Assembly (NCBI RefSeq): GCF_000382425.1
Contig: NZ_KB908291.1
Location: 496,001-560,000 of the forward strand
DNA: 64,000 nt
Direction: 5' to 3'
Source of the DNA: Empedobacter brevis NBRC 14943 = ATCC 43319
GTDB lineage: Bacteria; Bacteroidota; Bacteroidia; Flavobacteriales; Weeksellaceae
Part shown: positions 1 to 64,000 of the stretch, one piece after another
Numbering within the stretch: position 1 is the first letter of the stretch
Layout: each line of letters starts with the position of its first letter
Translations under genes and position numbers: made by a program
The notes under the pieces: model-generated
Told to the model about the DNA's origin: nothing
The model's input: only the letters and a program-made list of their open reading frames with translations
Database searches by the model: none

Positions 1-31
1 CCGGTTTATATCCTTTGAATTCGTAAATCAT
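1..31 (-). CDS. paaY: PaaY-like gamma-carbonic-anhydrase-fold protein, first 10 codons only
   Basis: An ATG at 31 on the minus strand opens a frame reading MIYEFKGYKP before the window ends. This matches the usual N-terminus of Bacteroidota PaaY, a hexapeptide-repeat (left-handed beta-helix) thioesterase or carbonic-anhydrase-like protein of phenylacetate operons. It follows the thiolase gene on the same strand, where paaY is often found. What is seen is only ten residues; the family call rests on that start and on the position. It is cut by the window edge, not broken. Confidence 0.55.
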   Translation of the reverse strand, partial: MIYEFKGYKP

Positions 32-46
32 TATTCTAATATAGTT

Positions 47-100
47 TTTCGTTTAACGAAATTTGAAGTTAGTATTAGTTGAAAAGCTAACTTCGAATTT
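47..100. repeat. two overlapping inverted repeats between paaJ and paaY
   Basis: A 15-bp palindrome TTTCGTTTAACGAAA (47-61) abuts a hairpin with 14-bp arms and one mismatch (59-72 with 87-100, core GAAGTTAG/CTAACTTC, 14-nt loop). There is no clean T-run after it in the direction of transcription, so it looks more like an RNA processing or attenuation structure, or an operator, than a full terminator. It may set the amount of paaY relative to the upstream paa genes. Confidence 0.4.
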
Positions 101-112
101 CTAATAACTATT

Positions 113-1318
113 TTATGCTCTTTCAATCACCACTGCAAAACCTTGCCCCAATCCAATACACATTGTCACTAATGCATAACGTTTACTTGTTGCCTGCAAT
201 TCATAAGCAGCAGAATTTAAGATACGAGCTCCTGACATTCCAAGCGGATGTCCTAAAGCAATAGCCCCTCCATTTGGGTTGATACGAGAATCATTATCAG
301 ATAATCCAAACTCACGTGTACATGCCAAAGATTGTGCAGCAAACGCTTCATTTAATTCGATAATGTCAATATCATCAATTGTTAATCCGGCATTTTTTAG
401 CGCTATTTTAGAAGCATTAACAGGTCCGATTCCCATGATGCGAGGTTCAACACCAGCCACACCTGAACTTACAATACGCGCCATTGGCGTCAAACCAAAA
501 TCTTTGATTGCTTGTTCAGAAGCTAAAATATTTGCGGCTGCACCATCGTTTAAACCGGAAGCATTACCCGCAGTTACTGTTCCATCTGCTTTAAAAGCAG
601 GACGTAATTTAGAAAGAATTTCCATTGTTGTATTATTCTTTGGAAATTCATCTGTATTAAAAATAACCGACTCCCCTTTACGTTGAGGAATTAGAACCGG
701 CATAATTTCTTTTGCTAAACGGCCATTTGCTTGAGCTTCTGCCGTTTTTTGTTGTGACCAAACAGCGAATTTATCTTGATCTTCACGAGAAATATTATCA
801 CGTTCGGCTAAGTTTTCCGCTGTATTTCCCATTCCATCAACACCCCACATTTCTTTCATTTTAGGATTAATGAAACGCCATCCAAAAGTAGAATCATAAA
901 TTTGTGCATCTCCTCCAAATGGAGAAGCTGATTTAGAAACCACTAAAGGCGCACGTGTCATCGATTCTACTCCACCAGAAATCATTAGTTGTGCATCACC
1001 AACTTGAATTGCTCTTGAAGCAGAAATTGCTGCCGATAATCCCGAAGCACATAAACGGTTAACCGTTTCTCCCGGAACTGTATAAGGCAAACCTGATAAT
1101 AAAGCCGACATACGAGCAATGTTACGGTTATCTTCTCCTGCTTGGTTTGCATTTCCTAAAATCACATCGTAAAATGCAGCGGGATCAATTGATGGATTTC
1201 TTTTTAATAATTCGGCAATTACCATTGCGCCCATATCATCCGGACGAACAGCAGATAATCCACCTTTTAATTTACCAATTGGAGTTCTAACTCCATCTAT
1301 AATATATGTTTGGTTCAT
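113..1318 (-). CDS. paaJ: acetyl-CoA acyltransferase (3-oxoadipyl-CoA / 3-oxo-5,6-dehydrosuberyl-CoA thiolase)
   Basis: A 401-residue thiolase of normal family length. The acylated cysteine is C90 in NRLCASG. The C-terminal catalytic motifs NEAFA, GGAIALGHPLG and the second cysteine in TMCIGLGQG are intact. In the phenylacetate pathway PaaJ cleaves 3-oxo-5,6-dehydrosuberyl-CoA and later 3-oxoadipyl-CoA, releasing acetyl-CoA and finally succinyl-CoA. It is the eleventh gene of the minus-strand paa run, 63 bases after paaI, the widest gap inside the operon. A general fatty-acid thiolase has a similar sequence; the context decides for PaaJ. Confidence 0.88.
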   Translation of the reverse strand: MNQTYIIDGVRTPIGKLKGGLSAVRPDDMGAMVIAELLKRNPSIDPAAFYDVILGNANQAGEDNRNIARMSALLSGLPYTVPGETVNRLCASGLSAAISASRAIQVGDAQLMISGGVESMTRAPLVVSKSASPFGGDAQIYDSTFGWRFINPKMKEMWGVDGMGNTAENLAERDNISREDQDKFAVWSQQKTAEAQANGRLAKEIMPVLIPQRKGESVIFNTDEFPKNNTTMEILSKLRPAFKADGTVTAGNASGLNDGAAANILASEQAIKDFGLTPMARIVSSGVAGVEPRIMGIGPVNASKIALKNAGLTIDDIDIIELNEAFAAQSLACTREFGLSDNDSRINPNGGAIALGHPLGMSGARILNSAAYELQATSKRYALVTMCIGLGQGFAVVIERA

Positions 1319-1381
1319 TTTTTATCATTTAAAGGTTAGCGGTTAAAGCTAAACAACACGTTAAGCGAAAACCGTAAATCA

Positions 1382-1798
1382 TTAATCTTCTTGAATTAAA
1401 GGTTTACCTGTTCTAAAACAAGTTCCTTTAAATAAAGCAATTAACTCATTATTTTGATTCGTTACTTTAATATCGTAAATACCCGTTCTTTTGGTTGAAG
1501 AAATCTCTCGAGATTCAATTGTAAAAATATCTCCATCTCTCCCAGCTTTCGTAAACGAAATATGAACATCCAAAGCAACCGAAATATTATTGTACATATT
1601 ACATGAAAAAGCGAATGCAGAATCTGCCATTGCAAACGTCACACCACCATGAACAGAACCTACTCCATTCATCATTTCCGAACGAATTCTTGCTTGTAAT
1701 TTTGCATAACCTTCTTTCGCTTCAATTACTTCTAAACCTAACCATTCACTAAATTTATCGTGGTCAAGCATTCTATTCAATAACTTTTGTGGTTCCAT
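1382..1798 (-). CDS. paaI: hydroxyphenylacetyl-CoA thioesterase, hotdog fold
   Basis: A 138-residue hotdog-fold thioesterase. The signature SVHGGVTFAMADSAFAF holds the HGG motif (about residues 50-52) and the catalytic acid D59, as in the PaaI family. PaaI proteins hydrolyse ring-hydroxylated phenylacetyl-CoA esters and are thought to free CoA trapped in dead-end products. It lies between paaH (15 bases upstream) and paaJ in the operon. The 4HBT family is broad, but the context makes this call secure. Confidence 0.88.
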   Translation of the reverse strand: MEPQKLLNRMLDHDKFSEWLGLEVIEAKEGYAKLQARIRSEMMNGVGSVHGGVTFAMADSAFAFSCNMYNNISVALDVHISFTKAGRDGDIFTIESREISSTKRTGIYDIKVTNQNNELIALFKGTCFRTGKPLIQED

Positions 1799-1813
1799 CT
1801 TCTTTGATAAATG

Positions 1814-2971
1814 TTAGTAAAATGTTTTATTTTCTTTGATCATGTTACGGATAATTGGACTCAAACGGTAACGATCTTCGTGATAATAATGATACAATTC
1901 ATCCAAATCATTCTTCACATTCTCGATTCCATATTCATCTGCCCATTTCAATAATCCTTTAGGATAATTTACACCTTTCGTCATCGCTGTATCCAAATCT
2001 TCGCGATTAGCAATATTCAGGAATAAAGCGTCTGCAGCTTCATTAATCAACATAACTAAAATACGTTTGTAGATTTTCTCTAATAAAACTTGGTTTTGCG
2101 ACGGCGATTTTCTCTCAGCTCCTTCTGCATAATTGTAAAATCCACGGCCGGATTTTCTTCCGTAGAATCCTGCTTCGAATAAACGTTTTTGAGAGAATGA
2201 AGGTTTAAATTTTGGATCATAAAAAAATGATTCAAAAACTGATTCTGTCACACGATAATTGACATCATGTCCGATAAAATCCATCAACTCGAAAGGTCCC
2301 ATTCGAAATCCACCCAAAGAAGTCATTGCAAAATCAATTGTTTCAACATTAGCCATACCCTCTTCCAAAATACGGATTGCTTCACCATAAAATGGACGTG
2401 CTACTCGATTTACAATAAATCCGGGTGTATCTTTTGTAATAACCGGTAATTTACCAACCGATTGGATCAATGTTCTTATTTCTTCAGCTAAACCATCACG
2501 CGTTTGTACAGCAGGAATAACTTCTACCAAAGCCATTAATGGTGCAGGATTGAAGAAATGAATTCCAATTACTCGTTCGGGTTTTGAACAAGCCGAGGCA
2601 ATTGAAGCGATTGATAATGAAGAAGTGTTTGAAGCTAAGATACATGTTTCAGAAACGATTTCTTCTACTTGTTTGAAAACAGATTTTTTAATTTCTAAAT
2701 TTTCGATAATAGCTTCAATCATCAAATCGATATCTGCAAAAGCTTCTAAACTTCCTACATACTCGATTGAATTTTGAATTTCTTGTGCTTTTTCAGCAGT
2801 ATATTTTTCTTTCGCAACTAATTTTTCAAAAGTCTTTGCTAAATTTTGTTTTGAGCGGTCTAATGCCTCTTGATTTGTGTCATATAAAACAACAGTGTTT
2901 CCGGTTTGAGCAAAAACTTGCGCAATACCAGATCCCATTGCTCCACCACCAATAATTCCTATTTTTTTCAT
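1814..2971 (-). CDS. paaH: 3-hydroxyacyl-CoA dehydrogenase
   Basis: A 385-residue NAD-dependent 3-hydroxyacyl-CoA dehydrogenase. The N-terminal Rossmann fold starts KKIGIIGGGAMGSGIAQ with the acidic residue ending beta-2 in VVLYD. The catalytic His-Glu region is in RVIGIHFFNPAPLMALVEV, and a second 3HCDH C-terminal domain follows. PaaH oxidises 3-hydroxyadipyl-CoA to 3-oxoadipyl-CoA. It is shorter than Escherichia coli PaaH, which is normal for Bacteroidota members. It begins 3 bases after the paaG stop, so translation is probably coupled. Confidence 0.87.
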   Translation of the reverse strand: MKKIGIIGGGAMGSGIAQVFAQTGNTVVLYDTNQEALDRSKQNLAKTFEKLVAKEKYTAEKAQEIQNSIEYVGSLEAFADIDLMIEAIIENLEIKKSVFKQVEEIVSETCILASNTSSLSIASIASACSKPERVIGIHFFNPAPLMALVEVIPAVQTRDGLAEEIRTLIQSVGKLPVITKDTPGFIVNRVARPFYGEAIRILEEGMANVETIDFAMTSLGGFRMGPFELMDFIGHDVNYRVTESVFESFFYDPKFKPSFSQKRLFEAGFYGRKSGRGFYNYAEGAERKSPSQNQVLLEKIYKRILVMLINEAADALFLNIANREDLDTAMTKGVNYPKGLLKWADEYGIENVKNDLDELYHYYHEDRYRLSPIIRNMIKENKTFY

Positions 2972-2974
2972 CTC

Positions 2975-3760
2975 TTACTCCCCTTTAAAGATTGGATTTC
3001 TTTTCTCTAAAAAAGCATCTACACCTTCTTTATAATCGGCTGTATTACCTGCTTTATCTTGAAAGAATCCTTCTTGTTTTAATTGATCTTCCATTGAATT
3101 TTGAAACGTTTGATTTAATAACTTCTTTGTATAAGCCAAACCTTTCGTTGGTAAACTTGCTAGTTTATTTGCTAGTTTAGCAACTTCAGATTCAAATGCA
3201 TCGTCTGCAAAATAATCGTAAATCATTCCGATTTCTTTTGCTTGAGTAGCAGAAACTTTATCAGCAAGCATCATTAAAGCAGTTGCCTTTTGAAGTCCAA
3301 TTAAACGAGGTAAAAAATAAGTTCCACCACAATCCGGGATTAAACCAATTTTAGAAAAAGCTTGAATAAAATTTGCAGATTCTTTTGCGACAACAATATC
3401 ACATGCTAAAGCTAAATTTGCTCCTGCACCGGCTGCAACACCATTTACAGCAGCAACAACCGGCTTGTCCATGTTTCTAATTTTTAGAACCAATGGATTG
3501 TAATTTTCTGTTACGATTTTATTGAAATCGATTTCTTTTTCTTCTAATACTTCGCCTAAATCTTGGCCAGCACAAAATGCTTTTCCTGTAGCTGTTAAAA
3601 CAACTGCACGAACAGAAACGTCTTGTGCTGCTACATCTAAATGATGTTGAAGAGTTTTAATCATTTCTTGATTAAAACTGTTAAATACAGAAGGACGATT
3701 CAACGTAATCGTAGCAATTCCTCCCTCTTGTGTGTATAGGATTGATGTTGAATTTTCCAT
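2975..3760 (-). CDS. paaG: enoyl-CoA hydratase/isomerase, epoxyphenylacetyl-CoA isomerase
   Basis: A 261-residue crotonase. The oxyanion-hole segment GVAAGAGANLALACDIV and the segment FIQAFSKIGLIPDCGGT are the pattern that separates PaaG from PaaF and fatty-acid hydratases. PaaG converts ring-1,2-epoxyphenylacetyl-CoA to the seven-membered oxepin-CoA and also shifts the double bond of a later intermediate. It lies between paaD (6 bases) and paaH (3 bases). It is the only crotonase in the operon, so the separate PaaF hydration step must be done by a gene elsewhere. Confidence 0.88.
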   Translation of the reverse strand: MENSTSILYTQEGGIATITLNRPSVFNSFNQEMIKTLQHHLDVAAQDVSVRAVVLTATGKAFCAGQDLGEVLEEKEIDFNKIVTENYNPLVLKIRNMDKPVVAAVNGVAAGAGANLALACDIVVAKESANFIQAFSKIGLIPDCGGTYFLPRLIGLQKATALMMLADKVSATQAKEIGMIYDYFADDAFESEVAKLANKLASLPTKGLAYTKKLLNQTFQNSMEDQLKQEGFFQDKAGNTADYKEGVDAFLEKRNPIFKGE

Positions 3761-3766
3761 AATTTT

Positions 3767-4255
3767 TTAGTGATGACATTTGAAATAATCAAATGGTTCG
3801 TGACAACTATTACATTGATACATAGCTTTGCAGGCCGTAGAACCAAATTGGCTGATAAGACGCGTATCGTGGGATCCACATTGCGGACATTCGATATTTT
3901 GCTCATCAGAAAAGAGCTCATCGCTCGAAGGATTTTTTGTTGGCGGCGCAATTCCATACGCTTTCATTTTTTGTTTTCCTTCTTCTGTCATCCAATCAGT
4001 CGTCCAAGATGGACTTAACTGATTGATGACATTGATATTTTTTAATCCTTTTTCGATTAACTTTAATCGGATAGAAATAGAAATTGCACTCATTGCAGGA
4101 CATCCTGAGTATGTTGGCGTAATTGTTACATTGACTTTTCCATCTTTTGTAATTTCTACTTTACGCACTACTCCCAAATCTAAAACACTGATAACCGGTA
4201 TTTCAGGATCTGGAACTTCCTCCAACCATTGCCAAATTTCTTTTTCTGTTACCAT
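3767..4255 (-). CDS. paaD: phenylacetyl-CoA epoxidase maturation protein
   Basis: A 162-residue MIP18/DUF59-family protein with the usual PaaD layout. The N-terminal DUF59 domain carries VPDPEIPVISVLDLGVVR and the cysteine segment TPTYSGCPAM. A C-terminal zinc-ribbon-like tail has CPQCGS and later CNSCHEPFDYFKCH. PaaD is needed for epoxidase activity, most likely by building the iron-sulfur or di-iron centre. Its start overlaps the end of paaC by 7 bases, a sign of translational coupling. Confidence 0.92.
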   Translation of the reverse strand: MVTEKEIWQWLEEVPDPEIPVISVLDLGVVRKVEITKDGKVNVTITPTYSGCPAMSAISISIRLKLIEKGLKNINVINQLSPSWTTDWMTEEGKQKMKAYGIAPPTKNPSSDELFSDEQNIECPQCGSHDTRLISQFGSTACKAMYQCNSCHEPFDYFKCHH

Positions 4256-5025
4256 TGCGAATTTGGATAAGTTCGTTGTAAATATTGCAAATCTGTTAAG
4301 ATAAATCCTAAATGTTCAGTATGAACACCTTCTTTACCTCCTTTTTGAACAAACGCATTTTCTACATCGGCAACAATTGTCGCTTCAGTTAAAATTTCAT
4401 TTACTTTTGCTAACCAAACAGCTTTAAAATCTTCCGGATTATCAATCAATCCTTCTTTTATTAAAGCTTTTTGATAATCAGATAAAATGAATGCTTCTTT
4501 TACATAAGGTAAAATATCATTAACAGCTTGTTGAATTTTATCGTGAGATTCTTGTGTTCCATCTCCCAAACGAATCATCCATTCCGATGACCATTTTAAA
4601 TGATACTTCACTTCTTTCAACGATTTCTCAGCGATAGATTGTAATTTAAGATCTTTTACTTTCAAGAATTGCTCTAATAACAACACATGGTAGCTATCAT
4701 AAAAAAATTGACGTGCAACTGTGTTTCCGAAATGTCCGTTTGGTAATTCGACTAACAATAAGTTTTTATAATCACGTTCTTCACGTAACATCGCTAATGT
4801 ATCTTCTGTAGCTCCATTCCCAATCATTTCTGCTGCATAATTGTAATAGTTTGATGTTTGTCCTAATAAATCCAATGCCATATTAGACATTGCAATATCT
4901 TGTTCCAAAATAGGTCCGTGACCACACCATTCGCAAAGCCGCTGAGCCAAAATAAGATTCGTATCTGCTAAATGTAAAATAAAATCAATGTAATTTTGAT
5001 TGTTTTGATAAACTGTACTTGTCAT
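4249..5025 (-). CDS. paaC: phenylacetyl-CoA epoxidase structural subunit
   Basis: A 258-residue ferritin-like protein of the PaaA/PaaC family. It shows LILAQRLCEWCGHGPILEQDIAMSN near the start and the segment NGHFGNTVARQFFYDSYHVLL. In the PaaABCE complex PaaC is the catalytically silent partner of PaaA and gives the heterodimer its stability. The gene starts 3 bases after paaB and overlaps paaD by 7 bases. The order paaA-B-C-D is the canonical one. Confidence 0.93.
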   Translation of the reverse strand: MTSTVYQNNQNYIDFILHLADTNLILAQRLCEWCGHGPILEQDIAMSNMALDLLGQTSNYYNYAAEMIGNGATEDTLAMLREERDYKNLLLVELPNGHFGNTVARQFFYDSYHVLLLEQFLKVKDLKLQSIAEKSLKEVKYHLKWSSEWMIRLGDGTQESHDKIQQAVNDILPYVKEAFILSDYQKALIKEGLIDNPEDFKAVWLAKVNEILTEATIVADVENAFVQKGGKEGVHTEHLGFILTDLQYLQRTYPNSQW

Positions 5026-5028
5026 AAA

Positions 5029-5316
5029 TTACATGTTTTTGATTTCTTCCGGAACATCATAAAAAGTTGGGTGACGGTAAACTTTATCCTCAGCCGGATC
5101 GAAAAATTGTTCTGCTTCATCAGGATTCGATGCATGGATATTAACCGATTCGACAACCCAAATACTTACACCTTCCAAACGACGTGTGTAAACATCTCGT
5201 GCATTTTCTAACGCCATTGTTGCGTCTGCTGCGTGTAAACTACCTACGTGTTTGTGATCTAATCCTTGTTTACTTCTAATAAATACTTCCCATAAAGGCC
5301 AATCTCTATTTTCCAT
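5029..5316 (-). CDS. paaB: phenylacetyl-CoA epoxidase subunit B
   Basis: A 95-residue protein that matches PaaB along its whole length: WPLWEVFIRSKQGLDHKHVGSLHAADATMALENARDVY is diagnostic when read in pieces. PaaB bridges PaaAC dimers in the large epoxidase assembly and has no catalytic residues of its own. It lies 4 bases after paaA and 3 bases before paaC. Nothing unusual is seen. Confidence 0.93.
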   Translation of the reverse strand: MENRDWPLWEVFIRSKQGLDHKHVGSLHAADATMALENARDVYTRRLEGVSIWVVESVNIHASNPDEAEQFFDPAEDKVYRHPTFYDVPEEIKNM

Positions 5317-5320
5317 CTTT

Positions 5321-6286
5321 TTATGCGTTTTTGCGTTGTTCTTGTTCTAATTCTCTTTGTTTTCTTTTTTCGTGGTAAGCAGTAGCGGCATCACGCACCC
5401 AAGCTCCTTCATTATGAGCATTTCGGCGTGCATCTAAACGTTGTTTGTTACACTTTCCATTCCCTTTTACCACATTCCAAAATTCTTCCCAATCGATTTC
5501 TCCGAACTCGTAATGCCCGGTTTCTTCATTAAATCTAAGATCCGGATCTGGAATCGTTAACCCCAAATATTCTGCCTGTGGAACAGAAATATCGACAAAA
5601 CGTTGACGTAATTCATCATTCGAGAAACGTTTAATTCTCCATTTCATTGACAATTCTGAATTAGAAGATTCTTCATCTTTTGGTCCAAACATCATTAATG
5701 TAGGCCACCACCAACGATTCATTGCATCTTGCAACATTGCTTTTTGTTCCAGTGTTCCTTTTGATAACACAACTAATGCTTCGTAACCTTGTCTTTGATG
5801 GAAAGATTCTTCCTTACATACTCGCACCATTGCACGAGCATAGGGACCGTAAGAAGTTCTACATAACGGGACTTGGTTTAGAATTGCTGCTCCGTCAACC
5901 AGCCAACCAATCATTCCTATATCTGCCCACGTAAGTGTTGGATAATTGAAAATTGACGAATATTTCGCTTTACCTGAATGTAAATCATTTAATGTTTGAA
6001 TACGGGTTGTGCCAAGTGTTTCTGCTGCACAATATAAATATAGCCCATGTCCAGCCTCATCTTGTACTTTCGCTAACAAAATTTTCTTTCTGTTTAACGA
6101 AGGAGCTCTCGTAATCCAGTTTGCTTCCGGTAACATTCCAACAATTTCTGAATGAGCATGTTGAGAGATTTGTCTAATTAATGTTTTGCGGTATGCATCT
6201 GGCATCCAATCTTTTGGTTCGATACGAACTTCATTTTCAATCTTATTGTCAAAGATTTCTTGAAAATCAATTTCTTTTGCACTCAT
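5321..6286 (-). CDS. paaA: phenylacetyl-CoA epoxidase catalytic subunit
   Basis: A 321-residue di-iron oxygenase subunit with ferritin-like helices. The iron-ligand motifs are visible as [11 protein letters not shown] and [11 protein letters not shown]. The Lys/Arg-rich C-terminus is usual for the family. With PaaB, PaaC and the reductase PaaE it uses O2 and NADPH to epoxidise the ring of phenylacetyl-CoA. It follows paaE by 22 bases, so this operon places paaE in front of paaABCD, whereas E. coli has paaABCDE. Confidence 0.94.
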
Positions 6287-6308
6287 TTTTAAATGTTTTT
6301 AAAGTTGA

Positions 6309-7391
6309 TTATTTGGCATCAAAATCTACCACGACTTCAGCAGAACGAGGATGAGCTTGACAAGCTAATACAAAACCTCTTTCTAATTCATCTGGCTCAA
6401 GTGAGTAGTTGATGTCCATTTCTACCTCACCCTTCTCTACTTTACATTTACAAGTGGCACAAACACCTCCTTTACAAGCGTAAGGTAAATCGGCACCATT
6501 TTGTAAAGCCGCATCTAAGATTGTATCGCCATTGTACCCCAAATCTATTTGTAAAGCTGTCGCATCTAATTTGATGGTTACTTTACTCATGGTATCGTCT
6601 GACTGTTTTACCGCTTTTTGACGCTCAATCTTTTTAGCTTCCGCAGAGGCACTATAAAATAATTCAAAATGCAAATGTTTAGCATCTACACCAGCTTCTA
6701 CAAATGCATCGCGCCCACTTAAAATCATTTCTTCAGGACCACAAAGGAAGACTTCGCTTACATCTTTGGGATTGATAATATGTTGTAAGAAATATTCTAT
6801 CTTTTCTTTATCAATTCGCCCACTCAGAATTTCCGCATCAGCCGTTTCACGGCTTAAAATATTGTAAACGCTCATGCGTTCCATGTATTTATTTTTTAAT
6901 GCTTCAATTTCTTCTTTAAAAATGATAGACCCTTTGTTTCTGTTTCCGTACAATAGCACAAATTGGCTATTAGGTTCTGTTCTTAGAACTGTTTTGATGA
7001 TTGAAAGTACTGGTGTAATTCCAGATCCTGCAACAATTCCGACATATAATTTTTTATTATCCTCGTGTAATTCTGTAAAGAAATTTCCTTGTGGTATCAT
7101 CACATCAAGAACATCGCCAACTTTGACGTGCTCGTTCATAAAAGTTGAAAAAATACCATCTTCAATTTTCTTTACAGCAACTCTCAATTCATTGTCCAAT
7201 GGACTAGAGCAAATTGAATATGAACGTCTGATTTCTTCATTATTATAAAGATTCTTGAACGTTAAATATTGCCCATGTTTATATTTAAATTCTTGATTTA
7301 AATCTTCCGGCACTTCAAAAGTAACCGAAACACAAGTTGGTGTTTCCTTTTTTACTTTTTTAACGCGTAGTTTATGAAAATTTATTGCCAT
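6309..7391 (-). CDS. paaE: phenylacetyl-CoA epoxidase reductase
   Basis: A 360-residue flavin reductase with two domains. Residues about 1-235 form a ferredoxin-NADP reductase domain: RRSYSICSSP binds flavin and GSGITPVLSIIKTVL binds nucleotide. Residues about 270-355 form a plant-type [2Fe-2S] domain with C306, C311, C314 and C344. It passes electrons from NADPH to PaaA. Its start is one base after the stop of the TetR gene, so regulator and reductase are clearly on one transcript. Confidence 0.93.
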   Translation of the reverse strand: MAINFHKLRVKKVKKETPTCVSVTFEVPEDLNQEFKYKHGQYLTFKNLYNNEEIRRSYSICSSPLDNELRVAVKKIEDGIFSTFMNEHVKVGDVLDVMIPQGNFFTELHEDNKKLYVGIVAGSGITPVLSIIKTVLRTEPNSQFVLLYGNRNKGSIIFKEEIEALKNKYMERMSVYNILSRETADAEILSGRIDKEKIEYFLQHIINPKDVSEVFLCGPEEMILSGRDAFVEAGVDAKHLHFELFYSASAEAKKIERQKAVKQSDDTMSKVTIKLDATALQIDLGYNGDTILDAALQNGADLPYACKGGVCATCKCKVEKGEVEMDINYSLEPDELERGFVLACQAHPRSAEVVVDFDAK

Positions 7392-7392
7392 A

Positions 7393-7965
7393 TTATTTTT
7401 GAAATCCGTTAATTAATAATGTCATCAAATCGTTTTCTAATTGTTCTGGCGTGATGTCCCGCCCTGGTTTGTACCATAACTCTATCCAACGCAATGATGA
7501 TAATAAAGTAAATAGAGCGACTGATACATTAAGATTTTTAAATTCTCCTGATGCAATTCCTGCTTTGATTAAATTTGCGATTCGTTTTTCATAACCTTTT
7601 CGTATTGTTTTGTACAATTCTTTTTTGGTTTCCGATAAATTTTTCCAATCGTTATTCGCAACAGAAACTTCATTTGGTTCGTCAATAATCATTCTAACAT
7701 GAAGTTGAATGAGATCTCTTAGCTTTTGAACATTTGATTCGCTTGTATCTTCAATCGAACTAATGTGCGACACATATTGATTGGCAACTTTAAAACAAAT
7801 TTCTTCCAAGATTTCATCTTTCGAACGGATGTGATTGTACAAACTTGCCGCTTCCATCCCTACTTTCTCTGCTAATTCTCGCATCGATGTTGCTGAATAA
7901 CCTTTTTGTTTGAAGATTAATGCAGCTTCTTGAATAATCAGTTCTCTTTTACTTTGTTTAGGCAT
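7393..7965 (-). CDS. TetR-family regulator, likely repressor of the paa operon
   Basis: A 190-residue TetR/AcrR regulator. The N-terminal helix-turn-helix region spans about residues 5-52 (ALIFKQKGYSATSMRELAEKVG then ASLYNHIRSKDEIL, read as two pieces); the C-terminal half is the variable ligand domain. It lies inside the operon, 6 bases after paaK and one base before paaE, so it is probably autoregulated. TetR-type PaaR repressors that sense phenylacetyl-CoA are known from other phyla. The palindromes at 9366 and 12794 are the obvious candidate sites. Specificity is inferred from context. Confidence 0.85.
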   Translation of the reverse strand: MPKQSKRELIIQEAALIFKQKGYSATSMRELAEKVGMEAASLYNHIRSKDEILEEICFKVANQYVSHISSIEDTSESNVQKLRDLIQLHVRMIIDEPNEVSVANNDWKNLSETKKELYKTIRKGYEKRIANLIKAGIASGEFKNLNVSVALFTLLSSLRWIELWYKPGRDITPEQLENDLMTLLINGFQK

Positions 7966-7971
7966 ATGTAT

Positions 7972-9309
7972 TTATAAATGTCTATTATCGATAATGCGGT
8001 TTAATTTTCCTCCTTCACTTTTTGGAAGTTCATTCGCTTGAAATAATTTGACATTCATTCCTAATCCGATATTATCTCTTATTTTTTTATGAATATTCGA
8101 GATTAATTTGTAACATTCAGCATTAGATTCTTCGTTCAAATTTTCGCAAGCTAAACCATTTGTTGCAAAATAGTCAGGATTTACTTCAAATCCAACTTCT
8201 ACAACATCCATATTTTTTGGTTTCGTTAAAACCACTTGATAATTTGGAGATAATTGTGGAAAATCAGGAATAAAATCAGCGATTTGAGTGTGAAAGAAAT
8301 TAACTCCACGAATTATCATCATATCATCTGCGCGACCAATAATTGGTCCCATTTTAATATGGGTTCTTTTCTTAGAATGTTCATATGTCAATGTTGTAAT
8401 ATCCCCTGTCCAATAACGTACCAAAGGTAGTGCTTCTTTTGTAAGAGTTGTAATCACCAACACTCCCGGTTGACCATATGGAACAGGTTCACCTGTTTTC
8501 TCATCAACGATTTCAGGAAAAAAATGATCTTCCCAAATATAAGAACCCGTTCCTTGTTCTTCATAATCTTCATTTGAGACTCCAGGACCTATAATCTCAC
8601 TTAACCCGTAAATGTTAGATGCTTTGATATGTAAACTACCTTCTACTTCTTGACGAAGGGCTTCTGACCATGGTTCAGAACCTAAAATAGCAAACTTCAG
8701 ATTAAAATTTTCTAAGGATTCGCCTCTTTTTTTAATTTCTTCAGCAACTGTCAAAGCATACGAAGGCGTTGCACAAATTGCATCGGCCTGAAAATCTTTT
8801 AGTAACATAATCTGTTTTTCTGTATTACCTCCGGAAATAGGAACCACAGTCATCCCTAATTTTTCAGCACCATAATGCAGTCCCAAACCTCCCGTAAATA
8901 AACCATAGCCATAGGCATTTTGTAATGTCATTCCCGGCTTACATCCTGATGCGGCTAAAGACCTGGCAACCACTTCCGAGAACAACTCGATATCATTATT
9001 CGTGTACCCTACTACAGTTGGTTTTCCTGTTGTTCCGCTTGAACAATGTAATCGTATAACATTCGTCTTAGGTTCAGCAAATAATCCAAAAGGATAATTT
9101 TCTCTTAAATGGTTTTTCTTCGTAAAGGGTAGTTTGTGTAAATCTTCAACACCTTTAATATCTTCTAGTTTTACACCAGCTTTATCAAAAGCTTCTTTAT
9201 AAAAAGGTACTTTTTCGTACACTTTTTTTAACATCTTTTGAAGTCTCTCATTCTGAAGAACACGCAATTTTTCAATTGGCATTTGTTCTATATCAGGATT
9301 AAATATCAT
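7972..9309 (-). CDS. paaK: phenylacetate-CoA ligase
   Basis: A 445-residue AMP-forming ligase of the PaaK family. The phosphate-binding loop LHCSSGTTGKPTVVGY (SSGTTGK at about 90-96) is intact, and the C-terminal AMP-binding domain ends LPKSEGGKLNRIIDNR, carrying the lysine region. It makes phenylacetyl-CoA from phenylacetate, ATP and CoA, the entry step of the pathway. It is the first gene of the operon. Its promoter region holds a TAAATTTG box and an overlapping palindrome. Length is normal. Confidence 0.93.
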   Translation of the reverse strand: MIFNPDIEQMPIEKLRVLQNERLQKMLKKVYEKVPFYKEAFDKAGVKLEDIKGVEDLHKLPFTKKNHLRENYPFGLFAEPKTNVIRLHCSSGTTGKPTVVGYTNNDIELFSEVVARSLAASGCKPGMTLQNAYGYGLFTGGLGLHYGAEKLGMTVVPISGGNTEKQIMLLKDFQADAICATPSYALTVAEEIKKRGESLENFNLKFAILGSEPWSEALRQEVEGSLHIKASNIYGLSEIIGPGVSNEDYEEQGTGSYIWEDHFFPEIVDEKTGEPVPYGQPGVLVITTLTKEALPLVRYWTGDITTLTYEHSKKRTHIKMGPIIGRADDMMIIRGVNFFHTQIADFIPDFPQLSPNYQVVLTKPKNMDVVEVGFEVNPDYFATNGLACENLNEESNAECYKLISNIHKKIRDNIGLGMNVKLFQANELPKSEGGKLNRIIDNRHL

Positions 9310-9340
9310 AATTTTTGCAGATTTTGATTTTTGATACTAA

Positions 9341-9348
9341 CAAATTTA
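9341..9348 (-). promoter_or_regulatory. -7 box of the paa operon promoter
   Basis: On the minus strand the bases read TAAATTTG, an exact match to the Bacteroidota -7 consensus TAnnTTTG, 31 bases upstream of the paaK ATG. The sequence 19 bases further upstream is TTAG, close to the TTTG -33 element, and it is part of the 9366-9383 palindrome. A protein bound there would block the promoter. Confidence 0.6.
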
Positions 9349-9360
9349 ATCAAAAAAACT

Positions 9361-9388
9361 AAAAAAACTAACGTTTGTTAGTTTTTTT
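9361..9388. promoter_or_regulatory. candidate TetR operator in front of paaK, also a terminator-like hairpin
   Basis: The core 9366-9383 reads AACTAACAAACGTTAGTT on the minus strand, with half-sites AACTAA/TTAGTT separated by six bases. The arms extend to 11 perfect bases (9361-9371 and 9378-9388) because of flanking A and T runs. It overlaps the -33 position of the paaK promoter. The same core, identical at 15 of 18 positions, lies at 12794-12811. The A/T-flanked hairpin could also end transcripts of the E1 gene upstream, so the two roles are not exclusive. Confidence 0.6.
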
Positions 9389-9425
9389 AGTGTAAAAAGT
9401 ACAATTGTTTATAACAACATAACAT

Positions 9426-11480
9426 TTAATAACTTAAAATACTATTAATCAAAGTGCTTAACTTTTTTGGATTAGGTAACATTTCTGTTTCTAAAATTGA
9501 ATTTAATGGTATTGCCGGCATATCTTGTGCACCCAATACACGAACCGGAGCATCTAAAAATTCAAAACACTCTTCATTAATTAAACCTGCAACACTTTGT
9601 GCAAAAGAGTTTTGCTTTGCTTCTTCAGTCAATACAATACATCGATTGTGTTTTTTTACACTATTAAAAATAGTTTCTTCATCTAATGGCACCAATGTTC
9701 TCAAATCAATAATTTCGACTTGATTCGGAAAGTCTTTTGCTGCTTGTTTGGCCCAATAAACACCCATGCCATAGGTAATTATCGTTACAGTATTATGACT
9801 TTGAGAGGATTCAGTCATTAAAACTTCACGTGCTTTCCCAAAAGGTAATACATAATCTTCATCCGGCTCTACTGTTGCCGCTTCTTCTGTTCCTTTTATT
9901 TTACTCCAATACAACCCTTTGTGTTCTAACATGACCACTGGATTGGGATCATAATAAGCCGCTTTCATCAACCCTTTCAAATCTGCTCCTGTAGATGGAT
10001 AAGCAATTTTAATACCTTTGATATTAGTTAAAACACTTTCTACCGAACTCGAATGATAAGGACCTCCGCTTCCATACGCACCAATTGGCACACGCAAAAT
10101 CATTGAAACCGGCCATTTACCATTTGATAAATAATTGGAACGTGCAACTTCAGTAAAAAGCTGGTTAAGACCAGGCCAAATATAATCAGCAAACTGTACC
10201 TCAACAATAGGCTTTAAACCAACAGCTGACATCCCAACCGTAGAACCAATGATAAAAGCTTCTTGAATTGGTGTATTGAATACACGGTTTTTTCCATACT
10301 GTTTGGCTAAAGTTGCTGCTTCTCTAAAAACGCCTCCTAAACGCAATCCAACATCTTGCCCATACAATAAAGCTTCCGGATGTTCTGCCATCAGTTCGCG
10401 AATAGCGAAAAGCGCTGAATCTACCATTACCGTTTTTTCTTTACCTTCCGGCGAGCGATTACCTCTTTCCTCTGTAATTGGTGTTGGAGCAAAAACATGC
10501 GTATACAAATCTTCCGGTCGAGGGTCTTCAGCTTTTAACGCTTCTTGATATTCAGTCTGAACTTGTTCTTTTATATTATTTTCAATTTCGATCAACTCAT
10601 TTTCATTGAATCCTTCATGTAACAATGTAAGTTTTAATTTATCGTAAGGATCTCTTGTTTGCGCCTCTTCCAAATCATCACGGTACCATTCTTTACGAAC
10701 TCCAGATGTATGATGGTTTAATAAAGGAACTTTGGCATGCACTAAAATTGGGCGACGCTCTGTTCTAATAATTTCTATTGCTTGCTGAATTGTTTCATAA
10801 GAAGCTAAGAAGTCTGTACCATCTACCTGAAATACCTCTAAACCATTGAAACCTTTAGCATAATGTGCAATATCCTGTGCACGTATTTCATCAGCCGAAG
10901 CAGAAATATCCCATTCATTATCTTGAACCAGATATAAAATTGGCAATTGTTTCAAAGCTGCCATCTGAAAAGCTTCTGCCACTTCTCCTTCTGTACAAGA
11001 CGCATCTCCCAAAGAACAAACCGCTATTGGTTTAATTTCTTCTTGACACAATCCCTCTAATTCTTTGTACTGCATTCCCATCGCAATTCCTGTTGTCGGA
11101 ATAGCCTGCATTCCTGTTGCACTACTTTGATGTGGAATTTTAGGCATATTTTCACGACGTAAACTCGGATGAGAATAATAGGTTCTTCCTCCTGAAAAAA
11201 TATCATCGCGTTTCGCTAATAATTGTAACATCAATTCATAAGGCGTCACACCAATTGATAATAACATGGCATCATCCCGATAATAAGCACTCAAATAATC
11301 CTGAGGCAATAATTGTAAACCTGTCGCTATTTGGATTGCTTCATGTCCGCGTGAAGTTGCGTGAACATATTTGTTTGTTATCGCTTTGTTTTCTTCGTAT
11401 AATTCGGTCAAAGCCTTTGCTGTAACCAGTAATTTATATGCTTGTTTAAGTAAAGTTGTAGTTGATATAATAGTTTCCAT
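9426..11480 (-). CDS. 2-oxoacid dehydrogenase E1 component, fused alpha and beta subunits
   Basis: A 684-residue fusion of E1-alpha (about 1-330) and E1-beta (about 350-684). The thiamine-diphosphate motif begins at GDAS (158-161) and ends with the conserved N188 in LVQDNEW. The beta part carries LYGQDVGLRLGGVFR and EVQFADYIWPGLNQL. It decarboxylates 2-oxo acids, most likely the branched-chain ones, and passes the acyl group to the E2 lipoyl arm. The fusion is common in Bacteroidota and not an error. The E2 gene lies 5 bases upstream on the same transcript; no E3 is in the window. Aromatic 2-oxo acids are a possible substrate given the neighbours. Confidence 0.85.
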   Translation of the reverse strand: METIISTTTLLKQAYKLLVTAKALTELYEENKAITNKYVHATSRGHEAIQIATGLQLLPQDYLSAYYRDDAMLLSIGVTPYELMLQLLAKRDDIFSGGRTYYSHPSLRRENMPKIPHQSSATGMQAIPTTGIAMGMQYKELEGLCQEEIKPIAVCSLGDASCTEGEVAEAFQMAALKQLPILYLVQDNEWDISASADEIRAQDIAHYAKGFNGLEVFQVDGTDFLASYETIQQAIEIIRTERRPILVHAKVPLLNHHTSGVRKEWYRDDLEEAQTRDPYDKLKLTLLHEGFNENELIEIENNIKEQVQTEYQEALKAEDPRPEDLYTHVFAPTPITEERGNRSPEGKEKTVMVDSALFAIRELMAEHPEALLYGQDVGLRLGGVFREAATLAKQYGKNRVFNTPIQEAFIIGSTVGMSAVGLKPIVEVQFADYIWPGLNQLFTEVARSNYLSNGKWPVSMILRVPIGAYGSGGPYHSSSVESVLTNIKGIKIAYPSTGADLKGLMKAAYYDPNPVVMLEHKGLYWSKIKGTEEAATVEPDEDYVLPFGKAREVLMTESSQSHNTVTIITYGMGVYWAKQAAKDFPNQVEIIDLRTLVPLDEETIFNSVKKHNRCIVLTEEAKQNSFAQSVAGLINEECFEFLDAPVRVLGAQDMPAIPLNSILETEMLPNPKKLSTLINSILSY

Positions 11481-11485
11481 TCTGA

Positions 11486-12745
11486 TTAAATTTGTGTATT
11501 AACATCCCAATTCTCCATATAATCTGAAATTCGTTTCAAGAATACTCCTCCCAACGACCCATCTATCACGCGATGATCAAACGAAAGCGATAAATACATA
11601 AATTGTCTTGCAACAATAATATCTCCAAATTCAGTCTCTAAAACAGCCGGTTTTTTCTTGATTACACCAGTCGCAAGAATTGCAACTTCAGGCTGATTGA
11701 TAATTGGTGTTCCCATCAGGTTTCCAAAAGTTCCAACATTACTTATTGTAAATGTTCCTCCTTTCACATCGTCAGGTAAAAGCTTATTTCTACGAGCTTT
11801 GTCTACAATTGAATTAACATTTTTCGCTAATCCTTCCAAATTCAATTCATTTGCTTGATGGATCACAGGAACAATCAAATTATTGTTAGGTAAAGCTGTT
11901 GCAATTCCAATATTGATTTCGTTGTGTTTTATAATTTTTGTTTCTGTTTCGTCTACTGAAACATTCATCATCGGAAAATCTTTGATTGCACGAACAACAC
12001 AGTCTACAATCAAAGGTGTAAACGTTAATTTCTGTTTGTACTTTGCTTCAAAAGCAACTTTATTTTCTTCGCGCCATTTTACAAAATTTGTCACATCAGG
12101 TTCTACATAAGCTGTCACATGAGGTGAAGTTTGTTTACTTTTCTTCATGTGCTTCGAAATCATCTGACGCATTTTATCCATCTCAATAATTTCATCTTTA
12201 GCACCAAAAGAAGAACTTAAAATCACATTGTTTTCACTTAAAGTATCACTTGAATTATTAGCTTTAAAAGGTTTATTTTGAATATAATTCAAAACATCAT
12301 TTTTTGAAATTCTTCCATCACGCCCAGAGCCTTTTATTTGCAAAACATCATTTGTTTGAAGATTCTCTTTCTGAATAATACTTTTTACCAAAGGCGATAA
12401 AAATTGATTCGTATCATTTGAATGTATGGTTTGCGAAGTGGAAATAGTTTCAATCGTTTTCTCTTCTATTCTTTCGTTTTTTTGTAATGATTGATTCTGG
12501 TCTTCTGAAGTTTCAATAATTGCAAAAACTTCCCCTATTTTAATCTCATCTCCTTCATTAAATCTAAACTCTATAATTTTCCCAGCTTTTGTTGAAGGCA
12601 CATCAGAATCTACTTTATCCGTAGAAACTTCGGCTATTACCTCATCCTCTTGAATGAAATCACCAATATTCTTTGTGAAACGAACAAGCTGTACAGACTC
12701 TACACTCTCTCCCAGTTTCGGGATCGTTAGTTCTATATTCTTCAT
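11486..12745 (-). CDS. 2-oxoacid dehydrogenase E2 component (dihydrolipoamide acyltransferase)
   Basis: A 419-residue E2 protein with three domains in order. A single lipoyl domain (about 1-78) has the lipoylated lysine K44 in STDKVDSD. A peripheral subunit-binding domain lies near residues 112-150 (SPLVKSIIQKENL and GSGRDGRISKNDVL). The catalytic acyltransferase domain ends with SFDHRVIDG, where H391 is the active-site histidine. It moves the acyl group from E1 to CoA. It leads the two-gene operon, and an 18-bp palindrome shared with paaK lies 49 bases before its ATG. Confidence 0.87.
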   Translation of the reverse strand: MKNIELTIPKLGESVESVQLVRFTKNIGDFIQEDEVIAEVSTDKVDSDVPSTKAGKIIEFRFNEGDEIKIGEVFAIIETSEDQNQSLQKNERIEEKTIETISTSQTIHSNDTNQFLSPLVKSIIQKENLQTNDVLQIKGSGRDGRISKNDVLNYIQNKPFKANNSSDTLSENNVILSSSFGAKDEIIEMDKMRQMISKHMKKSKQTSPHVTAYVEPDVTNFVKWREENKVAFEAKYKQKLTFTPLIVDCVVRAIKDFPMMNVSVDETETKIIKHNEINIGIATALPNNNLIVPVIHQANELNLEGLAKNVNSIVDKARRNKLLPDDVKGGTFTISNVGTFGNLMGTPIINQPEVAILATGVIKKKPAVLETEFGDIIVARQFMYLSLSFDHRVIDGSLGGVFLKRISDYMENWDVNTQI

Positions 12746-12770
12746 TTTATTTTTTTGCAGTTTTATGCGT

Positions 12771-12811
12771 TGAAGATAATGATTTTTTATAAAAACTAAT
12801 GAATGTTAGTT
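12771..12811 (-). promoter_or_regulatory. promoter region and candidate operator of the E2-E1 operon
   Basis: The palindrome at 12794-12811 reads AACTAACATTCATTAGTT on the minus strand, the same half-sites and six-base spacing as the copy in front of paaK. A weaker -7-like sequence TATCTTCA lies at 12771-12778, and the TTAG of the palindrome is 17 bases upstream of it, at the -33 position. The geometry is close to that at paaK. The -7 box is imperfect, so the promoter itself is tentative while the palindrome is clear. Confidence 0.55.
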
Positions 12812-12879
12812 AAATTTAATTGAAACTTTCCCCTTTTTATAGTGTATATGGTACATTTAAATTTCAATCGATTTATACT

Positions 12880-13683
12880 CTAAAACCTCATCACTAAACC
12901 AATTCCTGCCTGATTATTTTGAAATGCAGGAAAAATTATAGTTGATACCTTAGATTCTTTATTTTTAGGAGAAAACCAATTGTTAATTGTTGGAAACAAC
13001 CAGTAAGCTAACTCTGTAGACAAAATCCCAATTCCTGCTCCTGCAACTACATCTCCTACCCAATGGCGATTATTTATGACACGATAAACACCTGTAAAAG
13101 CTGCTAAAGGATATCCTGCCAAACTCAACCAGATATTAGTATCCTGATATTCACGAAACATAAATTGTGCTGTAGAAAAAGCATTTGCTGTATGTCCGGA
13201 AGGAAAAGAAAGATGATTCGTTCCATCCGGTCTTTCTTCATTCACCGTATGTTTCAATCCCATAACCAAACCTGTATTGATAATTTGTGAAGTGGCGAAA
13301 ATAATTGTTCGATCTTTAAAATTATGTTTTCCTTGAATACCAGCTAGATTCAATCCATAAACTGCAACTGCAGGTAAGTATTGTGTATAATTATCAAATC
13401 GATTTCCTTTTGTATTGTCTTCTAATAGTTCGTTTTGAGTTGATTTATTCAAATTATCTAAAGCAGGAATTGCTAAACTAAGACTTCCGTAAGTAATTAA
13501 ACTCGCAGGAACAATCAGTTTTTTTGCATTAAAATGATAAACTTTATCTTCTGAATTGAATGTTTGTTGTGGAATAGGATCAACTTCTGCTTTTTGAATT
13601 GTATCTTGTGTATTTACTGTCATCGAAAAAATGGTAAGTAGGACACAATTAATTAATGTCATTTTCGATTTTGTTTGGTTCAT
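12880..13683 (-). CDS. PAP2-family phosphatase, secreted or membrane anchored
   Basis: A PAP2 (type 2 phosphatidic acid phosphatase) protein of about 267 residues. The three motifs are KHTVNEERP (K-x6-RP), PSGH and YRVINNRHWVGD (R-x5-H-x3-D; the usual serine before the arginine is a tyrosine). The phosphatase site therefore looks intact. A signal-peptide-like stretch TLINCVLLTIFSMTV is near the start. The frame is open further, to 13725, but that ATG lies between the -33 and -7 elements of the promoter at 13705-13734, so the start at 13683 (MNQTKSK) is preferred. Possible roles are lipid A or undecaprenyl-pyrophosphate dephosphorylation. Confidence 0.85.
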   Translation of the reverse strand: MNQTKSKMTLINCVLLTIFSMTVNTQDTIQKAEVDPIPQQTFNSEDKVYHFNAKKLIVPASLITYGSLSLAIPALDNLNKSTQNELLEDNTKGNRFDNYTQYLPAVAVYGLNLAGIQGKHNFKDRTIIFATSQIINTGLVMGLKHTVNEERPDGTNHLSFPSGHTANAFSTAQFMFREYQDTNIWLSLAGYPLAAFTGVYRVINNRHWVGDVVAGAGIGILSTELAYWLFPTINNWFSPKNKESKVSTIIFPAFQNNQAGIGLVMRF

Positions 13684-13704
13684 TTCATTATACATTTTGT
13701 TAAA

Positions 13705-13734
13705 CAAATGTATTTGAAACCTCATTATTCCAAA
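13705..13734 (-). promoter_or_regulatory. promoter of the PAP2 gene
   Basis: The minus strand carries TTTG (13731-13734), 18 bases, then TACATTTG (13705-13712), a full match to the Bacteroidota promoter pattern. It places transcription start near 13700 and rules out the most upstream ATG of the PAP2 frame. Confidence 0.7.
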
Positions 13735-13751
13735 CTTAAGATTTGATTAAG

Positions 13752-13787
13752 AAAAAGCCGAAGAAATACTTTATTTATTCGGCTTTA
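13752..13787 (-). terminator. terminator after hpd
   Basis: Perfect 9-bp arms AAAGCCGAA/TTCGGCTTT (13754-13762 and 13778-13786) with an A-tract on the plus strand that gives a U-tract in the hpd transcript. It lies 47 bases past the hpd stop and closes the hmgA-hpd unit. Confidence 0.75.
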
Positions 13788-13833
13788 AATATGATTTAGT
13801 TATTGTCAATTTATTAAGAAAAGTTCAAAAAAA

Positions 13834-14964
13834 TTATAAATTCCCTCTACGTTCTTGTTCTCTTTCCAAAGCTTCGAATAAAGCTTTGAAGTTTCCTGCT
13901 CCAAACGATTGAGCTCCGTGACGTTCAATAATTTCGTAAAATAATGTTGGTCTGTCTTCAACAGGTTTTGTAAAGATTTGCAATAAATAACCTTCTTCAT
14001 CACAATCCACTAAAATACCAAGACTTTGCAGCTTTTTAATATCTTCATCAATTTCTCCTACACGCTCCGGAATCATGTCATAATAAGCTTCCGGCGGTGC
14101 AGATAAAAATTCGACTCCACGAGATTTAAGCTCAGTAACAGTTTTAACAATATCTTTTGTGGCCACTGCAATATGCTGAACCCCTTCTCCTTCATAAAAA
14201 TCTAAGTATTCTTCTACTTGCGATTTTTTCTTTCCTTCTGCAGGTTCATTAATTGGAAATTTCGAATAACCATTTCCATTACTCATTACTTTTGACATTA
14301 ATGCTGAATATTCTGTATTGATTTGTTTATCATCAAAGGACAAAATATTTACAAACCCCATCACATCCTGGTACCATTGTACGCAATCATTCATACGATT
14401 CCAACCAACATTTCCTACACAATGATCAACATATAACAAACCACAATCAGTAGGTTGATAAGCTGATTCTGATTTCACATACCCCGGCATAAAAGGTCCA
14501 TTGTAATTTTTACGTTCAATAAACATATGAATTGTTTCTCCATACGTATAAATTCCAGACATTTTTACTTCTCCAAATTCATCTGTAATTGTAGTTGGCT
14601 CCATATAAGGTTTTCCACCACGTTTTGTTGTTTGCTCAAAAGCATCGTACGCATCATCAACCCAAAGCGCCAAAATCTTCACTCCGTCTCCATGCTTCAT
14701 CGCATGCTGACATATTGGTGAATCTGATTTTAACCCTGATGTTAAAACTAAACGAATTTTACCTTGTTGTAAAACATAAGATGCTCTATCTCTTACTCCG
14801 GTTTCTGGACCTGCATAGGCAACTTCTTGAAAACCGAATGCTGTTTTGTAATAATGTGCAGATTGTTTTGCATTTCCTACATAAAACTCGATATAATCTG
14901 TTCCATTAATTGGAAGAAAGTCTTGCGCTAAAGCTATTTTCTCTGCAAATGTTTGTGTACTCAT
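13834..14964 (-). CDS. hpd: 4-hydroxyphenylpyruvate dioxygenase
   Basis: A 376-residue HPPD. Two VOC-fold halves are visible (N-terminal GTDYIEFYVGNAKQSAHYY; C-terminal YVDHCVGNVGWNRMNDCV). The Fe(II) ligands are the His in LLYVDHCVG, the His in GVQHIAVATKD and the Glu in LFYEIIERHG. The C-terminal QSFGAGNFKALFEALEREQ is a strong family mark. It converts 4-hydroxyphenylpyruvate to homogentisate. A further ATG at 14991 adds nine basic residues; the start at 14964 (MSTQTF) fits the family better. It follows hmgA on the same strand, so product and next enzyme are encoded together. Confidence 0.93.
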   Translation of the reverse strand: MSTQTFAEKIALAQDFLPINGTDYIEFYVGNAKQSAHYYKTAFGFQEVAYAGPETGVRDRASYVLQQGKIRLVLTSGLKSDSPICQHAMKHGDGVKILALWVDDAYDAFEQTTKRGGKPYMEPTTITDEFGEVKMSGIYTYGETIHMFIERKNYNGPFMPGYVKSESAYQPTDCGLLYVDHCVGNVGWNRMNDCVQWYQDVMGFVNILSFDDKQINTEYSALMSKVMSNGNGYSKFPINEPAEGKKKSQVEEYLDFYEGEGVQHIAVATKDIVKTVTELKSRGVEFLSAPPEAYYDMIPERVGEIDEDIKKLQSLGILVDCDEEGYLLQIFTKPVEDRPTLFYEIIERHGAQSFGAGNFKALFEALEREQERRGNL

Positions 14965-15040
14965 TTTCTTGTGTTTATTTTTATGTATCATTATTTCGAT
15001 TTGATATTCGAAATTTATTTTTTATCCCTGTCATCTAGTT

Positions 15041-15060
15041 TGATCATCTGACGATGATCA
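15041..15060. promoter_or_regulatory. palindrome between hmgA and hpd
   Basis: Perfect 8-bp arms TGATCATC/GATGATCA with a four-base centre TGAC, ending one base before the hmgA stop codon. Mid-way between two genes of one unit, it may be an operator for hpd, an mRNA processing hairpin or a partial terminator. A TAAATTTC box (minus strand, 15010-15017) lies just downstream and could be the -7 element of a separate hpd promoter. Confidence 0.4.
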
Positions 15061-16218
15061 TTAATAAAGCCAAGATTTATAATAATCCGGATCTTCTATT
15101 TCTAAAGCTTGTTCTGTTAACATTAAAGGTCTGAAAGGATCAATCATCACAGCCAACTCATGTGTTTCTTTTGCTCCAATCGACTTTTCTACCGTTCCCG
15201 GATGCGGACCATGCGGAATACCCGCCGGATGTAATGTAATTTGACCTTTTTCAACTGATTTTCTTGACATAAAATCGCCATCGACATAATATAAAATTTC
15301 GTCAGAATCTACATTACTATGATTATAAGGAGCCGGAATAGCATTTGGATGATAGTCGAACAAACGAGGAACGAAACTACAAATAACAAATCCTGCACCT
15401 TCAAATGTCTGATGAACCGGTGGTGGTTGATGAATACGCCCTGTTATCGGCTCGAAATTATGAATTGAAAAGGCCCAAGGATAATGATAACCATCCCATC
15501 CAACAAAATCGAAAGGATGAGTCCCGTAGACATAGGGATATATTAAGCCTTCTTTTTTAATCATAATCTTAAAATCTCCATGTTCATCATGGGTTTCAAG
15601 ATTTTGCGGACGCTTTATATCTCGTTCACAAAATGGAGAATGTTCCATTAATTGACCAAAATGATTACGGTAACGACGAGGTGTTTCTACCGGACTAAAT
15701 GACTCTGTGATGAACAAACGATTATTCTCGTCATTGAAATGAAGTTGATAAATTATTCCACGTGGAATGACTAAATAATCTCCATATTCAAACTCGATTT
15801 GTCCATAACCTGTTTTCAAAACCCCAGAACCTTCATGAATAAAAATCACTTCATCCGCTTGAGAATTTTTGTAAAAATAATCGGTCATCGACTGTTGAGG
15901 AGCAGCCAACGAGATGTGCAAATCATTATTCACTAAAACAGGAACACGTGATTCTAAATAATCTTTTGTTGGTTTTACTTTAAACCCTTTTAAAGACGTG
16001 TGCTTCAAATGCTTTGCGCGAGCTATTTTAGGTTCAACCGAATAAGGTTCATTAATTTCTTTTACCAAAGTTGGTGGATAACAATGATAAACATTAGAAT
16101 ACGTACTCGAAAATCCATGCGTAGAAACCAGCTCTTCTGCATATAATTCTCCATTTGGTTTTCGGAATACCGTATGTCGCTTTTGTGGGAATTCTCCCAA
16201 ATGATGATAAAGTGGCAT
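15061..16218 (-). CDS. hmgA: homogentisate 1,2-dioxygenase
   Basis: A 385-residue cupin-fold homogentisate dioxygenase of the shorter type common in Bacteroidota. Family marks are FIHEGSGVLKTGYG in the N-terminal half and, in the C-terminal half, DSDEILYYVDGDF and HPAGIPHGPHPG followed by KETHELAVMIDPF, which hold the Fe(II)-binding His and Glu residues. It opens the ring of homogentisate to maleylacetoacetate in tyrosine degradation. It is upstream of hpd; fumarylacetoacetase and the isomerase are not in the window. Its leader is long, about 185 bases from the predicted promoter. Confidence 0.92.
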   Translation of the reverse strand: MPLYHHLGEFPQKRHTVFRKPNGELYAEELVSTHGFSSTYSNVYHCYPPTLVKEINEPYSVEPKIARAKHLKHTSLKGFKVKPTKDYLESRVPVLVNNDLHISLAAPQQSMTDYFYKNSQADEVIFIHEGSGVLKTGYGQIEFEYGDYLVIPRGIIYQLHFNDENNRLFITESFSPVETPRRYRNHFGQLMEHSPFCERDIKRPQNLETHDEHGDFKIMIKKEGLIYPYVYGTHPFDFVGWDGYHYPWAFSIHNFEPITGRIHQPPPVHQTFEGAGFVICSFVPRLFDYHPNAIPAPYNHSNVDSDEILYYVDGDFMSRKSVEKGQITLHPAGIPHGPHPGTVEKSIGAKETHELAVMIDPFRPLMLTEQALEIEDPDYYKSWLY

Positions 16219-16254
16219 ATCGTATTTTGTTTGTTGTTTTGATGAAAAGGTAGA

Positions 16255-16269
16255 TGACGAAATTCGTCA
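16255..16269. promoter_or_regulatory. palindrome 36 bases upstream of hmgA
   Basis: TGACGAAATTCGTCA is a perfect palindrome around one central base. It lies in the hmgA leader, downstream of the predicted promoter. It could be a regulator site acting as a roadblock or an RNA hairpin close to the start codon. No known family motif was recognised. Confidence 0.4.
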
Positions 16270-16288
16270 ACAAGGAGTCTACAATATT

Positions 16289-16390
16289 CTAATGTGAATA
16301 TTGAGCAAATACAATTTTGGAAAGTAAAGCAGAAGTTTGCTTATTCATTCCAACAAATAAAGGTTTTATATTTTCTTTAATTGCTTGCAT
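16289..16390 (-). CDS. 33-residue open frame in the hmgA leader
   Basis: An ATG at 16390 opens a short frame starting MQAIKENIKPLFVGM and ending FAQYSH, 20 bases after the -7 box at 16410. Composition looks protein-like but it is not rich in Tyr or Phe, so a classical attenuator leader peptide is not supported. It may be a small protein, a decayed gene end or chance. The last codons fall inside the palindrome at 16282-16303. Confidence 0.2.
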   Translation of the reverse strand: MQAIKENIKPLFVGMNKQTSALLSKIVFAQYSH

Positions 16391-16409
16391 TTCTTTTCTG
16401 TGGTTATAC

Positions 16410-16441
16410 CAAAGATAGAAACTTTTTTTGATTGTAACAAA
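16410..16441 (-). promoter_or_regulatory. promoter reading toward hmgA
   Basis: The minus strand has TTTG (16438-16441), 20 bases, then TATCTTTG (16410-16417), an exact -7 match. No other -7 match was found closer to hmgA, so this is the likely promoter of the hmgA-hpd unit. Confidence 0.65.
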
Positions 16442-16576
16442 TACACCATTATTTTATTTGGCATTAATGTTACTCCTCAAAAATAAGAAAAAGGAAATTG
16501 GTCTTATTTAATAAATATCCGATTATTAGGTAACTTCTTAAATAGAAAGTATAAAATATACCTACTTTTTTCAAAT

Positions 16577-16604
16577 AAAAAAAGGTTGCTGTAGCAACCT
16601 TTTT
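16577..16604 (-). terminator. terminator after the DUF493 gene
   Basis: Arms AAGGTTGCT/AGCAACCTT with only two bases between, flanked by A and T runs on both sides. The right arm touches the DUF493 stop codon. It could work in both directions. Confidence 0.8.
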
Positions 16605-16929
16605 ATAACATAATAACTCCTTCTATCTTGGATACTTCTTTATAATAGTTGATTACGGTATCCGCATCTATTACGTATAATTTTATAGAAATCGAAGTGT
16701 ATTTTCTATTTTTTGATGCTTTGTATTCATACTCAGCATTTGTATCAGCAAATACCTCTTTAATCTTTTTCATTGTCTCTTCACTTGAAGGATAAATGAA
16801 CTTGAATAAATAATCTGCAGGAAACTTTTGAACATCATCCAATCTTTCTCTAAATTTTGCATAAAAATCCTGCTCATTATGAGAGCTATCTGGAATTTCT
16901 TCGAATGTGTAATCTCTGTTATTGTTCAT
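16603..16929 (-). CDS. DUF493 (YbeD-like) family protein
   Basis: A 108-residue DUF493 protein. The core FPADYLFKFIYPSS followed by KYTSISIKLYVIDADTVINYYKEVSKIEGVI is the family signature when read in pieces. The E. coli homologue YbeD has an ACT-like ferredoxin fold; its function is not settled, though an allosteric or lipoyl-metabolism link has been suggested. It is a single gene with its own -7 box TATTTTTG (minus strand, 16953-16960) and a terminator at its stop codon. Confidence 0.85.
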   Translation of the reverse strand: MNNNRDYTFEEIPDSSHNEQDFYAKFRERLDDVQKFPADYLFKFIYPSSEETMKKIKEVFADTNAEYEYKASKNRKYTSISIKLYVIDADTVINYYKEVSKIEGVIML

Positions 16930-17040
16930 ACTATATTTTAGTTGTATTATGTCAAAAATAGTACCACATCACATTATTGAAAAACACTTCAATTATTAAG
17001 ACATTTTGTCATATCAACTTTTATAGACAGTAGGCTATAT

Positions 17041-17367
17041 TTAATTTGAAACAAATTTTAATCCCACAATTGAACTTATCAACGTAAAAATAAAAAATAC
17101 TCTCCAAAAGTTAGCTGGTTCTTTGAAAACAAATATTCCGATTAATACTGTTCCAACTGCGCCAATTCCTGTCCAAATTGCATATGCTGTTCCCAATGGT
17201 AAAGTTTGTGTCGCCTTAATTAATAACACCATACTTACAACCAGGCAAACAGCGAAAGTTCCATACCACATATACATTTCTGTTCCTGTAGTTTCTTTGG
17301 CTTTTCCTAATGAAGAGGTAAATCCAACTTCGAATAAACCGCCTAAAATCAATAAAATCCAATTCAT
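17041..17367 (-). CDS. SMR-family small multidrug exporter
   Basis: A 108-residue protein with four membrane helices. The essential glutamate of helix 1 is E13 in LLILGGLFEVGF, and GTAYAIWTGIGAVGTVLIG is the helix-3 signature of the SugE/EmrE family. It exchanges protons for cationic drugs or, in the SugE/Gdx branch, guanidinium; the sequence alone does not settle which. It follows the Crp-like regulator by 73 bases on the same strand, which suggests that regulator controls it. Confidence 0.88.
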   Translation of the reverse strand: MNWILLILGGLFEVGFTSSLGKAKETTGTEMYMWYGTFAVCLVVSMVLLIKATQTLPLGTAYAIWTGIGAVGTVLIGIFVFKEPANFWRVFFIFTLISSIVGLKFVSN

Positions 17368-17440
17368 TTTTGTTATATTTTTTACAAAGATGAAGTAGAA
17401 AAAAAAACTATTTTTTTACAAATGTTAAAAAATTATTCAT

Positions 17441-18016
17441 TTATATTTCGGCGCGAATTCTACTCAATGTAACTTGAGAAATTCCTAAATAAGAAGCGAT
17501 GTAACTTAATTGTACCCGGTTAATCAAACCAGGGTCTTCATTCAACAATTTCTTATACCTGTCAATAGCGGTTCCCAATTGTCTCGAAATAAAACGCTCT
17601 TCTGTTTTTATCAGTTCGATTTCAGCTAATTTCCTTCCCCAGTTTGCAATTTCTAAATTAGTTGAATATAATTCATGTAAATCAGACATTTTAATCTCAT
17701 ACAATTCACAATCCTCCATCAGTTCAATTGTTTCATAACCTGTTTTATTTTCAACGTAACTTCTCATCGATACAATCAAATCACCTTCTTTTCCAAACCA
17801 AAACGTAATTTCTTTTCCGTCATCAACTGTATAGGCTCGAACCATTCCTTTCTTGATAAAATAAATCTTCTTCTCGACTTTATCTGTACTCAGAACAGCA
17901 GTACCTTTTACTAACTCAATTAATTCTATTTTATCAATCATTTGCTGCATAGAAGAAAAAGAAAGGAAGGAAATTTGGTTTAAAATCTGCTTTATTTCCA
18001 TATGTAAACTTGTCAA
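17441..18016 (-). CDS. Crp/Fnr-family transcription regulator
   Basis: A 191-residue Crp-like protein. The N-terminal cyclic-nucleotide-binding-type beta-barrel includes KKIYFIKKGMVRAYTV and FWFGKEGDLI. The C-terminal helix-turn-helix is short and reads LSYIASYLGISQVTLSRIRAEI. The phosphate-binding cassette of true cAMP receptors is not conserved, so the ligand is unknown. It is upstream of the SMR exporter gene; such pairs are common in Flavobacteriia. An alternative ATG lies five codons in, at 18001. Confidence 0.88.
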   Translation of the reverse strand: MTSLHMEIKQILNQISFLSFSSMQQMIDKIELIELVKGTAVLSTDKVEKKIYFIKKGMVRAYTVDDGKEITFWFGKEGDLIVSMRSYVENKTGYETIELMEDCELYEIKMSDLHELYSTNLEIANWGRKLAEIELIKTEERFISRQLGTAIDRYKKLLNEDPGLINRVQLSYIASYLGISQVTLSRIRAEI

Positions 18017-18023
18017 GTAAAAA

Positions 18024-18060
18024 TAAACAAAAAACTCAATCTAAAAATTCAGATTGAGTT
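18024..18060 (-). terminator. terminator after cysH
   Basis: 10-bp perfect arms AACTCAATCT/AGATTGAGTT (18033-18042 and 18051-18060), followed in the minus direction by a T-run. It lies 26 bases past the cysH stop and separates it from the Crp-like gene. Confidence 0.78.
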
Positions 18061-18086
18061 CTTGAAATTAAATTAACACATGAAAC

Positions 18087-18791
18087 CTACTTTGTGTGCA
18101 GGCCACATTCTTTTTTACTATTGTCTTCCCACCACCAACGTCCGGCACGGAAATCTTCTCCTTCTCTTATAGCACGTGTACAAGGTGCACAACCAATGCT
18201 TATAAAACCTTGCTCATGTAATGAATTGTACGGAACACCATTTTCTTTTAAATAATTAAAACAATCTTCTGTTGTAAAATCAATTAATGGATTGAATTTA
18301 AATAATTGCCTTTCTTCATCAAATTCTATTTCATGCATATCATGACGATTATTCGATTGCTCAGCACGCAAACCTGTAATCCAAACAGAAGCTTCTTTTA
18401 AAGCTCGATTAAGGGGAATAACTTTTCTGATATAACAACATTGTTTTCTCAATTCTACAGAATCATAAAAAGGATTAATCCCATTTTCAGCTACAAAAGA
18501 TTCTAACTCTTCTGTTGGCGGATAATAAGGTTTTATCTTCGATTGGTACTTCAATTCTGTTTTGTTCCAAGTATTATACGTTTCTTGAAAAACACGTCCT
18601 GTGTCTAAAGTAAAAACTTCAATATTTTTCAATTTTTGACTTAAAATAGCATGAGAAATAACTTGATCTTCAAATCCAAAACTCGTTGAAAAAACAAGTT
18701 TAACCTGAACATAATTATTCAAGAATTTTAATTTTTCTTCTAAACTCGGTTGCTCTAAAACTTGATCTAATATATGTTTAAGATGATTCAT
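18087..18791 (-). CDS. cysH: adenylylsulfate (APS) reductase type CysH
   Basis: A 234-residue PAPS/APS reductase. The nucleotide-binding segment is STSFGFEDQVISH and the C-terminal active-site cysteine is in KKECGLHTK. It also has KQCCYIRKVIPL and GCAPCTR, the CC...CxxC set that binds a [4Fe-4S] cluster, which marks the APS-using branch and not the E. coli PAPS type. It reduces activated sulfate to sulfite. The frame is open to a TTG at 18806; the ATG at 18791 is the better start. No other sulfate-assimilation gene is adjacent. Confidence 0.9.
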   Translation of the reverse strand: MNHLKHILDQVLEQPSLEEKLKFLNNYVQVKLVFSTSFGFEDQVISHAILSQKLKNIEVFTLDTGRVFQETYNTWNKTELKYQSKIKPYYPPTEELESFVAENGINPFYDSVELRKQCCYIRKVIPLNRALKEASVWITGLRAEQSNNRHDMHEIEFDEERQLFKFNPLIDFTTEDCFNYLKENGVPYNSLHEQGFISIGCAPCTRAIREGEDFRAGRWWWEDNSKKECGLHTK

Positions 18792-19163
18792 TTTTATAAT
18801 ACACAATCCCTATAGTTGTTATAGAGAATTAATTCTAGCAAATGTATTCATTCTTAAATTCACAACAAAACTATTCTCCACTTATTTGTCTTGCTATTTA
18901 CGTATTAATTCAATATATTATTTTAGAAAAAATTATGAATCGTCTAACTATTTTCGAAACAAAATTATCACATTCATAATATTGATTGAAAATCGAGTAA
19001 AATATGTTCAAATAAAGACATTCTTATCAGTTTATTTATCAAAAATACTCAAAAAACAATATCAATATTGCATAAATAAAAAATAGATAGACAGGTTATT
19101 AAATTGTATCTAATAGTGCCCGAGAAAAAATTATCATATTCATAAAACAAAAAAAGTCAAACC
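18792..19163. other. intergenic region upstream of cysH
   Basis: This 372-base gap is very AT-rich. It carries the cysH promoter at 18839-18869 and, in its leader, two palindromes: CTATA/TATAG with a five-base centre (18810-18824) and AGAATTAATTCT (18825-18836). The right end holds the terminator of the next gene. A plus-strand open frame of 66 codons is present but low-complexity and without a promoter; I do not believe it. Confidence 0.5.
18839..18869 (-). promoter_or_regulatory. promoter of cysH
   Basis: The minus strand has TTTG (18866-18869), 19 bases, then TACATTTG (18839-18846), an exact match in both boxes and spacing. Two palindromes directly downstream (18810-18836) are candidate regulator sites for sulfur control. 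Confidence 0.72.
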
Positions 19164-19182
19164 TTATATAGCTTGACTTTTT
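19151..19182 (-). terminator. terminator overlapping the end of the 19164 gene
   Basis: 10-bp arms AAAAAGTCAA/TTGACTTTTT (19151-19160 and 19173-19182). The last codons and stop of the membrane-protein gene lie in the loop and right arm. It is followed by a T-run on the minus strand. Confidence 0.72.
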
Positions 19183-19607
19183 AATCTATTTTGTTTGAAA
19201 TGATGAATAATCATAAAAATTGGTGAAAGTAACCAAATCCAATATCCAAAAAGAGGTAGATTATATTCATGGACTCCTAAAATATTCAATCTTGTTAGAT
19301 GATTTAGTCCATACAAAGACATTAAAATTGCAGTTAATATACTGAAATAAAAACTTATTTTTTTTCGGTAAAAAATCCAAGCAAATAGCAATGTGAAATT
19401 TCCCAACCAACAAAAGAAATCTAAATATGGAAATGTCATCCAACCCACATATGCATATACATAACCATAAAGTTCAAAAATTTTATAATTATCCCCTTCT
19501 ACTATATGTACAGGCAATAGTAAACTCATCAAAAAAGCTAGAATACTTAGGCATAAAAACAACTTATTTTTCAAATTTAGCTTCAATTTGTTCAATTTGT
19601 TTCTCAA
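19164..19607 (-). CDS. unknown four-helix membrane protein
   Basis: A protein of up to 147 residues with four predicted membrane helices (about 16-37, 54-80, 85-104 and 118-138). No family was recognised. The first possible codon is a TTG at 19607, overlapping the upstream gene by 44 bases; further in-frame TTG codons occur down to about 19574 and there is no ATG before residue 27, so the true start is unclear. It is probably translated by coupling to the gene upstream. It ends in a hairpin terminator. Confidence 0.6.
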   Translation of the reverse strand: MRNKLNKLKLNLKNKLFLCLSILAFLMSLLLPVHIVEGDNYKIFELYGYVYAYVGWMTFPYLDFFCWLGNFTLLFAWIFYRKKISFYFSILTAILMSLYGLNHLTRLNILGVHEYNLPLFGYWIWLLSPIFMIIHHFKQNRLKSQAI

Positions 19608-19818
19608 GCTTTTTATTCTCTTTTTTCAATTTGTTCTCAGGACTAAACATCGCATAAACCAACAACCCCACTCCAATTCCGACAACAGCTCCAACCTTTT
19701 CGTTTTTATTAATCGCTTTTGAAATCGCAATTCCCGCAGCGGCACCTGTTGTAACAATAGAAACTGTATTTTCAAATCCTTTTGATTTTGTATCTAAAAC
19801 TTCCAATAAATTATTCAT
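19564..19818 (-). CDS. small glycine-zipper protein with coiled-coil tail
   Basis: An 84-residue protein. The middle (about 22-60) is rich in small residues, TTGAAAGIAISKAI and GAVVGIGVGLLVYAMF, as in glycine-zipper or YtxH-like membrane proteins. The C-terminus is a charged coiled coil (KLKKENKKLEKQIEQIEAKFEK in two pieces). The frame opens at a TTG at 19848, but the ATG at 19818 is preferred. It overlaps the next gene, so the two are likely one operon. No function is claimed. Confidence 0.6.
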   Translation of the reverse strand: MNNLLEVLDTKSKGFENTVSIVTTGAAAGIAISKAINKNEKVGAVVGIGVGLLVYAMFSPENKLKKENKKLEKQIEQIEAKFEK

Positions 19819-19890
19819 AGTTGATTCTTTTTTCAATAAACCTTGCAATAAATATTCCTAAATATAAATCAATCCTATTTATTTTAAAAA

Positions 19891-19921
19891 TTGTTCGAAT
19901 AAATTCAAGTCTTTATCTTTG
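19891..19921 (+). promoter_or_regulatory. promoter likely serving ligA
   Basis: TTG (19891-19893), 20 bases, then TATCTTTG (19914-19921), an exact -7 match. It would give a leader of about 120 bases before the ligA ATG at 20049. A 14-bp palindrome AACTAAATTTAGTT (19955-19968) lies inside that leader. Confidence 0.5.
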
Positions 19922-20045
19922 CTCATTACTATTCTTATAGTATCAACATGGTCAAACTAAATTTAGTTCAGTTTTTCATCTTTGATTTGATGAGGTGTTG
20001 AAACAAATTTAATTATGACCTGCCGTCTTTTTTATAAGATTTTAA

Positions 20046-22042
<1,997 letters not shown>

Positions 22043-22043
<1 letters not shown>

Positions 22044-22600
22044 TGGAATCAGGATTAATTGCTGTCGTCATATTCGGAATCGTTTTAATTATTTTGGTTC
22101 CGTTTATTTATTATGGATTGAGAATGGCCGGCTATCATAAAGCTGCCATGATTATTTCTGCTGCTATCTTTTTTATCGTTCTTATTCCCATGGTCAAATA
22201 TGGGTATAGAAGTCAAATGTATTCGAGCGAAGATTTAAAAACAGATTTACACCAGGCAGGAATTGGTTACAAAGGACCAATAAAAATGGTTTCGACTGAA
22301 ATTTCGGGTATTAAACATTTAAAACAAGAAACAGTTTTGATAATGGATACTGTAGATATCAATAAAATTATCAAACGAATAGAATCAGATTCGCGTTTCG
22401 AGGTTTCTCCAAAATTGTTGAATCTAAAAGATGAGCTAGGAGCAAATGCTAGAAATAAAATGAATAGAAATTATCGTTTCAAAACTAATTTTATTCTCGA
22501 AACCTATGGAATGATTGATAATTATACCGTTCATTACTCGGAATTAAAATTCAGAAAAGACAATGATACCGTTTTCTTTAAAAAAGAAGAAATTTATTAA
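22043..22600 (+). CDS. unknown protein with two N-terminal membrane helices
   Basis: A 185-residue protein, not recognised. Two hydrophobic helices lie at about 5-27 and 34-52. The rest is soluble and charged, with a repeated-looking ISGIKHLKQE region and no visible catalytic motif. It is fused by a one-base overlap to the ligA stop codon and ended by a strong terminator, so it forms an operon with ligA. No link to DNA ligation is implied by the sequence. Confidence 0.75.
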
Positions 22601-22638
22601 AACAAAAAAATCCGTCAAAATTGGCGGATTTTTTTGTT
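22601..22638. terminator. bidirectional terminator
   Basis: 14-bp perfect arms AACAAAAAAATCCG/CGGATTTTTTTGTT (22601-22614 and 22625-22638) between convergent genes. The A and T runs on both sides suit termination in both directions. Confidence 0.85.
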
Positions 22639-22649
22639 CTTAAATTAGC

Positions 22650-23615
22650 TTATTTTAAGACTTCGGAATTCGCAATATTGGTAGGATTAGCTGCAATAAA
22701 ATTGATCGCATTTTCAAAAGCTTTTGAAAAATACAATTCGTAACTATTTTCTTCCACATACCCCAGATGAGGTGTACAAATGACATTCGGGTTTTTTAGA
22801 AATTCATTCGTCTGATCATAAATAGGCTCGATTTCATAAACATCTAAAGCAGCATAAGTCGGTGTATTTTGACTTAAAGCTTTACTTAAAGCATTTTCTT
22901 CAATCAATTCAGCACGAGAAGTATTCACAATAACCGCCTCTCGTTTCATTAACTTTAAATCTTCAAATTTCACACTTCCTTTTGTTTGTTCATTCAATCG
23001 AATATGAAGTGAAATAACATCACTTATTGAGAAAAATTCTTCACGGGAATTAGCTGCTTGATAACCATCTTCCTTTGCTTTTTGACGGGAATTTTCACTT
23101 CCCCAAACCAGAACCTCCGCTCCAAACACCTTTGCGTATTGTGCAATCTTCTGCCCTATTTTTCCATACCCCCAAATCCCAATTGTTTTTCCATGAATAG
23201 CAGAACCAATATTTGTTTGCCATTCTCCTTTTTTCATCGCTTCTATCGCTTGCGGAATCTTGCGCGTTGCATTCATAATCAATGCCCAAGTCAATTCAGC
23301 AGGTGCAATTGGAGAACCGATTCCTTCTGCTACGGCAACACCATACTTTGTACAAGCAGCTAAATCTAAATGATTGGAAATTTTTCCTGTTTGACTAATT
23401 AATTTCAAATTAGGTAAAAGAGACAATAACTCATCATCAATTTTGGTGCGTTCTCTGATTAGTACTAAAATTTCGGTATCTTGTATTTCTTTTGCCAAAT
23501 CTTTCGGATTTTGATAGGTTTTATCTAATATTTTAACATTGAAATCTTTCAATAATTCAAAACAATTCAATTGAGGTACAGCATGCTGATAATCGTCTAA
23601 AATTGCGATATTCAT
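22650..23615 (-). CDS. D-2-hydroxyacid dehydrogenase family protein
   Basis: A 321-residue dehydrogenase. The NAD-binding loop is GKTIGIWGYGKIGQKIAQYA. The catalytic Arg lies in SVKFEDLKLMKREAVIVNTSRAELI (Arg within NTSRAE), and the catalytic His is in CTPHLGYVEENSYELY. This variant, with GYVEENSYEL after the His, is a known subgroup of D-isomer-specific 2-hydroxyacid dehydrogenases. The substrate cannot be told. It stands alone on the minus strand, head to the small secreted protein gene. Confidence 0.88.
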   Translation of the reverse strand: MNIAILDDYQHAVPQLNCFELLKDFNVKILDKTYQNPKDLAKEIQDTEILVLIRERTKIDDELLSLLPNLKLISQTGKISNHLDLAACTKYGVAVAEGIGSPIAPAELTWALIMNATRKIPQAIEAMKKGEWQTNIGSAIHGKTIGIWGYGKIGQKIAQYAKVFGAEVLVWGSENSRQKAKEDGYQAANSREEFFSISDVISLHIRLNEQTKGSVKFEDLKLMKREAVIVNTSRAELIEENALSKALSQNTPTYAALDVYEIEPIYDQTNEFLKNPNVICTPHLGYVEENSYELYFSKAFENAINFIAANPTNIANSEVLK

Positions 23616-23650
23616 GATTTTTATTTTTACTAAATGTACCTCTTTTTGAT

Positions 23651-24172
23651 TTAATTTTCAGTGTTTTTCTCAGCTTTAATTAATGCTTCAAAATCATCTA
23701 TCACTCCCTTGCTTTCTTCATTCAAATTCATCGATTTACCAACAAAATGTATCAATTGCTTCTTCTCAAAATAATAGCGCTTCTCTTTTATTTTTGATTT
23801 TTTATGATCAAATTCTCCCCAATACAGCGGTACGTTATATGTTATATTCCTCTCAAAAACGAAAGATAATGTACTATTCAACACGTAATATTCAGCCAAA
23901 AACTTACCAGATTCTCCAAACTTTTGCACCACAACTTTTTCTAATTTTTCATTTAAATAATAGTAATTGACATACCCGCCTTCTGCAGAATCATCTGTTT
24001 CAATCGTTTTAATTTTAGTCCATTTATCAATGGAATTGATTCGTTCAAAATTCGTTTTTATTGGGTTAATTTTATTTTTAATCTCTTCCGTTATAATTCT
24101 TTCATTTTTCTGTGCAAAAGAAATCATTGGAGCAAGCATAATCAGCATAAATAGGAACAATATTTTTTTCAT
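23651..24172 (-). CDS. unknown secreted protein
   Basis: A 173-residue protein with a clear Sec signal peptide, KKILFLFMLIMLAPMISFAQ, and likely cleavage after FAQ. The mature part is rich in Tyr, Lys and Glu (GGYVNYYYLNEKLEKVVV) with no recognised domain. The hydrophobic start and the FAQ end are typical of Flavobacteriia periplasmic proteins. It is upstream of the dehydrogenase on the same strand by 35 bases. Confidence 0.75.
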   Translation of the reverse strand: MKKILFLFMLIMLAPMISFAQKNERIITEEIKNKINPIKTNFERINSIDKWTKIKTIETDDSAEGGYVNYYYLNEKLEKVVVQKFGESGKFLAEYYVLNSTLSFVFERNITYNVPLYWGEFDHKKSKIKEKRYYFEKKQLIHFVGKSMNLNEESKGVIDDFEALIKAEKNTEN

Positions 24173-24218
24173 TTAAATCAATATTTCATGTAAAACCGCT
24201 ATCATAAAAGAAGGATAA

Positions 24219-24437
24219 TTATTTTTTATATATTTTTATAAATCCTTTTACTAAACTAAATATACCCACTGAAAAACCTACAATAAGTAAAAATATTCCT
24301 GTAAGTAAGAAATATATTCCATTATCATTTTTATAGTAGTCTAAATTGTATCCATATCCAAATGAAAATATTCCTAAAATAAAAAAACATAGTGAACAGA
24401 TGAAAAGTTTTGTATAGCGATTTTGTTTGAGCATCAT
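24219..24437 (-). CDS. small membrane protein of unknown function
   Basis: A 72-residue protein with two membrane helices (about 10-27 and 40-63) and a short basic tail. It was not recognised. It is divergent to the VOC gene. Its lack of a signal motif and its single-copy context give no clue to function. Confidence 0.55.
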   Translation of the reverse strand: MMLKQNRYTKLFICSLCFFILGIFSFGYGYNLDYYKNDNGIYFLLTGIFLLIVGFSVGIFSLVKGFIKIYKK

Positions 24438-24492
24438 TAAATATTTTCAATAAAATTCAATAAAATATAGTAATTTACAATCAATAAGAATA

Positions 24493-24879
24493 GTGAATTT
24501 TATGCAATTTAGAAGTGCACGTCATACAAATCGAATAAAAGAAATCGAAACTTTTTATACGAAGATTTTGAACTTAGACATTCTTGGCGATTTTAAAAAT
24601 CATAATGGTTACGGTGGTCTTTTCATTGGAAAAGCAAATACCGATTGGCATTTAGAATTTACCACCTCATCAGATGACGTCAACCATCAATTTGATGAGG
24701 ATGATTGTCTTGTATTCTATCCTGAAACACAAGAAGAATATGAGGCCGTTATAAAAAATCTAGAATTTTACCGGATTGAACCAATACAAGCTAAAAATCC
24801 GTATTGGAATATAAACGGAATTTCTTTTCTTGATCCTGATGGTTTTGTTGTAATTGTTTCATCTTTGAGAATAAAATAA
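24493..24879 (+). CDS. VOC (glyoxalase/bleomycin-resistance) superfamily protein
   Basis: A 128-residue single VOC domain. It opens with RHTNRIKEIETFYTKIL and closes with ISFLDPDGFVVIVSS, the usual two-half pattern. WHLEFTTSSDDVN carries a likely metal-ligand histidine and glutamate. Such proteins may be glyoxalase-like enzymes or thiol-drug-binding proteins; the sequence does not say which. One base after its stop a lipoprotein gene starts. Confidence 0.85.
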   Translation: MNFMQFRSARHTNRIKEIETFYTKILNLDILGDFKNHNGYGGLFIGKANTDWHLEFTTSSDDVNHQFDEDDCLVFYPETQEEYEAVIKNLEFYRIEPIQAKNPYWNINGISFLDPDGFVVIVSSLRIK

Positions 24880-24880
24880 G

Positions 24881-25687
24881 TTGAGAAATTACACCTGTCT
24901 TTTCCTCCTATTTCTGATTTTTAACTGCAAAAAAGTAGAACCTGATTCTACTGAGAAAATAGAAAACTCTGTGCTTAACACACTGTCCGAAGAAGCAACA
25001 GAAAACCATATCAATCAAAAAGAAACTTTAATCTTGAATCGGTTTTCAGTTCCAAATAATTATCATAGAATGCATTATACCGAATCAGATTTTGGCTATT
25101 TTCTCCAACATTTAAAATTGAAATATTACGGAACTCTCGTCAGCTACTACAATGGAAAACAAAAACCTGTAAATAACATTTATAATGCTGTAATAGACTT
25201 GCCCATTGGAAATAAAGATTTGCCCATGCGATTAAGAGCAGATTATCTCTACCAGCACAAACGTTATGATAAAATTTCGTTCCATTTTTTATCTGATGGT
25301 AAACCGCGTTCTTTTACAGCTTTTGCAAAAGGTGACTTCTCTCAAGAAAACTATTGGAAGTATTTGGAATATGTTTTTAGTTCTGCCAACACGGCTTCTT
25401 TAAAAAATCAATTAAGGAGTATTGACTATCACACTATCAAAATTGGAGATATTCTTCTTCAACAAGGTAATCCTTATGGACATGCAGTAATGGTTGTTGA
25501 TTTAGCAGAAAATGAAAAAGGTGAAAAAATAGTTCTTCTTGCACAAAGCTATATGCCTGCACAAGAAATCCAGATTTTAAATAATCCAACAGATCAGAAA
25601 CTAAATCCTTGGTATAAAGTAGAACAAGGAAAAATAAAAACACCGGAATGGTTATTTACAAGTGAGGAGTGGAAAACCTGGGATTAA
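24881..25687 (+). CDS. DUF4846 lipoprotein
   Basis: A 268-residue protein. A TTG start precedes a lipoprotein signal (YTCLFLLFLIFNC with lipid-modified Cys about residue 16). The body matches DUF4846: DLPMRLRADYLYQ, GDILLQQGNPYGHAVMVVDLAENEKG and LLAQSYMPAQEIQI. The GHAVMV stretch with its His resembles cysteine-peptidase-like folds but no catalytic triad can be named. Function is unknown; the protein is widespread in Bacteroidota. It lies one base after the VOC stop. Confidence 0.8.
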   Translation: MRNYTCLFLLFLIFNCKKVEPDSTEKIENSVLNTLSEEATENHINQKETLILNRFSVPNNYHRMHYTESDFGYFLQHLKLKYYGTLVSYYNGKQKPVNNIYNAVIDLPIGNKDLPMRLRADYLYQHKRYDKISFHFLSDGKPRSFTAFAKGDFSQENYWKYLEYVFSSANTASLKNQLRSIDYHTIKIGDILLQQGNPYGHAVMVVDLAENEKGEKIVLLAQSYMPAQEIQILNNPTDQKLNPWYKVEQGKIKTPEWLFTSEEWKTWD

Positions 25688-25715
25688 GGTTCTTTATTAA
25701 ATGAAGAATATGCCT

Positions 25716-25723
25716 TAATTTTG
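25716..25723 (+). promoter_or_regulatory. -7 box of the nuclease-helicase gene
   Basis: TAATTTTG, an exact TAnnTTTG match, lies 16 bases before the ATG at 25739. The -33 element is weak. The leader would be under 15 bases. Confidence 0.5.
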
Positions 25724-25738
25724 TAAAAACTAATCGCC

Positions 25739-28700
25739 ATGAACCGAGAAGAAACCGGAAATCAACTGTTAAACGAAATTTTACAAATTCAACTTGCGAA
25801 TAAACCAATCAATTCTAAATATTTAGATTTAAAACGTTTGGTTGAGAATATTGCTTTTGAATTGACAAAAAATGAAGCTTTACAGTTTTCTAACTTTTTC
25901 TCGAAACTCTCTTTCATTTGTAATCAATACCAGGTTTCAACTAAAATTCATTCGTTTCGTAAAACTGCACAGCGAATTTTAAGCGAAAAGTACGCACCTT
26001 CGGATCACGAATTTTTTACCCATTACAAATATGTTGCAAAATTCATTTCTTCGATTTATGAAGTCATGATTCCGGCAGAAATCATTTATTACTTTCCTGA
26101 AAAAGAATTCTATACCAACAAAATTCTTACACGAAACAGAATCAAAAAACTACGTGTCCAAATTATTGAAATTAAGCGCGATTGTTTAATCTGTGATCAC
26201 GAAGAAAACGAGACAGATGAGTATATTACGGTTCAAATTGATGAAGATGGAGTTAATGAGAATTTTACTTCAGTTGAAGATTTTTGGATTGGTGCACAAT
26301 TAAATTTGGTCAATTCGACCATTGATGAGGAAGGAATTTATCATCCACGCTTTATTATTCTTGAACCCGATTATCTGGTTGATATTTCTGCGATTGCGGA
26401 ATGTTTTCAAGATTATGGAACTTCTGAATTACATTATGTGCAAAAAAAGTTTGAAGAAGCACCAAACAGCAAACACATTCGTTTAGGAAATTTTGCCAAT
26501 GCTGTTGTTGACCATTTTTCTACTGAAAATATTGAAAACACGGATTTTAATGAAATCTTCAAAAATGATTTCAAAAATTATCCTTTAGAATATACCGCTT
26601 GTAAAGATTTGACAAATCCGCAAGATTTGAAAGATTATTACCAGGAAGCAAAAGGTCATTTTGATCGAATTCAAAAAGTGCTGACCAAAGATTTTCCAAC
26701 TTATGATATTTCTTTGGATCGAGCTTTATTAGAACCGTCTTTTTTATGTGAACAATATGGTATTCAAGGGCGTCTTGATTTATTGGATATCAATCCTGAA
26801 GGTAAAAATAAAATCATTGAACTAAAATCCGGTGGAGCTCCTTTTCCTGATGACGGAAAAAGTGTCAAACCAAATCATGCCACACAGTTATTTTTATATT
26901 ATCAAATTATTGGTGTTTTGTATGATTTAGAATTTAAAGATGTCACTAAAAATACAGAAGGGTTTATTTTCTATTCAAAAGTTTACCAAGGAAATTTACG
27001 TTTTGATCTTCCTTCATTGGCTCGAGTTCAACGAATTTTTGATTTACGAAACCGAATTATCATCAACGAAAATCGTCTAGCAAATCATTCGTTAACAGAA
27101 ATAGAATCGATTCTCTATTCAATTAAACCTGCAAATTTCATCAAGCGAAAAGTTAATCCTCGTTTCAAAGAAATCTTGGAAGAGCAATTGGATAAATTTA
27201 TCTATCCGATAAAAAACAGTTCCCCCTTAGAAAAAGCATACTTTTATTCATTTACAAACTTTATTGCGAAAGAGCAATATATGGCGAAACTTGGTTTGGG
27301 ACAATCAACTTCTAACAATGGTTTGGCAAGTTTGTGGCTGAATACTTTCGAAGAAAAAAACAATAATTTTGAAATTATTTATGATTTGGAAATTGTTGAC
27401 AATAAAATCTCTGAACAACAACGTGAAATCAAATTAAAAAGAACCAACCCTGCTAACGATTTTATTTCGATTCGGGAAGGAGACATTTGTATTTTATATC
27501 CTAGAAACAATTTTAAAGATTCGGTTTTAACGAACCAGGTTTTTAAGTGTACCATCAAAAGTATTTCGAGAGAATTTATCGTTTTACGTTTTCGTTACCA
27601 ACAACCCAACACTCGTTTTTTTGATTCGTTTGATCAATCAGGAAAATGGGCTTTAGAACGGGATTTCATGGATTCTTCTTTTGTGTCCATGTACCGGAAT
27701 CTGTATGGATTCATTCATTCATCAAAAATGAAAAAAGAATTGATTTTGACACAATCACTTCCCAAAAATCAGATGGATTATGCCTATTTCAATCCAAACC
27801 TCTCCGATGAACAAAATCGCATTTTGAAAAAAGCACTTTCTACGAAAGACTATTTTTTATTGAACGGACCTCCTGGAACGGGAAAAACATCTATCATTAT
27901 CAAAGAATTGGTGAAAGAAATGTATGAAAAGCAAGACTGTAATATTTTGCTTTTAGCATATACGAATCGTGCAGTTGATGAATTATGCGAATCGATCAAT
28001 TCAGCTATTTCCGATCAAATTGAACAAAAATTCATCCGAATTGGAAATGAATTATCCACTTCACCGGAATTTCATCAAAATTTATTGAACAAGATAATTG
28101 AGCAAAGTGATGCTGATTTAGAACAAAAAGGGCAAAAGTTTTCAAGAAAAACCATTCAAGATATTATTCGAAAACAACGAATTTTTGTTTCCACCGTTGC
28201 TTCAATTTCAAGTAAAAACGATATTCTTAAATTAAAGAAATTTGACACAATTATTATCGATGAAGCTTCTCAGATTTTAGAACCTCAAATTGTTGGAATT
28301 TTACCAAAAGCCGAACGTTTTATTATGATAGGTGATCACAAACAATTACCTGCTATTGTTTTACAAAATCCTGAATTAGCCAAAACAAATAATGAGTTAT
28401 TGGAAAATATTGGTTTGATCAACCGTAAAAATTCAATTTTTGAACGATTGTATCAGTTTTGTGAACAAAACCAACTTGATTATTCATTTGATCAATTGAC
28501 TTATCAAGGAAGAATGCATGCTGAAATTGCTGATTTTCCGAACAATTATTTTTATGACGGAAAATTAAATGTTGCGTATGATATTCCGAATTTGAACAAA
28601 GAAATCAAACAAAGTTTAAATCGTCAACGCGCTGATTTAGATTTTGAAAATTGTGATGAATCCAATCATTTACAACATTTTATTGCCAATCACCGTTTTG

Positions 28701-29185
28701 CATTTATCAATGTTGATGAAAATCCTTATTTGCCTTCTACAAATATTCAGGAAGCCGATTTAATTGTTGAGTTGGTTGAAGAAATAATTCATTTATATAA
28801 CATCAATCAAAAACCTTTTGATGCGAAAAAAACCATTGGAATTATTGCTCCATTTCGAAATCAAATTGCATTGATTAAACAAAAATTAGAATTAGCCAAT
28901 ATTCCTAATCACGAACAAATTACAGTCGATACGGTAGAACGTTATCAAGGAAGTCAGCGGGATATTATTTTGTACAGTTTTGCGGTGACGTATCATTCGC
29001 AATTGAATGCCTTGGTCAATATGAATGACCAGGGAAATGTAGATAGAAAGCTTAATGTCGCTTTAACGCGTGCCAAAGAACAATTATTTTTAATTGGGAA
29101 TCAAACGATTTTGAAAGAGAATCAACTCATCAACATATTAATCGATTACCTGGAAAAGAAATCCCCTTATCAAACAATAATCTAA
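25739..29185 (+). CDS. Dna2-like nuclease-helicase (PD-(D/E)XK plus SF1B helicase)
   Basis: A 1148-residue protein. About residues 340-365 carry a RecB/Cas4-type nuclease signature: GIQGRLDLLDI (the metal-binding Asp) and IIELKSG (E-x-K). The second half is an SF1 helicase of the Upf1/Dna2 group: Walker A GPPGTGKT at about 709-716, Walker B IIIDEAS near 840, GDHKQLPAI, YQGRMHAEIADFP, and VERYQGSQRDIILYSF, with VALTRAKEQLFLIG near 1110. It should cut and unwind DNA flaps in repair or recombination. No cas gene or array is near. It has its own promoter and stands alone. Confidence 0.87.
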   Translation: MNREETGNQLLNEILQIQLANKPINSKYLDLKRLVENIAFELTKNEALQFSNFFSKLSFICNQYQVSTKIHSFRKTAQRILSEKYAPSDHEFFTHYKYVAKFISSIYEVMIPAEIIYYFPEKEFYTNKILTRNRIKKLRVQIIEIKRDCLICDHEENETDEYITVQIDEDGVNENFTSVEDFWIGAQLNLVNSTIDEEGIYHPRFIILEPDYLVDISAIAECFQDYGTSELHYVQKKFEEAPNSKHIRLGNFANAVVDHFSTENIENTDFNEIFKNDFKNYPLEYTACKDLTNPQDLKDYYQEAKGHFDRIQKVLTKDFPTYDISLDRALLEPSFLCEQYGIQGRLDLLDINPEGKNKIIELKSGGAPFPDDGKSVKPNHATQLFLYYQIIGVLYDLEFKDVTKNTEGFIFYSKVYQGNLRFDLPSLARVQRIFDLRNRIIINENRLANHSLTEIESILYSIKPANFIKRKVNPRFKEILEEQLDKFIYPIKNSSPLEKAYFYSFTNFIAKEQYMAKLGLGQSTSNNGLASLWLNTFEEKNNNFEIIYDLEIVDNKISEQQREIKLKRTNPANDFISIREGDICILYPRNNFKDSVLTNQVFKCTIKSISREFIVLRFRYQQPNTRFFDSFDQSGKWALERDFMDSSFVSMYRNLYGFIHSSKMKKELILTQSLPKNQMDYAYFNPNLSDEQNRILKKALSTKDYFLLNGPPGTGKTSIIIKELVKEMYEKQDCNILLLAYTNRAVDELCESINSAISDQIEQKFIRIGNELSTSPEFHQNLLNKIIEQSDADLEQKGQKFSRKTIQDIIRKQRIFVSTVASISSKNDILKLKKFDTIIIDEASQILEPQIVGILPKAERFIMIGDHKQLPAIVLQNPELAKTNNELLENIGLINRKNSIFERLYQFCEQNQLDYSFDQLTYQGRMHAEIADFPNNYFYDGKLNVAYDIPNLNKEIKQSLNRQRADLDFENCDESNHLQHFIANHRFAFINVDENPYLPSTNIQEADLIVELVEEIIHLYNINQKPFDAKKTIGIIAPFRNQIALIKQKLELANIPNHEQITVDTVERYQGSQRDIILYSFAVTYHSQLNALVNMNDQGNVDRKLNVALTRAKEQLFLIGNQTILKENQLINILIDYLEKKSPYQTII

Positions 29186-29218
29186 TCAAAATCACTTCTT
29201 AATTCATTTAAGATTCTG

Positions 29219-29240
29219 TAAATTTGTGCAACTATTTTTG
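29219..29240 (+). promoter_or_regulatory. two overlapping -7 boxes before hemL
   Basis: TAAATTTG (29219-29226) and TATTTTTG (29233-29240) both match TAnnTTTG exactly. The second is only 9 bases before the hemL ATG at 29250, so the first is more likely the true one. A clear -33 box was not found. Confidence 0.4.
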
Positions 29241-29249
29241 TAAAATATT

Positions 29250-30533
29250 ATGTTGTATCAAAGAAGTAGCGCATTATTTAAAGACGCACAAGAATATATT
29301 CCGGGAGGTGTAAATTCTCCTGTTCGAGCATTCAAATCTGTAGGCGGAACACCTATTTTCATTCAAAAAGCAGAAGGAGCTTATATTTATGATGAAGACG
29401 GACGTGCTTATGTAGATTACATTAACTCGTGGGGACCAATGATTATTGGTCATACAGATCCTAGAGTTTTAAATGCAACTGTTGAACAAATGAAAAACGG
29501 TTTTTCTTTTGGTACACCTACTGAATTAGAAACTGAAATTGCAAAATTAATCACTTCTGTTGTTCCGAATATTGACATGGTTCGTATGGTTAATTCCGGT
29601 ACAGAAGCGTGTATGTCTGCCATTCGTTTGGCCAGAGGTTATACAAATCGTGACAAAATTATAAAGTTTGAAGGTTGTTACCACGGGCATTCTGATTCAT
29701 TTTTGATTAAAGCCGGTTCGGGTGCAGCTACTTTTGGAAATCCAAATTCTCCGGGTGTTACACAAGGAACAGCAAAAGATACTTTGTTAGCAGAATACAA
29801 TAACTTGGAAGATGTAAAAACGTTATTCGAACAAAATAAAGATGAAATTGCAGCCATTATTGTAGAACCAATTGCCGGTAATATGGGATGTATTGTTCCG
29901 CAAGAAGGTTTCTTAGAAGGATTGAGACAAATTTGTAATGAAAATGGCGCTTTGTTAATTTTTGATGAAGTAATGACTGGTTTCCGCCAGGCTATGGGAG
30001 GTACACAAGAACGTCTAAATATCAATGCGGATATTGTAACTTTTGGAAAAGTAATTGGTGGTGGTTTTCCTGTAGGTGCATTTGCTGCACGTCGAGAAAT
30101 CATGAGTCACCTGGCTCCTCTTGGTCCTGTTTACCAAGCAGGAACATTATCAGGAAATCCTATTGCTATGCGTGCCGGATTTACAACATTGAATATTATC
30201 AATAACGATAGAGCACTATTCAATAGAATCGATCAAGTGACAGAGACTTTAGATATCGAAATCGCTAAAATATTTGAAGAAAAAGGAATTCCGGCTCATA
30301 TTAATCGTCTAGGTTCAATGATGTCTGTCTTTTTTACAGAACAAACTGAAATTAATAATTTTACGGCTGTTACAAAATGTAACCACGAAAGATTCAATAA
30401 ATTCTTTCATCATTTATTGACAAATGAGGTTTACATCGCTCCATCCGGATACGAAACCTGGTTTATTTCCGATGCTATAAAAGATGCCGAAATAAATAAA
30501 ACTTTAGATGCGGTAAAAAGCTTTGAGGCATAA
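29250..30533 (+). CDS. hemL: glutamate-1-semialdehyde 2,1-aminomutase
   Basis: A complete 427-residue HemL. The start region [19 protein letters not shown] is diagnostic. The PLP lysine is K267 in [17 protein letters not shown], and the aspartate region is [12 protein letters not shown]. It converts glutamate-1-semialdehyde to 5-aminolevulinate in the C5 heme pathway. It is a single gene closed by a strong terminator. No other heme genes are adjacent. Confidence 0.96.
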
Positions 30534-30537
30534 AAAC

Positions 30538-30574
30538 ATTAAAAATGCAGTAGATTCTCTACTGCATTTTTAAT
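30538..30574. terminator. bidirectional terminator between hemL and the 30574 gene
   Basis: 17-bp perfect arms (ATTAAAAATGCAGTAGA with its complement) and a three-base loop TTC. It reaches the stop codon of the convergent gene. Confidence 0.88.
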
Positions 30575-30984
30575 TAAAATAAATCATCATCGATCATTTT
30601 AGCTCCTTTTAAGGTCGCCATATGACGAAGTGCTTTGATGTATTTTTCTATTAATTCCGGATTATCTATTTTGAAAAATATACAGGTATTCAGTCCGTTA
30701 TACATTGTATTTGAAATAATAACAATTTGGTTTTTTGTATCCGTTTTGGATACATCTTTTATTCCACTCCAATTAATTTTCGTATATGCTCCATTGTCGG
30801 AATAAGCATGAAGTATATCACCGTTAATTTCTAATCTCCTTGCTCCTTCCTGAACAGTGATAGAACTAACATCATAAACTTCCGCTTTTTTTGTATTCAA
30901 CCATTCGAGTGTTTGTTCCTCTGTTTGAGCATTTACCCATACAAAATTGAAGAACAGAAGAATTAATATCAATAAATTTTTCAT
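30574..30984 (-). CDS. unknown secreted protein
   Basis: A 136-residue protein starting MKNLLILILLFFNFVWVNAQ, a Sec signal peptide with likely cleavage after NAQ. The frame is open further (to 31050), but that extension lacks a signal peptide and runs back into the upstream gene; the ATG at 30984 makes a 4-base ATGA overlap with that gene's stop. The mature part has no recognised domain. With the 30981 gene it forms a coupled pair of small secreted proteins. Confidence 0.72.
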   Translation of the reverse strand: MKNLLILILLFFNFVWVNAQTEEQTLEWLNTKKAEVYDVSSITVQEGARRLEINGDILHAYSDNGAYTKINWSGIKDVSKTDTKNQIVIISNTMYNGLNTCIFFKIDNPELIEKYIKALRHMATLKGAKMIDDDLF

Positions 30985-31418
30985 TTGATATAATTTATAC
31001 TTTTTAAATATGCTGCATCTGTTTCTTTCGGAATATCCATCCAAACCCAATCAGCTTCATAGTCCGGATCCCAAATTCTTATTTTAACACCGATCAAATT
31101 GTCAAGTTTATATTGCAAAACAAAATCCTTTCCAATATAGATTTTATCATCTGTAATTTTATAACCATCATAGATATAGACCTCTTCGTTCGAATTTGGA
31201 AGATAAAAAAAAGCGGTTTTATTCTGAGGGTTTAAAACCAGGGTTTTATTTCTCAAATCATCAGGCAAACTGTACATTTTACCATTTTGATCTTCTAACC
31301 GAATAAGCCGCCAATTATTTTCAGTCAAAATTTTAATCTTCTCTTCTAAGCTTAACTCCTGTGCTTTCGCACTTCCAACTCCTAAAACGAATACAAATAG
31401 TATAATTATTTTTTTCAT
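30981..31418 (-). CDS. unknown secreted protein
   Basis: A 145-residue protein with signal peptide KKIIILFVFVLGVGSAKAQ, cleaved after KAQ. The middle, NNWRLIRLEDQNGKMYSLPDDL and later TAFFYLPNSNEEVYIYDGYKI, recalls small lipocalin-like or META-like periplasmic proteins, but this is only a resemblance. It overlaps the next gene by 4 bases. A -7 box TACATTTG (minus strand, 31486-31493) is 68 bases upstream. Confidence 0.72.
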   Translation of the reverse strand: MKKIIILFVFVLGVGSAKAQELSLEEKIKILTENNWRLIRLEDQNGKMYSLPDDLRNKTLVLNPQNKTAFFYLPNSNEEVYIYDGYKITDDKIYIGKDFVLQYKLDNLIGVKIRIWDPDYEADWVWMDIPKETDAAYLKSINYIK

Positions 31419-31735
31419 AACAAAATATTTATAACCAGTTTATTTGAAGTAAATTTCTTTCAATTTCAAATGAAATAAAATACCTCAAATGTAGTATTTT
31501 CATCTTTTCTCATTGGTTTTATCAACTTATTCTATTGATTGTACCATGAAGATAGAATAGAAATTTGTTCTAAACATTTAAAAAAAATTACAGAAAAAAT
31601 ATTTAGATTGAATATGCTCAATATTTCTTACAAAGAGGAGAGTTCAGATAGAAGTATCTTGAATTTAGAAAGAAGTTAAAGAGAGAAGCAGAATATGATT
31701 ATTGATAAAAAACTGTCAATTTAGACAGTTTTTTA
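31419..31735. other. 317-base intergenic region
   Basis: The gap holds a -7 box for the gene pair at 31418 (TACATTTG on the minus strand at 31486-31493) and, at its right end, the terminator of the DUF4286 gene. Between them the sequence is AT-rich with no open frame worth calling and no repeat. Confidence 0.5.
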
Positions 31736-31737
31736 TC
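31704..31737 (-). terminator. terminator of the DUF4286 gene
   Basis: 14-bp perfect arms GATAAAAAACTGTC/GACAGTTTTTTATC (31704-31717 and 31724-31737) with a six-base loop. It overlaps the stop codon region of the gene. Confidence 0.85.
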
Positions 31738-32050
31738 AACTAAAATCACCTATATGATCCATTTCACTTGTAAAAGCCAATACTTGAGTACCGTATTTTT
31801 GTAAACTTTTCTGCTGGATTTCTGCTAAAAAATTATTTTTAAACTGATCTAATGTCAATTCATTATTGGAAAAGAATTGTAACGAATATGAAACAGCTCC
31901 CGGTTCTATATGAGAAGTGATCTTTCCTAATCGTGCGCCAATAAAACAATTAGATTTCAGATAATCATTGATATGTTCTTCTTTCAACCATTCAAACCAT
32001 TCATCATGTATTTTTTCTTCCACAACAAAAGTTGTATTATATAGTATCAT
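31736..32050 (-). CDS. DUF4286 family protein
   Basis: A 104-residue protein matching DUF4286, a dimeric alpha-beta barrel-like family: MILYNTTFVVEEKIHDEWFEWL and later ARLGKITSHIEPGAVSYSLQFF in pieces. The fold suggests a ferredoxin-like antibiotic-monooxygenase shape without known activity. It is divergent to the M20 peptidase gene; its -7 box TATATTTG is at 32065-32072 on the minus strand. Confidence 0.82.
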   Translation of the reverse strand: MILYNTTFVVEEKIHDEWFEWLKEEHINDYLKSNCFIGARLGKITSHIEPGAVSYSLQFFSNNELTLDQFKNNFLAEIQQKSLQKYGTQVLAFTSEMDHIGDFS

Positions 32051-32160
32051 CTTCTATTTTTTTGCAAATATACAAAGGTTTTAGCATTATATTTTTTATG
32101 AAAAGAAGTTCACTCTAGAATTTTATTGTTAAATTTACCTATTATTCATAACAAACAAAA

Positions 32161-33543
32161 ATGAACAATACACAACAATTTATACAAGAAAACAAACAAC
32201 GTTTCCTTGATGAATTAATCGAATTGCTTAAAATTCCTTCAGTTAGTGCTGATCCAGCCTACACACAAGATGTAAATGATGCAGCTGAAATGGTTGCAAA
32301 GTACTTAAGAGAAGCAGGTGCAGACAATGTAGAAGTATGCGAGACAGAAGGTTTTCCTGTTGTCTACGGAGAAAAAATTATTGATGCGTCTAAACCAACA
32401 GTTTTAGTATATGGACATTATGATGTTCAACCAGCTGATCCTTTAGAATTATGGGAATCTGGTCCGTATGAACCAGTTATCAAAAAAACAGAAATTCATC
32501 CGGATGGAGCAATCTTCGCTCGTGGTTCTGCTGATGATAAGGGACAGATGTTTATGCATGTTAAAGCTTTTGAAGCTTTAAATAAAACCAACGAACTACC
32601 GTGTAACGTTAAATTTATGATTGAAGGAGAAGAAGAAGTTGGCTCACCTTCGTTGGTAAATTTCGTTAAAAATAATAAAGAGAAATTAAAAAATGATGTT
32701 ATTTTAATTTCTGATACTTCTATGATTTCTAATGAACAACCATCTATTTCTGTTGGTTTACGTGGATTATCGTATGTAGAAGTTGAAGTAAAAGGTGCGA
32801 ACCGCGATATGCACTCTGGTGTTTATGGTGGAGCTGTTCCAAATCCGATCAATGTTTTAGCGACAATGATTGGTAAATTAATCGATGAAAAAGGACATAT
32901 TACAATTCCTGGTTTTTACGATACAATTACAGAATTGACAGAAGATGAAAGAGCTGATTTAGCAAGAATTCCATTTGATGTTGAGGAATATAAAAAATCA
33001 ATTGGTATTGCTGATATTCAAGGAGAAGAAGGTTTTTCTACAATTGAGAGAGCATCTATTCGTCCTACTTTAGATGTGAACGGAATTTGGGGAGGATACA
33101 TCGGTGAAGGAGCTAAAACGGTTATTCCTTCTCATGCGTATGCGAAAATCTCAATGCGTTTGGTTCCGGGACAAGATCCAGAAGTGGTGACACAACAGTT
33201 CGCTGATTATTTCCCAACTTTAGCACCATCATCAGTTGACGTTAAAGTAAAACCGCATCACGGAGGTAAACCTTATATTTTACCAACCAATCATCCAGGT
33301 TTTATCGCAGCTAAAAAAGCATTAGCAGAAACTTTTGAGAAAGAAGCTTTAGCTGAAAGAGCTGGTGGATCTATTCCAATCGTTGCTTTATTCGAAGAAG
33401 AATTAGGAACAAAATCTGTTTTAATGGGATTCGGATTAAACTCTGACGTTATACACTCTCCTAACGAACATTATGGTTTATTCAATTTCTACAAAGGAAT
33501 CGAAACTATTCCATATTTCTACCACTATTTTAACGAACAATAA
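32161..33543 (+). CDS. M20-family dipeptidase
   Basis: A complete 460-residue metallopeptidase of the M20/CNDP (carnosinase-like) group. Metal ligands and catalytic residues are visible in VYGHYDVQPADP, RGSADDKGQM, IEGEEEVGSPS (the catalytic Glu and a ligand), LISDTSMI and VIHSPNEHY. The dimerisation domain lies between about residues 205 and 320. It likely cleaves dipeptides in the cytoplasm; no signal peptide is present. It is a single gene closed by a perfect terminator. Confidence 0.92.
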   Translation: MNNTQQFIQENKQRFLDELIELLKIPSVSADPAYTQDVNDAAEMVAKYLREAGADNVEVCETEGFPVVYGEKIIDASKPTVLVYGHYDVQPADPLELWESGPYEPVIKKTEIHPDGAIFARGSADDKGQMFMHVKAFEALNKTNELPCNVKFMIEGEEEVGSPSLVNFVKNNKEKLKNDVILISDTSMISNEQPSISVGLRGLSYVEVEVKGANRDMHSGVYGGAVPNPINVLATMIGKLIDEKGHITIPGFYDTITELTEDERADLARIPFDVEEYKKSIGIADIQGEEGFSTIERASIRPTLDVNGIWGGYIGEGAKTVIPSHAYAKISMRLVPGQDPEVVTQQFADYFPTLAPSSVDVKVKPHHGGKPYILPTNHPGFIAAKKALAETFEKEALAERAGGSIPIVALFEEELGTKSVLMGFGLNSDVIHSPNEHYGLFNFYKGIETIPYFYHYFNEQ

Positions 33544-33563
33544 TTTTCGACAAAATAACTTCT

Positions 33564-33597
33564 GAAAAGCGAATCAAATTGATTCGCTTTTCTTTTT
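33564..33597 (+). terminator. terminator of the M20 peptidase gene
   Basis: 14-bp perfect arms GAAAAGCGAATCAA/TTGATTCGCTTTTC (33564-33577 and 33579-33592) followed by a T-run. Confidence 0.85.
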
Positions 33598-33623
33598 GGT
33601 TTATAGTAGAATGATTAATTTTG
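33595..33623 (+). promoter_or_regulatory. promoter of the flavin monooxygenase gene
   Basis: TTTG (33595-33598), 17 bases, TAATTTTG (33616-33623), 16 bases before the ATG. The -33 box overlaps the tail of the terminator just upstream. Confidence 0.6.
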
Positions 33624-33639
33624 AACTTTATTTTTATCT

Positions 33640-34791
33640 ATGAGTAAAAAATTCTTAATCGCCGGTGCAGGAATTGCAGGTTTAACTTTAGCCAAAGTTT
33701 TGCAAGATTTAAATTATGATTATGAAGTTTTCGAAGCTTCGCCTGAAGTTCGTGGAATTGGTGCCGGTTTTGGTTTAGCGTCAAATGCAATGAAAGCGTT
33801 CGAAATTCTTGGTTTAGCGGAAGAAGTTGCGCCTTTGGGACACATGCTGGAGGATTTCGAAATTCAGGATTGGAAAGAAAAAACGATTCTGAAAGCGGAT
33901 ACAGAACGATTAAGAAAAAATTATAACAACGAGAATTTTGCAATTCATCGTGCCGATTTGCATCATTTTTTGGTTTCGAAAATTGATTCAACCAAAATTA
34001 AAACATCAAAGAAAGTCAAATTATTTGAGCAAAGTTTTGAAAAAGTTGTACTTCATTTCGAAGATGGCACAACTACCGAAGGAGACTTTCTAATTGCGGC
34101 TGACGGAATAAATTCAACAATCCGACAACAATTACTGAGAAAATCAATTCCTCGTTACGCGGGTTATATTTGTTGGCGTGCTATTGTAGAGGATAAATCG
34201 TACAATTCAAAAAAGAGCATCGAAACATGGGGTCCAAATGGGCGTTTTGGTTTGACACCTCTTATCAATCATCAAATTTATTGGTATGCTTGTGTCAATA
34301 CAAAACTAAATTCTGAAGTTTACAACTATACTTTAAGTGATATTAAAAATCAGTTCAAAGATTATTCGGGACAAATTCGAAATACCTTACAAAAAACAAC
34401 CCCCGATAGTATTATTACTACACCTATTATGGACATTAAACCAATTAATAACTATGCATTTAACCGTGTTTTGTTAATTGGAGATGCCGCTCATGCAACA
34501 ACACCAAACATGGGACAAGGAGCTTGTATGGCAGTGGAAGATGTTTGTGTATTGTATGATGAATTAATCAAAAAAGAGACAGATATTTTATTGGCTTTTG
34601 AACATTATAATTTACGTCGATTGAAACGAACTCATTATATCATCGATACATCTCGTTTAGCCGGGAAAGTGGCACAGGTTGAAAATAGATTTTTGATGGG
34701 TCTTCGAAATTTTGCTTTCAGAAACTTACCTCAATCCTTCTCTCAAAGCCCATTGGACGATTTATTGGAGGAAGATTTTATGAAGGTTTAG
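33640..34791 (+). CDS. FAD-dependent aromatic monooxygenase
   Basis: A 383-residue class A flavoprotein monooxygenase. The dinucleotide fold is KKFLIAGAGIAGLTLAKVL with the acidic end FEA. The DG motif region is FLIAADGINSTIRQQ and the second FAD motif is LLIGDAAHATTPNMGQGAC. Relatives include salicylate- and urate-hydroxylase-like enzymes. The substrate is unknown. The stop codon overlaps that of the convergent gene at 34788 by 4 bases, with no terminator between them. Confidence 0.88.
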   Translation: MSKKFLIAGAGIAGLTLAKVLQDLNYDYEVFEASPEVRGIGAGFGLASNAMKAFEILGLAEEVAPLGHMLEDFEIQDWKEKTILKADTERLRKNYNNENFAIHRADLHHFLVSKIDSTKIKTSKKVKLFEQSFEKVVLHFEDGTTTEGDFLIAADGINSTIRQQLLRKSIPRYAGYICWRAIVEDKSYNSKKSIETWGPNGRFGLTPLINHQIYWYACVNTKLNSEVYNYTLSDIKNQFKDYSGQIRNTLQKTTPDSIITTPIMDIKPINNYAFNRVLLIGDAAHATTPNMGQGACMAVEDVCVLYDELIKKETDILLAFEHYNLRRLKRTHYIIDTSRLAGKVAQVENRFLMGLRNFAFRNLPQSFSQSPLDDLLEEDFMKV

Positions 34792-35273
34792 AAATTTCTC
34801 AATACAAATTTTGTAGAACTTCTTAACGTATATTTCTTGTTGGTATAAGAAGTTAACAAATCTCCAAAACTCATATCAAGAGTTTCTCTTTGATTAGTTG
34901 AAAATAATTTCACAATCTTAATCAAATATTTATTTAGGTTAATCAAATCAAAAGTAAATTCTTTGACCAACCACAACAGAAAATATAATGGAAGAAAAAC
35001 TATATTTAAGACAACTTGAAAGCTGTTAAATAATTCTAAATCATTTAGAAAATGTTCTGAAAAATTAAATTTAGAAAAATCCAAATTATATTTTTCAACA
35101 AACTCTTCCATTATAAAATAAGTATCATCACCGCAAAATCCTAAATCTTGTTCAATCAGGATATCAGAATTATCAACCTTTTCATAAGATGATTTTTCTA
35201 TAAATTGCTTGATTTCTGTATGGGATTTTCTTAAACTTGCAAAATCTACATACAAAACCTGTTTTTCTTCCAC
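34788..35273 (-). CDS. unknown protein with one membrane helix
   Basis: A 161-residue protein, not recognised. A hydrophobic stretch near residues 85-105 (FQVVLNIVFLPLYFLLWLV) could be a membrane helix. The N-terminal half is acidic (IEQDLGFCGDDTYFIMEEFVEKY). It lies 5 bases after the 35279 gene on the same strand. The two are probably one operon, of unknown role. Confidence 0.6.
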   Translation of the reverse strand: MEEKQVLYVDFASLRKSHTEIKQFIEKSSYEKVDNSDILIEQDLGFCGDDTYFIMEEFVEKYNLDFSKFNFSEHFLNDLELFNSFQVVLNIVFLPLYFLLWLVKEFTFDLINLNKYLIKIVKLFSTNQRETLDMSFGDLLTSYTNKKYTLRSSTKFVLRNF

Positions 35274-35278
35274 AGTTT

Positions 35279-35581
35279 CTACTTCAACAGCACATTATCT
35301 TCTAATTCTTGCTTTGAAATTTGAAAATGTTTGTCAAATTCTTGTTCAAAAGATTCCAAATCCATTGTAATTTCCCAATCTCCAAACTCGTTTTCAAATA
35401 GATCAGTTAAATATTCTTTCAAATCTTCTAATTTTTGTTGAATAAATTCGTTTTGCTGAATATCTTCTGCATCTTTCTTATCTAATACAATTTGTTGATT
35501 AATTTTTTTTAGGATTAAAACATTAATAAACGCTTCATGGGTATTCATAAAATCCTCTATTGTTCCTGTAAATTGTGTCAT
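35279..35581 (-). CDS. unknown small acidic protein
   Basis: A 100-residue protein rich in Glu, Asp and Phe (LKEYLTDLFENEFGDWEI and LESFEQEFDKHFQISKQELE). It has no signal peptide and no recognised family. Helical composition suggests a small soluble partner protein. It precedes the 34788 gene by 5 bases, so the pair is likely coupled, and a partner role for the membrane-associated protein is possible. Confidence 0.6.
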   Translation of the reverse strand: MTQFTGTIEDFMNTHEAFINVLILKKINQQIVLDKKDAEDIQQNEFIQQKLEDLKEYLTDLFENEFGDWEITMDLESFEQEFDKHFQISKQELEDNVLLK

Positions 35582-35701
35582 TCTTATCTATTTTTTCCTC
35601 TCAATTTTAGAGAATAAATATAGAACTATTTTGAATAGAAACAATTAAATTTAAGAATTCTATCAATGAGTTTTAACATAAGAATTAACGTCATCTATTT
35701 A

Positions 35702-35730
35702 TTGAAATCGGTTGAATTAAAATAAATTTG
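35702..35730 (+). promoter_or_regulatory. promoter of the aldo-keto reductase gene
   Basis: TTG (35702-35704), 18 bases, then TAAATTTG (35723-35730), an exact -7 match 25 bases before the ATG. Confidence 0.6.
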
Positions 35731-35755
35731 AGGTACATCTAATTAAAATAGAAAA

Positions 35756-36595
35756 ATGGAAAATTTTAAAATATCAAATGGAATTGAGATTCCTGCTATT
35801 GGATTTGGAACATGGTTATTAGAAGGCGAAAAAGTAACAGAACCTTTAAAAATAGCTTTAGCAAAAGGGTATACACATATTGATACAGCAGCAGTTTACA
35901 AAAATGAAAAAGAGATTGGCGCAGTTTTAAAATCAGAAAATGTAGACCGTAGTCAATTGTTTATTACTTCTAAATGCTGGAATTCAGAACGTGGTTACGA
36001 AAAAGCATTGGCTGCTTTTGAACAAACTTTAGCCGATTTGCAAACAGATTATTTGGATTTGTACCTAATTCACTGGCCTGCTAATGAAACACAATTTCCT
36101 GATACTTGGAAAGAGTTGAACGCAGCTACTTGGCGTGCTTTTGAGGAAATTTACAAATCAGGAAAAGCAAAAGCAATTGGTGTAAGTAATTTTAATATCA
36201 ATCATTTGGAAGCATTAGCTGAGACTGCTGAAATAAAACCCATGGTCAACCAAATAGAATTTCATCCGGGGCATTCTCAACCTGAACTGGTCAATTTCTG
36301 TAAGCAACACGATATCTTGGTACAAGCATGGAGTCCACTTGGATCGGGAAGAATTTTAGAAAATGAGCTAATTGTGTCATTAGCGCATAAATACAAAGTT
36401 TCGGTTGGACAAATCTGTATTAACTATTGTTTAGCGAAAGAGGTAGTACCACTTCCCCGCTCTTCTTCAGAAAAAAACATTGAAGCTAATTTAACTTCAA
36501 CTGATTTTAAGTTAAACGCAGAAGATATAAAAGCAATTGATGAAATGCCTGCTGATGGTTTTTCCGGATTGAACCCTTCAACTGTTGAATTTTAA
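35756..36595 (+). CDS. aldo/keto reductase
   Basis: A 279-residue AKR of the short bacterial 2,5-diketo-gluconate-reductase-like group. The catalytic aspartate and tyrosine are D43 and Y48 in HIDTAAVYKNEKEIG; the lysine is in FITSKCWN and the histidine in YLIHWPAN. IGVSNFNINHLEAL and the C-terminal PLPRSSSEKNIEANL (NADPH binding) complete the set. It reduces aldehydes or ketones with NADPH. Substrate unknown. It has its own promoter and terminator. Confidence 0.9.
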   Translation: MENFKISNGIEIPAIGFGTWLLEGEKVTEPLKIALAKGYTHIDTAAVYKNEKEIGAVLKSENVDRSQLFITSKCWNSERGYEKALAAFEQTLADLQTDYLDLYLIHWPANETQFPDTWKELNAATWRAFEEIYKSGKAKAIGVSNFNINHLEALAETAEIKPMVNQIEFHPGHSQPELVNFCKQHDILVQAWSPLGSGRILENELIVSLAHKYKVSVGQICINYCLAKEVVPLPRSSSEKNIEANLTSTDFKLNAEDIKAIDEMPADGFSGLNPSTVEF

Positions 36596-36627
36596 TGAGT
36601 TATCTCAATTTTAAAAACTTAATGTAC

Positions 36628-36654
36628 AAAACCTCTGCTATACAGAGGTTTTTT
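36628..36654 (+). terminator. terminator of the aldo-keto reductase gene
   Basis: 10-bp arms AAAACCTCTG/CAGAGGTTTT (36628-36637 and 36643-36652) with a T-run to 36654. Confidence 0.82.
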
Positions 36655-36716
36655 CGTATCAAATCATAAAAAAATCAATACTTTTACTTTTTAAAATTCA
36701 AGAAAAATTATTCTAT

Positions 36717-37811
36717 ATGAGCCAGAATCCTGAAAATCCATTCAAAACTTATTTTGATCAAACCCTTGAAAGATGTGGTTTTGATGAAGATTTAAAAACT
36801 GGAATTTTATTTTTTTTAGGTGAAAGTATAATTGCTGCAAACACCAATCAATTGATGAATATGTTTGTAGAAGAAGAAAAACTTCAACAAGAATTCAAAC
36901 GCTTATTGACTTTATATGCTTCTTCAAATTCAGGTTTTAATCCTCTTGAAGAATTAAACACTGAACCGATCAAACAGCTGATGTATACTTATAATGAAAT
37001 TTATGTTAATAAAATACGACATAAATCATTTGATTTTGAGAAGGTTATAGATGAAAATTTAAAGTCAGAGTTTAAGTTAGATTTTCTTCAAGAATTTGAA
37101 GGAAGACCATATAAATTAATTACAAATCATCAATTAAATACTTCTTTTTTTAAACAAATTGGTGCGTATCTCAATCAATTCGAATTGAGTTATCAGGATA
37201 TTTATTTGGCTGGAATCAATTATTATCAAATGAATCAACAGTTCGATTTTGAAGGAATAAATCTTTTAAATTTAAACATCATTGATAGTTTTTCTCCTTT
37301 GTATACAACGTTGTTTCATTATCCATTGTTGTACACTTATTATCCGGCAAATTTGAATGCAAATCATTTGTTTAGTTCAATTTTACAATTTCTTTATTTA
37401 CATACAAACACAGATATTGCGAAGCATATTCATGCATTTCACAACCATATTTTTTACGAAAACAATCCAAGAAGAGTTCGTAACGGATGGGAATTTGAAG
37501 AATTGGAACGTGGTGTATTAATTTCTCAAACATTACACAATGCATTGAACATTCGTAAATCTCCAATTTTTGCAACCCGTCCTGATTTCTTAAATTCGGA
37601 CAATTATTTGATGAAGGAATTAAAAGATCAGAATATTCCACTGGATAATTTTAAAGCTTTGATTTCAAAAACAATTGAAGAATATTACGAAATAAATTTA
37701 GATGAAGTAGTTGAAGGAAAATTGAATCATGCCGAATTTTTACAACTTTTAGCAATTATTTTCTATGAAACTTCTGCAAATGCAATGATTGTAAAAGGAT
37801 GGAAAAATTAA
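36717..37811 (+). CDS. unknown 364-residue protein
   Basis: A long all-alpha-looking protein with no recognised domain. It is rich in Asn, Tyr, Phe and Leu (FEGINLLNLNIIDSFSPLYTTLFHYPLLYTYY). There is no signal peptide and no membrane helix. A His-rich stretch HIHAFHNHIFYENNPRRVRNG sits near residue 245 and could bind a metal, but this is speculative. It overlaps the next gene by 13 bases, so the two should be made together. Confidence 0.65.
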   Translation: MSQNPENPFKTYFDQTLERCGFDEDLKTGILFFLGESIIAANTNQLMNMFVEEEKLQQEFKRLLTLYASSNSGFNPLEELNTEPIKQLMYTYNEIYVNKIRHKSFDFEKVIDENLKSEFKLDFLQEFEGRPYKLITNHQLNTSFFKQIGAYLNQFELSYQDIYLAGINYYQMNQQFDFEGINLLNLNIIDSFSPLYTTLFHYPLLYTYYPANLNANHLFSSILQFLYLHTNTDIAKHIHAFHNHIFYENNPRRVRNGWEFEELERGVLISQTLHNALNIRKSPIFATRPDFLNSDNYLMKELKDQNIPLDNFKALISKTIEEYYEINLDEVVEGKLNHAEFLQLLAIIFYETSANAMIVKGWKN

Positions 37812-38062
37812 ACCTTAATCAAGAAAATCTAATCAAATTAGAAGAACATTTTGATGAATTGTTACCAAGATTACCTTTTGAAATGGTTTCATTTTACGAA
37901 TCGAGTAATTCATGGGAAGGACAAATTGAATACAATTTAAACCTGAAAACCGGAGAATTCACCTATCATACAATTGAAAATATAAAACAACAACTCGAAA
38001 TTTCTTCCGAAATGATGCAGCGTATAGAAAGTGAAATCATTTTGATGTTAGAAAATTTATAA
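37799..38062 (+). CDS. unknown 87-residue partner protein
   Basis: A small protein starting MEKLNLNQENLIKLEEHFDELLPRL, probably helical, followed by a short beta segment (QIEYNLNLKTGEFTYHTI). It begins 13 bases inside the end of the 36717 gene, a strong sign of translational coupling. It was not recognised. A shared complex with the upstream protein is the simplest idea. Confidence 0.6.
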   Translation: MEKLNLNQENLIKLEEHFDELLPRLPFEMVSFYESSNSWEGQIEYNLNLKTGEFTYHTIENIKQQLEISSEMMQRIESEIILMLENL

Positions 38063-38066
38063 ACTT

Positions 38067-38095
38067 AAAATCTCCTCTTTTTGGGAGATTTTTTT
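38067..38095. terminator. bidirectional terminator
   Basis: 9-bp arms AAAATCTCC/GGAGATTTT (38067-38075 and 38084-38092) between convergent genes, with a T-run to 38095 that meets the stop codon of the LytTR gene. Confidence 0.8.
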
Positions 38096-38855
38096 AGTTA
38101 TTCATCCAGTCTATCCAATTATTTATCTGCGTTTTACTAATAAATATTGGCTGTTCTGTCTCTGGTTTTGGTTGAAGGTAAATTTCAATTTTTTGACTAG
38201 AATGTTTTATAATTTCTGATATTGAATCAATGTGAACAATAAATTTCCGATTGATTTTGAAGAATATTGTTGAATCTAATTTATTAATAATATCCTTTAT
38301 TGTATCATCATAGATATAAGTTTGAGCATCTTTTGTTTTCATAAAAAGATGTTTACCGGAAGCAAAGAAATAAGCAATTTCTTGTTCTTCTATTGAACGC
38401 AGTTTATTCCCATTGTTTACGAGAAAACGATGCGTTATTTCTGAAGAAGAATTCTCTAAAACTGTGATTGATTTTAAAGTTGGAACAATATCAAAACTTG
38501 TTCGAATTGAATTGAATTTTTGCAAAGCCAGATTTAGCTCCTCTATTTCAAAAGGTTTTAAAATATAATCAATCGTGAAATGTTTAAAAACCTTCATTGC
38601 ATATTCATCATAAGCCGTAATAAAAATAATTGGAGTAAAAATTTCAACTTTTTGAAAGATTTCAAAACTTTTTCCATCTCCAAGGTGGATATCCATAAAA
38701 ATAAGATCTACAACATTTTCCTCAAAAAAAGCTATCGCTTGTTTTGTAGAGCGTAAAATTGTAATAGATGAAATAGGGATAATAGACTGTTCTTCTACTA
38801 AATTTTTCAGATAGGTTACCGCTAATAATTCATCTTCTACAATTGCCACTTTCAT
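38094..38855 (-). CDS. LytTR-type response regulator
   Basis: A 253-residue two-domain regulator. The receiver domain (about 1-115) has the acidic pair in IVEDE, the phospho-acceptor D55 in IFMDIHLGD, T80 in FITAYDEYAM and K100 in YILKPFE. The C-terminal LytTR DNA-binding domain (about 150-250) has the usual KINRKFIVHIDSI segment. It most likely receives phosphate from the LytS-type kinase at 46277, with the SusCD-protease genes between them, and binds direct repeats such as those at 46221-46279. A hairpin separates it from susD. Confidence 0.92.
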   Translation of the reverse strand: MKVAIVEDELLAVTYLKNLVEEQSIIPISSITILRSTKQAIAFFEENVVDLIFMDIHLGDGKSFEIFQKVEIFTPIIFITAYDEYAMKVFKHFTIDYILKPFEIEELNLALQKFNSIRTSFDIVPTLKSITVLENSSSEITHRFLVNNGNKLRSIEEQEIAYFFASGKHLFMKTKDAQTYIYDDTIKDIINKLDSTIFFKINRKFIVHIDSISEIIKHSSQKIEIYLQPKPETEQPIFISKTQINNWIDWMNN

Positions 38856-38870
38856 GAATGTAAAAGTAAT

Positions 38871-38904
38871 AAAAAAACCGTCTAAATGGAGATAAAGACG
38901 GTTT
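38871..38904 (-). terminator. terminator after susD
   Basis: 9-bp arms AAACCGTCT/AGACGGTTT (38875-38883 and 38896-38904), then a T-run on the minus strand. It sits between susD and the regulator gene and may leave the regulator at a lower level by partial read-through. Confidence 0.75.
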
Positions 38905-38912
38905 AAAAAATG

Positions 38913-40232
38913 TTATAAATGAGGATTATTGAGCTTAGCTGTTTGTGGAATTTCTATTGTATAACGGACATCATTTTGCTGTAATATATATTCTTTACCC
39001 GCAACCTGATGTTTAATTTCTTTTTGATCTGCACGACGTAAATCATACCAACGCTGACCTTCTAATGCAAACTCTCTGAAACGTTCTTCTAAAATAAATT
39101 TCATGAATTGATCAGAATTCATTTTCGAAAGTTCAGTTTGTACTTTTGCAAATCCATCTGGTGTATATCTATTCTGTAGAACTGAGCTCAAAGTCGCCTT
39201 TGCTTCAGTTAGTTTATTCAATTTCAAATAAGATTCAGCTTTGATAAAATACAATTCTGCAACACGAAAAGATGTTTTAAATTCTGAATTTCCTCCTTTG
39301 ATGATTTTATATTTTGAATCATCTTTCTCAAAATAAAGAGGAAAACGCAAATCATTTTCCATATCATAACTCTCCAGCAAATCTGTTGAAGCATACGACA
39401 TATACTGAACAGCATTATTCAATGTGTTGTCCAAAGCTAAAATAGATTCAGCAGATGTATAATGATTTGGAACTAATTTTGTCGTATTCAAATTCACTAA
39501 TTCACCTTTGATTTTCAATGCTTGGTCAGAGAAATCAATTGCTTTCTGCCATTCGTTTTTGTACAGCGCTATTCTTGCTTCGAAAGCATCTAATGCTACT
39601 TTTGAAAATCTGTAATTTAATCCGGCAAGTTGTTGGTTCATTTTCATCAATTTAGAAGCTTCTTCTACATCTGACTGAATATGATTGTATACTTCTTGTA
39701 CCGAAGAAGGTTTCAACGTTGCTTCCAGATCAACTTTTAGATTTAAAGGAACTCCTCTGTCTGTATTTGCTGTAGACAAGTTGTATGGTTGACCATATAA
39801 ATTCAATAAATCAAAATAAGCATAAGCTCGCAAAGCATATGCTTCTGCCAGTAATTGATCTTTTTCAACAGAATTTTCCATTGTTTTTTGTCCCTCATTG
39901 ATGATTTGATTGGTATAAAAAATCACGGTATAAAAACCAACCCAAGGAAATTGAATTGACATCTGATCTGGATTTGTATCTTTCCACATCGCAATTTCTC
40001 GGTACGAAATAAAATCACTTGTATTTTCATTTAACGTAACCTCATCAGTACGCAAAGCCGTTAAAGACTTATGGGTAGGATATTTTGAATAGGCATTCGT
40101 TAATACCATGCGGTAATCTTCCACTGTTTTGGGTATTATTTTTCCGTCTGGTTCAATATCCAAATAATTGTCGCAACTAACCGCTGTAAAACTAACTGCA
40201 ACTATGCTTAATAAAAAAAATATTTTTTTCAT
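38913..40232 (-). CDS. SusD/RagB-family outer-membrane lipoprotein
   Basis: A 439-residue SusD homologue with a lipoprotein signal ending in VSC (lipidated Cys near residue 20), then the typical DNYLDIEPDGKIIPKTVEDYR. TPR-like helices are indicated by AYALRAYAYFDLLNLYG and the C-terminal LEERFREFALEGQRWYDLRR is a strong family mark. It caps the SusC channel and binds substrate outside the cell. It is shorter than polysaccharide-type SusD proteins, like RagB-type members. It follows susC by 13 bases. Confidence 0.93.
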   Translation of the reverse strand: MKKIFFLLSIVAVSFTAVSCDNYLDIEPDGKIIPKTVEDYRMVLTNAYSKYPTHKSLTALRTDEVTLNENTSDFISYREIAMWKDTNPDQMSIQFPWVGFYTVIFYTNQIINEGQKTMENSVEKDQLLAEAYALRAYAYFDLLNLYGQPYNLSTANTDRGVPLNLKVDLEATLKPSSVQEVYNHIQSDVEEASKLMKMNQQLAGLNYRFSKVALDAFEARIALYKNEWQKAIDFSDQALKIKGELVNLNTTKLVPNHYTSAESILALDNTLNNAVQYMSYASTDLLESYDMENDLRFPLYFEKDDSKYKIIKGGNSEFKTSFRVAELYFIKAESYLKLNKLTEAKATLSSVLQNRYTPDGFAKVQTELSKMNSDQFMKFILEERFREFALEGQRWYDLRRADQKEIKHQVAGKEYILQQNDVRYTIEIPQTAKLNNPHL

Positions 40233-40245
40233 TTGATTTTAAAAT

Positions 40246-43200
40246 TTAGAAAGAAAGGTTCACTCCTGCTGTTACTGATTTTGCAATTGGCTGTGCATAG
40301 ATATTCCCATATGTTTCCGGATCAAAATATCCATCGTATCCATTGCTGAATACAAATAAATTACGACCTTCTAAGCTAAAACGAGCACTTTTAAATCCGA
40401 TAACTTCAGAATATTTCTTTGGCAATGTATACCCCACACGAATACTACTAATACGTAAATAGCTAATTTCTTTGGCCCAGATGTCTAACAAATTATACGC
40501 ATTTGCGTTATTCCCTGCAAACCATTTGTTCGCCATCCAACTGTCATTATCTCCCATAATAGGACTTGTAATTCCCGGAAGTGTTGTCCCTGCCTGAAAA
40601 ATATCTTGTGTATAATTACGTCCGGGATCTAATTCCATTCCTCTATAAGAAGGTGATCTCATCACTGTCTGTTTAAGATTGAATGCAGCTGAAATTGTTA
40701 AATCAAAATTGTGAATTTTGAAATTATTGATGATTCCTCCGGTAAATTTAGGATCACGATCACCGATGTATGTAAATAAATTACGTTTTTCTTCACTTGT
40801 CAATTTAGAATCAACAAACTCTCCCGGTAAAAAGTCTTCGTATAAATCAAATAATGCAAAGAACTCTTTTGCAGAAACTTTTTCATCCCCTTTCCAAAAC
40901 ATTGGATTTCCATATTCATCAAATCCGGCAGTCTTTAATGCAAAGATTGCATTAACAGGCAATCCTTCTCGCGATGGCACCAAGCTATTCTCGCGCTGTT
41001 GTTCTTTTAAGACTTTACTTTTATTATGAGCGAAGTTAATTGTTGTCGACCATTTGAAATTTTGAGTATCAATATTACGGGTTGTAAGCGCAATCTCAAA
41101 ACCTTTGTTTGTCAATTCACCCCAATTCACCATTGTATATTCAAAACCTGCTTCTAAAGGAGTTTCCCGCATACTAATCATGTCAGTCCCTTTACGGTGA
41201 TATACATCTACTGCAAGATTAATACGGTTTTTGAAAAGCCCTAAATCTAAACCTAAATTTGTATTTGTTGTTTTTTCCCAACGTAACAAATCATTCGGCA
41301 AGTTTATCGCATTGATAATATCTTCATTCCCTCCGGGTAAAATCGTCACATCACTGTATTCACCGATAAAGAAAGGCGACGTATTACGATCAATGTTTCC
41401 TTGTAAACCATAAGAAGCACGTAGACGAAGGTTAGAAATAAAATCTACATTTTCCATAAACGCTTCTCTCGAAACCAACCAAGATGCTGAAATCGCCCAA
41501 ATTGGTAAATATTTGTATTTTTTATTTACACCAAATAAATTTGTCCCATCGTAGCGAACACTTCCAAAAAGCGTATACTTTTTGTCTAATGTATACGAAG
41601 CTGTCGCAAACGTAGAAACATACGCATTTTCTTCTGTCGGCATATCTTTATACGTTTCGTAACGTTTGTCTGAAGCAAAATTCGAATTAGGAAAAACGAT
41701 TGGTGTTCCGGTTTTTGTTATTTTATTGTAACCAAAAGCACGTGTTAATGTTGTTTCATTTTGTGTATGACGAATTTCCGTTCCGGCCATCAAATCAATC
41801 TCATGGCGGTTATTGATGGTTGTACTGTACGTTCCCTGAAGTTTCCAATTGTATTGAAAATATTCGTTATCCCAATTTTGTTTTATTCCTCCATCAGGTA
41901 AAAAGTACAAATACTGACCAGATTTATAATAACGCGTTCCTTCTTTCATTTTACGCGTAAAATAAGTCTCCTTCTCAGCGAATTTTTCTGTTTTATTGTT
42001 ATCGTACTGAATCCCTAGCTGCGATGTTAATTTCAAACCTTTTGCCAATTGATAATTAAGATCAATGATCCCTTTTATCGAACGGTTTTTTAATGTATAA
42101 TTTGTGTTCTCTCTCTCTTCAATAAAATTAAACGGAATCGAGCGATCCTCATATCCATCAATATCTTGGTCATATCGATAAGAACCATCAGCATTAAATG
42201 GAGATAAATACGGATTGGCATTTCTAGAATAATTAATCGGATTGATGGCCGCATCGGCATCAGTAACAAAAGATTCTTTGTCACTAGAAGTTGCAAAAAT
42301 AGAAATCCCTACATCGAATTTATCGTTTAATTTATAATTGTTTTTTAACGTAAGATTGTAACGCTCAAAGCCTGTTCCAATTGTTGTCCCTTGCTCATCA
42401 TAGTATCCTAAAGAGAAGTAATAATCAGAACGGTCATTTCCTCCGGAAATACTCAAACCATATTGTGTGTTAATTGCATTACGATACAATAATTTACCCC
42501 AATCTGTTGTATGATTTCGTAAAGAATTAATTTGATTTTGTGTTGTAAGATCCAAAGAACTAAAACCTCCGTTTCGTAAAGCATCTACTTGACCATTCTT
42601 TTTCAAAATTCGCATCACTTCACCTTTATCTGTACGATAGGTTAAATCTGAACGACCTGCAAGCATTAATTCAAGATCAACTTTTTGAGAAGCATTCAGT
42701 AAATTCAATCGATCAAAATCCGGACGAGCAGTTACAAATGTATTCGCAGAAAAATTCACTGTCATTGCACCTTTTTTCCCACGTTTTGTTGTAATCGAAA
42801 TTACACCATTCGCCGCTCTTGCACCATAAATAGCAGTTGCAGCTGCATCTTTAAGAATCGTAATATCTTCGATATCGTTTGGATTTAATCCAGCGATAGA
42901 AAAGTTTTGTAATTGATCAATATTATCTTTATCGCTAAAATTTGGCACATCATTTCCTTCTAAAGGTAAACCATCAATTACCCATAATGGATCTTGAGGC
43001 CCCGAAAGAGAAGCCGTACCACGAATTCTAATTTTACTTGGAGAACCTGGTGCACCAGTTTCTGTTGCAACAGCTACACCAGCAATTTGTCCACTTAATA
43101 ATTGATCAACACTTGCTACACCGGCTTGTTGAATATCATCCATTTTCACAGTTGATATTGCTGATGTTAACTTCCGTTTTTCTATTTTTTGATAACCTGT

Positions 43201-43587
43201 TACAATAACTTCTTTCAAATCATTATTTTCTGGAATAGCCTGACTTGAAGTTAATTTTAAACTTACATGATACGTCGTCAAATCAGTTGAAAGTTCAATC
43301 AATTTCGAATCGTAACCTAAATAACTAATTAAAACAGATTTTGTATTTGCCGGAACTTCCAATGAAAAAAAACCATCTTCATCAGTAACAGTACCCACAG
43401 TTACACTTTCTATGATTCCTTTCTGATCTGTCTTAGTAGAAATCGATTGTGCTTCAATTTTAACAGACGCACCAGCAATTCCAACCAGTGATTTTTCATC
43501 TTGAACCGAACCTGTAATCACTCTCTTTTCTTGAGAAAACGCTATACTTGCCGCAAAAAGAGGCAAAAGAATGAGTGTCTTTTTCAT
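40246..43587 (-). CDS. SusC/RagA-family TonB-dependent outer-membrane channel
   Basis: A 1113-residue channel. After a signal peptide (KKTLILLPLFAASIAFSQ) comes a carboxypeptidase-like regulatory domain (about 22-115), a plug (about 128-270; EVIVTGYQ, VDQLLSGQIAGVAV, NGVISITTKRG) and a long beta-barrel that ends in aromatic SVTAGVNLSF. It imports bound substrate with TonB energy. It sits 9 bases after the protease and 13 before susD. RagA-type relatives import peptides; glycan uptake is not suggested, as no glycoside hydrolase is present. Confidence 0.93.
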   Translation of the reverse strand: MKKTLILLPLFAASIAFSQEKRVITGSVQDEKSLVGIAGASVKIEAQSISTKTDQKGIIESVTVGTVTDEDGFFSLEVPANTKSVLISYLGYDSKLIELSTDLTTYHVSLKLTSSQAIPENNDLKEVIVTGYQKIEKRKLTSAISTVKMDDIQQAGVASVDQLLSGQIAGVAVATETGAPGSPSKIRIRGTASLSGPQDPLWVIDGLPLEGNDVPNFSDKDNIDQLQNFSIAGLNPNDIEDITILKDAAATAIYGARAANGVISITTKRGKKGAMTVNFSANTFVTARPDFDRLNLLNASQKVDLELMLAGRSDLTYRTDKGEVMRILKKNGQVDALRNGGFSSLDLTTQNQINSLRNHTTDWGKLLYRNAINTQYGLSISGGNDRSDYYFSLGYYDEQGTTIGTGFERYNLTLKNNYKLNDKFDVGISIFATSSDKESFVTDADAAINPINYSRNANPYLSPFNADGSYRYDQDIDGYEDRSIPFNFIEERENTNYTLKNRSIKGIIDLNYQLAKGLKLTSQLGIQYDNNKTEKFAEKETYFTRKMKEGTRYYKSGQYLYFLPDGGIKQNWDNEYFQYNWKLQGTYSTTINNRHEIDLMAGTEIRHTQNETTLTRAFGYNKITKTGTPIVFPNSNFASDKRYETYKDMPTEENAYVSTFATASYTLDKKYTLFGSVRYDGTNLFGVNKKYKYLPIWAISASWLVSREAFMENVDFISNLRLRASYGLQGNIDRNTSPFFIGEYSDVTILPGGNEDIINAINLPNDLLRWEKTTNTNLGLDLGLFKNRINLAVDVYHRKGTDMISMRETPLEAGFEYTMVNWGELTNKGFEIALTTRNIDTQNFKWSTTINFAHNKSKVLKEQQRENSLVPSREGLPVNAIFALKTAGFDEYGNPMFWKGDEKVSAKEFFALFDLYEDFLPGEFVDSKLTSEEKRNLFTYIGDRDPKFTGGIINNFKIHNFDLTISAAFNLKQTVMRSPSYRGMELDPGRNYTQDIFQAGTTLPGITSPIMGDNDSWMANKWFAGNNANAYNLLDIWAKEISYLRISSIRVGYTLPKKYSEVIGFKSARFSLEGRNLFVFSNGYDGYFDPETYGNIYAQPIAKSVTAGVNLSF

Positions 43588-43596
43588 GTCTATATC

Positions 43597-46176
43597 TTAC
43601 TTTAAAGCTTCTTTAATACGAATAATTAAATCTGCGTAATGGGCTTTTGTCGCCTCATCTCCGTTATTCTTTTTCTTGTTTAATAAAGCTAACACGCGTT
43701 GTAACTCTGCTCTTTTATAGGTTGTCACTTCTGAAACCCTTTTCATCGAAGAATAGTTGATATTACGTGCCATTTTTTCTTCGTCTAAATAATTACAGAT
43801 AGTTGGTACTTGTAGATTTTGGTTAATTGTAAGTCCTGTTACAGTCGTTTTCTCAAACAATTTATTTGTTGAAACAATCAAAGCATCAACATAATTTTTT
43901 TGAGTCATTCGTTCAAGAATCGTTAAACTTGATTTCTTATCGAAAGCTACTTTTCTTACTTGATCAAATAAATTTTCAACTGTATAGATTTTATCGTTGG
44001 ATTTTAATTCCTGGTGATTTAATTCATTTTCTAGCATGCGCAACAATCGATCATCTGTAAATAAATTATAGATCAATCCATATTGCATTTCTCTTGCCAA
44101 TGTATATGGCGTTTGCTCATATGGTCCCATTGGTGAATTTTTAATCGCATAAGTTTTATCTAAAATGTCATTAAAAAATAACCATTTAGGCAAATTGATT
44201 ACATTTTCATTTAAATAATCTACTGCTTTACGCTGCATTTCAGCAGAAACTGGTTGATACGCTTTTTTATCAATACCAAAATAAGTATTGTTTAAATAGA
44301 TTCCTCCAACATTTGCTAACACATGATTTGAATACAAATCCCATTGCCCTATTGTTTGGTAATATAGTTTTCCGGTATTGATATAACTTTTACCATCTTC
44401 ATACGTCCATTTTAAAATATTCTCTGAAACACGTTTCAGATTTTTCATTCCGTATTCACTTGCTAAAACTGCATCATCTCCTAGATCTTCTGATTGAGAG
44501 CGAGGATCTATTGTATTTAAATAACTTTGTTGTTCTCCGTAGAAATACATTGGATCATCTTCGTGTTTTTCAATCATTTTACGAAGTGATGTTTTTTCTG
44601 TTGCTTGATCCGGAAACCAGCGGTATCCCCATTCAATTGCGTATTTATCATAAACACCAATTTTTGGTGTGATAGCTGTTACGCCATCTTCCGGCTGTGC
44701 AACATAATTATAACGAGCATAATCCATAATAGAAGGTGCCGTCCCTCCCATTTTAGCTGTAAACTCTTTCGAACGTAAAGATTCTACAGGATAAGAAAAA
44801 GAAGCTCCCATATTATGTTTCAATCCAAATGTATGTCCCACTTCGTGTGATGAAACAAATCGGATTGCTTCCCCCATATGTTCGTCACTGAATTTATTAC
44901 CTCTTGCTTTTGGATCAATCGGCCCAGTCTGAATACGCATCCAATCATGTAAGGACGTCATTACATTATGCCACCAAATAATATCAGCTTCCAAGATTTC
45001 TCCACTACGAGGATCCACAACAGAAGGCCCCATCGCATTTGATTTTGGAGATGCCGCATACGTAATGACAGAGTAGCGAACATCGTCAATATCAAAATCT
45101 TTATCGCTTTCAGTTGGTTCTTTTGCAATAATTGCATTTTTGAAACCAGCCTGTTCAAAAGCTATTTGCCAATCGTGCACTCCGGCAATAATCTTCTGTC
45201 TCCATTGTTTTGGAGTCGATGGATCGATGTAATAAATGATTGGCTTCTTAGGTTCTACTAATTCACCTCTCAAATATTTTTCTTTGTCCTCTTCTTTTGG
45301 TTCTAAACGCCATTTCGTAATAAAGCGTTGATCCTCCATTTTATGTTGAGCATCATTAAAAAACCAATGTTTTTCTGTGAAATATCCTACTCGGTTATCT
45401 GCAAAACGAGGTTGCATAGGTGTTTTTGATAACAAAACAATGTTACTTGTAACACCTAAGGTAACGGCTAAATCTACCCCTCCTTCATTTACACTTGTTG
45501 TCAATTGAGACTTCACGACAATGTTTTCCGGGAAAGTTTTTACGTTTTCTACATACGATAGATTTGCCTTTACCGACCCTCCTAAACCTACATTTGTTAA
45601 TACGTCATTAAAACTTTTTTGATTTCCATCAAAAATCTTATTCACTTTAATAGCTACTGCTGTAGAATCGCTATTTTGAGCTTCTATATCAAAAACTTCT
45701 ATAATTGACTCTGAAAAATTATCTTTTACAGAAGCTGTGATTGCATCATCTTTAGGTGAAGAAACTTGTGGAACGACTGTTTTCACCCACACTTTCTTCG
45801 CTACTTTATCATGATAGAAAGAAATTACTTTATTTTCATAATTCATTCCTTTGTTCAAGCCTGCTTCATTGACTTGCATTGGAACTTGTGATAATTTATT
45901 GACAACTAAAAATTGACGTCCAAATAAACTATCAGGAATTTCGAAGTAGATATCTGTTTTAACTTGAATCGTATTGAATAAACCTTTTTTATACGTTCCT
46001 TTCTTTACTAATTCATCGATTTTTTTAACTTTCGTTACTATCGAATCTTTTTTCTCCGTTTTCTCCTTTTCAGTTTTTTTATCTTCTTTTTTTTGTCCAT
46101 AAACAACTGCCGAAGACATTGCTAAACCTAAGTATAGTGCTAATTTATAATTCTTTCTTTCCTTATTCTGGCTCAT
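43597..46176 (-). CDS. secreted zinc-dependent metalloprotease (DUF5117/DUF4953 type)
   Basis: An 859-residue protein with a signal peptide at about 10-27 (KLALYLGLAMSSAVVYGQ). The metzincin zinc site HEVGHTFGLKH is at 444-454 with the catalytic glutamate E445, and a Met-turn SIMDY is at 482-486. The N-terminal region matches the DUF5118/DUF5117 part and the C-terminal region the DUF4953 part of this Bacteroidota family. It probably cuts protein or peptide in the periplasm or outside. It is the first gene after the promoter with three direct repeats. Confidence 0.9.
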   Translation of the reverse strand: MSQNKERKNYKLALYLGLAMSSAVVYGQKKEDKKTEKEKTEKKDSIVTKVKKIDELVKKGTYKKGLFNTIQVKTDIYFEIPDSLFGRQFLVVNKLSQVPMQVNEAGLNKGMNYENKVISFYHDKVAKKVWVKTVVPQVSSPKDDAITASVKDNFSESIIEVFDIEAQNSDSTAVAIKVNKIFDGNQKSFNDVLTNVGLGGSVKANLSYVENVKTFPENIVVKSQLTTSVNEGGVDLAVTLGVTSNIVLLSKTPMQPRFADNRVGYFTEKHWFFNDAQHKMEDQRFITKWRLEPKEEDKEKYLRGELVEPKKPIIYYIDPSTPKQWRQKIIAGVHDWQIAFEQAGFKNAIIAKEPTESDKDFDIDDVRYSVITYAASPKSNAMGPSVVDPRSGEILEADIIWWHNVMTSLHDWMRIQTGPIDPKARGNKFSDEHMGEAIRFVSSHEVGHTFGLKHNMGASFSYPVESLRSKEFTAKMGGTAPSIMDYARYNYVAQPEDGVTAITPKIGVYDKYAIEWGYRWFPDQATEKTSLRKMIEKHEDDPMYFYGEQQSYLNTIDPRSQSEDLGDDAVLASEYGMKNLKRVSENILKWTYEDGKSYINTGKLYYQTIGQWDLYSNHVLANVGGIYLNNTYFGIDKKAYQPVSAEMQRKAVDYLNENVINLPKWLFFNDILDKTYAIKNSPMGPYEQTPYTLAREMQYGLIYNLFTDDRLLRMLENELNHQELKSNDKIYTVENLFDQVRKVAFDKKSSLTILERMTQKNYVDALIVSTNKLFEKTTVTGLTINQNLQVPTICNYLDEEKMARNINYSSMKRVSEVTTYKRAELQRVLALLNKKKNNGDEATKAHYADLIIRIKEALK

Positions 46177-46206
46177 TCAAACGTTAAATTATCATTAATT
46201 ATGGCA

Positions 46207-46279
46207 TAAACTTAATAGCAGTTTTGGGATAATAATAGTTTTTGGGAGTGAATGGTTTGTTTTTGGGAGTGAGTGGTTA
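46207..46279 (-). promoter_or_regulatory. protease-SusCD promoter region with three direct repeats
   Basis: On the minus strand three direct copies of CCCAAAA occur (their GGG on the plus strand begins at 46226, 46244 and 46265), spaced 18 and 21 bases apart. The two upstream copies are longer and near-identical (plus strand TTTTTGGGAGTGAATGG and TTTTTGGGAGTGAGTGG). A -7-like box TAAGTTTA lies at 46207-46214. Repeats on one face of the helix upstream of a promoter are the known form of LytTR binding sites. No such repeats are seen elsewhere in the locus. Confidence 0.55.
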
Positions 46280-47920
46280 ATTTGGATTGATATAGGGCAA
46301 ATAGCAAATGAATTCGCCGCCTTCTACTATTGTTTTGAAATTATTTATTCGATAAAAATTATATATTTTTTGCAAATATTTCAATCCAAATTTTTCATTT
46401 TCTAAAACGATTTCTTTTTTTTGAAATGTATTTTTAACAATAATCAAATTTGATTTGACTAAAATTTCAATCGTTAACGGCTGATCAATTGTCGCGATAT
46501 TATGTTTAATTGCATTTTCCACTACAATCTGTAATGCCAAATACGGAATATTTTTCTCCAGGCTTTTAGAATCTTCAATTTTCAAGTTAAAAATTAATTC
46601 TTCCGAAAACCTGCTTTTTTGCAAATCCATATACTGTTCTATAAAAGCCAACTCTTGTTTTATGACAACAACATTCTCTTTTGGAGGAACAATCAAATAA
46701 CGGTAAATTTTAGAAAGGTTCATCGTGAATTTTTGAGCATTTTCCTGATTCAGTCCAATTAACATATACAATGAATTAAGGGAATTGAATAAAAAATGTG
46801 GATTAATTTGATTTTTTAACTGTTGTAACTGTGTAAGTGTATTTGCATTTTTAATTTTTTCATTCTCAATCAGCAATCTATTCTTTTCTTCAATAATTGC
46901 GGCCTTTTCTTGATAGGTTTTAGACGTTATTTTATTGAATAACAAAAAGATAACAATAATCAAAAAAACTGTCCCCAGAAAAATAAATCCCACATAAAAT
47001 TTTGTACGTTCTACTTTTTCATCTATCATATAGCTAAGATGATTCACGACAATATAACCCTCAAAATTTTTTGTATTCAATGGTTTTATAAACCGTTTAA
47101 TTTCGGTATTCTTTATAAATTCTGACGAAGCATCATTCAATGTATAACGATCCTGCGGAAAATTAGATTTGATTGTACTTGTTATTGTGTCATTTGCTTT
47201 GATGTCAGTAAAATCAAAAATATTTTTCCCAATAAATTTTTCATTTGGATGTGTAATACAAATCCCTGCTTTATTAAAAACATATACATAATTGGTAGAA
47301 GTAACATCAACAGTTGTAAAAAAGTTATATAAATCGTACAAATTAATTGTCGAACCATAATACATTGTTTTTCCTTTAGATAAGTTGATAGAATCATAAT
47401 TCACCCAATACAATGAATCCTTATAATTCATCAAAAAATTATTAATCTCTTGGTCTTTCGTTCTATAAACAGCTTTATATTGTTTGAAATTTGGTTGATT
47501 AACGATCTTCGCAAGAGTCTCGGTATCTGTTAGTTTATCTTTTCCTGATTGAAGAATAGCAAACCAATCGTTGCGAATTAATTTACGATTCGAGTTTAAT
47601 TCATTTAAAACAATAAAATGATCAACATAATTTTTTTCATTACTTTTTTGAACTACTTTTTTAAGTACTTCTTGGTATTCTTCTATATTTTTAAATTCAA
47701 ATTCTATTGCTTCATATTTTCTTAGAAATCCTTTTACAACAAAATCATCATTACTTTTCTGGCTTTCATTGTTGATTAAAAAACTCAATACAACAAGTGC
47801 TATCACAGCAATAATACTAACAATTAGTGCGATAACATAAATTGATTTGTTGGATAAACTTACAAGAAAGCGAGTGGACAAAATATTTTTTTCCAAAATT
47901 AAGTCAAGTAACTTAATCAA
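46277..47920 (-). CDS. LytS-type sensor histidine kinase with an extracytoplasmic Cache-like domain
   Basis: A 547-residue kinase. Membrane helices are at about 27-50 and 308-329; between them is a roughly 255-residue outside domain with YVYVFNKAGICITHPNEKFIG (211 onward), the pattern of a Cache small-ligand sensor. The cytoplasmic His_kinase domain has the phospho-acceptor H375 in NPHFLFNSLNSL and the N-box VVENAIKHN. ATP-lid glycines appear reduced (GLKYLQKIY remains), as in some LytS proteins. Its partner is the LytTR regulator at 38094. It ends 100 bases before the protease. Confidence 0.9.
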   Translation of the reverse strand: MIKLLDLILEKNILSTRFLVSLSNKSIYVIALIVSIIAVIALVVLSFLINNESQKSNDDFVVKGFLRKYEAIEFEFKNIEEYQEVLKKVVQKSNEKNYVDHFIVLNELNSNRKLIRNDWFAILQSGKDKLTDTETLAKIVNQPNFKQYKAVYRTKDQEINNFLMNYKDSLYWVNYDSINLSKGKTMYYGSTINLYDLYNFFTTVDVTSTNYVYVFNKAGICITHPNEKFIGKNIFDFTDIKANDTITSTIKSNFPQDRYTLNDASSEFIKNTEIKRFIKPLNTKNFEGYIVVNHLSYMIDEKVERTKFYVGFIFLGTVFLIIVIFLLFNKITSKTYQEKAAIIEEKNRLLIENEKIKNANTLTQLQQLKNQINPHFLFNSLNSLYMLIGLNQENAQKFTMNLSKIYRYLIVPPKENVVVIKQELAFIEQYMDLQKSRFSEELIFNLKIEDSKSLEKNIPYLALQIVVENAIKHNIATIDQPLTIEILVKSNLIIVKNTFQKKEIVLENEKFGLKYLQKIYNFYRINNFKTIVEGGEFICYLPYINPN

Positions 47921-48123
47921 AAAAATAAGAAAACATATATCATAAATAGATTATGCTCAACCTGTTGACACAACGTCGCTAAATATTCAAAACTTATTAC
48001 CTGATATGAATGAAAATCCATTGATTCGAATAATTACTCGAAAAGTAATAAAGAAAAATTGTATAGAGAATACAGTTTTATACTGATTAAAAAATCATAA
48101 CAAGTAGATATCTCAAAATCATT

Positions 48124-48522
48124 TTATAAATCCTTCGAAATTTCTTTCCTCGTAAATAAGTGTGAAACGACTTCTAATTTATCTTTCTCAAATAAACTTA
48201 ATCCGTCAATAAAAAAGGGTGTAAAATGAAAACTGTGCTGATCTATAATTCCGAATTCTCTTCTAATGGGTTCATACGCTACAAAACCTGTGCGTATAAA
48301 TGGTTTTGTTGAGACTTTATACAACACAATATCATTGGTAAACAATCTTCGGTTTCGTTTATCTAATATTTCAATTCCAATATCTATGGTATCAAATTCT
48401 AAAGGAGTTGTATGCCAGGAAAATTCGTTGTAACCTTTAAAGTAAGTTACATTCTCCATTTCTTTTGCAAAACCTTCAATTTTATTTTGATTACGTAATC
48501 GATAATATCCTATCGTTTCCAT
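48124..48522 (-). CDS. YopX-like small protein
   Basis: A 132-residue protein starting METIGYYRLRN. The layout LDKRNRRLFTNDIVLYK, then TGFVAYEPIRREFGI and a closing LEVVSHLF resembles the YopX domain (a change-of-state 'DKNGKEIYEGDIV' type strand, then a 'GVV...' strand, then 'EVIGNIYENP'). YopX proteins are mostly phage or mobile-element genes, and no phage gene is near here. The call is remote. The frame is open to a TTG at 48537; the ATG at 48522 is preferred. Confidence 0.5.
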   Translation of the reverse strand: METIGYYRLRNQNKIEGFAKEMENVTYFKGYNEFSWHTTPLEFDTIDIGIEILDKRNRRLFTNDIVLYKVSTKPFIRTGFVAYEPIRREFGIIDQHSFHFTPFFIDGLSLFEKDKLEVVSHLFTRKEISKDL

Positions 48523-48599
48523 CAGGCAAATGTGCAATAAAAAATTTTAAAATAGAAACGAACAATATTAAAATAGATGATTAAATTTATCGTCTGAAA

Positions 48600-49145
48600 A
48601 TGACAGATAAAATGTACAAAGTATATCCACAAAAAAGATATAATGAAACGTTAGCTTTACTAAAACAATTTGCGAAGCCTACAGATAAAATTCTCGATTT
48701 GGGAATAAAAAATCCTTTTACAGATGTAATGTTGGAAAATGGTTTTGATGTAAAAAATACGAATGGTGATGATTTAGATTACTATTATAAGGATTTACAA
48801 AATTATGATGCTAACTTTGTCACAGCTTTAGAAATTTTAGAACATTTGGTCAATCCGATGGAAGTGTTAAGAAATTTACCGGGAGATAAATTATTAGCAA
48901 CTATCCCGATGCGCCTCTGGTTTTCACCAGCCTATCGCAACCAAAATGATCCTAGAGATGTACATTATCACGAATTCGAGGATTGGCAGTTTGATATGCT
49001 AATGGAAAAAGCAGGATGGGAAGTGAAACATCGTCATCAATGGACTCACCCATCAAACAAATTGGGTATAAGACCCTTATTAAGAAGAATTACACCAAGA
49101 TATTATGCTATCTACGCAGAGCGAAAAAAAGACTTTTCTTACTAA
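48600..49145 (+). CDS. class I SAM-dependent methyltransferase-like protein
   Basis: A 181-residue protein with a reduced methyltransferase fold. Motif I is weak (KILDLGIKNPFTDVML, without the usual GxGxG), and the motif after it is FVTALEILEHLVNPMEVLRNL, typical of ubiquinone/SAM-dependent methyltransferases. The weak glycine loop leaves real SAM binding open. The start could be the ATG at 48612 (MYKVYPQ). It overlaps the glycosyltransferase gene by 41 bases, so a joint role in surface-sugar synthesis is plausible. Confidence 0.75.
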   Translation: MTDKMYKVYPQKRYNETLALLKQFAKPTDKILDLGIKNPFTDVMLENGFDVKNTNGDDLDYYYKDLQNYDANFVTALEILEHLVNPMEVLRNLPGDKLLATIPMRLWFSPAYRNQNDPRDVHYHEFEDWQFDMLMEKAGWEVKHRHQWTHPSNKLGIRPLLRRITPRYYAIYAERKKDFSY

Positions 49146-49992
49146 ATATTCAATTGTTATACCTGCTCATAACGAAGAAGATTTTATTGCAATAACATTA
49201 AATTCTGTCGTGAATCAAACTGTTTTACCACACGAAGTAATTGTTGTAAATGATCACTCGACAGATAAAACGCAACAAATTGTAGAAGAATTTACAGCTG
49301 AATATCCCTTTATTAAATTGAGAAATATACTTTCTAAAAGCGAACATCAACCGGGAAGTAAGGTTATTCAAGCTTTTTTGAAAGGCTATGAAATAATTGA
49401 TCCCACTTATGAAGTTCTTGTAAAGTTGGATGCAGACTTAGACCTTCCTTCTGATTATTTTGAAACAATTTTACATCATTTTAATCAAGATGAAGAAATT
49501 GCAATGGTCGGAGGTTTTGCGTATATTGAAAAAGATAAACAATGGCGATTAGAAAATCTGACCGATAAAGATCATATACGAGGTGCTTTTAAAGCTTATC
49601 GAAAAAGGTGTTATGAAAAAATTGGCGGGCTTCGTCCGCATATGGGTTGGGATACTGTTGACGAACTTTTGTGCAAATATTATGGTTGGAAAGTTATAAC
49701 AGACGAATCTTTGCACATCAAACATTTAAAACCCACTGGTGCAAGCTACAACAAATCTGCTCTTTATAAACAAGGTGCAGCTTATTATGCATTAGGTTAC
49801 GGTTTTTTGATTACATTAATTGCTGGCACAAAATTAGCTCTACGTAAAAAGAAACCTTCTTACATTTTATATTATTTGAAAGGTTTTTTTGAAGCGCAAA
49901 AAAATGGCACAAAAAAAATGGTCAACCGAGATCAAGAGAAATTTATACGAAATTATCGATGGTCGAAAATGAAACAAAAAATAAAAGGTTAA
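49105..49992 (+). CDS. family 2 glycosyltransferase
   Basis: A 295-residue GT-A-fold transferase: YSIVIPAHNEEDFIAITL opens the domain, VIVVNDHSTDKT binds nucleotide and VKLDADLDLP is the metal-binding DxD region. The acceptor part includes WDTVDELLCKYYGWKV. It moves a sugar from a nucleotide donor to an unknown acceptor. There is one hydrophobic stretch near 230-245 and a basic C-terminus. It overlaps the methyltransferase by 41 bases and is followed 7 bases later by a secreted-protein gene. Confidence 0.88.
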   Translation: MLSTQSEKKTFLTKYSIVIPAHNEEDFIAITLNSVVNQTVLPHEVIVVNDHSTDKTQQIVEEFTAEYPFIKLRNILSKSEHQPGSKVIQAFLKGYEIIDPTYEVLVKLDADLDLPSDYFETILHHFNQDEEIAMVGGFAYIEKDKQWRLENLTDKDHIRGAFKAYRKRCYEKIGGLRPHMGWDTVDELLCKYYGWKVITDESLHIKHLKPTGASYNKSALYKQGAAYYALGYGFLITLIAGTKLALRKKKPSYILYYLKGFFEAQKNGTKKMVNRDQEKFIRNYRWSKMKQKIKG

Positions 49993-49999
49993 ATTTAAA

Positions 50000-50764
50000 A
50001 TGCATAACTGGTTAACATATATTCTTATCTTTTTTCCTCTTTTCAGTTTCGCGCAAAGCAAGCTGATTACAGGTTCTGTGGTTGTAGACGAAGGAAATGA
50101 ATATTTTTCTACCGTTTCGGGAGCTCGTGTCGAGAACTTGAAATCTGAAAGTAAAACCTACACTAGTTCTTCCGGGTATTATTCTATCCAAGCAAATGTT
50201 GGAGATACGATTTTGTTCGAAGCTGACTTTCTTATTCCTCGAAAAATAGTGATTAATCAGAACATTTACAACAAAGGTTTTTTACAAGCCCATTTGGATA
50301 TCGAAACAATTGAATTGAGTGGTGCTACAATTGGAAAAGGACCATTGCAACCAAAATATCACCGTGACAACAAGACCGATTTATATGATAAAATGGGGCT
50401 TGATCAACGCTTGCGTGATTTAGAGCCCAAAAGAGACATTGCAAAGTTTAAACCTCTGGATGTTCTAAATCCGGTACGGTTGATTGGTCATATGAATGGA
50501 TTCTATCGTGAACAACGTCGAGTGCGTAATTATGAAACAAAATTTTCTCTAATTCAGGAAGTCAAACATTACTATCCAACCGAATTTTATACAAAAGAGT
50601 TAGAAATTCCGGAATATAAAATAGAAGAATTCCTATATTATGTGAATGCTCGTTATCCGCTTCAAGAAAAAGTTTTAAGCAGACAATTCGGAACAATTAT
50701 GGTTGATTTAGAGACCTATGCAAAAGATTATTTAAAAGAATTAAATCAAAATAAAAATCAATAA
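50000..50764 (+). CDS. secreted protein with carboxypeptidase-like regulatory domain, paralogue 1
   Basis: A 254-residue protein. A signal peptide (LTYILIFFPLFSFAQ) is followed by a CarboxypepD_reg-like beta-sandwich (about 20-105: ITGSVVVDEG, SSGYYSIQANVGDTILFEA). The C-terminal half is helical, with TEFYTKELEIPEYKIEEFLYYV. It is clearly related to the next gene, so the two are a tandem duplication. Function unknown. It lies 7 bases after the glycosyltransferase. Confidence 0.75.
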   Translation: MHNWLTYILIFFPLFSFAQSKLITGSVVVDEGNEYFSTVSGARVENLKSESKTYTSSSGYYSIQANVGDTILFEADFLIPRKIVINQNIYNKGFLQAHLDIETIELSGATIGKGPLQPKYHRDNKTDLYDKMGLDQRLRDLEPKRDIAKFKPLDVLNPVRLIGHMNGFYREQRRVRNYETKFSLIQEVKHYYPTEFYTKELEIPEYKIEEFLYYVNARYPLQEKVLSRQFGTIMVDLETYAKDYLKELNQNKNQ

Positions 50765-50866
50765 TTCTTAACAGCGTTTTAAAATTTAGCCAATAAACGT
50801 TAACAAAACAACTTATAATTTTTTAAGACTTATATTCGTGCAATAATTAAAAGTAATAATAAACAA

Positions 50867-51697
50867 TTGAAATCACTATTTACCATTCTAATTTTGTTGT
50901 TTTCATCGTTCATTTTTGCACAAGAAAAATGGGTACAGGGAAATATTATTATTGATGATTCTGATGATACAGCAGAAGGCGTTTATGTAACCAATTTGAG
51001 AACAAATCATACAACAATTTCCAATTTTACAGGTACTTTTTTAATTCAAGCAAAAGTAAATGATACATTGAAAATTCAATCAGACTGGTACGAAAACAGG
51101 TTAATTATCTTACGACCAAATTTGTTTAATAAGCAAACAATTGTGGTTCACTTAGCCGTACAAACTATCCAGCTAAACACCGCTTTCATTGGTCAAAAAT
51201 TGACTGGTATTTTGGAGAAGGATGTCAAAAACGGTAAAAAAACGGATGTTATAACAAAGTTGTATAAAAGCCTTGGTGTAAATCCTGATATTAAACCTAT
51301 AAAAGATACGTCTTCTTTAAAAGCGGGTTTATTTAGTGGTGACATTACTTTAACACGTCTGGATGTTGGCCGCTTGTATGATGTTTTTTCCGGTAAAGCA
51401 AAACAACGAAAAGCATTACTTGATTATGAAGATAAATACGATAAAATAACCAAAATTAAGAATTATTTCGGAGAAGACTATTTTACGAAAGATTTGAATA
51501 TCCCAAAGTTTAAAATTAGAGATTTTATTGAGAATGCATTAACAAATACAGGTTCTACAATCGAATTGAATGATGTGAATTACTTTAAATTATTACAACT
51601 TTTTAATTCTTACAGTAAAATATATCTGGATTTTCTATACGGGGTAATTCCCAATAATACAAAAGTTCAGCAACATAAAGATACCATTGACAACTAG
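50867..51697 (+). CDS. secreted protein with carboxypeptidase-like regulatory domain, paralogue 2
   Basis: A 276-residue protein with a TTG start and signal peptide SLFTILILLFSSFIFAQ. Regulatory-domain strands and the C-terminal EDYFTKDLNIPKFKIRDFIE match paralogue 1 (TEFYTKELEIPEYKIEEFLY). A -7-like box TATATTCG lies at 50833-50840, so it may have its own promoter besides read-through. It ends in a strong terminator. Function unknown; such pairs are common in Flavobacteriia. Confidence 0.75.
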   Translation: MKSLFTILILLFSSFIFAQEKWVQGNIIIDDSDDTAEGVYVTNLRTNHTTISNFTGTFLIQAKVNDTLKIQSDWYENRLIILRPNLFNKQTIVVHLAVQTIQLNTAFIGQKLTGILEKDVKNGKKTDVITKLYKSLGVNPDIKPIKDTSSLKAGLFSGDITLTRLDVGRLYDVFSGKAKQRKALLDYEDKYDKITKIKNYFGEDYFTKDLNIPKFKIRDFIENALTNTGSTIELNDVNYFKLLQLFNSYSKIYLDFLYGVIPNNTKVQQHKDTIDN

Positions 51698-51701
51698 ATG
51701 G

Positions 51702-51730
51702 AAAAGAGCTTGATTTTCAAGCTCTTTTTT
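51702..51730 (+). terminator. terminator after the secreted-protein pair
   Basis: 12-bp perfect arms AAAAGAGCTTGA/TCAAGCTCTTTT (51702-51713 and 51717-51728) with a three-base loop, then T-run. Confidence 0.85.
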
Positions 51731-51850
51731 AATGTTTAAAATTAGCTTTACCAGATCTTTCGTCAGTTCTGTAACAGAATAATAACATCAAATCTCGTAA
51801 AACAATTTGATAAGACCAATTTTTAATTTCGAAATTCATCGGTTATCATG

Positions 51851-51858
51851 TACCTTTG
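51851..51858 (+). promoter_or_regulatory. -7 box of the RluA-family gene
   Basis: TACCTTTG is an exact -7 match 21 bases before the ATG at 51880, with TTTC about 20 bases upstream. A possible TTG start at 51856 lies inside this box and is therefore not used. Confidence 0.6.
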
Positions 51859-51879
51859 CTACGATTTTTAAAAATTAAA

Positions 51880-53562
51880 ATGTCTAACTATTTCCAATAT
51901 TTTAAACACTCTATTGCAGCGTATAAACTTCCATTAAAGTTTGATTATCCTTTTTATTATGAGCCAAGTCCTATTGCTAAATTGGCTTGTCAAGAAGTGC
52001 AGGAATATTTAGAAAATCAAACAGATTTCGACCATAATTTTGGCTTAAAAGATGATTATTCCACCACACCTATTGGTAAAATGTTCGGTGTGCTTGTTGT
52101 TCGGAATAAAATGGGAGAGATCGGCTATTTAGCAGCTGTTTCAGGGAAGTTAGCTAATACAAATCAACACAAAGTTTTTGTTCCTCCTGTTTTTGATATG
52201 CTAAATAAAAACGGTTTTTTCTTAGAACAAGAAGAACGCTTGAATGAAATCAATAGAATACTGAAAAAGATAGAAACTGATCAAAATTATATACAACTTA
52301 AAGCAAATTTTCACCAATTTGAAATTGATTCGAAACTAAAAATTGAACAAAGCAAACAGATTCTCAAAGTAAATAAGAAGGATCGTAAAACACAACGAGA
52401 AACAATTTTACATACTTTATCGCAACAAGATGCACCATCCTTTGAGGAAGATTTGATCAAACAAAGTTTGCGCGATAAGTATGAATTTAGAAAACTCAAC
52501 GAAGAAATTGAGGCAGAAAGAAAACAATTCTTATCCAAAATAAATAATTTTGAAGATGAGATAAACGCTTTGAAAGAAGAACGGAAAATAAAATCTAATT
52601 CTCTTCAAAATCAATTATTTGACCAGTACCAATTCATTAATAAGTTTAAGCAAAAAAAGGGATTGTTAGCCATTTTTGAAAAAACAGCTTTTCAACAACC
52701 GCCTGCTGCTGCAGGAGAATGTGCAGCACCCAAACTACTTCAACACGCTTTCCTGAATGAACTTGAACCAATTTGTATGGCTGAATTTTGGTGGGGAGAC
52801 TCTCCGAAATCGGAAGTAAGAAAACATCAACATTATTATCCTGCCTGTACCGGAAAATGCGAACCTATTTTGGGACACATGTTAGAAGGTATTGAACTAA
52901 ATGAAAATCTTCTTTTAAAACAAAATTCCAATGTCGAAAAATTAGAAATTCTATACCAGGATGTAGACCTCGTTGTCATCAATAAGCCGGAAGAATTTCT
53001 TTCTGTTCCGGGAATTGAGATCAAGGATTCTGTTTATTTGAGAATAAAACAACAATTTCCAATGGCTACAGGTCCGGTTATTGTCCATCGTTTGGATATG
53101 TCCACTTCAGGCATCTTAGTTTTAGCTTTGAATAAAGATAGTCATAAAATCCTTCAACAACAATTCATTAAACGAAAAGTAAAAAAACGATACATTGCAC
53201 TTTTAGATGGGAATGTGAAAGATAACGAAGGAATTATAGATTTACCTTTACGAGTGGATTTGGAAGACCGTCCAAGACAAATGGTTTGCTACGAATATGG
53301 TAAAACTGCTCAAACAAAATATGAAGTCATCAAACGAAAAGATGAGAAAACACTTATCTACTTTTATCCAATAACAGGTCGTACACATCAATTAAGAGTG
53401 CATGCATCACATCGCTTAGGACTTAATACTCCAATAATTGGTGATGATTTATACGGAACAAAATCCCATCGTTTGCACTTACATGCAGAATCATTGGAAT
53501 TTACACATCCCAGAACAAAAGAAATTATAAAATTTCAGGCAGATCCAAATTTTAATCTATAA
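51880..53562 (+). CDS. RluA-family pseudouridine synthase with a long N-terminal domain
   Basis: A 560-residue protein. Residues from about 350 form the RluA catalytic domain: DVDLVVINKPEEFLSVPG, the catalytic D406 in VHRLDMSTSG, KKRYIALLDG and TGRTHQLRVHAS. Before it is a helical segment (about 120-260) with coiled-coil charge patterns, then a cysteine-bearing domain with GECAAPKLLQ, AEFWWGDSPKSE and HYYPACTGKCEPI, probably a metal site. This layout is known for a long RluA branch; its RNA target is not known to me. The ATG at 51880 is chosen over a TTG at 51856. Confidence 0.87.
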   Translation: MSNYFQYFKHSIAAYKLPLKFDYPFYYEPSPIAKLACQEVQEYLENQTDFDHNFGLKDDYSTTPIGKMFGVLVVRNKMGEIGYLAAVSGKLANTNQHKVFVPPVFDMLNKNGFFLEQEERLNEINRILKKIETDQNYIQLKANFHQFEIDSKLKIEQSKQILKVNKKDRKTQRETILHTLSQQDAPSFEEDLIKQSLRDKYEFRKLNEEIEAERKQFLSKINNFEDEINALKEERKIKSNSLQNQLFDQYQFINKFKQKKGLLAIFEKTAFQQPPAAAGECAAPKLLQHAFLNELEPICMAEFWWGDSPKSEVRKHQHYYPACTGKCEPILGHMLEGIELNENLLLKQNSNVEKLEILYQDVDLVVINKPEEFLSVPGIEIKDSVYLRIKQQFPMATGPVIVHRLDMSTSGILVLALNKDSHKILQQQFIKRKVKKRYIALLDGNVKDNEGIIDLPLRVDLEDRPRQMVCYEYGKTAQTKYEVIKRKDEKTLIYFYPITGRTHQLRVHASHRLGLNTPIIGDDLYGTKSHRLHLHAESLEFTHPRTKEIIKFQADPNFNL

Positions 53563-53583
53563 TTTTGCGGGAGAATATACAGA

Positions 53584-53937
53584 ATGGAAAATAAAGAATT
53601 GACAATACGAGATGTAATTTACCGTGACATGGATACATTGATTATGGCAAAATTACGCAATGGATCTAATATTTCTATGAATGATTTGATTGATATTTCT
53701 TCATACTTAGCAGCAAGTTTATTTCGTGAACGTTGGAAACAAAAAGGGGAACTGAATGAAGAGGAAGTAAATATCGTATTGGGTAATATTGGTGATTTTT
53801 GTAATGACCATTTTGGAGAATATTTTAAACAAGAGGATTTTGATAAAATTGTAAAAATTTCTCAATTATTACTTCAGAAACCAACTTTTGATAGCGACTC
53901 TCAAGAATTTTTTGAAACCATATTGAAAGCTGAATAA
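53584..53937 (+). CDS. unknown 117-residue protein
   Basis: A small soluble protein starting MENKELTIRDVIYRDMDTLIMAK, not recognised. It looks alpha-helical and acidic. A -7 box TAATTTTG (53560-53567) overlaps the RluA stop codon, giving it its own promoter and a short leader. A strong terminator follows. No function is claimed. Confidence 0.65.
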   Translation: MENKELTIRDVIYRDMDTLIMAKLRNGSNISMNDLIDISSYLAASLFRERWKQKGELNEEEVNIVLGNIGDFCNDHFGEYFKQEDFDKIVKISQLLLQKPTFDSDSQEFFETILKAE

Positions 53938-53970
53938 TTTCAATAAAGAGAAATGCATTAATAAATATTA

Positions 53971-54003
53971 TAAAAAAACCTCAACAATGTTGAGGTTTTT
54001 TTA
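53971..54003. terminator. bidirectional terminator
   Basis: 16-bp perfect arms, TAAAAAAACCTCAACA and its complement, around one base (53971-53986 and 53988-54003) between convergent genes. Confidence 0.87.
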
Positions 54004-54016
54004 TGTTAAAATATAA

Positions 54017-56092
54017 TTATTTCGTCTTATATTTTGTGATTCCATCTTGTAACCATTTCAAATAAACTTCTACATCAAGTTCAGCTTCCAATGGTTTTGA
54101 AAAACGATTTAAATCTTTGTCAACCAAAATATAATACGGTTGTGCATTGGCATTAAAATGTTCAATCTCGAATGCTGTCCACTTATTGCCAACTGTTTTT
54201 AAATTACGATCTAAAGCTTTCGAAAATACTTTTTGATCTTCTGGCAATTCTTTTGCTTCATCTACATACAATGAAACTAAAACAACATCTTCAGCCAAAA
54301 CTTTCTTTACACGTTCATCACTCCATACACGTTCTTCAACTTTACGGCAATTTGCACAGGCATGTCCCGTAAAATCTAACAACATTGGTTTTCCAACTTT
54401 CGTTGCATAAACCACAGCTTGATCAAAATCTTTGAATGCCGGAATTCCATGAGGCCCGGCAACCATATTTGGATCATCAAACTTTGCCGCAGCCTGCCCT
54501 CCTCCTACACCTTCGTGGAAACCACGTGGCGCTTCAGAATAAGTCATTGGAGGTGTTAAGCCACTTAATAGTTTTAATGGTCCGCCCCATAAACCTGGAA
54601 TCATATAAACTGCAAATGTTATTGAAACTAATGCAAATAACATTCTCGGAACACCAATTGTTTGCACTGGAGAATCTAGTTCCAGTCTAAATTTGCCTAA
54701 AAGGTACAATCCCAAGAAGAAGAAAATTGCAATCCAAAATGCTAAGAAAATTTCTCTTGGTAACCAATTCATTTGCCAAACTAAATCAGCATTCGATAAG
54801 AATTTCAAGGCAAATGCCAATTCAATAAATCCTAAAGAAACTTTAATTGTATTTAACCATCCTCCAGATTTTGGCATCGAATTTAACCAACCCGGGAACA
54901 TTGCAAACAATGTAAATGGAATGGCTAATGCCAATGAAAAACCAAACATTCCTACAATTAAAGAATAATAGTTACCTCCTTGTGTTGCTTGTACTAGTAA
55001 CGAACCAATAATTGGTCCTGTACAAGAGAATGAAACTAATGCTAATGTGAATGCCATAAAGAAGATTCCTATTAATCCGCCTTTATCAGCACCTTTATCA
55101 GCTGCATTTACCCATTTACTAGGCAAAGTCAATTCGAAAGCTCCGAAGAATGAAATTGCAAATACGATAAAAATAGCAAAGAAAGCTAAATTGACCCACG
55201 GATTTGTCGACATTTCATTTAGAACAGATGGTCCAAAAATAACTGTCGCCAATAAACCTAAAGCCACATAAATTACAATAATTGATAAACCGTAAATAAA
55301 AGCTTTTCCAACTCCTTCTCCTTTCGATTTACTTTGTTTTGTGAACATACTCACTGTTAATGGAATCATTGGGAAAATACAAGGCATTAATAATGCTGCT
55401 AATCCGCCTAAAAATCCTAAAGAAAATATTTTTAATAAACCATTGTCTTTCTTTTCGTTATCTGCTAATAACGAATCATCAACCTTCTTAATTGTATCGT
55501 GAGTAGAAGAAACAGACGTACCAATAGTGTCATGCGAAATAGTATCATGAGATATTGTCGTTACTGTAGCAGAATCTACAGCAATTTTGGAGTCTTCTTC
55601 TACTTTCTCATCTAATTTTACTTCTTCTTTGTCTGTTACAGTTGGAGTCAATTTTACAGTTCCACTTGTTTCATCCGGAGGCAAACAACGTTCGGCATCA
55701 CACATCTGAAATTCAATTGTGTACGACACATTTACAGGTTTATCACCCGAAACTTTTACTTTTTGAACAAATTTTACTTGATTTTCGTAATATTTTTCAT
55801 CTTGTTCAAAAATTTGGCTGTATTTATCGATACGTTTTCCAACTTCTCGGGCACCACCAACTAATTTTGCATTTGAAGCTGGTTTAAATGATGCACTTGC
55901 GGGAATTCCAATTCCTCCATCAGGATGTTTCATTGAATAAAGGTGCCAACCTTTATCAATTTTTCCTGTTACCTCGATTTCAAACTCATTTTGTCCAACC
56001 TCCTTCACCGAACTCGACCATTTTGCAGGACTAAATAATTGTGCGTTGACTAAAATTGGAAACAAAAAAAGTATCCAAAGTTTCTTTAACAT
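54017..56092 (-). CDS. dsbD: thiol:disulfide interchange protein DsbD
   Basis: A 691-residue DsbD. After a signal peptide (KKLWILFLFPILVNAQ) the DsbD-alpha-like domain has CDAERCLPPD. A linker with threonine/serine/aspartate-rich repeats (THDTI-like, about 175-205) leads to about eight membrane helices (about 217-510). The C-terminal thioredoxin-like domain has the redox pair C579 and C582 in HACANCRKVEERVW. It carries electrons from cytoplasmic thioredoxin to periplasmic thiols. Its start overlaps the end of tilS by 7 bases. Confidence 0.92.
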   Translation of the reverse strand: MLKKLWILFLFPILVNAQLFSPAKWSSSVKEVGQNEFEIEVTGKIDKGWHLYSMKHPDGGIGIPASASFKPASNAKLVGGAREVGKRIDKYSQIFEQDEKYYENQVKFVQKVKVSGDKPVNVSYTIEFQMCDAERCLPPDETSGTVKLTPTVTDKEEVKLDEKVEEDSKIAVDSATVTTISHDTISHDTIGTSVSSTHDTIKKVDDSLLADNEKKDNGLLKIFSLGFLGGLAALLMPCIFPMIPLTVSMFTKQSKSKGEGVGKAFIYGLSIIVIYVALGLLATVIFGPSVLNEMSTNPWVNLAFFAIFIVFAISFFGAFELTLPSKWVNAADKGADKGGLIGIFFMAFTLALVSFSCTGPIIGSLLVQATQGGNYYSLIVGMFGFSLALAIPFTLFAMFPGWLNSMPKSGGWLNTIKVSLGFIELAFALKFLSNADLVWQMNWLPREIFLAFWIAIFFFLGLYLLGKFRLELDSPVQTIGVPRMLFALVSITFAVYMIPGLWGGPLKLLSGLTPPMTYSEAPRGFHEGVGGGQAAAKFDDPNMVAGPHGIPAFKDFDQAVVYATKVGKPMLLDFTGHACANCRKVEERVWSDERVKKVLAEDVVLVSLYVDEAKELPEDQKVFSKALDRNLKTVGNKWTAFEIEHFNANAQPYYILVDKDLNRFSKPLEAELDVEVYLKWLQDGITKYKTK

Positions 56093-57393
56093 ACTGTAAT
56101 GTTTAAAAAGTTTTTACTTGTTTTTGTTGTTTTGAAACGTTCATCCAAACGATAATTGACGACCCAAATAATCTGATCTTTTTGGTCACAAAGCAACCAT
56201 ACCTTCTCTTTTTCTAATTTAGAAAGTTTTAAATCTTTCATAAACTTACTCATCAACTTTTTTTGACCTTTCATTCCAATTGGAAAAAAATAATCTCCCT
56301 CTTTCACTTTTCTAAGTTTAAGCGGAAACAAAATTGACGTAAAGTCTACTATTTCAGTAGCGTTTTCGTGTGGATTTATCGATTTCACGAACTTCAAATT
56401 TAACGAATTGATTTCAATTAAATCATTAAAAATCGTTATTTCCTCTTCATTTTCTTCTTCTCTTGTTTGCAACAACAGATTCTCCCGATTTTTAATTAAC
56501 CGATAAGTTGCTGATTTTATTTCACTTCCCGTTTCAGCATCCAAAAATTTCAAAATTTCTTTACTTGAATAAAATCCGTATTTTTCAAACAAATAATGCA
56601 AATAAGTTTCCAGAGGCTGAAGTTTTTTCAGTTGACTAATTTCAATTTGAATGGGATTATCTCCTGAAAACAAATTAGTTCTGATTTCTTCAATTTGTTG
56701 TTGTATTATTTGATAATTCCCATGGATATGATTTAAACTCGTCAGAAAGTTTTCATCAAATTGTGGATGAAGCTGTTTTAGAACAGGAGTAATATGATGA
56801 CGAATCTTATTTCTGGTGTAATCATCCGTTGCATTGGTAGCATCTTCTCGCCAGTTAATTTCATTAGATTGTGCATATGCCAACAAATCATTTTTTGTAA
56901 AATTCAAAAGTGGGCGAAAAATTTTCCCGTTATAAATTTGCATTCCTATCAACCCTTTCAAACCTGTTCCACGCGATAAATTAATGAGAAATGTTTCAAT
57001 ATTATCATCCAAATGATGAGCTGTTACCAAAACATCCAACTGATTTTGTTGCTGAATTTCTTCAAACCAATCATAGCGTAAATTCCGGCAAGCCATTTCT
57101 ACCGAATAGTTTCCTGTTCTTTGATAAACTGCAACATCAAATCGAACCGAGTGAAATGGAATATTATATTTTCCGCAATATTCTCTTACAAACATCTCAT
57201 CTCCATTTGACTCTTCTCCACGTAATTGAAAATTGCAATGCGCAACCTGAAAATTAGCAGAAGTTTGACGAAATAAATCCAACAAAATCATACTGTCAAT
57301 TCCTCCGCTTATCGCTAATAAATAACGATGCGTAGCAAATGAATGAAGTGCTAGAAGTTGTTTAAACTCTTGTTGAATAGATTTATTTTTCAT
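56086..57393 (-). CDS. tilS: tRNA(Ile)-lysidine synthase
   Basis: A 435-residue TilS. The PP-loop SGGIDS is at 29-34 (LLAISGGIDSMILL), the HHxxD-like region is LVTAHHLDDNIETFLINL, and RPLLNFTKNDLLAYAQ continues the N-type ATPase domain. The C-terminal TilS domain ends in MKGQKKLMSKFMKDLKLS. It attaches lysine to the wobble cytidine of AUA-reading tRNA. It overlaps dsbD by 7 bases, so the two are cotranscribed although their roles are unrelated. Confidence 0.93.
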   Translation of the reverse strand: MKNKSIQQEFKQLLALHSFATHRYLLAISGGIDSMILLDLFRQTSANFQVAHCNFQLRGEESNGDEMFVREYCGKYNIPFHSVRFDVAVYQRTGNYSVEMACRNLRYDWFEEIQQQNQLDVLVTAHHLDDNIETFLINLSRGTGLKGLIGMQIYNGKIFRPLLNFTKNDLLAYAQSNEINWREDATNATDDYTRNKIRHHITPVLKQLHPQFDENFLTSLNHIHGNYQIIQQQIEEIRTNLFSGDNPIQIEISQLKKLQPLETYLHYLFEKYGFYSSKEILKFLDAETGSEIKSATYRLIKNRENLLLQTREEENEEEITIFNDLIEINSLNLKFVKSINPHENATEIVDFTSILFPLKLRKVKEGDYFFPIGMKGQKKLMSKFMKDLKLSKLEKEKVWLLCDQKDQIIWVVNYRLDERFKTTKTSKNFLNITVC

Positions 57394-57476
57394 GAAATTA
57401 TAAATGTTCGAAATTAGAAAGAATCCTTGAGAAGAAATTATACTTTTTACCTGTTTCTTTATAAAATTTCCAATAA

Positions 57477-57502
57477 AAAAGCCCGAATAAATTCAGGCTT
57501 TT
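57477..57502 (-). terminator. terminator of the Rrf2 gene
   Basis: Arms AAAAGCCCGAA/TTCAGGCTTTT with one mismatch (57477-57487 and 57491-57501), with a T-run on the minus strand. It begins just past the Rrf2 stop. Confidence 0.7.
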
Positions 57503-57504
57503 AT

Positions 57505-57912
57505 TTATTTTAAACTTTCTAATGATTTATTTTCCAGAATTTCCAATGTTGAGTCTCTCAGTTCAACCATCACTTTATTTAAAGTGCAAATCCCTTCGTT
57601 TGGACAATCATCACATTTCTCGTAATAATTTTTACTAACACAAGGTAAAAGTGCAATTGGGCCTTCTAATACACGAATTAGAGAAGCTAGGCTGATATCT
57701 TTAGGCTCTCTTGCCAAATAATATCCTCCTCCTTTACCCTGTTTAGAATTTACAAAACCTAGTTTTTTTAAATCTAACAAAATTGCCTCCAAGAATTTTT
57801 TTGGAATCACCTCTGTATCAGAAATTTGTCCAATTAAAACTGGTTTATTACTTTCTTGTCTGGCTAAATGAGCCATGGCTTTCAATCCGTATTTTGTCTT
57901 TTTTGATAACAA
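57505..57912 (-). CDS. Rrf2-family regulator, probably iron-sulfur type
   Basis: A 135-residue Rrf2 protein. The N-terminal winged helix is YGLKAMAHLARQ with SDTEVIPKKFLEAILLDLKKL. The dimerisation helix region holds four cysteines in LPCVSKNYYEKCDDCPNEGICTL, spaced C-x8-C-x2-C-x5-C, as in IscR/NsrR-type Fe-S sensors. It may sense iron-sulfur status, NO or redox. It follows the aldehyde dehydrogenase on the same strand with its own promoter at 57932-57963. Confidence 0.88.
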   Translation of the reverse strand: MLSKKTKYGLKAMAHLARQESNKPVLIGQISDTEVIPKKFLEAILLDLKKLGFVNSKQGKGGGYYLAREPKDISLASLIRVLEGPIALLPCVSKNYYEKCDDCPNEGICTLNKVMVELRDSTLEILENKSLESLK

Positions 57913-57931
57913 TTTTATAAGAGTTTAACTA

Positions 57932-57963
57932 CAAAAATAATATTGATTATTGTATAAAACAAA
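57932..57963 (-). promoter_or_regulatory. promoter of the Rrf2 gene
   Basis: Minus strand: TTTG (57960-57963), 20 bases, then TATTTTTG (57932-57939), an exact -7 match. A second exact -7 box TATATTTG lies at 57960-57967. The promoter is 20 bases upstream of the ATG. Confidence 0.62.
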
Positions 57964-57990
57964 TATAATCCTAAAACGTTTGAAGTGGGT

Positions 57991-59400
57991 TTAAAAATAT
58001 TTCATCAAATAATCAATTATCTTTTGAGTAGTAGAATTATAAGGATAATTGAGGAACTTAGATGGAGAAAATATACGATTAACGTTCAAAATTGGTTTTA
58101 GGTGTGAAAAATCTACAAAACCTGCGTAACCGGTTGAAGCTCCAATTCCTGAATAGTTAACGCCTCCGAAAGGTAAATTCGGGTGTAAAATATGAACCAA
58201 CGTTTCATTCACAACAACTGAACCTGAGGAAGTCTGCCGTTCTATTTTATTTCTAAAACTTTTGTTTGAAGAAAAAATATAAATCGCTAAAGGTTTCTCT
58301 TTTAATCTAATAAATTCAATTACTTCATTTACTTCTTTAAATGTATAAATAGGAAAAACCGGACCGAAAATTTCTTCATTTTCAATGACAGCATCCTTAG
58401 AAATATCAGTCAATAAAGTTGGTTTTATATACAATTCATCTTCCCTATATTCATTTCCAAATGGACATTTTGCACCTTTTTCTATGGCATCTTCTATTAT
58501 AATTTTTAATCGTTTATAGTTTTGAAGGTTAACAATCCGAGCCAAATCCTTAGATTGGGAAGGATCTTTTCCAACTATTTTTTCCAAGTGTTGGATAAAA
58601 GCTGTTACAAATTGATCTTTAAATTCTTCTTTGATTAAAATATAATCTGGTGCAATACATGTTTGTCCAAAATTAATCAACTTGCCCCAAATCGCTTTTT
58701 CAACTACTTCCTGTATTGGAATTGTTTCATCAATTATCAAAGGAGATTTCCCTCCCAGTTCTAATGTAACAGAAGATAAATTTTTTGCTCCTGCTTCCAT
58801 CACAATTTTTCCAACTTTTGGTGAGCCTGTAAAATGAATATGGTCAAACTTTTTGGATAATAAATAAGTCGTTTGCTCCACTTCTCCTTCCACAATTGCC
58901 ACATGATCTCGCTCGAAAACTTCCCCAATAATTTTACTGAGAATTTCAGAAGTAGCCGGAGTAAATTCTGATGGTTTTAAAATCGCTGTATTTCCGGCAG
59001 AAATACATGCTACCAGATGCAACAAACACAATTGAAACGGATAATTCCATGGTGAAATAATCAAGCAATTTCCTAAAGATTCCGGCTGAATTTGAGCCTT
59101 CGATCCAAAGAAGATCAAATTATTGGAAACTGATTTTGTTTTCGACCAGCGATTTAGTTTTCTTCGAAATAATCTAATCTCCGATAAAACCGGAAAAATT
59201 TCAGTGGAATCAGCCTCAACCTTAGATTTTCTTAAATCTAGAAATAATGCTTGTTCAATCTCACTCCGATGCTTCAAAATTGATTTTTCTAATCTTAATA
59301 GATATTCTTTACGTTGATGAACAGAGAGATTGCGAATGTTCAATTTATTTTTAAATTGTAAATCATAAATCTCATTTATTGTCGTTTTAAAATCTGACAC
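57991..59400 (-). CDS. aldehyde dehydrogenase, class-3 type
   Basis: A 469-residue aldehyde dehydrogenase. Catalytic residues are C248 in FGQTCIAPDY and E214 in TLELGGKSP. IISPWNYPFQLCLLHL and LPFGGVNYSGIGAS agree with the class-3 (fatty/aromatic aldehyde) group. It oxidises an aldehyde with NAD(P). It lacks a signal peptide. It is on the same strand as Rrf2 with about 78 bases between and divergent to the TerB-like gene. Substrate unknown. Confidence 0.9.
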   Translation of the reverse strand: MSDFKTTINEIYDLQFKNKLNIRNLSVHQRKEYLLRLEKSILKHRSEIEQALFLDLRKSKVEADSTEIFPVLSEIRLFRRKLNRWSKTKSVSNNLIFFGSKAQIQPESLGNCLIISPWNYPFQLCLLHLVACISAGNTAILKPSEFTPATSEILSKIIGEVFERDHVAIVEGEVEQTTYLLSKKFDHIHFTGSPKVGKIVMEAGAKNLSSVTLELGGKSPLIIDETIPIQEVVEKAIWGKLINFGQTCIAPDYILIKEEFKDQFVTAFIQHLEKIVGKDPSQSKDLARIVNLQNYKRLKIIIEDAIEKGAKCPFGNEYREDELYIKPTLLTDISKDAVIENEEIFGPVFPIYTFKEVNEVIEFIRLKEKPLAIYIFSSNKSFRNKIERQTSSGSVVVNETLVHILHPNLPFGGVNYSGIGASTGYAGFVDFSHLKPILNVNRIFSPSKFLNYPYNSTTQKIIDYLMKYF

Positions 59401-59466
59401 GGTTTAAATTTTAGAATAGTTAATTTAATCAATTTTATTCAGCTTTTAAGAACTAGAAAATAGCGC

Positions 59467-59901
59467 ATGAAAAATAATTTGACATTAATCGATAAGCTAA
59501 ATCACATCAAGAATTTATTTATTTTAGGCAAAAGTGATGGAAACTTGAATGAAAAAGAAATCCAGGTTATTTCTGATGTTGCAAAACATCACCAGCTCTC
59601 AGCCAAAGATGTGAGTTATATTTTGAATGAAAATACAAAATTTGAATTTTCACTTCCTTCTTCTTTTTCAGATCGTCTCGCACTACTTTACGACACCGTT
59701 TTATTGATGGTTGTTGACTTAAAGATTCACCAAAATGAAAAGATTATTTGCATTGATTTAGCAAAAAAATTTGAATTTAATCCTCAAATTATTGATGAAT
59801 TGACAGAAGATATTTTAAGCTATATTTTAGAAGGAAAAGAATGTGATGAAGTGATGGAATATTTGGTGAAATATGCTCATCCGAAATCAAAATTGAATTA
59901 A
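59467..59901 (+). CDS. TerB-like protein
   Basis: A 144-residue TerB-fold protein: GKSDGNLNEKEIQVISDVAKHHQL in pieces shows the usual helix-acidic loop-helix with D and E metal-type residues; IHQNEKIICIDLAKKF is the second copy of that pattern. TerB domains are linked to tellurite or stress responses and to metal binding. No other ter gene is near, so the role may be general. It is divergent from the aldehyde dehydrogenase. Confidence 0.8.
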   Translation: MKNNLTLIDKLNHIKNLFILGKSDGNLNEKEIQVISDVAKHHQLSAKDVSYILNENTKFEFSLPSSFSDRLALLYDTVLLMVVDLKIHQNEKIICIDLAKKFEFNPQIIDELTEDILSYILEGKECDEVMEYLVKYAHPKSKLN

Positions 59902-59905
59902 ATAA

Positions 59906-60547
59906 TTATGATTGAAAAAGTTGATAAACTGTGAGAAGAGAAACGACACTAGTGACACCTCCAATTACATAATTAATGTTCTTAAGAATAAAAGAATTTT
60001 CTTCTGATTTTGAATTAAAAAATTTAAGGTATAATCCAAAAATAATCATCGAGCCAACCACAACTCCTAAGGCAAAAACAGAACTATTTGGTTGTCCGAA
60101 AACAGTAATATTATACGAAACTAAAGTAGCACTGAGAAAAACATAGAATGGAATAGGAAAAATATTAACTGCTGACAACAGTAAACCATAAATAAATTTG
60201 TTTTTCTGTTTCACATTACCGTTTTGATTTAATTTCTTCTTTTTCTTTTTTTGATCTTGTTTTTTTGCGAAAAAGAGAAAATAAATTGTAATTATAATAA
60301 AAACAGCTAATCCAACTTCTCTAAAAACCTTTGTCACTTCTTCATTAAAATCAATAAATTTTGCCAAAAAAATTGCCAAAAAAACCTGTATGGCAATAGT
60401 TACCGCAGTACCAGACATAAAAGAATATGCACTTTTAGTTCCTTCTTGTTTTCCAATTTTTACAACAGTCATATTTAATAATCCAGGAATAGAAGATCCT
60501 ATAATTGCTGTAAAAATTCCGATAAAAATAAGTTCTAAATACTGCAT
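59906..60547 (-). CDS. LysE-family transporter-like membrane protein
   Basis: A 213-residue protein with six predicted membrane helices and the LysE-type N-terminus LELIFIGIFTAIIGSSIPGLLNMTVV. A strongly basic loop KKQDQKKKKKKLNQNG lies near residue 95-110 between helices three and four, longer and more Lys-rich than usual. LysE-family proteins export amino acids or related solutes; the substrate is unknown. A -7 box TAACTTTG (minus, 60570-60577) lies 22 bases upstream. It converges on the TerB-like gene with only 4 bases between stops. Confidence 0.8.
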   Translation of the reverse strand: MQYLELIFIGIFTAIIGSSIPGLLNMTVVKIGKQEGTKSAYSFMSGTAVTIAIQVFLAIFLAKFIDFNEEVTKVFREVGLAVFIIITIYFLFFAKKQDQKKKKKKLNQNGNVKQKNKFIYGLLLSAVNIFPIPFYVFLSATLVSYNITVFGQPNSSVFALGVVVGSMIIFGLYLKFFNSKSEENSFILKNINYVIGGVTSVVSLLTVYQLFQS

Positions 60548-60624
60548 TAATTCTTTGTAAAAAGGTCTGCAAAGTTAAATAAACTTGCGGTAGAAACCTA
60601 TTGAAGTAATATTAATCATCCCAA

Positions 60625-61362
60625 TCATTCGTTTTTGAAAGTCCATATCAATGCATTTTCTATTGAAGATTTGAAAATTGTAAAATGATTTTGTGAAACA
60701 TCATGCATATAATTCCAATTCGTTTTCAGATTATGCATTTGTTTCAATTTTTCATCCAATTGATCTGTAAACTTTGAAATGGAGACAGTTTTAGAGCTTG
60801 ATATCCATAATTTTTTATTTTGCAAGATAGTATAATCAAAATCTACCAAATAATAATCCAATAGCTCGTGATTATTCCACCAAAGTGAAGGATCAATCGC
60901 AATATAGTAATCAAAATAACCCGGAAAGGAATATAACAAATCCATGACCAACAACCCGCCTAAAGATTCTCCTACAATCGCTTTTATACCATTTGTATTG
61001 TAGCAATTTTTAATAAAATAAATTAATTCTAGTGCTAAAAATTTTTCAAAATTCTCTGCATTCCCAAATTCTGTAACCCATTTTTTATCTTTTGCTACGT
61101 TTGTATTTCTTGTAAAATCAAAATTACGGTTAATGTTTTCAATTCCCACAACAATCAAAGGGTTGATACGATTTGATTTAATCAGCTCATCCACCAATTG
61201 AATAACATACATAAATCGCTCATTCATTCCTCCATCTAACAAATACAAAACAGGTAGGTCTGCATCATTATAATTTTCTGGAATCCAAATAAAAATATTT
61301 CTTTCTTGATTTAAAAGTTTAGAAAATACTTTCTCGAATTTATAGTTTAATTCCTCTGACAT
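60625..61362 (-). CDS. alpha/beta-hydrolase esterase (esterase D / IroE-like)
   Basis: A 245-residue hydrolase. The nucleophile elbow is GESLGGLLVMDLL with the catalytic serine, the N-terminal VLYLLDGGMNERF is the oxyanion side, and a late aspartate and histidine are present (IDPSLWW and SQNHFTIF). It resembles bacterial putative esterases that cleave thioesters or siderophores. It has no signal peptide, so it is cytoplasmic. No siderophore gene is near. Substrate unknown. Confidence 0.85.
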   Translation of the reverse strand: MSEELNYKFEKVFSKLLNQERNIFIWIPENYNDADLPVLYLLDGGMNERFMYVIQLVDELIKSNRINPLIVVGIENINRNFDFTRNTNVAKDKKWVTEFGNAENFEKFLALELIYFIKNCYNTNGIKAIVGESLGGLLVMDLLYSFPGYFDYYIAIDPSLWWNNHELLDYYLVDFDYTILQNKKLWISSSKTVSISKFTDQLDEKLKQMHNLKTNWNYMHDVSQNHFTIFKSSIENALIWTFKNE

Positions 61363-61407
61363 TCAATCGTATTAAAGTTTCCCTTAAATTTAAGGTAAAA
61401 ATTTATC

Positions 61408-61439
61408 AAAAAAACCACTTCAAACGAAGTGGTTTTTTT
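61408..61439. terminator. bidirectional terminator at the valS end
   Basis: 14-bp perfect arms AAAAAAACCACTTC/GAAGTGGTTTTTTT (61408-61421 and 61426-61439). It closes valS on the minus strand. Confidence 0.87.
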
Positions 61440-61460
61440 ATATAAAGTCTATCTATTTTA

Positions 61461-64000
61461 TTACAATGCTGCTAATTGCTCCTCGATTTGAGTAATTTTT
61501 TCTAAAGCATCCGCTTCTTTTTTTCGTTCATTTGCAATAACTTGTTCCGGAGCTCCGGCAACAAATTTTTCGTTCGATAATTTTTTACGAACAGAATTTA
61601 AGAAGCCTTGATTGTATTCCAATTCTTTCTGTAATTTTTCGCGTTCAGCTTCCACATCAATATTGTCTGACATGGGTACCATAAACTCTAATGTACCAAC
61701 GCGGAAAGCAAAACCTTTTTCCGGTTTATCTCCTGTATTAAAATTAGAAACATTTCCTAATTTAGAGAAAACATCCACATAAATTTCATTTGCAGCCTGT
61801 CCATCTGCAAACACCTCTAATGCTTCTTTTGGTGACATTCCTTTTTCTGAACGAAGACCACGAATTGCTGTTGTTGCTTCTTTTGTATTTTCGAAGCTTT
61901 TAATAATCGTTTCATCAAAAGAGGATACTTCCGGATATTTTGCGATAATTAAAGCCTCCTCTTCTGTTCTATCAGCAATTAAATGCCAAATTTCTTCTGT
62001 TAAGAAAGGCATGAATGGATGTAAAACTTTTAAAACATTTTCTAAATAAACAATGGTTGCATCGTATGTTTTACGATCAATTGGTTCACCGAATACTGGT
62101 TTTATCGCTTCTAAATACCAAGAACAGAAATCGTCCCAAATCAATTTATAGATGGCCATTAACGAATCTGACAAACGGTATTGATCATAATTGTGTTCAA
62201 TATCTGCTAATGTTTGTTGAAATTTATTTTCGAACCAATTTACTGCTTTTGCTTGAGCTGTAGACTGTTCCGCATCTTCCTTTATTTCCCAACCTTTAAT
62301 TAAACGGAAAGCATTCCAAATTTTGTTGGCAAAGTTACGACCTTGTAAACATAGCTCAACATCAAAAGGTAAATCATTTCCCGCAGGAGCGGTTAATAAC
62401 ATTCCCATACGTGTCGCATCAGCACCATATTCATTCATCAATTCGACTGGATCAGGTGAGTTTCCTAAAGATTTAGACATTTTACGGCCTTGTTTATCAC
62501 GAACAATACCGGTGAAATATACATTTTCAAAAGGCAATTGGTCACGATATTCATACCCGGCCACAATCATACGCGCCACCCAGAAGAAAATAATATCTGG
62601 CCCCGTTACCAAATCTTGCGTTGGATAATAATAATTAATTTCTTCATTTTCAGGTTCATTAATTCCATTGAATACTGAAATTGGCCATAACCAAGAAGAA
62701 AACCAAGTGTCTAACGCATCTTCATCTTGACGTAAATTTTCAAGAGTTAATGCTGTATTTCCTGTCTTTTCCTGTGCTAAAGGTAAAGCCTCTTCTTTTG
62801 TTAATGCAACTACAAAATCTTCGTTACCATCTCCATAGAAAAATGCAGGAATTTGGTGTCCCCACCACAATTGACGAGAAATGTTCCAATCTGTTACATT
62901 TTCCATCCAATTACGGTACGTATTTTTAAATTTCGCCGGGTGAAATTTAATCGTATCGTTCATGACATTATCCAATGCAGGCTTTGCTAAATCTGTCATT
63001 TTCAAGAACCATTGATTTGAGATTTTTGGTTCAATTACAACTCCCGTTCTTTCAGATGTCCCTACATTATTTTTATAATCTTCTACTTTTTCAAGTAAAC
63101 CTTTTTCTTCTAATTCTTTCTCAATTTCTTTACGAACTTTAAAACGATCCATTCCTGCATAATGCATTCCGTAATCATTTAATTTTGCTTCATCTGTAAA
63201 AATATCGATGAACTCTAAGTCATGTTTTTTCCCTAACTCGTAATCATTCGTATCGTGAGCAGGTGTCACTTTAAGACATCCTGTTCCGAATTCTAAATCG
63301 ACATATTCATCTTCGATAATATTTACTTCGCGACCAACAATAGGAACTATTACTTTTTGCCCTTTCAACCATTTGTAACGTTCATCGTTAGGATTAATAC
63401 AAACTGCTGTATCACCAAAAATTGTTTCCGGACGAGTTGTCGCTACAACAATGTACTTATCTGAACCAACAACTTGGTATTTCAAATAGAATAATTTTCC
63501 GTTTTTTTCTTTGTAGATAACTTCTTCGTCCGAAATATTTGTTTTTGCTTCCGGATCCCAGTTTACCATACGGTATCCACGGTAAATTAATCCTTTGTTA
63601 TATAAATCAATAAAAACACGTTGAACAGACTCAGATAAATCGGCATCCATTGTAAACTTTGTACGATCCCAATCACAAGAAGCACCTAATTTTTTCAATT
63701 GGTCTAAGATGATTCCACCATGTTTGTGTGTCCAATCCCAAGCATGTTCTAAGAATTTTTCGCGACCGATATCAAATTTAGATACACCTTCTTCTTTCAA
63801 TTTCGCAACAACTTTGGCTTCAGTTGCAATTGAAGCATGGTCTGTTCCAGGAACCCAACAGGCATTAAATCCTCGCATACGGGCACGACGAATCAATACA
63901 TCTTGAATTGTATTGTTCAACATATGTCCCATATGTAAGACTCCTGTGACGTTTGGGGGTGGTATTACAATTGTATAAGCTTTTCTCTCATCTGGAGTAG
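61461..64000 (-). CDS. valS: valyl-tRNA synthetase, N-terminus cut by window edge
   Basis: A class I synthetase running off the right edge; about 846 codons are inside. The frame is open to the edge: [17 protein letters not shown] precedes the HIGH-type motif HMGHMLNN at 63927-63940, so the ATG there is not the true start. The second motif is [10 protein letters not shown]. The editing (CP1) domain and the C-terminal coiled-coil arm ([19 protein letters not shown]) are present. It charges tRNA-Val. The missing part is about 40 residues. It is a single gene with a clear terminator. Confidence 0.95.

Follow-up and report, generated by a model that had tools for sequence, protein, structure and literature searches.

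Five minus-strand genes in the 64-kb window (the whole stretch of DNA analyzed here), running from position 47896 or 47920 to 38094, encode a LytS-type sensor kinase, a met-zincin protease, SusC, SusD, and a LytTR response regulator. They probably make up a ligand-inducible, self-contained uptake unit in which the LytTR regulator activates protease, SusC, and SusD and a protein fragment or oligopeptide is imported. A preliminary description of this DNA had already given the five-gene order on one strand and the family of each product; all genes lie where it had placed them, and Pfam and TIGRFAM matches uphold the kinase, protease, SusC, SusD, and LytTR regulator assignments. It had missed two direct repeats, CCNYTCACTCY, exactly 21 bp apart between the kinase and protease genes.

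Bacteroidota import large nutrients mainly through the products of SusCD operons, whose known regulators are hybrid two-component proteins, ECF sigma/anti-sigma pairs, and SusR. Every part of the unit belongs to a known family, and the LytS/LytTR control arrangement appears to be the new element. The preliminary description had called such control much less usual; consistent with this, the literature searched, whose coverage mostly excluded subscription journals, contained no paper on LytTR control of SusCD and no account of a SusCD operon that LytS/LytTR controls through a defined operator. A coevolution paper on F. johnsoniae mentions LytTR and SusD mutations and no such locus.

Anatomy of the locus

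The kinase gene (46277 to 47896, minus strand, as are all features below) encodes a transmembrane helix, an outside domain, a second transmembrane helix, and a His_kinase domain. A start at 47920, as initially proposed, is possible, but the TTG at 47896 is more likely, being the one used by relatives. As expected of a LytS-type kinase, the protein matches PF06580 (His_kinase; 83.5 bits, cut-off 25.2) and carries the motif NPHFLFNSLN in the His_kinase domain and an N-box, ENAIKHN, with H367 and N461 invariant in aligned relatives. Matches of the outside domain (approximately residues 45 to 300) to Cache profiles were weak; its structural model (pLDDT 75.6) has a dCache_1 fold, with tandem PAS-like units and a long N-terminal helix, which agrees with the Cache-like domain of about 255 residues reported before. 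The nearest structures to the sensor model are the amino-acid chemoreceptors Mlp37 and PscC (Z 14.9 over about 200 residues). The dCache_1AA motif includes an Arg two residues ahead of a conserved Trp-Tyr, R126 in PctA (PMC10104139). An Arg was not seen at that place in 16 aligned sensors, provided that the comparison is correctly anchored on the W-F/Y pair; amino acids are therefore not indicated as the ligand. A cysteine of the sensor domain, C213 in a G-x-C-I-x-H-P stretch, is invariant in all 16 aligned kinases, distant ones included.

The protease gene (43597 to 46176) follows after 100 bp, and the remaining intergenic gaps are 9, 13, and 57 bp. Its product has a DUF5118-DUF5117-DUF4953 architecture, an intact zinc site (HEVGHTFGLKH), and a Met-turn (SIMDY), which place it among the metzincins; HExxHxxGxxH and SIMDY are kept in every protease copy listed. 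The description of this protein as secreted stands in part: a Sec-type leader is present and there is no lipobox, so that its location may be periplasmic or secreted. NCBIfam holds no model for either the protease or the kinase, and no paper naming DUF5117, DUF4953, or DUF5118 came up in our literature search. SusC (40246 to 43587), a SusC/RagA-type TonB-dependent outer-membrane transporter, scores 660 bits against TIGR04056 (cut-off 368) and also matches TIGR04057. Adjoining this barrel, as in SusCD pairs generally, is the SusD-like surface lipoprotein lid (38913 to 40232), which matches SusD-like_3 and SusD_RagB above cut-off and has an invariant lipobox Cys20. The last gene of the unit (38094 to 38855) encodes the regulator; its Response_reg and LytTR domains both match Pfam above cut-off, and the residues associated with phosphorylation, D55, T80, and K100, are invariant in relatives.

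Like a polysaccharide utilization locus, the unit clusters a sensor, SusC, SusD, and a degradative enzyme; unlike one, it has a protease in place of glycan enzymes and LytS/LytTR in place of the usual regulators. None of the five genes encodes a CAZyme; once sensor, regulator, and transporter are set aside, the DUF4953 protease is all that remains. Scanning the window for Rfam families and tRNAs gave no matches. Elsewhere in the window, two adjacent minus-strand open reading frames of equal length (385 aa; 13834 to 14991 and 15061 to 16218) may be a duplication.

Conservation of the five-gene unit

Conservation was surveyed in 148 Weeksellaceae genomes and, at the level of the order Flavobacteriales, by profile search of 395 genomes. 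Relatives of the kinase that are full length through the sensor domain occur in 19 of the 148 genomes, the window's included, with one further decayed copy; the remaining kinase matches in this survey are to the kinase domain alone. Clade-A proteases (at least 78% identity) occur in the same genomes, and one additional clade-A contig (G093) stops after SusD. On this short contig of a fragmented genome (L066, 1 to 7042) the protease lies within a 2,347-aa open frame, either a fusion or an assembly artefact. The order kinase-protease-SusC-SusD-regulator on a single strand is kept in all 18 other complete Weeksellaceae loci (L047 to L064), one of which (L051) has a frameshift that splits the SusD gene. 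Twelve further genomes of the window's family and 17 from a second family came out of the 395-genome search. The same order was read in the 15 strong-match loci of the second family, which belong to a genus that we label Flavobacterium-like, by inference, and in 3 of the added Weeksellaceae loci, giving 36 of 36 other complete loci read. Retention of the order in relatives, on which the preliminary description had made its reading depend, is thus observed, while neighboring genes outside the unit vary between loci.

Pairwise distances of the five genes correlate at 0.93 to 0.97 across 39 loci. In G083 (L065), the regulator frame is still full length, whereas the protease has been lost, only a remnant of SusC is left, and the kinase and SusD genes are disrupted. 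In this decayed unit (9456 to 15102) a transposase-like open reading frame adjoins at 13738 to 15102. Within a single genome, the adjacency of a LytTR and a SusC gene does not significantly exceed chance, given 12 of each per 3.8 Mb. The earlier idea of one self-contained system is borne out by the kept order, the joint divergence of the parts, the joint decay of four of the five in one relative, and a dedicated operator of LytTR format; comparative sequence analysis thus supports the five genes as one system.

Operator and promoter

In the window, the repeats take the form CCACTCACTCC-N10-CCATTCACTCC (46245 to 46276) and abut the kinase stop codon. Both half-sites lie at exactly 21 bp in 19/19 aligned Weeksellaceae loci, in which the remaining gap sequence drifts, and a pair at 21 bp is present in 15/15 Flavobacterium-like loci. 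Across 39 loci neither half shows any variation in the core TCACTC, but this is by construction, as the scan required it; the CC before the core and the A-rich spacer were no requirement of the scan. A Bacteroidota -7 promoter box, TAAGTTTA (TAnnTTTR; 46207 to 46214), lies 30 bp past the operator in the window and lacks a TTG -33 element. Nearly all of the 39 loci have a TAnnTTT[GA] or TAnTTTCG box 30 to 31 bp past the operator, and most have no TTG at the -33 position.

Of 148 genomes scanned with the exact pattern, 19 have a single site each, and these are precisely the genomes that carry the system; the 129 others have none, and a reversed-pattern control over the 148 genomes gave 0 matches. 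With a single site per genome, an operator ahead of the kinase was rejected, and the window's genome has no second target with the exact pattern. Scanning 395 genomes for the core gave sites in 37/37 kinase-positive and 11/358 kinase-negative genomes (Fisher 1.5e-42, the genomes not being independent). Among the 11, G477 (L177) has a system overlooked by the kinase profile and recovered by the DNA-only scan, and two (L174, 4367 to 9001; L175, 4129 to 8764) have TonB-receptor operons with their own LytS/LytTR pair, in which the same TTCACTCC-N13-TTCACTCC box as in the window system lies 75 to 77 bp before the receptor gene. Sites in G185, G228, G442, G177, and G124 and a second G477 site inside a SusD gene were dismissed as chance or repeats, and those in G249, G339, and G403, with extra sites in G331 and G260, as simple repeats.

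Characterized LytTR operators, in which a 12-bp spacer separates 9-bp repeats, lie immediately ahead of the -35 and give positive autoregulation (PMC6193735). The two direct repeats described here have this roughly 21-bp period and lie upstream of the target promoter, and they are probably the binding site of the LytTR regulator. The kinase and regulator genes do flank the others, as the word "bracket" in the preliminary description implied; since the operator comes after the kinase gene, however, the kinase would lie outside the controlled unit and the regulator, in most copies, inside it. The LytTR Regulatory Systems (LRS; PMC6193735) likewise have direct repeats, with a period of about 21 bp, immediately ahead of the promoter and a regulator gene inside its own controlled unit, with positive feedback. 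They differ in using a membrane inhibitor and no receiver domain, whereas the window has a receiver-domain regulator with a dCache-LytS kinase and its system would control outer-membrane uptake.

Variant arrangements

The regulator lies 57 to 84 bp behind SusD in most Weeksellaceae copies, and co-transcription and feedback are therefore likely there. In several Flavobacterium-like copies the distance is 160 to 420 bp, and opposite-strand genes separate SusD from the regulator in L138 and L140; in such copies the regulator must have another promoter, and feedback through co-transcription is not universal. The order is regulator-kinase-protease-SusC-SusD in L150, where two lipoproteins follow SusD, and in L177, where the site lies between kinase and protease. 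The same order recurs in another family of the class (L200 and L201) with a variant of the operator box: TTCACTAC-type repeats keep the 21-bp spacing, and TAnTTTTG follows 30 bp past them. In L151 (G272), a lone clade-A protease with its own operator (670 to 3373) accompanies a separate, divergent regulator-kinase-SusC-SusD set (4280 to 13455) that has a site before SusC and includes two lipoproteins, one of them M48-peptidase-like; this layout looks like recombination between two related systems.

Clusters of protease, SusC, and SusD also occur without LytS/LytTR (L067 to L075, L155, L156, and L182 to L199); the module can therefore exist without the pair. Upstream of the eight such clusters examined, there was no period-21 repeat of the operator kind. 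The protease family is common phylum-wide (169/375 genomes in the protease search), and the majority of the distant copies read have no adjoining SusCD, DUF4953 proteases without SusCD being found in L078 to L085 and L157 to L166. In two Flavobacterium-like loci (L167, 8572 to 15403; L168, 4683 to 11201) a second DUF4953 protease follows a different SusC-SusD pair, with no LytS/LytTR in the stretch read.

Relationship to ButCD

The closest solved structure to the SusD model (pLDDT 90) is 8ypt_A, with 41% identity, Z 55.4, and an rmsd of 1.8 over 415 residues. Next comes 3l22 (Z 38.6); Z is about 33 for RagB, about 29 for starch SusD, and about 28 to 30 for glycan lids, which share the fold. 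The nearest solved chain to SusC is 8ypu_C (E 1e-285), from the companion entry of 8ypt, so that ButCD is the nearest solved pair for both proteins, which fall within its branch. ButCD is known here through the PDB title of 8ypt, "Cryo-EM structure of BfUbb-ButCD complex," and our literature search turned up no paper naming 8YPT or 8YPU. Among 20 ButD homologues from one Bacteroidia family, 18 are in protease-SusC-SusD clusters and 2 (L200 and L201) in the LytS/LytTR form. A DUF4953 protease precedes all 18 pair-free homologues read; these clusters differ from the window in lacking the LytS/LytTR pair and, in those examined, the repeats. BfUbb we take to be the Bacteroides fragilis ubiquitin homologue, which kills rival strains.

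The SusCD branch that binds a small protein is thus a protease-linked branch, and for this reason protein or peptide is the favored, if unproven, substrate class. Of the substrates listed in the preliminary description, peptides and proteins gain from the ButCD relationship, whereas nothing was found that favors a metal carrier. To our knowledge, the RagAB operon of Porphyromonas gingivalis has no LytTR pair or DUF4953 protease. RagAB (6sli, 6sln) is also of SusCD type, with a peptide substrate and a related SusD fold, but at 20% identity it is not the nearest relative of the window SusCD.

Proposed mechanism and alternatives

We propose that the dCache-LytS kinase, outside the regulated unit and presumably expressed at a low level, would bind a periplasmic ligand and phosphorylate the LytTR regulator, which would bind the tandem TTCACTCC half-sites at their conserved 21-bp spacing and activate the promoter with a -7 box and no -33 element, a geometry that is itself conserved. 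Protease, SusC, and SusD would be switched on, together with the regulator where it is co-transcribed, which would close a positive feedback loop. Given the sensor fold, the protease, and the relationship to ButCD, we infer that a protein fragment or oligopeptide would be captured and imported by SusD and SusC and trimmed in the periplasm by the met-zincin; the trimming product may be the kinase's signal.

Regulation could run as proposed while the module imports something else (a glycan, glycopeptide, or metal-peptide complex), with the protease acting on envelope proteins or maturing the transporter. DUF4953 proteases encoded without SusCD point to uses outside uptake, and the SusD fold is common to glycan lids. 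Against this, the ButCD lid, solved with a ubiquitin homologue, is nearest by a wide margin (Z 55.4 versus 38.6), and the unit has no carbohydrate-active enzyme; we regard a different substrate as a serious but rather unlikely alternative. That the kinase and regulator are mere neighbors, another regulator binding the repeats, seems very improbable. Binding of the regulator to the repeats is a prediction, and the transporter-protease module exists pair-free in other genera, but the site and the full-length kinase co-occur in 19/19 and 37/37 cases, the repeats have the format of LytTR-protein sites and are absent from the eight pair-free clusters checked, and the same box also stands ahead of other TonB-receptor operons with LytS/LytTR pairs of their own.

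Implications

The unit adds a putatively LytS/LytTR-controlled class of SusCD systems with a precise predicted operator, which makes its regulon, signal, and substrate directly testable. ButCD, the binder of an interbacterial protein toxin, is placed by this relationship among protease-linked importers. More speculatively, and with considerable doubt, the unit may belong to a system, widespread across the Bacteroidota, that is dedicated to sensing, importing, and digesting small folded proteins or large peptides. In such a system a Cache kinase would read the product, as imported or after digestion, while a LytTR regulator would drive its own operon; ButCD, bound by rivals' ubiquitin-like toxin, would then be one branch hijacked for attack.
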